From Candidatus Limnocylindrales bacterium (GTDB lineage: Bacteria > Chloroflexota > Limnocylindria > Limnocylindrales > CSP1-4), in contig JANWLH010000012.1 of NCBI GenBank assembly GCA_025450915.1, positions 1 through 32,636 on the forward strand: a DNA stretch of 32,636 nucleotides, given 5' to 3'. Made by a program: the position numbers and the translations under genes. Below are positions 1 to 32,636 of this stretch, one piece after another. How positions within the stretch are numbered: the stretch's first letter is position 1; the number at the start of each line of letters is the position of its first letter. The notes below the pieces were generated by a model. It was not told the DNA's origin. It ran no database searches and saw only the letters and a program-made list of their open reading frames with translations.

Positions 1-63
1 GACCCGCGGGCCGCCCAACGCCGCCGCCGCGCGCTCGTCGCGGCCGGCCAGGAGGATCGTTGA
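1..63 (+). CDS. 3' end of an upstream gene (partial, unidentified)
   Basis: The frame starting at base 1 is open and encodes about 20 residues (DPRAAQRRRR...AGQEDR) before a TGA at 61-63. That TGA shares its last base with the ATG of the next gene (TGATG), the classic arrangement of translationally coupled genes. The fragment is too short to identify. In methyltransferase operons this position often holds a corrinoid protein or transporter, but nothing in these residues shows that. It could also be a chance open frame, since GC-rich DNA has few stops. Confidence 0.4.
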   Translation, partial: DPRAAQRRRRALVAAGQEDR

Positions 64-1601
64 TGGACGACAGCCCGCGCCACCGAAGCGGCGGACGCGC
101 CGGCCGCCAGGCGCTTCGAGCGCACAGTCACATCGAGCGCCAGCCGTTCCTGACTCGCAAGCTGGCACCGTTCGAGGTCCTCGGCGACGAGGGGCTGTCG
201 ATCATCGAATACAACGCCGACACGATCCTCCAGGAGGTCGGCCTCGAGTTCCGCGGCGATCCCGATGCGCTCCGCCTGTTTGCCGATGCCGGCGCCGATG
301 TCCAGGGCGAACGGGTGCGCTTCCCGCGCGGGATGTGCCGCCAGATCGTCCAGGCAACCGCGCCGCGCGAGTTCACCCAGTACGCGCGCAACCCGGCCAA
401 CAGCGTCGTCCTCGGCGGGCTGAACACGGTCTTCGCCCCGAACTACGGCTCGCCGTTCGTGCGCGACCTGGACAACGGCCGGCGCTACGGCACGATCGAG
501 GACTTCCGGAACTTCGTGAAGCTGGCCTACTCGAGCCCCCACATGCACCACTCCGGCGGGACGATCTGCGAGCCGGTCGACGTGCCCGTCAACAAGCGCC
601 ACCTGGACATGGTCTACAGCCATATCCGCTACTCGGACAAGCCGTTCATGGGCTCGGTCACGGCACCCGAGCGGGCGCGCGACACCGTCGAGATGGCCAA
701 GCTCGTCTTCGGGGCCGAGTTCGTCGACAGCCACGCGGTGATCCTGAGCCTGATCAACGCGAACTCGCCGCTCGTCTGGGACGGGACGATGCTCGGGGCC
801 GCCCGGGCGTATGCCGAGAACAACCAGGCCACGTTGATGACGCCGTTCATCCTCGCCGGGGCGATGGCCCCGGTGACCGCCGCCGCGGTCTGCGCCCAGA
901 CGCTGGCCGAGTCACTGGGTGGGATGACGTTCTGCCAGCTCGTCCGGCCCGGGGCCCCGGTGGTCCTCGGCTCGTTCGCGAGCTCGATGTCGATGCAGTC
1001 CGGTGCGCCGACGTTCGGGACGCCCGAGCCGGCCCTCGTCCTCTACGTGATGGCCAGCCTCGCCCGCCGGCTGGGCGTCCCGTTCCGCTCGGGCGGCAGC
1101 CTGTGCGCCTCGAAGATCGCCGACGCCCAGGCAGCCTACGAATCGGCGGCCACGCTCCAGCCGACGGTCCTTGCCGGGGTCAACTTCGTGCTCCACGCGG
1201 CCGGCTGGCTCGAAGGCGGCCTGGCGATCGGCTACGAGAAGTTCATCCTCGACGCCGACCAGTGCGGAATGATGCAGGTCTTCGCCCAGGGGATCGACCT
1301 CTCGGAGAACGGCCAGGCCGTGGACGCGATCCTGGCCAACGAGCCCGGCGTTCACTTCCTCGGCAGCGCCCACACCCTGGCCAATTTCGAGACGGCCTTC
1401 TACCGCTCGGAGATCGCCGACAACAACAGCTTCGAGAAGTGGCTGGAGGACGGCTCGCTCGATGCCGCCCAGCGGGCGAATGCCGTCTGGAAGCGGATGC
1501 TCGCCGAGTACGAGGCACCGCCGATCGACCCGGCCGTCGACGAGGCGCTCCTCGACTTCATCGCCCGCAAGAAGGCGTCGATGCCCGACGCGTTCGTGTA
1601 G
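63..1601 (+). CDS. MttB-superfamily (non-pyrrolysine) corrinoid-dependent methyltransferase
   Basis: The 512-residue product resembles the trimethylamine methyltransferase (MttB/COG5598) superfamily over its whole length, with typical stretches such as NYGSPFVRDLDNGRRYGT, SGGTICEP and GSFASSMSMQSGAPTFGTPE. Characterised non-pyrrolysine members (MtgB and relatives) move a methyl group from a quaternary amine such as glycine betaine to a corrinoid protein. No in-frame TAG occurs inside the gene; the only TAG is the natural end, so it is not a Pyl enzyme. The ORF track starts at a TTG at 60, but the ATG at 63 lies 7 nt after AGGAGG and is preferred. A MetF-like gene follows 13 nt downstream. The corrinoid protein and the methylcobalamin:THF methyltransferase are not in the window, and the true substrate is unknown. 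Confidence 0.88.
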   Translation: MDDSPRHRSGGRAGRQALRAHSHIERQPFLTRKLAPFEVLGDEGLSIIEYNADTILQEVGLEFRGDPDALRLFADAGADVQGERVRFPRGMCRQIVQATAPREFTQYARNPANSVVLGGLNTVFAPNYGSPFVRDLDNGRRYGTIEDFRNFVKLAYSSPHMHHSGGTICEPVDVPVNKRHLDMVYSHIRYSDKPFMGSVTAPERARDTVEMAKLVFGAEFVDSHAVILSLINANSPLVWDGTMLGAARAYAENNQATLMTPFILAGAMAPVTAAAVCAQTLAESLGGMTFCQLVRPGAPVVLGSFASSMSMQSGAPTFGTPEPALVLYVMASLARRLGVPFRSGGSLCASKIADAQAAYESAATLQPTVLAGVNFVLHAAGWLEGGLAIGYEKFILDADQCGMMQVFAQGIDLSENGQAVDAILANEPGVHFLGSAHTLANFETAFYRSEIADNNSFEKWLEDGSLDAAQRANAVWKRMLAEYEAPPIDPAVDEALLDFIARKKASMPDAFV

Positions 1602-1614
1602 CCCGGGCGCGCTG

Positions 1615-2496
1615 ATGTTTGGTCGCGCAGCCGCGCTCAACGCAGCCGCCCGGGCGGCCATCACCAGGCTGCTCGAGGCGCCGCTCTTCGAGCTGATTCC
1701 GCTCAAGAGCGTCGATTCCCAGCTGGCGTTCCTGCCCCCCGGCGCAACGCTGACCGTGACCGCATCGCCGGCCAAGGGGATCGAGGCGACCGTCGAGCTG
1801 AGCGCCCGGCTGGCCGGCCTGGGCTTTTCGGCGGTTCCCCACCTGTCGGCCCGGATGATCCGGGATCGCGCCCACCTTCGCGGACTCGTCGGCACCCTCG
1901 GGGCGGCCGGCGTCCGGCAGGTCTTCGTCGTCGGCGGCGATGCCGGCGAGCCGGGCGAATTCCCCGACGGCCTGAGCCTCCTCCGGGCGCTCGCCGAGCT
2001 TGGCCATCCGTTCACGGAGGTCGGGATTCCCGGCTATCCGGAGGGCCATCCGACGATCCCCGACGAACGCCTGCTGGCGGCCCTGGCCGAGAAGCAACCG
2101 TTCGCGACCTCGATCACGACCCAGCTGTGCTTCGACGCGGATCGGACCCGACGCTGGCTCCTGGCCAGGCGGGCCGCCGGGATCACCCTGCCGGTCACCC
2201 TCGGGGTCCCGGGCGTGGCCGAGCTCCACAAGCTGGTCGAGATCAGCGCCCGGATCGGCGTTCGGGACTCGCGCCGGTTCCTCTCCAAGAACACGGCCCT
2301 CGTCGGGCGGTTCCTGCGCCCCGGCGGCTACCGCCCGGACGGCCTGCTGGCCGGGCTCGTGCCTCTCCTGCTCGACCCGCAGGCCGATGTCCGCGGCGTC
2401 CACCTGTACACGTTCAACCAGGTCGAGACCACCGAGGAGTGGCGCCAGGCGTACCTCGCCGGCCTTGCCGCGCCCGGGGTCGCCGCAGCGTCCTGA
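1615..2496 (+). CDS. MetF-like methylenetetrahydrofolate reductase
   Basis: The predicted 293-residue protein has the layout of the single-domain FAD-dependent methylenetetrahydrofolate reductase family, which interconverts methyl-THF and methylene-THF. Visible family signatures are an early Glu in FELIPLKS (position of the catalytic Glu), PHLSAR, VVGGDAGEPGEF (equivalent of the LRGD motif) and the TTQLCFD strand. The ORF-track start at 1462 lies inside the upstream gene; the ATG at 1615 is the first start after its stop and gives the normal length. No clear Shine-Dalgarno is seen, which suits coupling to the 13-nt-upstream methyltransferase gene. Paired with an MttB homologue, it probably oxidises methyl-THF released by demethylation. 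The sequence is divergent from housekeeping MetF. Confidence 0.8.
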   Translation: MFGRAAALNAAARAAITRLLEAPLFELIPLKSVDSQLAFLPPGATLTVTASPAKGIEATVELSARLAGLGFSAVPHLSARMIRDRAHLRGLVGTLGAAGVRQVFVVGGDAGEPGEFPDGLSLLRALAELGHPFTEVGIPGYPEGHPTIPDERLLAALAEKQPFATSITTQLCFDADRTRRWLLARRAAGITLPVTLGVPGVAELHKLVEISARIGVRDSRRFLSKNTALVGRFLRPGGYRPDGLLAGLVPLLLDPQADVRGVHLYTFNQVETTEEWRQAYLAGLAAPGVAAAS

Positions 2497-2541
2497 CGCG
2501 ATCGACCGGTCAGGGCATGGTCGAAAGGCGGCCTGAGCGGG

Positions 2542-3264
2542 TCATCCCTTATGATCGAGGGGCAGCCTTGCGCCGTTCATCGCCGCGGCCTCGTCCGAGC
2601 ACAGGAAGAGGAACGCAGCGGCGATCTCCTCGGGCGTTGTCCACGTTGCGTTCTTCAGTGTCGGAGCGGATTCCCGCTCGTGCTTCTCGTCGATCGTGCC
2701 GACCGTCACGAGGTTGGCGGTCACGCCCGTGCCGGCGACTTCGCGGGCAACCGTGCGCAGGAGGGTGTCTTCGGCGGTCTTCGCCACGGCGTAGGCGGCG
2801 GACTTCGGCACGGCCTCGAGGGCGGGGCGCGATCCGACAGCGGCGATGCGGCCCCAGCCCGCGGCGATCATCGCGGGTACCGTGGCCTGGATGATGTTGA
2901 GCGTCGTCCAGAGGTGCTGGTCGAGCATCGTCCGGAGCTCCGCGGGATCCAGGTCGACCACGGCGGTGCCGCCGGTCCAGCCGCCGACCAGATGGAGGAC
3001 GACGTCCACCCGGCCGAGGCGGTCGGCCACCGACTTCACCGCCGCGCGTGCCTCACCGTCGTCGCGCAGGTCGGCCGTGCCCGGCGCCCAGCGATCGGCA
3101 TCGAGACCCAGGTCACGGGCCACCTCGGTCAGGCGGTCAAGATGGGTCCCGACCAGCCCGAGCCGGGCACCCGCGGCCGCGAACCGGGCGACGACCACCC
3201 GGCCGAGGACACCGGTCGCGCCGGTGACCAGGACGACCCGTTCGTGGAGCATTGCCTTGTCCAT
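2542..3264 (-). CDS. Short-chain dehydrogenase/reductase
   Basis: The 240-residue product is a classical SDR: the cofactor motif TGATGVLG is near residues 15-22, a strand ending in DVVLHLVGG replaces the usual NNAG, and the catalytic Ser and YAVAK (Tyr-x3-Lys) are present around residues 145-165. Such enzymes oxidise or reduce alcohols/ketones with NAD(P)H in the cytoplasm. It converges on the MetF-like gene (45-nt gap) and lies 238 nt downstream of the catabolic cluster, so membership of that cluster is doubtful. Its GC content looks closer to the flanking chromosome than to the cluster. The substrate cannot be predicted. Confidence 0.85.
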   Translation of the reverse strand: MDKAMLHERVVLVTGATGVLGRVVVARFAAAGARLGLVGTHLDRLTEVARDLGLDADRWAPGTADLRDDGEARAAVKSVADRLGRVDVVLHLVGGWTGGTAVVDLDPAELRTMLDQHLWTTLNIIQATVPAMIAAGWGRIAAVGSRPALEAVPKSAAYAVAKTAEDTLLRTVAREVAGTGVTANLVTVGTIDEKHERESAPTLKNATWTTPEEIAAAFLFLCSDEAAAMNGARLPLDHKG

Positions 3265-3502
3265 CTCTCAGACGGTAGCCCAATCCCGCAATGGCCGCCC
3301 GTGCGGGCCCGAAGTGGGAGCCGCGTCACCCGACCGGTCTCGTCCTCGACGAACCATCCCTCGACCCCCGATCCGATGGTGATCGCGGCCGGCGCACGAC
3401 CGGCCCGATTCGCGAGCGCGGAGACCGGCGGCGGAAGCGGCGGATGCTCCGAGGCCGTGCACGATGGAGTGGGCACAACGACAGGGGCTCCGCCCAGCCT
3501 TG

Positions 3503-4375
3503 TTACGGGTGATCGATGCGACAGGTGTTCGCGAGATCACCGATGCCTTCGATGGAGATGCGGATCACGTCGCCGTCGGCCAGGAATGTCGGCGGATCGC
3601 GATAGACACCGACGCCCGACGGGGTACCAGTCGCAATCACGTCTCCAGGCTCAAGCGTAAATGCCTGCGAACAGTGGGCGATGATGCGGCTGACGCTGAA
3701 TAGCATTTCGGAGGTTCGGGCTGCCTGACGCTTCTCCCCATTGACGGTGGCGGCAATCGCCAAGTCATTCGGATCGCGCAATTCGTCGAGCGTGACGAGC
3801 TGAGGGCCCATCGGGCAGAACGTGTCCAGCGACTTGCCGCGCACCCACTGTCCGTCTCCGAACTGAAGATCGCGCGCCGAAACGTCGTTGAGGCACGTGT
3901 ACCCGAGTACGTGGCTCAGTGCGTCGGCCTCGGAGATGCGCCGGGCGCGCCGACCGATGACGACGGCGAGCTCGGCCTCGTAGTCGACCTCAGCGGTCAA
4001 TACGGGGTCCCAGCGGATCGCCTCGTTGGGTCCAATCACCGAGGACGGCCATTTTGCGAAGATGAGGGGCGCAGGAGGAGCTACAGCGCCCCCCTCCGTC
4101 GCGTGGTCAGCGTAGTTGCGGCCGATCGCGATGATCTTGCCAGGGCGGGGCACAGGCGCAGCCAGTTGGAACTGCTCGAGCGGCTCGCCGGCCGCCCGGA
4201 TGCGCGCTGGGTCGGCGGCTGCCCGGAGCGCCTCGAGTGGATCGTCCCCACCGGCCAGGAGTGCCGTCAGCGTGGCCGGACCATCCGGCACCAGCCTCGC
4301 AGCGGCGATCGCGTAGCCATCGGCCACGACGCCGAGGGTCACCCCTCCGGCGGCGTGGAAGGATATCAGGCGCAT
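3503..4375 (-). CDS. Fumarylacetoacetate hydrolase (FAH) family protein
   Basis: This 290-residue protein has the FAH-family core: KIIAIGRNYADHA (residues ~80-92), the metal-binding acidic residues in VDYEAELAVVIG, NDVSARDLQ, WVRGKSLDTFCPMGP and the closing ATGTPSGVG. Family members hydrolyse or decarboxylate beta-diketo acids, isomerise hydroxymuconate-type products or open lactones, using Mg or Mn. The ATG at 4375 is preceded by GGAAGG at 7 nt. It is the last gene of the minus-strand cluster, 80 nt after an amidohydrolase gene, and probably acts on a late ring-opened intermediate. The exact reaction is not deducible from sequence. Confidence 0.88.
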   Translation of the reverse strand: MRLISFHAAGGVTLGVVADGYAIAAARLVPDGPATLTALLAGGDDPLEALRAAADPARIRAAGEPLEQFQLAAPVPRPGKIIAIGRNYADHATEGGAVAPPAPLIFAKWPSSVIGPNEAIRWDPVLTAEVDYEAELAVVIGRRARRISEADALSHVLGYTCLNDVSARDLQFGDGQWVRGKSLDTFCPMGPQLVTLDELRDPNDLAIAATVNGEKRQAARTSEMLFSVSRIIAHCSQAFTLEPGDVIATGTPSGVGVYRDPPTFLADGDVIRISIEGIGDLANTCRIDHP

Positions 4376-4455
4376 GGCTTGCCTTCCTTTGCCTCGACGG
4401 TGCTCAATACCGACCCGCCGAGGTCAGCCTTGTTCAGCGACGGCGTGAGCCGGGC

Positions 4456-5838
4456 TCAAGTCGATCCGACTGGGGTTGCCTGATGGCCTGCTCCCGGCGA
4501 CCCGGTCACGAGGCCGTCTTCGAAGACGAAGCTCCCACGCAGAATCGTGGAAACGGGGATGCCCACGACCTCCCGCCCCGCGTAGGGCGTCCAGCCGCAC
4601 TTGCTGAGCACCTCCGCATCCGAGATGGTGTGCCGGCGAGCCAGGTCGACCAGGACGATATCTGCGTCGGCGCCAACCTGGATCGCGCCCTTGCGGGGAT
4701 AGAGATCAACCGCCTTTGCCGGAGCGGTCGCCGTGATGTATGCGGCACGCTCCAGGCTGATCTTTCCTGCGTTCACATCGGTCAGGAGCAGGGACAGATA
4801 GAACTGGAGTGACGGCGTTCCCGTATGGGCCTTCCAGCCGTCGGTCCAGCCGATCTCCTTCTCTTCGCGCAGGTGTGGCGCATGGTCTGTTGCGATCATG
4901 TCCACCGTGCCGTCGATCAGGCCAGCGTAGACGGCGGCCGACCCCGCGGGGGGGACGTAGTAGGAAAGGGCATACGAGCCGAGCCGCTCGATGTTCGCCC
5001 AGTCATTGCCGAGCCACAGCGCCCACGGGTTCGCTTCGGCGGTCACCGTTCGTCCCGCCCGCTTCGCCGCCGCGATCATCTTGACGGTCCTCGTGGTCAT
5101 CGTGTGCAGCAGGTGCAGCCGCACGTCCGTCGCTTCCTGCAAGCGGAGCAAGGTCGCCACCGCCACGTCCCAAACGAGCCCGTCACCGTAGGAATAGGCC
5201 TTCGCATAGGCGAGTGCATCCCGCTCGCCGCGCTGCCAGAACTCCTGTTCAATAACGTCCATCAGCGACTGGTCATGGGGGTGGACCATGAGAGGCCGGC
5301 CGGTTTTGGCAACTTCCCTGAATGTGCTGAACAGTCGACCGTGGTCATGCACACCGAGACCGGGCATGTGCGGGTAGTCCCGCCCGGTGTCCTCGACCAT
5401 GAAGATCTTGAAGGCGAGGACTCCGCGCTGCGCGATGGCCTCGATCTCCTCCAGCTTTGTGGCGGCGGGATTGAGGTTGTAGTCGACGATGGACTTCGCG
5501 CGGTAGATGTCGAGGATCTCGTCCACCACGGCCGCGGTGTTCGGAATGGGACTGACGTTCGGCATGCCGACGGAAACGGTCACGCCGCCTGCGGCGCACT
5601 GCAGCCCGGACGACGTGATGTCTTCCTTGTGCGTGAACCCGGGCTCGCGATGGTGGGAGTGGAGGTCGATAAGTCCGGGGAGCGCGGCGAGGCCGGAGCA
5701 CTCGATGACACGATCGCCACGAGGGGCGCTCCCTGGTCCGTAGACTCCGACGATCACCTCTCCATCGATGTAGATATCGGCTGGTCGGCCACCATCCTCG
5801 AACACGGTGAAGGCATTACGTAGGGTGAGCGTCGACAC
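4456..5838 (-). CDS. Dihydroorotase-like cyclic amidohydrolase, paralogue A
   Basis: The 460-residue TIM-barrel amidohydrolase has all expected binuclear-metal ligands: H60-x-H62 in DLHSHHREPG, a probable carboxylated Lys144 in AFKIFM, His186 or His188 in MVHPHDQ, His245 in LHLLHTM and Asp318 in ATDHAPH. R64 and N94 (GMPN) match the residues that bind the substrate carboxylate in dihydroorotases; D-hydantoinases and allantoinases usually lack that Arg. The fold hydrolyses cyclic amides such as dihydroorotate, hydantoins and dihydropyrimidines. It starts with GTG (TCG ACG...), 6-7 nt after AGGAGA. It is paralogous to the two genes at 10165-11565 and 11605-12993 and sits between an F420 enzyme and the FAH-family gene. 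A biosynthetic PyrC role is unlikely because there are three copies in a catabolic context. Confidence 0.88.
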   Translation of the reverse strand: MSTLTLRNAFTVFEDGGRPADIYIDGEVIVGVYGPGSAPRGDRVIECSGLAALPGLIDLHSHHREPGFTHKEDITSSGLQCAAGGVTVSVGMPNVSPIPNTAAVVDEILDIYRAKSIVDYNLNPAATKLEEIEAIAQRGVLAFKIFMVEDTGRDYPHMPGLGVHDHGRLFSTFREVAKTGRPLMVHPHDQSLMDVIEQEFWQRGERDALAYAKAYSYGDGLVWDVAVATLLRLQEATDVRLHLLHTMTTRTVKMIAAAKRAGRTVTAEANPWALWLGNDWANIERLGSYALSYYVPPAGSAAVYAGLIDGTVDMIATDHAPHLREEKEIGWTDGWKAHTGTPSLQFYLSLLLTDVNAGKISLERAAYITATAPAKAVDLYPRKGAIQVGADADIVLVDLARRHTISDAEVLSKCGWTPYAGREVVGIPVSTILRGSFVFEDGLVTGSPGAGHQATPVGST

Positions 5839-5931
5839 GGGATTCTCCTGTCAAAGGATGCCTTGGGCCTGGCCACGAGGCGGATGAGCGCCGGCCCAGG
5901 ACACTCGAGCACGAATGACGTCCTGCGGGGG

Positions 5932-6936
5932 CTAACCCCACTTCTCTCTGAGACGGGGCAGGATCACCTCACCGTAGCGTGCGATGGCCGCCTCCTGATC
6001 GTTGCCCGGGAAGTGGAACACGAGGTGATTGAACCCATACGCAAGGTATGGGGCGATCTGCTCGATGTGCTCGTCGGGGTCGGACGAAACGAGCCAGCGC
6101 CGGTGCGCATACGGCTCGGCATCCTTGGCCAAGGCCTCCATCTCTCGCGGGTCATGGACACCAACCTTCTTCTCGCCGGGTAGCGCCAGCGCTGCCCACA
6201 CCTTGGTGTCTTCCATCGCATGCCCGAGGTCTCGATCGAAGCTGACCTTCATCTCGATCATTCGGTCCATCGCGGCGGTATCCCGGCCCGCCTTCTGAGC
6301 GCCTTCTGCGAACGAAGGCAAGAGGGTGTCCGTGTAAAGTTCTGCGCCCTTTCCCGATGTGCAGATGAGCCCATCCCCGAGCCGTCCGGCCAGGCGCGCG
6401 GCCGCCGGCCCCGACGCCGCGACGTAGATCGGGACCGGCTGGTCGGGCAGGTCGTAGATGGTCGCGTCATGGGTGTGGAAGTACTCGCCATCGAACGTGA
6501 CGAACTCCTCGCTCCACAGTTGGCGGATCAGGCCGATGGCCTCGCGGAGACGCGCGAACCGTTCAGCCTGCTCGGGCCAGTCGACCCCGACCGGCACCTC
6601 GTTCATCGACTCGCCCGTGCCCACCCCCAGGATGACCCGGCCAGGGGCCAGGCAGCCCAGGGTTGCGAACGCCTGGGCGACGATCGCCGGGTTATAGCGG
6701 AAGGACGGGGTCAAGACACTCGTGCCCAGTACGACGCGGCTCGTCGCCTGGGCGGCCGCGCCCAGCCAAACCAGCGCGTTAGGGGCATGGCCATCGGTGT
6801 GCCGCCACGGCTGGAAGTGGTCACTGGTCCAGACGGAATCGAAGCCGGATGCCTCGGCGGCGATCGCCAGGTCGAGCAGGCGCCGCGGAGGAAACTGCTC
6901 AGCAGACGCCTTATAACCGAGTCGCAGGATGGGCAC
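5932..6936 (-). CDS. fgd: F420-dependent glucose-6-phosphate dehydrogenase-like (Fgd/LLM family)
   Basis: The 334-residue product matches mycobacterial Fgd1 (336 aa, from memory) almost end to end, including LGYKASAEQF, SDHFQPW, GTSVLTPSFRYNP, GVGTGE and SGKGAELY. With the GTG at 6936 as start, His40, Trp44 and Glu109 fall on exactly the Fgd1 catalytic numbers, and the phosphate-binding set Lys198/Lys259/Arg283 corresponds to K196, K256 or K257, and R280 here. Fgd reduces cofactor F420 using glucose-6-phosphate. The ORF-track GTG at 6954 lies upstream of a strong GGAGGAG at 6947-6941, so the start at 6936 is favoured. It lies just downstream of another LLM oxidoreductase, which it could supply with F420H2. 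Close relatives acting on other alcohols cannot be excluded. Confidence 0.85.
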   Translation of the reverse strand: MPILRLGYKASAEQFPPRRLLDLAIAAEASGFDSVWTSDHFQPWRHTDGHAPNALVWLGAAAQATSRVVLGTSVLTPSFRYNPAIVAQAFATLGCLAPGRVILGVGTGESMNEVPVGVDWPEQAERFARLREAIGLIRQLWSEEFVTFDGEYFHTHDATIYDLPDQPVPIYVAASGPAAARLAGRLGDGLICTSGKGAELYTDTLLPSFAEGAQKAGRDTAAMDRMIEMKVSFDRDLGHAMEDTKVWAALALPGEKKVGVHDPREMEALAKDAEPYAHRRWLVSSDPDEHIEQIAPYLAYGFNHLVFHFPGNDQEAAIARYGEVILPRLREKWG

Positions 6937-6940
6937 CGGA

Positions 6941-6947
6941 CTCCTCC
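6941..6947 (-). promoter_or_regulatory. Ribosome binding site deciding the Fgd-like start
   Basis: GGAGGAG reads on the minus strand 4 nt before the GTG at 6936. The alternative upstream GTG at 6954 lies before this site and has no comparable site of its own. Confidence 0.7.
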
Positions 6948-7042
6948 ATTTCACGCATCGGCGCCTACGCTCACGATCGGATCTCGACGAATCAGTCGGC
7001 CGAAGCCAAGACTTGAGCAGGCCTCGCGCGCCTCGGCCGTCC

Positions 7043-8050
7043 TCAAGCCATTCGGCGCGGGACCGAGGGCGCCGTCGCTCCGACCCTCGGCAGGACCTCG
7101 CTCACGAGCGTTTCGATCTGCTCCAACCAGTCGACGAACCGGAACCGGAAGTCGAAGATGAGGAGGTCAGCGCCGATCTCCAGGTAACGATCCACCCCAC
7201 GGGCGACCTCGGCTGGCGTTCCGAAGAGCACGGAGCCATCCAGGTCCGCCATCGTCTGGAACTCCCCCGATTCGGGTTTGAGCCAGAAGCGTTGGTTGTT
7301 CGCATTCTTGATCAGGCCGGCCTGATTCAAGTTCGCCAGGGCGGCCTCCGAGGTCGAGCCGATGCTCGTGATGGGGACAGCGCCGACCTTGATCATCGCT
7401 CGACCCTGCTCCTCGCAGCGTTCGCGGATCTGGTGGACGCGTTTCTCGTACGTAGGGAAGGTGATCCGACCGGGCAGCCAGCCGTCGCAGAAGTCGACTG
7501 CCAGCCGCGTCGACGCTGGCGTGCCACCGCCCCACCAGATGGGCGGCGGCGAGGTAAATCCAGGCTTGAGGTCAACGTCTGCGAAGTCGTAGGTCGGGCT
7601 GTGGTGCTCGATGGTGCCACCGGCCCACAGGCCGCGCATGATCTCGAGTTGCTCGATCATCAGAGCCGGGCGATCAGCATCGCCCATCCCAATCACGTCG
7701 AACTCGTGGTCAAACGTGCCGGACCCGATACCGAGATCCAAGCGCCGGCGGGTAATCCAGCCCAGGGATGCCACGCTATAGGCGAGGTTGATCGGGTGTC
7801 GGAACGGGATGACGGTGGCCGTGCCGAGTCCGATGCTCGTGGTCACCCCGGCCAGGAATGCCAGGGTCACAAAGGGCTCGATGAACGTTCGGTCGGTGCC
7901 CTCCATCCCGTGCGGATGGAAGACCAGATGGTCCCGGACCCACAGAGAATCCAGCCCGAGCCGTTCCGCGAGCTGCGCACCCTCGATCAGCAGGTCCTGA
8001 CTCGCCTCGGTCCCAAAGTGTGGGAGAAGGAGGCCAAAGCGCGTCGCCAT
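7043..8050 (-). CDS. LLM-class flavin/F420-dependent oxidoreductase
   Basis: The 335-residue protein belongs to the bacterial luciferase-like superfamily: MATRFGLLLPHFG at the N-terminus, LGLDSLWVRDHL, IGLGTATV...RHPINLA, a DLGIGSGT loop and IWWGGGTPAS in the middle. Members are FMN-dependent monooxygenases (for example RutA, which opens the uracil ring) or F420-dependent oxidoreductases; the sequence alone does not separate these. The ORF-track start at 8200 adds a poor N-terminal tail; the ATG at 8050 is 10 nt after GAGGA and begins the canonical first strand. It is probably the first gene of a sub-operon LLM-Fgd-amidohydrolase-FAH. Given the adjacent Fgd-like gene, F420H2 use is a reasonable inference. 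Confidence 0.85.
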   Translation of the reverse strand: MATRFGLLLPHFGTEASQDLLIEGAQLAERLGLDSLWVRDHLVFHPHGMEGTDRTFIEPFVTLAFLAGVTTSIGLGTATVIPFRHPINLAYSVASLGWITRRRLDLGIGSGTFDHEFDVIGMGDADRPALMIEQLEIMRGLWAGGTIEHHSPTYDFADVDLKPGFTSPPPIWWGGGTPASTRLAVDFCDGWLPGRITFPTYEKRVHQIRERCEEQGRAMIKVGAVPITSIGSTSEAALANLNQAGLIKNANNQRFWLKPESGEFQTMADLDGSVLFGTPAEVARGVDRYLEIGADLLIFDFRFRFVDWLEQIETLVSEVLPRVGATAPSVPRRMA

Positions 8051-8131
8051 AATCGTTCGCTCCTCGGTAACGCTCTTCCCTGGGCTTGGGACCCCGACGC
8101 CCGGACTCATGCCGTGGAACCAGGCTGGTCT

Positions 8132-8152
8132 CAATACTGCCGAGATTGTATC
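8132..8152 (+). promoter_or_regulatory. Shared 21-bp element, copy 1 (upstream of LLM gene)
   Basis: The plus-strand sequence CAATACTGCCGAGATTGTATC matches 18 of 21 positions of an element at 16889-16909 without gaps. Read towards the LLM gene it contains an extended -10-like TGATACAAT and a CAAT-N9-ATTG dyad just downstream, 81 nt before the ATG at 8050. No good -35 is visible (best is about 3/6 matches), as expected for an extended -10 or activator-dependent promoter. The nearby GntR/FCD protein is the natural candidate to bind it, which is inference. Confidence 0.5.
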
Positions 8153-8343
8153 ATCAAATAGGTAATCTGGTACACAGAATGTAGACGATTCGTGCCGCAC
8201 GCTCGCGTTTCAGAAGAATCCGGGAGGCGTCGAATTGGACGGCCATGGACAGCCCCCGATCGCAACCGGAGGTGGTCGAGGTCTTGCCTTCGTTCGTCAG
8301 CGCTGGGCTGGACCTCTGGCGTTCGGGGCCCTGCCGCGCTCGA

Positions 8344-9177
8344 CTAGTTCTCCGAGGCCCGTGCCACCGGCCGCCGCCGCCTACGTTGGTGCGCGATGCG
8401 ATTGCCGGCGGGGAGGCCTGCCGCGATTCGTGCCGCAGGCGGCTCCGACGCGTCGTTCCGCTGGCGCAGCTCAGCCTCGCGAATGAACCGGCGCAGGAGG
8501 GAAGCGACCTTGCGATAGTGGGTCGTGAGCAGCTTCTCCGCTGTGTGAACGTCCCCTTGCATCACGGCCTCGAAGAAGGCCCGATGGTGGGCCTCCGACG
8601 CTGGTACCGCATACCATCTCAACGACCGAGCGAGCTCGCGTCGCATGGTCACGATGAGGCCGAGAAGCCGAGGCCTTGCAGGAACCGAGTACAGACGAAA
8701 GTAGAACTCCTCTCGTTTGCTCCGTCGCTCCTCGCGGTTCTCCACGGTCTCCATCGCTTCGAAAAGCTCGGTGAGGGCGACCAGGTCGGCGTCCGTCAAG
8801 AGCGGCACCGCGAGTTGCAACGCGTGGGACTCGAGGACGATCCGTAAGTCGTAGATCTCGTCGATCTCGTCGGCTCCGATCGGCTTGACGGAAAACCCGC
8901 GGTTGGGTTCGGATTCGAGCAGCCCTTCGTGCTCGAGCAGCCGCAGCGCCTCCCTGATCGGGATTCGGCTCGTGTTGAACACGAGGGCCAGCTCCTCCTG
9001 GCGGAGCCGCGTTCCAGGCATCAGGATCCCGTCGAGGATCCCTTTCCGCAGGGCGGCGATGACGAGCGCCTGGATCGTGACGTGCATCGGCCGAAGCGTC
9101 TCGATGACCTGCGCAAGGCTCGCCTCAGGTCGGGTCGCGGACTCCTCGTCGCTGGTCAGCTGCGTCGACCGAACCAT
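8344..9177 (-). CDS. GntR-family transcriptional regulator (FCD subfamily)
   Basis: The 277-residue protein has an N-terminal GntR winged helix (TIQALVIAALRKGILDG...LRQEELALVFNTSRIPIREALRLLEHEGLL) and a C-terminal all-helical FCD effector domain (DEIDEIYDLRIVLESHAL...HHRAFFEAVMQGD...TTHYRKV). FCD domains normally bind a metal plus a small carboxylic acid. Here the Asp/His of the usual D-x-x-F-H motif are replaced (REEFYFRL), while the two later histidines remain. I chose the ATG at 9177 (11 nt after GGGAGG); the longer ORF to 9369 has a low-complexity Arg/Gly-rich tail. It ends 293 nt before the LLM start, separated by the shared element, and probably controls the cluster. Confidence 0.85.
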   Translation of the reverse strand: MVRSTQLTSDEESATRPEASLAQVIETLRPMHVTIQALVIAALRKGILDGILMPGTRLRQEELALVFNTSRIPIREALRLLEHEGLLESEPNRGFSVKPIGADEIDEIYDLRIVLESHALQLAVPLLTDADLVALTELFEAMETVENREERRSKREEFYFRLYSVPARPRLLGLIVTMRRELARSLRWYAVPASEAHHRAFFEAVMQGDVHTAEKLLTTHYRKVASLLRRFIREAELRQRNDASEPPAARIAAGLPAGNRIAHQRRRRRPVARASEN

Positions 9178-9393
9178 CTGGTTGGATACCTCCCCCGGAG
9201 ACCGGTTGGCTGCTCCGCGGGGACGGTCGCCGGCCCCTGTCGGGAAGAAGTCGCGGCCACCCGCCGCCAAACCTGCCGCCGACCGTGTTTCCCCGCGGTC
9301 GGTCGAGCTCCGCGTGCGGAGGCCCGCCTGCCGAGTCCGAAGGATACGCCCGACACTCGTGGCATTCAATGATCGGAAACCCGCTCAGTGGGC

Positions 9394-10143
9394 TCAATTC
9401 GAGCCGGATGCCCCGACGAGCAAGCCTCGGTCCGCGACGAGCAGGGAGCCGTTGAGGGCCCGATTCTGGATCGCGACAAGGACAAGCTCGGCGACCGATT
9501 GCAGCATCCCGTCCGTATCCGCAGCAGCGTCCGCCTCGAACGCTGCCGATGTCGGGCTCGGCCAGCGAGTCGGCATGGCACCAGGAGCGATCGCGACAAC
9601 ACGGACGTCGGGTTCGAACGCGACGGCCAGACATTTGGTCAAGTGCACGAGCCCGGCTTTCGCCACCGAGTAGGCGATGGATGAGCCTCTTGGCGCCAGC
9701 CCGGCGGTTGATGAGATGTTGACGATCACCCCGCCCGCAGTCCGCAGCCATGGCGCCGCGGCGCGCGCACACAGAAACGGCGCCCGGAGGTCGGTTTCGA
9801 GAATTCGATCCCAGGTGGCTGCGGTCAGACCGGCAAGGTCATGGAATGCGATGACCTCGGTCTCCGCTGCGTTGTTCACGAGCACGTCGACGCGTCCGAA
9901 CCGCTCCGTAACCTCGCCCAGCAGGCGGTCGGGCGCCTCGGGCAGGACGAGGTCCGTCGCGAAGGCGGCCACGCGCACGCCAAGGCTCTCCAGCTTCGCC
10001 ACGGTGTTGCGGGCGTCGGCCTCCGAGCGGCGGTAGGTCAGAGCGATCGCGAAGCCAGCCTCACCGAGCCTGAGCGCGATCGCGCGCCCGAGGCCGGTAG
10101 CTCCCCCTGTGATGAGGGCGAGGGGCGCGGCGGTCGTCGGCAC
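9394..10143 (-). CDS. Short-chain dehydrogenase/reductase in the amidohydrolase cluster
   Basis: The 249-residue product shows the full classical SDR set: TGGATGLG for NAD(P) binding at residues ~12-19, DVLVNNAA near 87-94, the catalytic Ser in NISSTAGL and YSVAK with the Tyr/Lys pair, followed by APGAMPT. The start is a GTG with GGAGG 11 nt upstream. It follows paralogue B by 21 nt and precedes the GntR gene, so it is in the operon. It likely oxidises or reduces a hydroxyl/keto intermediate of the pathway. The substrate is not predictable. Confidence 0.88.
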   Translation of the reverse strand: MPTTAAPLALITGGATGLGRAIALRLGEAGFAIALTYRRSEADARNTVAKLESLGVRVAAFATDLVLPEAPDRLLGEVTERFGRVDVLVNNAAETEVIAFHDLAGLTAATWDRILETDLRAPFLCARAAAPWLRTAGGVIVNISSTAGLAPRGSSIAYSVAKAGLVHLTKCLAVAFEPDVRVVAIAPGAMPTRWPSPTSAAFEADAAADTDGMLQSVAELVLVAIQNRALNGSLLVADRGLLVGASGSN

Positions 10144-10164
10144 GGCCGTGGGAACCTCCGTGAC

Positions 10165-11565
10165 CTAGGGCTGAGGCGCGACGCGAAGCGGTCGCACAAA
10201 CCGCCCACTACCTGGGTCGGCCAGGACTTCGCCATCCCGCGCGATGACGGCCCCTCGCCTGACGGTCAGCACAGGTGCCCCGCGGAGCCGGCGCCCTTCG
10301 AGGGGCGTCCAGCCGCATTTGTAGTAGCTATCGGCGGCCCTGACGACCCAGTCCCGGTCCATGTCGAGGACCACAAGGTCCGCGTCGGCGCCGGGCGCGA
10401 TGACCCCCTTGCGTGGATAGAGGCCGGTGAGGCGGGCCGGGTTGGCCGCGCACATCTGGATGACGCGCTCGAGCGTCAGGCGCTTGGCGTTCACGGCGTC
10501 CAGCAGGAGCGCCAGGTAATGCTGGATCATTGGACTCCCGCCCGGGGCGGCGTACATGTCTGTCCAACCGACCTCTTTCTCCTCCTTGGTGTGCGGAGAG
10601 TGGTCCGTGGCGATGACGTCGGCGGATCCATCGACCAGCGCTTCCCAGGCGGCCGCCGCATGCGCCTCCGGGACCCACATGCCAAGGCAGTAGGGCCCGA
10701 GCTGCTCAATCGCGTCCCACGTGTTGGTAACGAATAGTGAGAATGGGTTGAGCTCGATCGTGACAGCCCGGCCAGCCTCCTTCGCCGCCCGGACCATCTC
10801 GAAGCCGTGGATCGTTGACATGTGGAGGAGATGGAGCCGTACGCCGGTGGCTCGCTGCATCTCGAGCATCGTCGCGATGCCCGAATCGAGGATGATCCCG
10901 TCTCCCGAACGCCACGCCCGCGCGTAGGAGCGGAAGTCTCGGCCCCATTCCTGCCACGCCCGCTGCGTATACAGCTCGTAGAGGGCTTGATCGTGCGGGT
11001 GGATGTACAGCGTGAGGCCCGTTGCCGCTACCTCCTCGCAGATCCGCAGCAAGGTCGCGTGATCGGAGACTGCTGTCCCAGGCATGTGGGGGTAGTCGCG
11101 GCCAATGTCGGTCATCATGAATACCTTGAACGAAGTGGCGCCCGCTTCGGCAAGACCCCTGATCTCCTCAGGAATTGTCCCGGACGCGTTATGCCCGAAG
11201 TCCACCAGCGACTTGGCGGCCGCGTTCTCGACGTGGGCGCGGAAGCGTTCGACGGTGTTCGTCGGCGGGGTCACATTCGGCATGTCGAATACGGTCGTCA
11301 CACCACCGGCCGCCGCGGCACGCGTGCCTGTCTCGAAGTCTTCCTTGTGGGTAAAGCCTGGATCGCGGAGGTGGACGTGGGTGTCCACGAGGCCCGGGAT
11401 CACGTGCCGATCCCCCACGTCGATCACGTCGTGCGAGGCCGGAGCAGGACCGGCCGCCACGAGCGCCGCGATCCGCCCGTCGCGGACCGCCACGTAGCCA
11501 TCGAACCAGCCACCGCTGCTGTAGATGCGCCGGGAACGGACAAGGAGGTCATAGGGTCCGGACAT
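10165..11565 (-). CDS. Dihydroorotase-like cyclic amidohydrolase, paralogue B
   Basis: This 466-residue protein is a paralogue of the genes at 4456-5838 and 11605-12993. Metal ligands are visible as H63-x-H65 (DTHVHLRDPG), the Lys of SFKVFM, HPHDQ, LHLLHMST and ATDHSPH; R67 and the Asn of DMPNV give the dihydroorotase-type carboxylate-binding pair. A family-specific GRDYPHMPG follows the lysine, and GWTDMYAA follows the Asp loop. It starts at an ATG about 9 nt after AAGGA and lies 39 nt downstream of paralogue C. Tandem placement suggests duplication and possibly hydrolysis of different stereoisomers or successive ring substrates, which is inference. Confidence 0.88.
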   Translation of the reverse strand: MSGPYDLLVRSRRIYSSGGWFDGYVAVRDGRIAALVAAGPAPASHDVIDVGDRHVIPGLVDTHVHLRDPGFTHKEDFETGTRAAAAGGVTTVFDMPNVTPPTNTVERFRAHVENAAAKSLVDFGHNASGTIPEEIRGLAEAGATSFKVFMMTDIGRDYPHMPGTAVSDHATLLRICEEVAATGLTLYIHPHDQALYELYTQRAWQEWGRDFRSYARAWRSGDGIILDSGIATMLEMQRATGVRLHLLHMSTIHGFEMVRAAKEAGRAVTIELNPFSLFVTNTWDAIEQLGPYCLGMWVPEAHAAAAWEALVDGSADVIATDHSPHTKEEKEVGWTDMYAAPGGSPMIQHYLALLLDAVNAKRLTLERVIQMCAANPARLTGLYPRKGVIAPGADADLVVLDMDRDWVVRAADSYYKCGWTPLEGRRLRGAPVLTVRRGAVIARDGEVLADPGSGRFVRPLRVAPQP

Positions 11566-11604
11566 GTCTCGGGTTCCTTGTTGCTCGCTAATCCGGAAGC
11601 TCCC

Positions 11605-12993
11605 TCATGCGGCGCCCGGGACTGCCTGAAGGCCCCCGCCCGGCTGGCCGACGACATCGCCGTTGCGCATGACGAACCCACCACGAACCAGCGTGTGGAT
11701 CGGAATACCGTGGACCTCCCGGCCGTCGAACGGGGTCCAGCCACACTTGCTCAGAACGTCAGCCTCCCGGATCGTCGTACGAGCAGCCATGTCGACCGCC
11801 ACGATGTCGGCATCGGCCCCGACTTGGATGGCGCCCTTGCGCGGGTAGAGGCCGAAGCGCCGGGCTGGGGCAGTCGCCATCAGCTCGGCCAGCCGCTCCA
11901 GCGAGAGCCGCCCTTCGTTGACGGCCGTCAGGAACAGGCTGAGCGCATGCTGGATCTGCGGCACGCCACCGGCCGCCTTCCACATGTCAGTCCAGCCGAT
12001 CTCTTTCTCTTGGCGTGTGTGTGGAGCATGATCGGTGCCGATCACGTCGATCGTCCCGTCGTTGATGGCTTCCCAGAGGGGCTCGGTGGCGTCTGGTCCC
12101 GTCCAAGTCGAAAGGCTGTACGGCCCGAGGCGCTCGATATTCTCCCATTCGTTGCACAGGAACACTGCCACCGGGTTCAACTCTGCCGTCACGTCGAGGC
12201 CACGGACCTTGGCCGCACGCACAATCGCCGCCATCCGGGGCGTCTTGACGTGGAGGATGTGCATCCGCACGTTCGTTGCCTCCTGCAGGCGGACGAGGAA
12301 GCTGGATGCGGTATCCCAGACCATTCCGCCGTACGAGGCGAACGCCTGCGCGTAGGCGCGGTGGTCGCGCTCGCCACGAGCCCAGAACCGGTGTTCGATC
12401 ACATTCATCAGATCCTGGTCATGTGGGTGAACCATGAGCGGCCGCCCGGTTGCCGCGACCGCTTCGGCTATCTCGAGGAGCTGTCCGTGATCGTGAACGC
12501 CGATCCCCGGAATGTGCGGGTAATCACGCCCGGTGTCGGCGATCATGTAGATCTTGAAACCGGCTGCACCGGCGGCGGCCAGCCCCTCGATCTCGCTCAG
12601 CACCGTCGGCGATGGATTGTGGTTGAAGTCGACAATCGACTTGGCTTGATAAAGCTCGAGGACCTCCTGATACCGCTCCACCGTGTTCGTCGGCGGCTGG
12701 ACGTTCGGCATCCCAAACACCGTCGTGTAGCCCCCAGCGGCCGCGGCCCTGGTCCCGGTGGTGATGTCCTCCTTGTCGGTGTAGCCCGGTTCGCGCAGGT
12801 GGGTATGCGTGTCGATTCCGCCAGGAAGGAGCGTAAGGCCGCTAACCTCGACCGTCTCGGCAGCATCGACGGGCGTGCCCGGGAGCAGCAGGGCGTCGAT
12901 TCGGCCCGCAGAGACCGCGATGTCCCAGCTCTTGGTGCCGGTCGAGGTGACGACCCTGCCCCCCCGCAAAAGTAGGTCCGCCTGAGACGTCAT
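11605..12993 (-). CDS. Dihydroorotase-like cyclic amidohydrolase, paralogue C
   Basis: The 462-residue product has the same architecture as paralogues A and B: H63-x-H65-x-R67 in DTHTHLREPG, GMPNV, Lys in GFKIYM, GRDYPHIPG, MVHPHDQ, MHILHVKT and GTDHAPH, and a C-terminal stretch GLYPRKGAIQVGADADIV nearly identical to that of A. The ATG is preceded by GGGAG at 8 nt. It is 19 nt downstream of the alpha/beta hydrolase gene, so the two are co-transcribed. By sequence it appears closer to A than to B, suggesting that the tandem pair B/C is not simply the latest duplication; an alignment and tree would be needed to settle this. Confidence 0.88.
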   Translation of the reverse strand: MTSQADLLLRGGRVVTSTGTKSWDIAVSAGRIDALLLPGTPVDAAETVEVSGLTLLPGGIDTHTHLREPGYTDKEDITTGTRAAAAGGYTTVFGMPNVQPPTNTVERYQEVLELYQAKSIVDFNHNPSPTVLSEIEGLAAAGAAGFKIYMIADTGRDYPHIPGIGVHDHGQLLEIAEAVAATGRPLMVHPHDQDLMNVIEHRFWARGERDHRAYAQAFASYGGMVWDTASSFLVRLQEATNVRMHILHVKTPRMAAIVRAAKVRGLDVTAELNPVAVFLCNEWENIERLGPYSLSTWTGPDATEPLWEAINDGTIDVIGTDHAPHTRQEKEIGWTDMWKAAGGVPQIQHALSLFLTAVNEGRLSLERLAELMATAPARRFGLYPRKGAIQVGADADIVAVDMAARTTIREADVLSKCGWTPFDGREVHGIPIHTLVRGGFVMRNGDVVGQPGGGLQAVPGAA

Positions 12994-13012
12994 TGGAGAT
13001 CTCCCATTGGGG

Positions 13013-13978
13013 TCAAGGAGCCGAGGGCAGCGCGTCTCGATTGAGGTATTCGACCGTCTCCTCTCGGTCCATCGAGCGTGATGAGACCGGCGAGAACCGC
13101 AGGTACTGGTCGTACCACGCCACGATCTGGGTCAGGAGCACGTCGCGATTCTCGACGTACGACCGGTAGTGGCTCGTGCCGCTTTGTCGGATCAGCTTCT
13201 TGGGAGCGCCGGCGCGCTCGTACAGGGCGACCGCGTGGTCCTCTGGGGTGACCACGTCGCCGACAACGCTGGTCATCAACAACGCTCGTGGCGCGATGCG
13301 GTGCACGTGGTCAATGGGTCGATAGCGCATGATGTAATCGGCGCTGCGCAGGTAGAACTGTTCCGCAATCCGGTTGTCGACGTCCTTCTTCGGGCTCAGG
13401 GCTGCTCGCTCGGGAGTGGCTACCATCAGGTCTTCACGGGGACCGACCATCTCGCCGGAACCGTCGGAGACCCAGGTCCTGCGATCGGCGGCGACGCGCT
13501 CGCGGTACGCCACCCATTCTGATTCCCGGCGCATTCGATGCAGCCAGTCCGCACCATCCGCGACAACCGACTGCGCCGCCACACAGCGAATGCGGGTGTC
13601 CACGGCTGCGGCCAACACCGCGTTCCCACCGCCGGTGCCGCCCATCCCGTACGCGCCGATGCGATTCGCGTCGATCTCTGGGCACGTCTCGAGCCATGTG
13701 ACGGCGCTGAGGATGTCCTCGAGCTGCCACTCCGGCCGCACCCATCCCGGCTCGCCCTCGCTGGCGCCGAACCCGCGGTAGTCGAAAGCCAGCACACCGT
13801 ATCCGGCCGCCGTGAACCCTTCGTGCCATGGCACGTACGACTGGGCATCGGCGAGGCCAAGCCAGCCTGGGCCGTGGACGAGGGCGGCGATCGGACCCGA
13901 GGCGATCTCGTCGGGCAGACGCAATAGCCCCTGCAGCCGGACGCCGTCGCTGAAGAAGGAGACTACTTTTGTGCGCAT
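13013..13978 (-). CDS. Alpha/beta hydrolase with non-canonical nucleophile elbow
   Basis: The 321-residue protein has an alpha/beta-hydrolase fold: an oxyanion-hole stretch HGPGW (residues 35-39), AFDYRGFGASEG, a nucleophile-elbow region at 107-119, a likely acid at D241 or D247 (SVVGDVVTPEDH) and a C-terminal His270 (SGTSHYRSY). The elbow reads RIGAYGMGGTGGGN, so the expected GxSxG serine is absent; the DNA there is unambiguous. Either Thr115 acts as nucleophile or the protein is not a serine hydrolase. Overall it resembles dienelactone hydrolase / S15-type hydrolases. It lies 61 nt after the permease gene and just before paralogue C. The Shine-Dalgarno before the ATG is weak. Confidence 0.8.
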   Translation of the reverse strand: MRTKVVSFFSDGVRLQGLLRLPDEIASGPIAALVHGPGWLGLADAQSYVPWHEGFTAAGYGVLAFDYRGFGASEGEPGWVRPEWQLEDILSAVTWLETCPEIDANRIGAYGMGGTGGGNAVLAAAVDTRIRCVAAQSVVADGADWLHRMRRESEWVAYRERVAADRRTWVSDGSGEMVGPREDLMVATPERAALSPKKDVDNRIAEQFYLRSADYIMRYRPIDHVHRIAPRALLMTSVVGDVVTPEDHAVALYERAGAPKKLIRQSGTSHYRSYVENRDVLLTQIVAWYDQYLRFSPVSSRSMDREETVEYLNRDALPSAP

Positions 13979-14039
13979 GAACGCTCAGCCATCACGAGTT
14001 CACCATGCATACGAGGGTTTCAGCGCCGGCCGTCCCGGC

Positions 14040-14810
14040 CTACTTCTGGGAGCCGGCCGTCTCCTTGATCCAAGCGAACCAGCGCCGCTCGATGAGGCCC
14101 AGGAGTCCAACGAACACGACCCCGAAGATGGAGGTGCAGAAGATGACCGCCATCAGCTTCGAGGTCTGGAACGAGTCGCCGAAGACGGCGACCATGCCCC
14201 CAAGGCCCGCCAGGGCCATGTCCATTTCGCCGATGATCATGCCCACGATCCCCTTTGCGATCCCGTTCCGTATGCCGGCCAGGATGTATGGAACCGCGGA
14301 CGGCAGATTGACCCAGCGCAGCAGCTGGACTTCCGAGAGACCGAACGAGGTTCCGACCTCGACGAGTCCTCGATTCGCATTCTTGATCCCGGCGACGGTG
14401 TTGATCAGGATCGGCCACAGGCTCAGCAGGAACACGACGATAACCCGCGCCGGAAACTCGATACCGACCCAGATGATGAGCAGAGGAATGAACGCCACCA
14501 GCGGTGTCGCATTCATGAACGTCACATACGGGTCGAAAACGACCTCGAATCGGTGATAGCGGCCCATCAGAACCCCAAGCCCGATCCCGACGATCACAGC
14601 TATCGTGAAGCCCAGGATCAGTTCGGAGAAGCTGTCGACCAACGCGCTAACGAGGGTTCCGTCCGAGACGAGTGCGACGAAGTCGGCAAGGACCGCGATC
14701 GGCGTTGGCAACAGGATCGGGTTCATCGGTGCGGCGTAGAGCTGCCAGGCCACGGCGAAGATAATCAGAGAGGCGACGCGCAGCCATCGATCGTTGAGTC
14801 GTCGTCCCAA
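14040..14810 (-). CDS. ABC transporter permease, NitT/TauT (SsuC/TauC) type
   Basis: The product (256 residues from the TTG) is an integral membrane protein with about six hydrophobic segments and the conserved EAA loop (SFGLSEVQLLRWVNLPSAVPYILAGIRNGIAKGIVGMIIGEM). It pairs with the upstream ATPase and binding protein as an importer of the sulfonate/taurine/nitrate/pyrimidine-precursor class. The start is uncertain: the only usable start codon is a TTG with a poor ribosome site, while the frame is open a further ~90 nt upstream (DISAPDIARSPARQEPGV...) back to the ATPase stop. A longer N-terminus with a rare start codon is possible. The C-terminus ends AGSQK before TAG. Confidence 0.85.
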   Translation of the reverse strand: MGRRLNDRWLRVASLIIFAVAWQLYAAPMNPILLPTPIAVLADFVALVSDGTLVSALVDSFSELILGFTIAVIVGIGLGVLMGRYHRFEVVFDPYVTFMNATPLVAFIPLLIIWVGIEFPARVIVVFLLSLWPILINTVAGIKNANRGLVEVGTSFGLSEVQLLRWVNLPSAVPYILAGIRNGIAKGIVGMIIGEMDMALAGLGGMVAVFGDSFQTSKLMAVIFCTSIFGVVFVGLLGLIERRWFAWIKETAGSQK

Positions 14811-14899
14811 CTGGCGCCGATTCTCGGGCGTATCCGGTGCGCCCCGGGCATCAACGCCTGGCTCTTGCCGGGCGGGTGATCTCGCGATATCGGGCGCGC

Positions 14900-15691
14900 T
14901 TATATCAAGACCCGCTTTCGAAGCTCGAGCCGTTCGATGATGGCTCGCCGGAGTCGAATTGCCTCCGGTTGCGCCGGAACGTCAATCTCCCACCGCGGAT
15001 GGGGGAGATTGACATCGAGGACCTCAACAATCCGGCCCGGATCCAGATCGAACACGGCAATCCTGTCGGACAGGAAGATTGCCTCGTCGACGTCGTGCGT
15101 CACGAACACGACCGACATGCGCATTCTGTGCCAGATCTTGGAGACCTCGATCTGAAGCGTTTCGCGCGTCATGTTGTCAAGATGCCCGAACGGCTCGTCC
15201 ATGAGGAGGACGCGCGGATTGATGGCAAGGGCGCGGGCGACCCCGACGCGCTGCTGCATCCCGCCCGACAGGGTGTAAGGCGGATGGGAGGCGACGCCAT
15301 GGAGCCCGACGAGTTCGAGAACCTCCATGGCGCGGCGTCGGCGTTCGACCGGCGCTTGTCCCCTACCCACGAGCCCAATCTCCACGTTCTCGACCACCGA
15401 CTTCCAGGGCAGCAGATTGATGTCCTGGAAGACATATGCGATTTCCCTCGATACGCCGACGAGCTCCCGCCCATCGAACAGGATCCTTCCCGATGATGCC
15501 GGGAGAAGGCCGTCGAGGATCTTGAGAAGCGTCGTCTTGCCACAACCGCTCGGCCCGACGAAGCTGATGAATTCGCCTTCACGGATCGAGAGGTCGATGG
15601 ACTCGAGCGCCTGGACGCCGCGGTGCCCTGAACGGCCCCCATAGACCTTCGAAATGCCGCGGATATCGAGGACGGTCGAAGCCTCGGTCAT
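14900..15691 (-). CDS. ABC transporter ATP-binding protein, NitT/TauT (SsuB/TauB) type
   Basis: This 263-residue ATPase has every expected motif: Walker A GPSGCGKTT, Q-loop QDINLLPW, signature LSGGMQQR, Walker B LLMDEPFGHLD and the H-loop VTHD. The LPW after the Q-loop is typical of the TauB/SsuB/NrtD family. The ATG at 15691 overlaps the binding-protein stop by one base (TAATG), which argues against the longer ORF-track start at 15724. It energises import together with the adjacent permease and lipoprotein. Confidence 0.92.
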   Translation of the reverse strand: MTEASTVLDIRGISKVYGGRSGHRGVQALESIDLSIREGEFISFVGPSGCGKTTLLKILDGLLPASSGRILFDGRELVGVSREIAYVFQDINLLPWKSVVENVEIGLVGRGQAPVERRRRAMEVLELVGLHGVASHPPYTLSGGMQQRVGVARALAINPRVLLMDEPFGHLDNMTRETLQIEVSKIWHRMRMSVVFVTHDVDEAIFLSDRIAVFDLDPGRIVEVLDVNLPHPRWEIDVPAQPEAIRLRRAIIERLELRKRVLI

Positions 15692-16800
15692 TACGGGAGC
15701 AGCGCCTTGACAGCCTGATCCCAATACTGGGTGGTCGACATCGCCGACAGCGGCGGTGCTGACGCGTTGAGGGCCCCGGTCGTATTGGCCGCCAGTTGCA
15801 GGTTGTAGGTGATCGTGTCAGTCGAGAAGGCGGAAGCGGCCGCAGGCCAAACGTTGGCCGCGTGCAAGATCGTCCAAGCGTTCTGGACGAACGGCGTCGG
15901 GTCCGCACCCTTGGTGTAGGCCTGCTCGTCGGCGACCCACGTCGTCTCGTCATTCTGGAACTCCTGCGCCGCGACGATCCAGGCCTCGTCAATCGCGAGC
16001 GCCACGTCGGCATTCCCCTGGAGATACGTCGGCGATGCGTCCATGAAGCCATCGGCGAGCTGCGGGATGTCGTCTGCGACGGTCGCCAAGAGGTTGAAGC
16101 CCTGACCCTGTAGCGTCAACCAGCCGTCGAAATGGACGAAGGTCGCGTCGATCTTGCCGGCAATCAGCTCGGTGGCTCGGGTCGAAGCGCCGCCCGAGAT
16201 CTGGAGCGTCACGGACTTCGGATCGATCGAGTAGTGAGCCTCTTCGGCCGCCAGCATCAGGGCCTCCAAACCCTTCGTATTGGACACGCCGAAGACGTGG
16301 CCCGGCAGGCCCTGGACGCTCGTCACGTTCTTTCCGCCGGCCATGAAGTACTCGACACGGGGCTGGGCGGGGCCGAAGGTCATGAGGCCCGCGTTGACGA
16401 CCGAGTTCATCGGGTCATTGGCGATATCTGCGCCACCGGACAGCACCAGTCGGTCGGCCTCTGGGGCGCCGGTCACGTTCGTGATCTTGACCGTGGCACC
16501 CCAGGATCGGAGGGTCTTGGCGATGATGTAGAACTGCGTGTCGGTAAGCTGCGGATCGGCGCCGATCACGATGCGGATCGTCTTGCCGGTCAGGCTCGGC
16601 GGGGTGAATGTCGCGACGGCCGACGGTGAGCCGCTGGGTGCCACGCTTGCCCCCGAGGCGGGCGCCTGGCTCGCCGCTGTCGTCGGTCCGATGGTCGGTG
16701 CCGTGGTGCCCGCATTGCTGCCGCACGCCGCCACGATCATCGCGGCGACAACAGCCAGGACTGACACTCGGGGACGCGTCCAATGGCCAGAGCTTGCCAT
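15691..16800 (-). CDS. ABC transporter substrate-binding lipoprotein (NrtA/SsuA/TauA-like)
   Basis: The 369-residue protein begins with a lipoprotein signal (basic n-region, hydrophobic VSVLAVVAAMIVA, then AAC at the lipobox) followed by a Thr/Ser/Ala/Pro-rich linker to about residue 65. The mature domain starts KTIRIVIGADPQLTDTQFYIIAK and contains GVSNTKGLEALMLAAE, typical of the type 2 periplasmic-binding fold of NitT/TauT importers. It would capture the solute for the downstream ATPase and permease. The ATG has AGAGGG 8 nt upstream. It is the first gene of the minus-strand cluster, and the shared 21-bp element lies 89 nt upstream. The ligand is unknown. Confidence 0.88.
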   Translation of the reverse strand: MASSGHWTRPRVSVLAVVAAMIVAACGSNAGTTAPTIGPTTAASQAPASGASVAPSGSPSAVATFTPPSLTGKTIRIVIGADPQLTDTQFYIIAKTLRSWGATVKITNVTGAPEADRLVLSGGADIANDPMNSVVNAGLMTFGPAQPRVEYFMAGGKNVTSVQGLPGHVFGVSNTKGLEALMLAAEEAHYSIDPKSVTLQISGGASTRATELIAGKIDATFVHFDGWLTLQGQGFNLLATVADDIPQLADGFMDASPTYLQGNADVALAIDEAWIVAAQEFQNDETTWVADEQAYTKGADPTPFVQNAWTILHAANVWPAAASAFSTDTITYNLQLAANTTGALNASAPPLSAMSTTQYWDQAVKALLP

Positions 16801-16888
16801 GCTTGATCCCTCTCAATTCTGGGATTTTCGGCGATGAACGGGGTCGAGCGAACGTACCATTCCATGGAGCCGAATGTCAATCCCTTGA

Positions 16889-16909
16889 GATACAATCTTG
16901 TCAATATTG
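16889..16909 (-). promoter_or_regulatory. Shared 21-bp element, copy 2 (divergent SBP / dehalogenase-like promoter region)
   Basis: On the minus strand the sequence CAATATTGACAAGATTGTATC matches 18/21 positions of the element at 8132-8152. Read on the plus strand towards the dehalogenase-like gene it gives GATACAATC (a -10-like TACAAT) followed by the same CAAT-N9-ATTG dyad, ending 83 nt before the ATG at 16993; the spacing at copy 1 is 81 nt. Towards the binding-protein gene the same stretch contains TTGACA (16904-16899), with a second TTGACA at 16880-16875. It may serve both divergent transcripts. Confidence 0.5.
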
Positions 16910-16992
16910 GACGCACATCATCGGGGCCAGCGATCGGGCACGAGGACGGCTTGACAGTCTCAGTCGGAACTCGAAGCCGGGAAGGAAGTGTG

Positions 16993-17667
16993 ATGCGGGT
17001 CTGCGTGTTCGATGTCAACGAAACCCTCCTCAACATGCGCGCGCTGGATCCACTGTTCGAAGAGGCGTTCGGCGAGCCGGGGGTCCGGGAGCAGTGGTTC
17101 GGTCAGATGATCCAGTCAGCTCTCGTCGCTACCGTCACCGGCGCGTACCGCGACTTCGGGACGGTCGGTGGGGCCGCGCTGGACATGACGGCGGCTCGCC
17201 GGAGCCTGACTCTCCCGACGAACGTCCGACGCGAGATCCTCGAAACGATGCGGCATCTGCCGCCGCATCCGGAGGTCAGGGACGCTCTGACGAATCTGCG
17301 AGCTGCCGGCTTCCGTCTCGCGACCCTGACGAACTCGACCTTGGGCGTCGTCGCTGCACAACTAGAGAGCTCCGGCCTCACTCCGTTCTTCGAACGGGTC
17401 CTCTCGGCAGATACTGTCTCTCGGCTCAAACCGGCGGCAGAGCCCTATCACATGGCGGCCCGCGAGCTCCATGTTCCGATTGGCGAGATCCGCCTGATCG
17501 CCGCCCACGCGTGGGACGTGGCGGGCGCCCTTCGTGCCGGCGCCGCTGCAGCGTTCGTCTCGCGGCCAGGCGTCGTGCTCGATCCGCTCGCTCCGACGCC
17601 TGATATCGTCGGCGCCGACCTGATGGTTGTCGCCGCGCGGATCATCGATCTCGAGGGTCGTGCTTGA
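16993..17667 (+). CDS. Haloacid dehalogenase type II-like HAD hydrolase
   Basis: The 224-residue HAD-superfamily protein starts MRVCVFDVNETLLN, placing the nucleophilic Asp at residue 7. It continues with the second motif TLTNST, then KPAAEPY with the Lys/Tyr spacing of L-2-haloacid dehalogenases, and AAHAWDVAGALRAGAAAAFVSRPG for the acidic motif. Type II haloacid dehalogenases hydrolyse short 2-haloacids; many family members are merely annotated and may act on other substrates. The ORF-track start at 16834 is in the promoter region; the ATG at 16993 follows AAGGAAG by 4 nt. It is divergent from the ABC operon and carries the shared element at nearly the same distance as the LLM gene, so it is probably co-regulated with the cluster. 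Confidence 0.85.
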   Translation: MRVCVFDVNETLLNMRALDPLFEEAFGEPGVREQWFGQMIQSALVATVTGAYRDFGTVGGAALDMTAARRSLTLPTNVRREILETMRHLPPHPEVRDALTNLRAAGFRLATLTNSTLGVVAAQLESSGLTPFFERVLSADTVSRLKPAAEPYHMAARELHVPIGEIRLIAAHAWDVAGALRAGAAAAFVSRPGVVLDPLAPTPDIVGADLMVVAARIIDLEGRA

Positions 17668-17679
17668 GACGGAACAGTG

Positions 17680-17706
17680 CAGCGCGCCCCGGCCGCAACC
17701 GCGCTG
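17680..17706. terminator. Candidate hairpin between convergent genes
   Basis: CAGCGCG and CGCGCTG form a perfect 7-bp inverted repeat around a 13-nt loop in the 46-nt gap between the convergent dehalogenase-like and ABC permease genes. There is no U-tract on either strand, so a role as terminator rests only on position and stem strength. Confidence 0.3.
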
Positions 17707-17713
17707 GGCGTGG

Positions 17714-18727
17714 CTAGGCTCTGACCTCCTGGCGCATGAACGCGACGTACGCCAAGCCGAAGCAGCCGACGCTCAGGGCGATCAGCGCCACCACCTGCGG
17801 CCACGCGAGCAGGAGGCTCTGGTCCAGCGGCAGCACCGACGGGATCGCCCGGTTGTTCGACTGCTGGGCGACGAGCTGGCCGACGTCGACCGACTGGACC
17901 GTCGGATCGAGCAGGTACTGCGAGGCCTCCGCATAGAGCGTGCCGGGCGAGATCCGCTGGAGCTCGGCCGTGAGCTCGGCATTGGCGACCTGCTGGTCGG
18001 TCGTGGCATTGGCCGGGACCGGCGACAGGAAGTTGGCCACGATCCCCACGAGCAGCGCCGCGAAGAGCGTGAAGACGATCCACAGTGCGATCGCGGCGAG
18101 TGCCGACGTGGCGGCCCGCCGGACGACGACCGAGCAGAGCATCGCGAATGCGAGCCAGAAGCCAAGGTACGCGAGCGCAACGACGAACCAGGCCAGCAGG
18201 CGGGCCACCTCGTCCGGACCGACGGTGACGCCCAGGCTCCAGAAGGCGATCCCCGAGGCGAGCAGGGTCACGGCCCCAAGGACCAGACCCATCAGGGCCA
18301 GGCCGGAGGCGAACTTGCCGATGATCACCGCGTCGCGGTGGATGGGCTGGGCGATGAGCCGGGGCAAGGTCCGGTCGGAGCGCTCGCCGTTGACCGCGTC
18401 GAAGCCGAAGGCGATCCCGAGCAACGGCCCGAGCAGGGCGATCATCTCGACGAACGACGGGATCTGCGAGTTCGGATCCTGGTGGGCGAACATCGCCACG
18501 AACAGGCCCGGGACGCCGTTGAGCGTCTGGGCGTTGTTGCCCACGAAGGCCGCGGTCGAGTAGATCGCGAGGACCGCGGGCAGGCCGAGGACCAGGATCA
18601 GGATGAACAGGCGAACGCTGAGGATGCCGTCTGAGAACTCCTTGGCGGCCACGACCCGCCAGCCCCAGCGCGGTGGCCGGGTCGGGATCGGGCGGGTCAC
18701 CGCGACGGCGTCAGGCTGCGTGGTCAC
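17714..18727 (-). CDS. ABC-2 type transporter permease (NosY-like)
   Basis: The 337-residue product has multiple hydrophobic segments (for example LFILILVLGLPAVLAIYS near the N-terminus and LLAWPQVVALIALSVGCFGLAYVAFM at the C-terminus) and the ABC-2 signature GFDAVNGERSDRTLPRLIAQPIHRDAVIIGKF. A hydrophilic loop of roughly 60 residues lies before the last membrane segment. The GTG start overlaps the ATPase gene by 17 nt, consistent with coupling. With the ATPase and the NEW3-domain protein it forms a three-gene operon seen widely in Chloroflexi, Actinobacteria and archaea, function unknown. Confidence 0.85.
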   Translation of the reverse strand: MTTQPDAVAVTRPIPTRPPRWGWRVVAAKEFSDGILSVRLFILILVLGLPAVLAIYSTAAFVGNNAQTLNGVPGLFVAMFAHQDPNSQIPSFVEMIALLGPLLGIAFGFDAVNGERSDRTLPRLIAQPIHRDAVIIGKFASGLALMGLVLGAVTLLASGIAFWSLGVTVGPDEVARLLAWFVVALAYLGFWLAFAMLCSVVVRRAATSALAAIALWIVFTLFAALLVGIVANFLSPVPANATTDQQVANAELTAELQRISPGTLYAEASQYLLDPTVQSVDVGQLVAQQSNNRAIPSVLPLDQSLLLAWPQVVALIALSVGCFGLAYVAFMRQEVRA

Positions 18728-19727
18728 GATCGCCCTCGTCGCGCTGGAAGTAGCGCAGGTAGATCTCGTCGAGCTCGTCGCCGACCCGCCGGAGCTGGCG
18801 GATGCCCATTCCCCGAGCAGCCAGGTCCGTGGCGATGTGGTTCCGGATCGACTGCGGCCCGCTCACCCGCCAGAGGTGGGCGTCGTGCGGGTCGCGGGTC
18901 ACCTTGACGACGCCGGGGACGGCGCGGAGGGCCGCCTCGACCGTCTCGACCGGTCCGTCGATCCCCACCTCGAGCTCGAGCTGGTCGCCGGCCAGGGACT
19001 CGGCGAGGTCGGCCATCTTGCCCTGGGCGAGGATCCGGCCCCGGTTGAAGATCGCCACCCGGTCGCAGATCTGGTGGACCTGGTGGAGCAGGTGGCTCGA
19101 CAAGAGGACGGTGACACCGCGATCGCGGGCCAGTGCCTCGATGATCGCCAGGACGTCGGTCACGCCGGCCGGGTCGATCGACGCCGTCGGCTCGTCGAGG
19201 ATGACGATCGAGGGGTCCTTCACGAGCGCATCGGCCAGCCCGAGCCGCTGGCGCATGCCTCGGGAATACTCTTCGACTGGCCGGTCGGCAGCCTTGTCCA
19301 GCCCGACCTGCTCGAGGAGGTCGCCGATCCGGACGTCGGACGCCGAACGGTCGAGGCCATTGAGCGCCGCGGTATAGCGCAGGTTCTGGCGGCCCGAGAG
19401 CCCGCCGTAGAAGCCCACGTCGTCGGGCAGGTAGCCGACCCGCCGCTTGACCTCGAGGGGCTCGCGGGTGGGGTCGAAGCCCACGACCTCCGCCCGGCCG
19501 CTCGTCGGCTCGGACAGGCCCAGGAGCATGAGGATCGTGGTCGTCTTGCCGGCCCCGTTCGGGCCCAGGAGGCCGAAGATCTCGCCGGCCCGGATCGTGA
19601 GATTCAGGTTGTCGACCGCGATCAGCTCGCCATACGCCTTCGTCAGGCGATGGGTCTGGATCGCGATCTCCTGGCCGGCCTCGGCGGCCGATGCGGCCCG
19701 CCCGACGCGAGCGCGCTTCCGGGCCAT
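18711..19727 (-). CDS. ABC-2 type transporter ATP-binding protein
   Basis: The 338-residue protein carries Walker A GPNGAGKTT, a signature in the variant form YSRGMRQR, Walker B IVILDEPTASIDP and the H-loop SSHLLHQ, followed by a C-terminal domain of about 90 residues typical of CcmA/NosF-type ATPases. The ATG at 19727 overlaps the upstream stop by one base (TGATG), so the ORF-track extension to 19808 was rejected. The product should energise the permease encoded next. Direction of transport and substrate are not evident. Confidence 0.9.
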   Translation of the reverse strand: MARKRARVGRAASAAEAGQEIAIQTHRLTKAYGELIAVDNLNLTIRAGEIFGLLGPNGAGKTTTILMLLGLSEPTSGRAEVVGFDPTREPLEVKRRVGYLPDDVGFYGGLSGRQNLRYTAALNGLDRSASDVRIGDLLEQVGLDKAADRPVEEYSRGMRQRLGLADALVKDPSIVILDEPTASIDPAGVTDVLAIIEALARDRGVTVLLSSHLLHQVHQICDRVAIFNRGRILAQGKMADLAESLAGDQLELEVGIDGPVETVEAALRAVPGVVKVTRDPHDAHLWRVSGPQSIRNHIATDLAARGMGIRQLRRVGDELDEIYLRYFQRDEGDRDHAA

Positions 19728-20878
19728 CAGCGCCGACCGAAGCGGCGGAAGACCCACAGCAGGCCGACGATCACGAGGGCGATCAAGGCCAGCCCGATGA
19801 AGCCCCACAACGGGGAGGTCTGGACCGTCGCCCGGATGTCGACCGTGCCGGTCGTGCTGCCGCTCGTCGCAGTGAACGTGACGTCATAGTCGCCGGCAAG
19901 CGCGTCGCTCGACGGCTTGAGCGTCGCGGTCATCGTTGCCGACGTGTTCGGCTGGATGGTCTGGATCGTGACCGGGTCGAAGGTCGTCTGCCAGCCGGTC
20001 GGCGGCGTTGCGGTCACCGTCACGTTCTGGAGGACCGTCGACCCCGTGTTCGTGATCAGCAGCGAGACCGTGCCCGTCCCGCCGGCCGTCACCGTCGCGT
20101 TGAGGACCTGGTTGGGCGTGCCGAGGGTCAGGGCGGGCGAACCCGTCACATCCGCCTCGAGGGCGGTGTTTGCCGACTGGCCGCCGGCCGTCGCCGTGAC
20201 CTGGAGGGGGTACTGGCCGGCCGGCACGGTGGCCGGCGGCTGGGCGGTGACGCTCAGCGTGTCGTTCCCGCCACCTTCAACCGTGTCGGTCAGGGCCTGG
20301 GCGTTGCTCGAAGGGTGGACGGAGACGGTCCAGCCATCAGGACCCTGCCCAGTCAGCGTGTAGGTCTGCTTCTGGGTACCGGTGTTGGTCAGGGTCACGC
20401 TGTAGCTGAACGTGCTCGTCGGGGCGCCCGACAGCTGCGGGAAGTCGCTCGTCAGGGTCAGCCCGCCGCCGGTCGCACCGAGGACCGTGACGTCGATCGG
20501 CAGCGTCTGCGTTCCCTGGGCAGCAGTTGCAGTCACGGTCAGGTGCGACGTCCCGGGGGTCGCCGACGCCGGCACGGTGACCGACAGGTCGATCGTCGCC
20601 GCCGTCGACCCGCCGGCGAAGATCGAGTTGACGATGTTGCCGCCGCCACGGACGTACGCCGTCCAGCCGGTGGGCGTGCCCGACACCGCCAGCGCCACGC
20701 GTTCGGGCTTCGGGACGGAGACATCGAGATTGAACGTCACCGTGTTGCCCGGCTCGATCGTGACCGCCGGGTAGGGCGTCGACAGGTCGAATGCCGTCGC
20801 GGCCGCGACTGTCGAGATGCCGGTCATCAGCAGCAGTCCGGCCGACAGCACAACCGCGGCCAGGCGCCTTCTTGTCAT
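19727..20878 (-). CDS. NEW3-domain (CARDB-like) membrane-anchored surface protein
   Basis: The 383-residue product has an N-terminal signal peptide (MTRRRLAAVVLSAGLLLMTGISTVAAA), an extracytoplasmic region of repeated beta-sandwich modules, and a C-terminal membrane anchor (WGFIGLALIALVIVGLLWVF) followed by RRFGRR. At least two modules have the NEW3/NPCBM-associated pattern (VTLTNTGTQKQTYTL...GWTVSV; LLITNTGSTVLQNVTVTATPPTGWQTTF). It resembles COG1470-type proteins encoded with ABC-2 systems. The ATG at 20878 or the GTG at 20893 could be the start; the former gives a cleaner signal peptide. It probably forms an extracellular component of the transporter, which is inference. Confidence 0.82.
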   Translation of the reverse strand: MTRRRLAAVVLSAGLLLMTGISTVAAATAFDLSTPYPAVTIEPGNTVTFNLDVSVPKPERVALAVSGTPTGWTAYVRGGGNIVNSIFAGGSTAATIDLSVTVPASATPGTSHLTVTATAAQGTQTLPIDVTVLGATGGGLTLTSDFPQLSGAPTSTFSYSVTLTNTGTQKQTYTLTGQGPDGWTVSVHPSSNAQALTDTVEGGGNDTLSVTAQPPATVPAGQYPLQVTATAGGQSANTALEADVTGSPALTLGTPNQVLNATVTAGGTGTVSLLITNTGSTVLQNVTVTATPPTGWQTTFDPVTIQTIQPNTSATMTATLKPSSDALAGDYDVTFTATSGSTTGTVDIRATVQTSPLWGFIGLALIALVIVGLLWVFRRFGRR

Positions 20879-21186
20879 GGTGTTCTCATCCACTCGCTTT
20901 CACTCGGCGCGCCGGTCATGGGCGACCTGCGCGGGGCGAATCCCTCACACGGCCCTATCCTCGGGGCGGGCCCATTCAACCGGGGTGGTCGCCCGATCAA
21001 GATTCCTTCACCGACGAGGCCGGCCCCGGAGGCCCAATCCTAGCCGGTGATGGACGACTCACGCCAGGGAGCCCGTCCCTGCGGCGATCAGCCCTGGTTG
21101 GCGGAGTCCGTGATCGCGACCGGCGACGGGAAGATCGAGTGCATCGTTCCCCGCACGGCCGCGATCTGCATCCGCGCCCAGTGCAG
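20879..21186. other. Gene-free stretch of ~300 nt between two ABC operons
   Basis: This interval should hold the promoter of the NEW3 operon and the end of the DrrAB operon. I found no convincing -35/-10 pair, terminator or repeat. Its right part can be read two ways: a 46-residue plus-strand ORF (21050-21190, with four Cys) or the in-frame continuation of the DrrB-like reading frame past its TAG (21186-21088, ending in ITDSANQG). The two share codon third positions, so base composition cannot tell them apart, and neither has a convincing ribosome site. Confidence 0.5.
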
Positions 21187-22023
21187 CTAATGGCTCATCG
21201 ACCGGTAGCGGCGGATCCCGAGCGGGGCAAAGACGGCCACGATCACGACCACCCACAGCAGGGTCACGAGGACCGGGTGCTGGGACGGGAAGCCGGTCGA
21301 GGCGTACGGATTGGGATTGCCCCACAGGCCCCGCAGTGAGGCGGTCAGGGTGCTCGTGGGGTTCCACTCGGCGATCGGCTGGAGCCAGGACGGCAGCGTC
21401 TGGGGCGGGACGAACACGTTCGAGACGAAGGTGATCGGGAAAAGGACGATGAAGACGGCCTGCTGGGCCACCTCGACCGACGGCACCGACAGGCCCAGCC
21501 AGATGCCGATCCAGGACATCGCGAACGCGAACAGGAGGAGCAGGCCGACGCCTTCGAGGAATGGCGGAATGCCCGTCCGGACCGTCCACCCGACGAGCAG
21601 GCCCGACAGCATCAGGACGATCAGGATCCCGCCGTTGTAGACCACATCCGAGAGCGCCCGGCCGATGAGGATCGCCGAGCGGGCCATCGGCAGGGACCGA
21701 AACCGATCGATCAGGCCCTTGTGGACGTCCTCGCTCATGCCGATCGCCGTCGTCGCCGCGGCGAAGACGATCGTCTGGGCAAAGATCCCCGGCATCAGGT
21801 ACTCGCGGTAGTTGCCCCCGCCGGGCAGCGGGATCGCGCCGCCGAAGACGAAGGCGAAGAGCAGCACGAACATGATCGACTGGAGCACGGCGAAGATCGC
21901 CAGCTCGGGGATCCGGGGGATCCGCTTCAGGTTGCGCCAGGTGATGATCAGGCCGTCGCTGGCCGACTGGCGCAGGCCGCCCACGCCGGTCCGGGGCTTC
22001 GTGCGACTCGCTCCACTCGTCAT
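21187..22023 (-). CDS. ABC-2 type transporter permease, DrrB-like
   Basis: The 278-residue product has about six membrane segments and the DrrB/COG0842 hallmarks: YREYLMPGIFAQTIVFAAATTAIGMSEDVHKGLIDRFRSLPMARSAILIGR and the late VFVPPQTLPSWLQPIAEWNPTST. This family exports drugs or lipids with a DrrA-type ATPase. The ATG at 22023 overlaps the ATPase stop (ATGA, 4 nt), so the two are translationally coupled. The substrate is unknown. Confidence 0.9.
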   Translation of the reverse strand: MTSGASRTKPRTGVGGLRQSASDGLIITWRNLKRIPRIPELAIFAVLQSIMFVLLFAFVFGGAIPLPGGGNYREYLMPGIFAQTIVFAAATTAIGMSEDVHKGLIDRFRSLPMARSAILIGRALSDVVYNGGILIVLMLSGLLVGWTVRTGIPPFLEGVGLLLLFAFAMSWIGIWLGLSVPSVEVAQQAVFIVLFPITFVSNVFVPPQTLPSWLQPIAEWNPTSTLTASLRGLWGNPNPYASTGFPSQHPVLVTLLWVVVIVAVFAPLGIRRYRSMSH

Positions 22024-23045
22024 TCGCCCGACTCCGATTCGTGCCCGGTCAGCGACAGGAAGACATCATCGAGGGTCGGCCGGCGCAGGCCGATGTCGTT
22101 GATCCGGATCGACGCCTCGTCGAGATCGCGCACGACCTGCACAAGGCCCTGGGCACCGCGGTCCGTGGCGATCGAGATCCGCCGGGTGTGCTCATCGACA
22201 TGCGGGTCGCCGATCCCGGTTGGAGCGAGGAGCTGCCGGGCACGGCCCAGATCGACCTGATCGTGGACGATCACTTCGATCCGCTCGCCACCGACCTGTG
22301 ACTTGAGCTCGTCGGCGGTGCCCCGGGCAATGATCTTGCCGTGGTCGACAACCGCGATCGTGTCGGCCAGCTCGTCGGCCTCCTCGAGGTACTGCGTCGT
22401 GAGCAGGAGCGTGGCACCCTCGCGGACGAGTCCGCGGATGACCTCCCACATCCCCAGCCGGCCCTGCGGGTCGAGGCCCGTTGTCGGCTCGTCGAGAAAG
22501 AGCAGCAGCGGGTGGCTGATGAGCGAGCCGGCCAGGTCGAGCCTCCGGCGCATCCCGCCCGAGTACGTCTTGACGACCCGATCGGCGGCCTCGACCAGGC
22601 CGAACTGGTCCAGGAGCTCGACGGCCCGCTGGCGGGCCGCGCTCGACGACATCTGGTAGAGCCGGCCGAACATCCACAGGTTCTCGCGGCCGGTGAGGTT
22701 CTCGTCGACGGCTGCGTACTGGCCGGACAGCCCGATGATCGAGCGGACCTCCTGGGGCTGGTGGACCACGTCGAAACCGGCCACGGTGGCGGTTCCGGCG
22801 TCGGGCCGCAGGAGCGTGGCCAGGATCCGGACGGTGGTGGTCTTGCCCGCCCCGTTCGGCCCGAGCAGGCCCAGGACCGTCCCCGCCTCGACCTCGAGAT
22901 CGATGCCGTCGAGCGCACGCACCTCGCTCTTGCGTGAGCGATAGACCTTGACCAGGCCGTGAGCAGCGATGGCTGTCGCGATGACGATCTCCTCGGGGCA
23001 GGCTGGCGCGACGCTTGGGTCGACCAGGGGTTGGGCAACGGACAC
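22020..23045 (-). CDS. ABC transporter ATP-binding protein, DrrA-like
   Basis: The protein shows Walker A GPNGAGKTT, signature TYSGGMRRR, Walker B LLFLDEPTTGLD, the TTQYLEEADELAD switch typical of DrrA, and the C-terminal RRPTLDDVFLSLTGH. The start is unclear. There is no in-frame ATG near the natural N-terminus (ATAIAAHGLVKVYRSRKSEVRALDG). A GTG at 23045 gives 341 residues; alternatively a rare ATC at 22982 lies 6 nt after a perfect GAGGAG and gives 320 residues, the more typical length. The ORF-track extension to 23564 runs antisense through the GH57 gene and was rejected. It forms an exporter with the DrrB-like permease. Confidence 0.85.
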   Translation of the reverse strand: MSVAQPLVDPSVAPACPEEIVIATAIAAHGLVKVYRSRKSEVRALDGIDLEVEAGTVLGLLGPNGAGKTTTVRILATLLRPDAGTATVAGFDVVHQPQEVRSIIGLSGQYAAVDENLTGRENLWMFGRLYQMSSSAARQRAVELLDQFGLVEAADRVVKTYSGGMRRRLDLAGSLISHPLLLFLDEPTTGLDPQGRLGMWEVIRGLVREGATLLLTTQYLEEADELADTIAVVDHGKIIARGTADELKSQVGGERIEVIVHDQVDLGRARQLLAPTGIGDPHVDEHTRRISIATDRGAQGLVQVVRDLDEASIRINDIGLRRPTLDDVFLSLTGHESESGE

Positions 23046-23117
23046 GGTACCGGAATCGAGCCGGGATCGACAACCCTCCCGGCGGCAGGCGCCCGGCGGC
23101 GGCCTCATGATGACCGG

Positions 23118-25352
23118 GTGCGCCGTGTCGCCCTGGCCCTCGTCCTCCACAACCACCAGCCGGTCGGCAACTTCGGCTGGGTGATCGCCGACGCCTACGA
23201 ACACGCCTACGCGCCGTTGATCGCCGCCCTCGAACGCCATCCGCACGTTCGGCTTTCGCTCCACTACTCCGGGCCGCTCCTCGACTGGCTCCAGGCCGAG
23301 CGGCCGGAGTTCCTTGAGCGGGTCGGGCGACTCGTCGCCGACGGTCGGGTCGAGCTGCTCGGCGGCGCCTACTACGAGCCCATCCTCGCGGCCCTGCCCC
23401 AGCGGGACCGCGATGGCCAGCTCCGGGCAATGGCCGTTGCGATCGAGCGGATCAGCGGCCGTCGGCCGACGGGGGCGTGGCTCGCCGAGCGCGTCTGGGA
23501 ACCGGATGTGCCGGTCAGCCTGGTCGACGCGGGCTACGCCTGGACCGTCCTCGACGACGCTCATTTCCGGGCGGCCTCGGTCGACGAATCAAAGCTATGG
23601 GGCTCGTACACCACCGACGACCAGGGCCGCCGGCTGACCGTCTTCGCCTCGGCGCAGGGGCTCCGCTACCGGCTGCCGTTCGGCACCGTGCCCGACACGA
23701 TCGACTATCTCCGCGAGCACGCAACCGAGGGCGGCAGGCTGCTCGGCGTGATGGGCGATGACGGCGAGAAGTTCGGCGCCTGGCCGGAGACATTCGAGCA
23801 CTGCTGGGGCGCGGGCCGCTGGGTGGATTCGTTCTTCGAAGCCCTTGCTGCCAACGCCGACTGGCTCGAGCTCGTGACGCCGAGCCAGTGGATCGAGCGG
23901 GAATCGCCGATCGGCCACGCCTACATCCCGACCGCGGCCTATGTCGAGATGGGCGAGTGGGCCCTGCCGGCCGCGGAGGGCCCGGCGTTCGAGGCGGCCC
24001 TCGTCCGGGCCGAGCGCGAGGGCAGCCCCGAGGTCCGCTGGCTGCGGGGCGGCTTCTGGCGCAACTTCCAGGTCAAGTACCGGGAGATCAACGAGCTCCA
24101 CAAGCAGATGCTCCGGGCGTCGGCCAAGGTGGCCGCCCTGCCAACGTCAGCCGGGACCGAGCGAGCCCGGCTCGAGCTGTTCCAGGGCCAGAGCAACGAC
24201 TGTTACTGGCACGGCGTCTTCGGCGGGATCTACATCACCCACATGCGCCTCGCCACGTATCAGCACCTGATCGGGGCGGAGGACCTGGCCGATGCGGCCG
24301 GCCGGCGGGCGGGCCGGTCCGTCGATCGGATCGAACGGCGGGACACCGATCTCGACGGCGTCGATGAGATCCTCGTCACGTCGCCGGGCCAGGTGGTGGT
24401 CCTCGATCCCGCCCATGGCGGCGGCATCGGCTCGTGGGACATCAGGCCGGCGCGCCATGCGCTCGCGGCGGTCCTGCGCCGCCGGCCGGAGGCGTATCAC
24501 GTCCGGTTGCTCGAGGCGGATGAGCGGGCGGTCGCCCTGGCCGCCGGCCTGAACCCGGATGCCGGCAGTCCTGCCGGCTCGGCGCCCTCGATCCACAGCG
24601 TGGTGCGTGCCCGTGAGCCCGGTCTTGCCGCCCACCTCATCTATGACGCCTACGAACGCCGGCTGGGCCTCGTCCACCTGTTCGCGGCCGGGACCTCACC
24701 GGAGGCATTCGAGGACGCCCGGGCCGACGAGCTGAGCGACGGCCACATTGGCGCCTATGGCGTCGAGGAGCTTGGGGCCGATCACGTCCTGCTCCGTCGG
24801 GATGCCACCTTCGGCGAGCACGCCGGCGCGATCCGGATCGAGAAGCGCTTCACCTTCAACGGCGACCGCCGGACACCGTCGATCCGTCTCGACGTGCGGA
24901 TCGAGAACAAGGGCTCGAGCGAGATCACGGCCGACCTGGCGATCGAATGGCCGGTCATGCTCCTCGGCGGCGGGGCCAACCCGGCCGCCTGGTACGAGAT
25001 CGACGGCAAGCGGACGGCTCATGACGCGCGCGACGAGCGGGCCTCGCTCGGGCGCATCGCCAGCGGCAACGACGCTCTCGGGATCCGTCTCACGACAACG
25101 ATCGAGCCCGCGGCGGCGGCCTGGTGGTCGCCGATCGAGACGATCTCAAACTCCGAGCTCGGCTTCGAGCGGGTCTACCAGGGCAGCGCCTTCGTCGCGG
25201 TCTGGCCGGTCCGCCTCGCGCAGGAGGGTTCGGTCGCGGTCAGCCTCCACCAGGAGGTCGAGGTCGACCGCGACTGGTCGGACGATCAGGCGAGTGCCTA
25301 CGCCCTTGGCAGCCAGCCGGGCTCCGGCTCGCCGAACTTCTCGACGAGGTAG
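23118..25352 (+). CDS. GH57-family 4-alpha-glucanotransferase / alpha-amylase-like enzyme
   Basis: The 744-residue protein has the GH57 layout: an N-terminal catalytic domain starting LALVLHNHQPVGNFGWV, the nucleophile region LAERVWEP, the acid/base region MGDDGEKFG, then the DUF1925 and DUF1926 beta domains seen in the Thermococcus litoralis enzyme (WRNFQVKYREINELHKQML; QSNDCYWHGVFGGIYITHMR; C-terminal FNGDRRTPSIRLDVRIEN). Such enzymes transfer or hydrolyse alpha-1,4-glucan chains in glycogen/maltodextrin metabolism in the cytoplasm. I chose the GTG at 23118, just before RRVALALVLHNHQP; upstream sequence in the ORF is not protein-like and no clear ribosome site is visible. The 3' end overlaps the convergent amidohydrolase gene by 55 nt. 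Confidence 0.85.
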   Translation: MRRVALALVLHNHQPVGNFGWVIADAYEHAYAPLIAALERHPHVRLSLHYSGPLLDWLQAERPEFLERVGRLVADGRVELLGGAYYEPILAALPQRDRDGQLRAMAVAIERISGRRPTGAWLAERVWEPDVPVSLVDAGYAWTVLDDAHFRAASVDESKLWGSYTTDDQGRRLTVFASAQGLRYRLPFGTVPDTIDYLREHATEGGRLLGVMGDDGEKFGAWPETFEHCWGAGRWVDSFFEALAANADWLELVTPSQWIERESPIGHAYIPTAAYVEMGEWALPAAEGPAFEAALVRAEREGSPEVRWLRGGFWRNFQVKYREINELHKQMLRASAKVAALPTSAGTERARLELFQGQSNDCYWHGVFGGIYITHMRLATYQHLIGAEDLADAAGRRAGRSVDRIERRDTDLDGVDEILVTSPGQVVVLDPAHGGGIGSWDIRPARHALAAVLRRRPEAYHVRLLEADERAVALAAGLNPDAGSPAGSAPSIHSVVRAREPGLAAHLIYDAYERRLGLVHLFAAGTSPEAFEDARADELSDGHIGAYGVEELGADHVLLRRDATFGEHAGAIRIEKRFTFNGDRRTPSIRLDVRIENKGSSEITADLAIEWPVMLLGGGANPAAWYEIDGKRTAHDARDERASLGRIASGNDALGIRLTTTIEPAAAAWWSPIETISNSELGFERVYQGSAFVAVWPVRLAQEGSVAVSLHQEVEVDRDWSDDQASAYALGSQPGSGSPNFSTR

Positions 25353-26692
25353 TCGCGCGATGCCTCGACGGCCTTGCGCGGGCCGGCGAGCGGGGCCTTC
25401 AGCCGGAAGTCGTCCTTCACGATCTCACCGTCGACGATGACGGTCCTGACGTTCGAGACATCCGCGGCGCAGACCACGGCAGCGACCGGGTCAATGATCG
25501 GGGCAACGTTGACGGCTCCGCCATCGATGATCACCACGTCGGCCTTCTTGCCGGGGGTGAGCGAACCCGTCCGGTCGGCGATCCCGGCCACATGAGCGCC
25601 ACCCAGCGTGGCCCAGTGGAGGACCTGCCGGGCGGTGATCAGGCCGGGCGAGGCCTGCAGGCCGTCGAGGTCGGCATCCCAGGCCTCCTGGTGCTTGCGA
25701 CCACGCTCCGAGCCGAAGATCGCGTGCATCTGGGTGAACTGGTCGGAGGATGCGGTCGTCGCGACGTCCGACGAGAGCCCGATCGGGATGTCGTAGGCCG
25801 TTGCCGTCACCGCGGGCGCCCAGCCATGACCCATCTGGATCTCGATCTGGGGAGCGAACGACACGTTGCCGCCCGACTCGCGGACAAGGCCCCACTCCTC
25901 GTCGGTGAAGTGCGAGCCGTGGACGTAGGTGGTGCCCGGGTACAGCAGGTTCATGTCGCGGAGGGCCTTGACCTGCATCTTCGTGTAGCCGAACCGGTCC
26001 ATCGCCACGTGGACGGTGATCAGGATGCCCAGCTCCTTGGCCAGCTCCCAGTCGTGCCGGACCACCTCCGGCTTGCAGAACCCGGGACCGCGCGTCGCCA
26101 GCGACATCGTGATCCGGCCCTTGTCGGAGTTGAAGTACTGGGCCTTGATCCGGCGTGCCTCGGCGCCGTCGCTCGTCAGGATGCTGCCCGAATAGTCGGG
26201 TCCGAACCACCAGTCCTGGAGCGACGTGTTCGGGAACCCGTACGCAAACACCGACCGGATGCCTGTTACGGCGAGCCCGCGGATCGCCTCGTCCGCGTGG
26301 GCCGGGGTGTTCATGATGTGCGACCAGTCGACGAGGGTCGTGATGCCGGCGTTGAGGCATTCAAGCGATCCCCACTGGTTCGCTGCGAAGACGTCGTCGG
26401 GCCGGTAGTGGGGCGCGAACTTGTCGAGGATGTTGCCGAAGTAGGTGATCAGGGCAAAGTCGGGCGCGCAGGTCCGGATCGAGGTCTCCCAGGTGTGACG
26501 GTGCGAGTCGATGAAGCCGGGGATGACGATGTCGCCCTTGGCGTCGATCACCTTCGCGCCATCGGCACTGAGATTCGGTCCGATCGCCTTGATCCGGTCG
26601 CTTTCGATCAGGATGTCGGCGTTGGGGAGCTCGCCGAGTGTTGGGTCCTGGGTGAGAACGATCCCACCGCGGATGAGCAGTCGATCGACCAT
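25298..26692 (-). CDS. Amidohydrolase-family protein (cytosine/atrazine/guanine deaminase-like)
   Basis: The 464-residue metal-dependent hydrolase resembles the COG0402 group (deaminases and chlorohydrolases): HxH metal ligands in IDSHRHTWE (residues ~62-66), later His in ITVHVAMD and VHGSHFTDEE, and the catalytic Asp in LSSDVATT, with flanking beta-sandwich segments at both ends. These enzymes remove amino, methylthio or chloro groups from N-heterocycles. The ATG has GAGGAG at 6 nt. It is the last gene of the M24-E1-HIBADH run, 95 nt after its neighbour, and converges into the GH57 gene. The substrate is unknown and it is not closely related to the three cyclic amidohydrolases of the other cluster. 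Confidence 0.87.
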   Translation of the reverse strand: MVDRLLIRGGIVLTQDPTLGELPNADILIESDRIKAIGPNLSADGAKVIDAKGDIVIPGFIDSHRHTWETSIRTCAPDFALITYFGNILDKFAPHYRPDDVFAANQWGSLECLNAGITTLVDWSHIMNTPAHADEAIRGLAVTGIRSVFAYGFPNTSLQDWWFGPDYSGSILTSDGAEARRIKAQYFNSDKGRITMSLATRGPGFCKPEVVRHDWELAKELGILITVHVAMDRFGYTKMQVKALRDMNLLYPGTTYVHGSHFTDEEWGLVRESGGNVSFAPQIEIQMGHGWAPAVTATAYDIPIGLSSDVATTASSDQFTQMHAIFGSERGRKHQEAWDADLDGLQASPGLITARQVLHWATLGGAHVAGIADRTGSLTPGKKADVVIIDGGAVNVAPIIDPVAAVVCAADVSNVRTVIVDGEIVKDDFRLKAPLAGPRKAVEASRDYLVEKFGEPEPGWLPRA

Positions 26693-26787
26693 GCCTGTCT
26701 CCTCGTTGCCCGGTTGCTGGGGTCGGGGATCCCCTGCGTCGGCGGGGGATCGACGATTGATGCGCCGGATACCGACCTCGAACTAGC

Positions 26788-27702
26788 TCATTCGCTCCCT
26801 CCGACGGACCTCGAATCCCGGAGGTAGGCCGCGATCGAGGCGATGTCGCGCCCGGGATCGCCGGATCCGGCCCGCCGGACGAGCTCGAGGTTCGTCTTCG
26901 CCTGGGGCATCTCCGTGCCGACGGCCGCCGCCAGCTCGAGGATCAGCCCAAGGTCCTTCTCCGCCAGGGCCAGCGCGAACGCTGTCGGCGTGGAGTCGGG
27001 CTCGATGAACGCGGCCCGCTTGTACTCGACGAACGGGGCGCCGGCCGCGCTCGAGCGGATGACGTCGTAGGCAGTGGCCCGGTCCAGGCCGGCCCGCTCG
27101 GCGAGGACCAGCGCTTCCGAGAGGGACTGGTTGAGGCCGTAGATCACCGTGTTCACGGCGAGCTTCATGGTCGCCCCCGCCCCCAACGGCCCGAGGTGGA
27201 TGACCCGCTGGCCGAGCTTGTCGAGGACGGGCCGGGCACGCTCCACGTCGGCCGGCGAGCCGCCGACCATGATCGTCAGGCCGCCCGCGGCGGCGAACGC
27301 CACACTGCCCGAGACGGGCGCGTCGAGGATGCCCGCACCGGTTGCCCGGACGGCCGCCTCGAGGCCCTGGATCGTGCCCGGCAGGACGGTGCTCATGTCG
27401 ACCGCCACGGTCCGTGAGTCGAGGCCCGCAAGCGCCCCGGTCGGGCCTTCGAACAGGTCGTGGACCGCCGCGTCGTCGCTGACCATGCTGATCGCGACGG
27501 CCGAGCCGGCCACGGCCTCGGCAGGCGTCGCCGCGACGCGCGCCCCGATCGACGCCGCGAGCGCCCGGGCAGGCTCGGGACTCCGGTTGTAGAGCACGAC
27601 GTCGAGGCCACACGCTGCCAGGCGCCCGGCCAGCGCGCCGCCCATCCGTCCGATCCCGAGCACGGCGACCGTCGTCGCGTCGCCCCTCGCGGCCCCGCTC
27701 AC
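26788..27702 (-). CDS. 3-hydroxyisobutyrate dehydrogenase-family NAD(P)-dependent oxidoreductase
   Basis: The 304-residue beta-hydroxyacid dehydrogenase has the N-terminal Rossmann motif VAVLGIGRMGGALAGRL, the substrate-binding DAPVSGSVAFAAAGGLTIMVGG and the catalytic Lys in GATMKLAVNTVIYGLNQSLSEAL. Family members oxidise 3-hydroxyacids or reduce the semialdehydes (3-hydroxyisobutyrate, tartronate semialdehyde and similar). The GTG start overlaps the E1-beta stop by 4 nt (GTGA), so it is coupled to that gene. The association hints that its product or substrate feeds the E1 enzyme, which is inference. Confidence 0.9.
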   Translation of the reverse strand: MSGAARGDATTVAVLGIGRMGGALAGRLAACGLDVVLYNRSPEPARALAASIGARVAATPAEAVAGSAVAISMVSDDAAVHDLFEGPTGALAGLDSRTVAVDMSTVLPGTIQGLEAAVRATGAGILDAPVSGSVAFAAAGGLTIMVGGSPADVERARPVLDKLGQRVIHLGPLGAGATMKLAVNTVIYGLNQSLSEALVLAERAGLDRATAYDVIRSSAAGAPFVEYKRAAFIEPDSTPTAFALALAEKDLGLILELAAAVGTEMPQAKTNLELVRRAGSGDPGRDIASIAAYLRDSRSVGGSE

Positions 27703-28685
27703 CGGGCTTCGTCCAGGCGTCGCCGGACCGTCGCGGCGATCCGCTCGACCGAGGGCATCGCGAGGTCCTCGAGGACCGCGGCCGAGGCCAGCGGGACCTG
27801 CGGTGCGGTGATCCGCACGAGGGGCGCGTCGAGGCTGTCGAAGCCCTCGTCCGCGGCGATCGAGACGATCTCGGCGCCCCAGCCCAGGACGCGCGGGTTC
27901 TCCTCGACCGTGAACAGCCGGCCCGTCCGGGCGAGCGAATCGAGGATCGTCCGGGCATCGAGCGGGATCAGGGTCCGCAGGTCGATCACCTCGGCGCTGA
28001 TCCCCGCCTCGGCGGCCAGCCGCTCGGCGGCCTCGAGGGCCCGGGGGACCATCGCCGCGAGGGCCACGATCGTGCAGTCGGAGCCTGGGCGCGCGATCCG
28101 CGCCTGCCCGAGGGGCACGACATGCTCGCCGTCGGGCACCTCGCCCTTGACCGCGAAGAGCGCCTTGTGCTCGCAGACGATGACCGGGTCGGGATCGCGG
28201 ATCGCTGCGGCCATCAAGCCCAGCATGTCGGCCGGGGTCGAGGGCGCGACGACTTTCAGCCCGGGGATCGCCATCGCCCAGCTCTCGACGGACTGGCTGT
28301 GCTGGGCCCCGAAGCGCAGGCCACCGCCGTTGGCGGTCCGCAGGACGAGCGGCAGGCTGACCTGCCCGTCGGTCATGTAGCGGGTCTTGGCGATCTGGTT
28401 GGCGACCATGTCCCAGGCGACCGCGAAGAAGTCACTGAACATCAGCTCGCCGATCGGACGCAAGCCGGTCATCGCCGCGCCCATCACCGCGCCGACGATC
28501 GCCTGCTCGCTGATCGGGGTGTCCCGGATCCGCTCCGGCCCGAACCGCTCGAACAGGCCCTCGGTCGTCTTGAACACGCCGCCGGCCGCGCCGATGTCCT
28601 CGCCGATGAACACGACCAGCGGGTCGCGGTCCATCTCCTGGGCGATCCCCGCGGCAACGGCCTGGCGGTAGGTCAGTTCCGCCAT
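27699..28685 (-). CDS. 2-oxoacid/acetoin dehydrogenase-type E1 component, beta subunit
   Basis: The 328-residue protein is a thiamine-dependent E1-beta: MAELTYRQAVAAGIAQEM, VFIGEDIGAAGGVFKTTEGL, DTPISEQAIVGAVMGAAMTGLRPIGELMFSDFFAVAWDMVANQIAK, and a C-terminal transketolase domain with VIDLRTLIPLDARTI and FTVEENP. The ATG at 28685 has GGAGG at 6 nt and lies inside the 3' end of the alpha-subunit gene (13-nt overlap). The ORF-track start at 29147 is a frame artefact. No E2 or E3 gene is present in the window, so the E1 either serves complexes encoded elsewhere or works as an acetoin/carboligase-type enzyme. Confidence 0.92.
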   Translation of the reverse strand: MAELTYRQAVAAGIAQEMDRDPLVVFIGEDIGAAGGVFKTTEGLFERFGPERIRDTPISEQAIVGAVMGAAMTGLRPIGELMFSDFFAVAWDMVANQIAKTRYMTDGQVSLPLVLRTANGGGLRFGAQHSQSVESWAMAIPGLKVVAPSTPADMLGLMAAAIRDPDPVIVCEHKALFAVKGEVPDGEHVVPLGQARIARPGSDCTIVALAAMVPRALEAAERLAAEAGISAEVIDLRTLIPLDARTILDSLARTGRLFTVEENPRVLGWGAEIVSIAADEGFDSLDAPLVRITAPQVPLASAAVLEDLAMPSVERIAATVRRRLDEAR

Positions 28686-29668
28686 GCCGAGCCTCCGTCG
28701 CTCCACAGCTCGGTCTCGAGGGTGGCCGGATCCGGCTCCGGGCCGTCGCGGGCGATCGCCTCGGCCGCCGCGACCGCGGCGGTGGCTTCGGCCTCGATCC
28801 GAGCCAGCTCGGCCTCGCGGACGCCCTCGGCAAGGAGCCGTGCCCGCTCGGCCGGGATCGGGTCGCGCGCGAGCCAGGCCTGCACCTCGGCATCCGGCCG
28901 GTACTTGCCCGGATCGGCCCGCGAGTGGCCGCCGTGGCGATACGTCAGGGCCTCGATCAGGGCCGGGCCATCGCCGGCGCGGGCGGCATCGATCGCGGTC
29001 CGGGCCACCTCGTGGACCGCCCGGACGTCGTTGCCGTCGACGACGATCGCCTCGAGGCCGTAGGCCGCCGCCCGGTCGGCCGCCGGCCGCTCGACGGCGG
29101 TCACCGAGCCGATGGCGGTGTACTCCATGTACTGGTTGTTCTCGCACACGAAGACCGCCGGCACGCGCCAGACCGCGGCGAGGTTGAGGGCCTCGTGGAA
29201 GGCGCCGATGTTCGTCGCCCCGTCACCGAAGAAGCACACCGCCACCTGGCCACTCTTGCGGTACTGGGCCGACCAGGCCGCGCCGACCGCGATCGGCAGG
29301 TGGGCGCCGACGATCGCATACGAGCCCATCGCGCCGTGCTCGACGCTGGTCAGGTGCATCGAGCCGCCCTTGCCGCCCATCAGGCCGCTGCCCCGCCCGA
29401 AGAGCTCGGCGAAGATCGGGGCCATCGGCACGCCCCGGGCGAGGGTGTGGTTGTGGCCGCGGTACGTGCAGAACGTGTAGTCGTCGGCGCGCATCGCCCC
29501 GGCGAAGCCCGCGGCCACCGCCTCCTGGCCGTTGCCCAGGTGGGTCGTCCCCCGGACGAGGCCCTCGAAGAACAGCTGCTGGGCGCGCTCCTCGAACGTC
29601 CGGCATTCGACCATTGTCCGGTACATCGCCAGGCGGGCATCACGCGAGACCGAGAGTTCGCCGGCCAT
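28673..29668 (-). CDS. 2-oxoacid/acetoin dehydrogenase-type E1 component, alpha subunit
   Basis: The 331-residue product has the thiamine diphosphate motif GDGATNIGAFHEALNLAAVWRVPAVFVCENN at residues ~145-178, the upstream TYRGHNHTLARGVP and GGKGGSMHL segments, and the regulatory-loop region YRHGGHSRADPGKYR. It forms the alpha2beta2 E1 with the next gene and would decarboxylate a 2-oxoacid or cleave acetoin. It begins 3 nt after the M24-family gene's stop, so all five genes in this run are probably one transcript. Pyruvate, branched-chain 2-oxoacid and acetoin types cannot be separated reliably by eye. Confidence 0.92.
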   Translation of the reverse strand: MAGELSVSRDARLAMYRTMVECRTFEERAQQLFFEGLVRGTTHLGNGQEAVAAGFAGAMRADDYTFCTYRGHNHTLARGVPMAPIFAELFGRGSGLMGGKGGSMHLTSVEHGAMGSYAIVGAHLPIAVGAAWSAQYRKSGQVAVCFFGDGATNIGAFHEALNLAAVWRVPAVFVCENNQYMEYTAIGSVTAVERPAADRAAAYGLEAIVVDGNDVRAVHEVARTAIDAARAGDGPALIEALTYRHGGHSRADPGKYRPDAEVQAWLARDPIPAERARLLAEGVREAELARIEAEATAAVAAAEAIARDGPEPDPATLETELWSDGGSAWRN

Positions 29669-29671
29669 CGG

Positions 29672-30910
29672 CTAGTACGCGTTCGCGACGAACAGCTCGT
29701 CCGACGGGAAGTGGGTGATCACCTGCGGGCCATCGGCGGTCACGACCACCTCCTCCTCGATCCGGGCCGCTGAGAACCCGTCGCTTGCCGGGCAGTAGGT
29801 CTCGAGGGCAATCACCATCCCCTCGAGGAGCTCAACGGGGTGCTCGAGCGAATTGAGCCGGCTGATGATCGGCCGCTCGTGGAGGCCGAGACCCACGCCG
29901 TGGCCGAACTGGAGGCCGAAGCACTCCATCTCGCTGTCGAAGCCGAACTCGGTGGCCTTCGGCCAGACCCTGGCGACCTGGTCGGTGGTCACGCCTGGCT
30001 TCATCAGCTCGATCGCCGCGTCGATCCAGCCCCGGGCCCGCTTGTAGGCATCCCGCTGCGAGTCGGTCGCCTTGCCAACCGCGAACGTCCGGTAATAGCA
30101 GGTCCGGTAGCCCGCGAACGACTGGATGATGTCGAAGTACGCCTGGTCGCCCGGCCGGATGATCCGGTCCGAGAAGACGTGGGGGTGCGGGCTGCAGCGC
30201 TCACCGGAGACGGCGTTCATCGCCTCGACATCGTCCGAGCCGAGGTCGTAGAGCATCTTCGTGGCCTTCGCGACAAGCTCGTTCTCGCGGATTCCGGGCT
30301 TCAGCTCCTCGCTGATCATCTGGTAGACGCCGTCGACCATCGCGCAGGCCGTGTTGAGCAAGGTCTGCTCGTCGCGCGACTTCTGCTGGCGGGCGTCGAG
30401 CATCGTCTGCTGCCCGTCACGGACGACGATGCCGGCCTCGGCCAGGGCGGCCTGGAGGGTCGGCTCGAGGATGTCCACGCCGACCGGCATGTCGGCGACG
30501 CCTTCGGCGATCAGGATCTGCTTGATCTCCCGGGCCGCCGCGCCGGCCAGGCCCACCTCCGGCGCGACGGCGCCGCGCAAGCCGATCATCCCGGCCCGGA
30601 TGTTGTTGGGCAGCAGCCAGGGGCAGTTGAGTCGGTGGTGCTTGGCGGCCGACCCGAAGTCCCAGATGTAGGGCTCGCCGCCCCGGGTGAGGAGCGCGTA
30701 GCGGGTCATCTTGTCGCGAGCCCACTCGCCGATGTGGGTGCTCGTCAGGTAGCGGATGTTGTTGTGGTCAAAGACGAGGACCGCGCCAAGGTCGGATGCC
30801 GCAAGCGCCGCCTTGGCTCGCCCCAGTCGATAGGCCCGCAGGCGGTCGGGGTTGACGCGGTCCTCCCAATCGACCGTCATCGAGCCAGGGGCGGCGATCA
30901 GCTGGGGCAT
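29672..30910 (-). CDS. M24-family pita-bread protein (DddP / creatinase / Xaa-Pro peptidase-like)
   Basis: The 412-residue protein has an N-terminal creatinase-type domain (GAVLVFDHNNIRYLTSTHIGEWARDKMTRYALL) and a C-terminal M24 domain. From memory the N-terminal half resembles DMSP lyase DddP. Of the usual five metal ligands, D260 (YFDII), H337 (GHGVGLGLHERP), E370 (IALETYC) and E385 or E386 (IEEEVVV) are present, but the second Asp of D-x(n)-D-x-x-RT is replaced by Cys271 (GYRTCYYRTF). It may therefore bind one metal or none, as in creatinase, and need not be a peptidase. It is the first gene of the minus-strand E1 operon and divergent from the XRE regulator. Confidence 0.83.
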   Translation of the reverse strand: MPQLIAAPGSMTVDWEDRVNPDRLRAYRLGRAKAALAASDLGAVLVFDHNNIRYLTSTHIGEWARDKMTRYALLTRGGEPYIWDFGSAAKHHRLNCPWLLPNNIRAGMIGLRGAVAPEVGLAGAAAREIKQILIAEGVADMPVGVDILEPTLQAALAEAGIVVRDGQQTMLDARQQKSRDEQTLLNTACAMVDGVYQMISEELKPGIRENELVAKATKMLYDLGSDDVEAMNAVSGERCSPHPHVFSDRIIRPGDQAYFDIIQSFAGYRTCYYRTFAVGKATDSQRDAYKRARGWIDAAIELMKPGVTTDQVARVWPKATEFGFDSEMECFGLQFGHGVGLGLHERPIISRLNSLEHPVELLEGMVIALETYCPASDGFSAARIEEEVVVTADGPQVITHFPSDELFVANAY

Positions 30911-30965
30911 CCTGCATCCTCGCGTTGGTTGGCGCGGCGGCGGGGTCGCCTGTTCAACGACACTC

Positions 30966-30971
30966 TACAAT
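30966..30971 (+). promoter_or_regulatory. Candidate -10 box for the XRE-cupin gene
   Basis: TACAAT lies 33 nt before the GTG start in the 94-nt divergent interval. The same hexamer appears in both copies of the shared element elsewhere in the window. No clear -35 is visible 16-18 nt upstream. A TTCAACGACACTC stretch just before it could be an operator, but no symmetric partner is obvious. Confidence 0.3.
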
Positions 30972-31004
30972 CGCCCGAACGGGGTTGCATCTTCGGGAGG
31001 TGAT

Positions 31005-31712
31005 GTGGCGCGGACCGGTGTCCGAGGCAATGGCAGCGAGCTCGAGTATCCGGGGATGGGCGAGCATCTCCGCTCCGCCCGCCACGCTCACGGACTGAAC
31101 CTGCGCGAGCTGGCTGCCCGGCTGGGTGTCTCTCCGAGCCTCCTCTCGCAGGTCGAGACCGGCAAGGCCAAACCGTCCGTCAGCACGCTCTACGCGATCG
31201 CCGCCGAGCTCGGCGTCTCGCTCGACGAGCTCCTCTTCAATGACCCCGATCGACCGGTTCGCGGCCGGCGCGCTCACGCGTCGAACGGCGCTGCCCCGGC
31301 GCCCGCGATCGGCAGCCCTGTCCAGCCGATCCAGCGGGCGGACAACCGCAAGGCGATCCGGTTGGCCTCGGGTGTCGTCTGGGAGCGCCTGACCACGGCA
31401 TCGAACCCGGCGATCGACTTCCTGGCCGTGACCTACGAGGTCGGCGGCGCCTCGAGCCCGGAGCACGAGTTCCAGCGTCATGGCGGCCTCGAGTGGGGCT
31501 ATGTGGTCAGCGGCACGCTCGGCGTGACGATCGGCTTCGACGACCACGTCCTCGGTCCCGGCGATGCGATCGCAATCGATTCGTCGATCCCCCATCGGCT
31601 CTACAACGTCGGCGATGAGCCGGTCCACGGGATCTGGTTCGTGCTCGGCCGACGGCCCGTCGAGGACCTGGCCGAGACCGTCAGCCGGGCGGCCGCCGCC
31701 CACCCGCGATGA
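31005..31712 (+). CDS. XRE-family regulator with C-terminal cupin domain
   Basis: The 235-residue protein has an N-terminal helix-turn-helix (LRSARHAHGLNLRELAARLGVSPSLLSQVETGKAKPSVSTLYAIAAELGVSLDELLF) and a C-terminal cupin (EHEFQRHGGLEWGYVVSGTLGVTIGFDDHVLGPGDAIAIDSSIPHRLYNVGD), the arrangement of PuuR/SutR-type regulators that sense a small metabolite through the cupin. The GTG at 31005 follows GGGAGG by 4 nt; the ORF-track start at 30852 is inside the divergent M24 gene. It overlaps the next gene by 4 nt and faces away from the M24-E1 operon, which it may control. Confidence 0.88.
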   Translation: MARTGVRGNGSELEYPGMGEHLRSARHAHGLNLRELAARLGVSPSLLSQVETGKAKPSVSTLYAIAAELGVSLDELLFNDPDRPVRGRRAHASNGAAPAPAIGSPVQPIQRADNRKAIRLASGVVWERLTTASNPAIDFLAVTYEVGGASSPEHEFQRHGGLEWGYVVSGTLGVTIGFDDHVLGPGDAIAIDSSIPHRLYNVGDEPVHGIWFVLGRRPVEDLAETVSRAAAAHPR

Positions 31713-32623
31713 CCTCGTTCCTCGGGCCCCTCGACTGGTCCTTCCCGACGAACCCGGCCGCGGCCGACGGCTCGGTCTCCGGGCTCGGGCGAACCGTGAT
31801 CGTCGGCGCCGCCACTGGCGCGGTCCACACGGAGCTCGCCATCGGCCGCCTCGAGCCGGGCGGCTGGCTGGGCCGCCATGTCCACTCGTTCGAGGAGGGG
31901 CTCTATCTGCTCGCCGGTGAGCTGACCTTCGAGCTCGATGGACACGCGTGGCGGCTGCGTCCTGGCGACTACGTCCTGGTCCCGATCGGAACCTGGCACC
32001 TGCTGGCCAACCTCGGCGTCGAGCCGGTCCGCTGGGTCTCCGTCAACTCGCCACTTCGCCGGCCGCCGTCGGATCCACGCCGGGACACGTTCTTCCGGCC
32101 CGGTTCGCCGGACCTCTCGGCTCTCGCCGGCGCACCTGCGCCGTCGTTCGGCGTGCCGACCGTCCACGGGGTCGGTCACTACGTCGGGACCCCACCCCAG
32201 GCCGAGGCCTTTGCCCTGAGCGATCCCGCCCGAGGCCGGGCGCCGGCCGGCATGGACACGGCGATCCTGGCCTATTCCGGGATCTCGGTAAAGATGCTGA
32301 TCGACCGCGGCCTGGGTGCCGACCACCTGACGATGTTCACGGTCGACTACGAGGCCGGTGGTGCCGCCCAATCGCACGACCACCCGTTCGAAGAGGCCTA
32401 CGTGATCCTCGAGGGCGAGGTCGAAGCCGAGTTCGACGGCGTCACCCGCCGACTCGGTCCGGGCGACGTCGCCTTCGCGGCGGTCGGTGTCAGCCACGGC
32501 TTCTACAACGACGGACCGGGTCGAGTCCGCTGGCTCGAGACCCAGGCGCCCCAGCCTCCTGGCCGGCACTCCTACCGCTGGGACCAGGCGTGGGCGCGCT
32601 TCGATCCCAAGGACGCCCCCTGA
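31709..32623 (+). CDS. Bicupin protein (possible ureidoglycine aminohydrolase-like)
   Basis: The 304-residue protein contains two cupin domains: one around residues 55-110 (GRHVHSFEEGLYLLAGELTFELDGHAWRLRPGDYVLVPIGTWHLLANLG) and one around 225-285 (SHDHPFEEAYVILEGEVEAEFDGVTRRLGPGDVAFAAVGVSHGFYNDG). Each has an HxH-x3-EE-type metal-binding set. Bicupins of this size include AllE/ureidoglycine aminohydrolase, gentisate-type dioxygenases and pirins. The EE-LYLLAGE pattern fits AllE best, but this is only suggestive. The ATG overlaps the XRE stop (ATGA), so it is co-translated with the regulator. Confidence 0.8.
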   Translation: MTSFLGPLDWSFPTNPAAADGSVSGLGRTVIVGAATGAVHTELAIGRLEPGGWLGRHVHSFEEGLYLLAGELTFELDGHAWRLRPGDYVLVPIGTWHLLANLGVEPVRWVSVNSPLRRPPSDPRRDTFFRPGSPDLSALAGAPAPSFGVPTVHGVGHYVGTPPQAEAFALSDPARGRAPAGMDTAILAYSGISVKMLIDRGLGADHLTMFTVDYEAGGAAQSHDHPFEEAYVILEGEVEAEFDGVTRRLGPGDVAFAAVGVSHGFYNDGPGRVRWLETQAPQPPGRHSYRWDQAWARFDPKDAP

Positions 32624-32636
32624 AACACGCCGCCCC

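Follow-up and report, generated by a model that had tools for sequence, protein, structure and literature searches.

The window, by which we mean the whole stretch of 32,636 nucleotides analysed, contains 13 consecutive minus-strand genes, the first encoding a substrate-binding protein (from 16800) and the last a dehydrogenase (to 2542) (Table 1). In this direction, an NMT1/THI5-like binding protein, an ABC ATPase and an ABC permease are followed by a UilS-like hydrolase, amidohydrolases C and B, a short-chain dehydrogenase (SDR), a GntR-type regulator, a luciferase-like (LLM) oxidoreductase, an F420-dependent glucose-6-phosphate dehydrogenase, amidohydrolase A, a fumarylacetoacetate-hydrolase (FAA) family protein and another SDR. 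The gaps separating the UilS gene, C, B and the adjoining SDR gene measure about 20–40 bases, which suggests a predicted co-transcription of these genes. No molybdenum hydroxylase was found in the window, and the genome, which is 70% complete, holds only distant homologues of this enzyme (best match 206 bits).

Table 1. Coordinates of the genes of the cluster in the window.
Feature	Position	Strand	Remarks
Short-chain dehydrogenase 1	2542..3264	minus	
Fumarylacetoacetate-hydrolase (FAA) family protein	3503..4375	minus	PF01557; likely late-step hydrolase
Amidohydrolase A (subclade A)	4456..5838	minus	460 aa, GTG start; binuclear-metal cyclic amidohydrolase with dihydroorotase-like carboxylate triad
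F420-dependent glucose-6-phosphate dehydrogenase	5932..6954	minus	TIGR03554, 448 bits (cut-off 420)
LLM-class oxidoreductase	7043..8047	minus	Nearest to TIGR03619 F420 group, 155 bits, just under cut-off (166.9); conserved clade neighbour
GntR/FadR-type regulator	8344..9213	minus	From sequence and homologues; start codon uncertain
Short-chain dehydrogenase 2	9394..10143	minus	
Amidohydrolase B (subclade B)	10165..11565	minus	466 aa
Amidohydrolase C (subclade C)	11605..12993	minus	462 aa
UilS-like alpha/beta-hydrolase	13013..13978	minus	NF047920, 123 bits, under cut-off (400); conserved clade neighbour
ABC permease	14040..14810	minus	Assigned by reading the translation and from homologues
ABC ATPase	14900..15724	minus	Assigned by reading the translation and from homologues
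Substrate-binding lipoprotein, NMT1/THI5-like	15691..16800	minus	PF09084

The original prediction of three complete amidohydrolase paralogues was confirmed, all three being read from the minus strand. Within the genome, B matches C (502 bits, 50% identity) and A (432 bits, 45% identity) over the whole length, a kinship that, judged from these alignments, is far beyond chance. Among the long stretches said to be shared by the three proteins, HPHDQ and LYPRKG are indeed common to A, B and C, and the remaining ones come with small variants: A and B have GRDYPHMPG unchanged, where C has GRDYPHIPG, EKEIGWTD occurs in A and C and becomes EKEVGWTD in B, and the lysine motif is FKIFM in A, FKVFM in B and FKIYM in C.

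Other genes lie outside the cluster. On the plus strand, positions 60–2496 hold an MttB-like methyltransferase without an in-frame stop, then a methylenetetrahydrofolate-reductase-like ORF; both were read from the translation, and the pair possibly serves C1 demethylation. A second minus-strand group (25298–30910) includes a PRK08204-type amidohydrolase (512 bits, cut-off 391), a 3-hydroxyisobutyrate-dehydrogenase-like ORF, E1 alpha/beta-like ORFs and an M24 peptidase-family protein, and at 30852–32623 (plus strand) an HTH-cupin regulator precedes a double-cupin protein.

Family assignment and active site

All three proteins match PF01979, and their HHKHHD ligands together with a TIM-barrel fold match place them in the cyclic amidohydrolase family. 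Among the matches listed, none of the many NCBIfam cyclic amidohydrolase models is reached above its cut-off. The three proteins score 264, 264 and 234.5 bits against TIGR00857 (pyrC_multi, cut-off 279), 217–286 bits against the allantoinase model TIGR03178 (cut-off 358), 160–230 bits against the ErtD hydantoin-5-propionate amidohydrolase models NF058538/NF058539 (cut-offs 600/650) and 214–246 bits against the D-hydantoinase/dihydropyrimidinase model TIGR02033 (cut-off 393), which two dihydropyrimidinase-type proteins of the same genome (C80 and C91) do pass. The closest solved structure by sequence for each of the three is the L-hydantoinase 1gkr. An AlphaFold2 model of B, computed with 64 relatives (mean pLDDT of 96.4, pTM of 0.94), is that of a complete cyclic amidohydrolase, and a Foldseek search with this model returned 1gkr as the top match (TM-score of 0.92, 33% identity), then allantoinases and hydantoinases. 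Plasmid records contain only relatives below 60% identity, labelled dihydroorotase or allantoinase.

We compared the active sites in an alignment of 122 sequences, 89 of which belong to the clade delineated below. As originally predicted, the metal ligands (HxH/K/H/H/D; residues 63, 65, 147, 189, 248 and 321 in B numbering) are intact in A, B and C, and they are kept in 88 of the 89 clade members. The same proportion retains R67, N97 and H325, placed by alignment at the carboxylate-binding Arg, Asn and His of dihydroorotases. This triad was also found in the dihydroorotases compared, and is incomplete in the L-hydantoinase, allantoinase and D-hydantoinase references, 1gkr lacking the Arg/Asn pair. 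Because the triad is so widely kept in the clade and not complete in these references, an acid-bearing cyclic amide, as the original prediction had it, is a reasonable candidate substrate. The complete triad also occurs in L098 and L102, outgroup proteins from related genomes, and so does not by itself define the clade.

The claim of a “hybrid” dihydroorotase/hydantoinase signature could not be upheld, since Arg/Asn/His combined with a bridging lysine is the standard arrangement of type II/III dihydroorotases such as those of yeast and human CAD. The bridging lysine of human CAD is K1556. The yeast enzyme has Arg18, Asn43 and His262 with a carbamylated bridging Lys98, and E. coli dihydroorotase has equivalent residues (PMC8659124); in human CAD, the ligand is bound by R1475, N1505, H1690 and others (PMC9856072).

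The clade also has features of its own. The position of the second active-site Arg of CAD (R1661) is occupied by Val or Thr in A, B and C, and an Arg lies near it in only 7 of the 89 members, in a stretch where the alignment is uncertain by about one residue; acid binding may therefore differ. An insertion in the lysine loop (Y158-P159-H160, alignment uncertain by about one residue) is private to the clade and present in 88/89 members, and HPHDQ or near variants stand where dihydroorotase has HxE. Neither the insertion nor HPHDQ occurs in the dihydroorotases compared, among which only the type I references, the local PyrC included, lack the bridging lysine.

Phylogeny and conserved neighbourhood of the clade

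The 89 sequences are monophyletic (SH-aLRT of 100) in a quick tree in which some reference branches are long. Outside the clade lie a Bacillus anthracis dihydroorotase, local PyrC proteins, two allantoinases, a D-hydantoinase, the L-hydantoinase 1gkr and the genome's two dihydropyrimidinase-type proteins. The original prediction would have been refuted by the three proteins falling into a characterised clade of known substrate; in this tree they fall into none of those tested, and the databases and literature searched yielded no characterised clade member and no named substrate. The clade extends over Actinomycetota, Chloroflexota, Acidobacteriota, Pseudomonadota and others, with relatives in the cultured genera Jiangella, Actinomadura, Nocardioides, Mycolicibacterium and Hyphomicrobium. 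Many relatives are metagenome bins, of which taxonomy and linkage may be imperfect. A Chloroflexota locus (L086) carries two divergent basal-clade copies in opposite orientation (3737–5113, minus strand; 9992–11368, plus strand) with ABC transporter genes.

A, B and C belong to three separate subclades, A and B being nearest to other Chloroflexota and C to an Acidimicrobiia contig (L020). Within about 10 kb, this contig holds three clade members, one of B type (55%), one of C type (71%) and one that belongs to the actinobacterial sister group of A; UilS separates the B- and C-type genes, and genes for LLM, an SDR and a GntR-type regulator are also present. Two genomes from another genus of the window's family (G008 and G034) have A-related, B-type and C-type copies. 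In a Chloroflexota sample, 15 of 350 genomes were positive, one of them (G303) with a protein closer to an outgroup, and C-type copies occur only alongside A- or A-related and B-type copies, the numbers being small. Because B- and C-type copies recur with A-type or A-related ones in another Chloroflexota genus and on the Acidimicrobiia contig, the phylogeny indicates that A, B and C are old, co-retained paralogues. Their distinct subclades and joint recurrence lend indirect support to the step- or stereoisomer-specific specialisation initially suggested.

Neighbourhoods were counted in 80 loci from other genomes or species. Of these, 41 have a UilS-like gene, 49 have an LLM gene and about 28 include genes for molybdenum-hydroxylase subunits. 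Among 83 amidohydrolase copies, UilS lies directly upstream of 34 and LLM directly downstream of 33, and homologues of the GntR/FadR-type regulator adjoin clade genes in other genomes. As a control in related genomes, with equal flanks of 1.5 kb, UilS was found beside 9/9 clade members (L089–L097) and 0/20 other amidohydrolases (L098–L117), these loci not all being independent. In Acidobacteriota (L031, L033 and L037), the amidohydrolase gene sits between those of molybdenum-hydroxylase subunits that score as xanthine-dehydrogenase-type, in the order UilS, CoxG, XdhS, XdhL, amidohydrolase, LLM, XdhM, M20. Many contigs labelled Deltaproteobacteria present a different context with ABC importers, hence substrates may vary. 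On another contig (L008; 8028–9413, plus strand), a dihydropyrimidinase-type amidohydrolase (386 bits, cut-off 393) lies between a B-type copy and molybdenum-hydroxylase genes.

The UilS-like hydrolase of the window and its homologues from 41 loci have a Gly-Gly-Thr-Gly-Gly nucleophile elbow, with what appears to be Thr at the usual Ser position in 40/42, and keep Asp241 and His270 in 42/42. Such a protein may represent an atypical hydrolase, lyase or decarboxylase.

The F420-dependent glucose-6-phosphate dehydrogenase is a likely source of reduced F420. The F420 biosynthesis gene cofD was found over cut-off in the window genome; a search of this assembly, which is 70% complete, did not recover cofH. 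Only 4 of 31 related genomes (G000, G004, G008 and G013) encode the dehydrogenase over cut-off, three of which carry clade amidohydrolases; in G008, about 5 kb separate it from the A-type copy.

Proposed function and alternative readings

We favour, with somewhat better than even confidence, the interpretation that A, B and C, paralogues of ancient divergence within an uncharacterised clade, would hydrolyse ring amide or imide bonds in the catabolism of an N-heterocyclic carboxylic acid, acting on the acid itself or on intermediates that are successive or isomeric. From these comparisons we infer the acid-bearing substrate, the ring-opening chemistry, the order of steps and the use of different substrates by A, B and C. 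In such a pathway, the ABC importer would take up the acid, a molybdenum hydroxylase would, in many relatives, first turn the ring into a lactam, the LLM flavin/F420 oxidoreductase would reduce or oxygenate the ring while the glucose-6-phosphate dehydrogenase renews F420H2, the amidohydrolase would open the ring, and the alpha/beta hydrolase, dehydrogenases and FAA hydrolase would complete the chain. More tentatively, and with appreciable doubt on our part, the clade, the Thr-elbow hydrolase, LLM and, in many genomes, molybdenum hydroxylase might be central to a hitherto undescribed pathway acting on some widespread N-heterocyclic acid, with F420H2-dependent ring reduction before hydrolytic opening and with A, B and C acting on different intermediates. 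No paper on this combined gene content was found in the literature.

Several observations could be accommodated by known activities. Hydantoinases or imidases acting on 5-substituted hydantoins, among them acids like carboxymethylhydantoin and hydantoin-5-propionate, would account for 1gkr being the nearest structure by sequence and fold, for the EKExGWxD motif common to both, for the matches to hydantoin-5-propionate hydrolase models and for the ArgE/DapE-type M20 and isochorismatase-like hydrolases found near clade genes in some loci. We nevertheless regard this assignment as rather unlikely given the missing Arg/Asn pair of 1gkr, the ErtD scores far under the cut-offs and the fact that no N-carbamoylase was recognised in the window cluster. 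A role of the three as dihydroorotases, with dihydroorotate or N-carbamoylaspartate as substrate in pyrimidine synthesis or orotate breakdown, seems improbable too, in spite of a triad and HxHxREPG/THKED and MPN motifs close to those of human CAD and although no PyrC over cut-off was found in the window genome (70% complete). Genomes of the same genus have a canonical PyrC over cut-off as a separate gene, so A, B and C cannot be taken simply for the enzyme of pyrimidine biosynthesis; their TIGR00857 scores, the Val/Thr at the R1661 position, the clade's lysine-loop insertion and HPHDQ, and a catabolic neighbourhood also speak against this reading.

The presence of three copies in one cluster might suggest recent duplicates, redundant or decaying, which we find scarcely credible with identities of only 45–50%, catalytic residues all kept and a tree that gives each copy closer relatives in other genomes and phyla. 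It is also very unlikely that some members catalyse oxygenolytic rather than hydrolytic ring opening, as reported for the amidohydrolase-family KpiC. The analogous content of the kpi cluster (flavin monooxygenase, alpha/beta hydrolase, amidohydrolase, FAA hydrolase and FadR-type regulator) is compatible with this idea, but KpiC is described as closest to enamidase and not clustered with dihydroorotases (PMC7356986), and the hydrolytic ligands of the binuclear centre are all kept in our proteins.

Specific substrates were also considered. The ring geometry of isonicotinate/citrazinate breakdown would suit a dihydroorotase-like site; our literature search found no gene-level paper on this route, and a search on ergothioneine (ErtD) gave nothing useful. 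Riboflavin/lumichrome catabolism came into consideration for its use of hydrolases and of an enzyme of the xanthine-oxidase type. We dismissed it, as neither the P450 nor the Rieske dioxygenase that it requires was seen in the window; the 80-kDa size of LumH, which opens the pyrimidine ring, is also against it (PMC12746152). Nicotinate degradation via an enamidase-like step, considered on chemistry alone, was set aside; enamidase itself groups elsewhere (PMC7356986).

Labels such as “dihydroorotase family” and “allantoinase” on relatives would hide a distinct and widespread clade with its own conserved neighbourhood. If the proposed pathway is real, it would constitute an unrecognised route of nitrogen-heterocycle turnover in soil and water, which the cultured relatives make testable.

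Comparison with known systems

In layout, the cluster resembles the kpi cluster of Arthrobacter sp. IN13 for 4-hydroxypyridine breakdown, which adds a flavin-dependent oxidoreductase and FadR/GntR regulators to the hydrolases named above; KpiC opens its ring oxidatively, the part of that report consulted describes no F420 enzyme or molybdenum hydroxylase, and the likeness is one of organisation, not orthology (PMC7356986). The NCBIfam families AllB (allantoinase) and ErtD belong to the same cyclic amidohydrolase family and give HMM matches over nearly the whole length, but all scores are far under the curated cut-offs and the AllB references lack a complete triad. The L-hydantoinase 1gkr, from Arthrobacter aurescens, is similar in fold and sequence and has both EKExGWxD and xYPxKG in common with the clade, outside of which it falls, without R67/N97 and without the loop insertion. 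Finally, type II/III dihydroorotases (E. coli and yeast PyrC, human CAD) share the Arg/Asn/His carboxylate site and the bridging carbamylated lysine, and CAD shares the HxHxREPG...MPN...DHxPH pattern. The clade differs from CAD in lacking the second Arg, and from dihydroorotases in having a longer GRxYPH loop in place of the catalytic Thr loop, HPHDQ after the metal-binding His and a catabolic neighbourhood.
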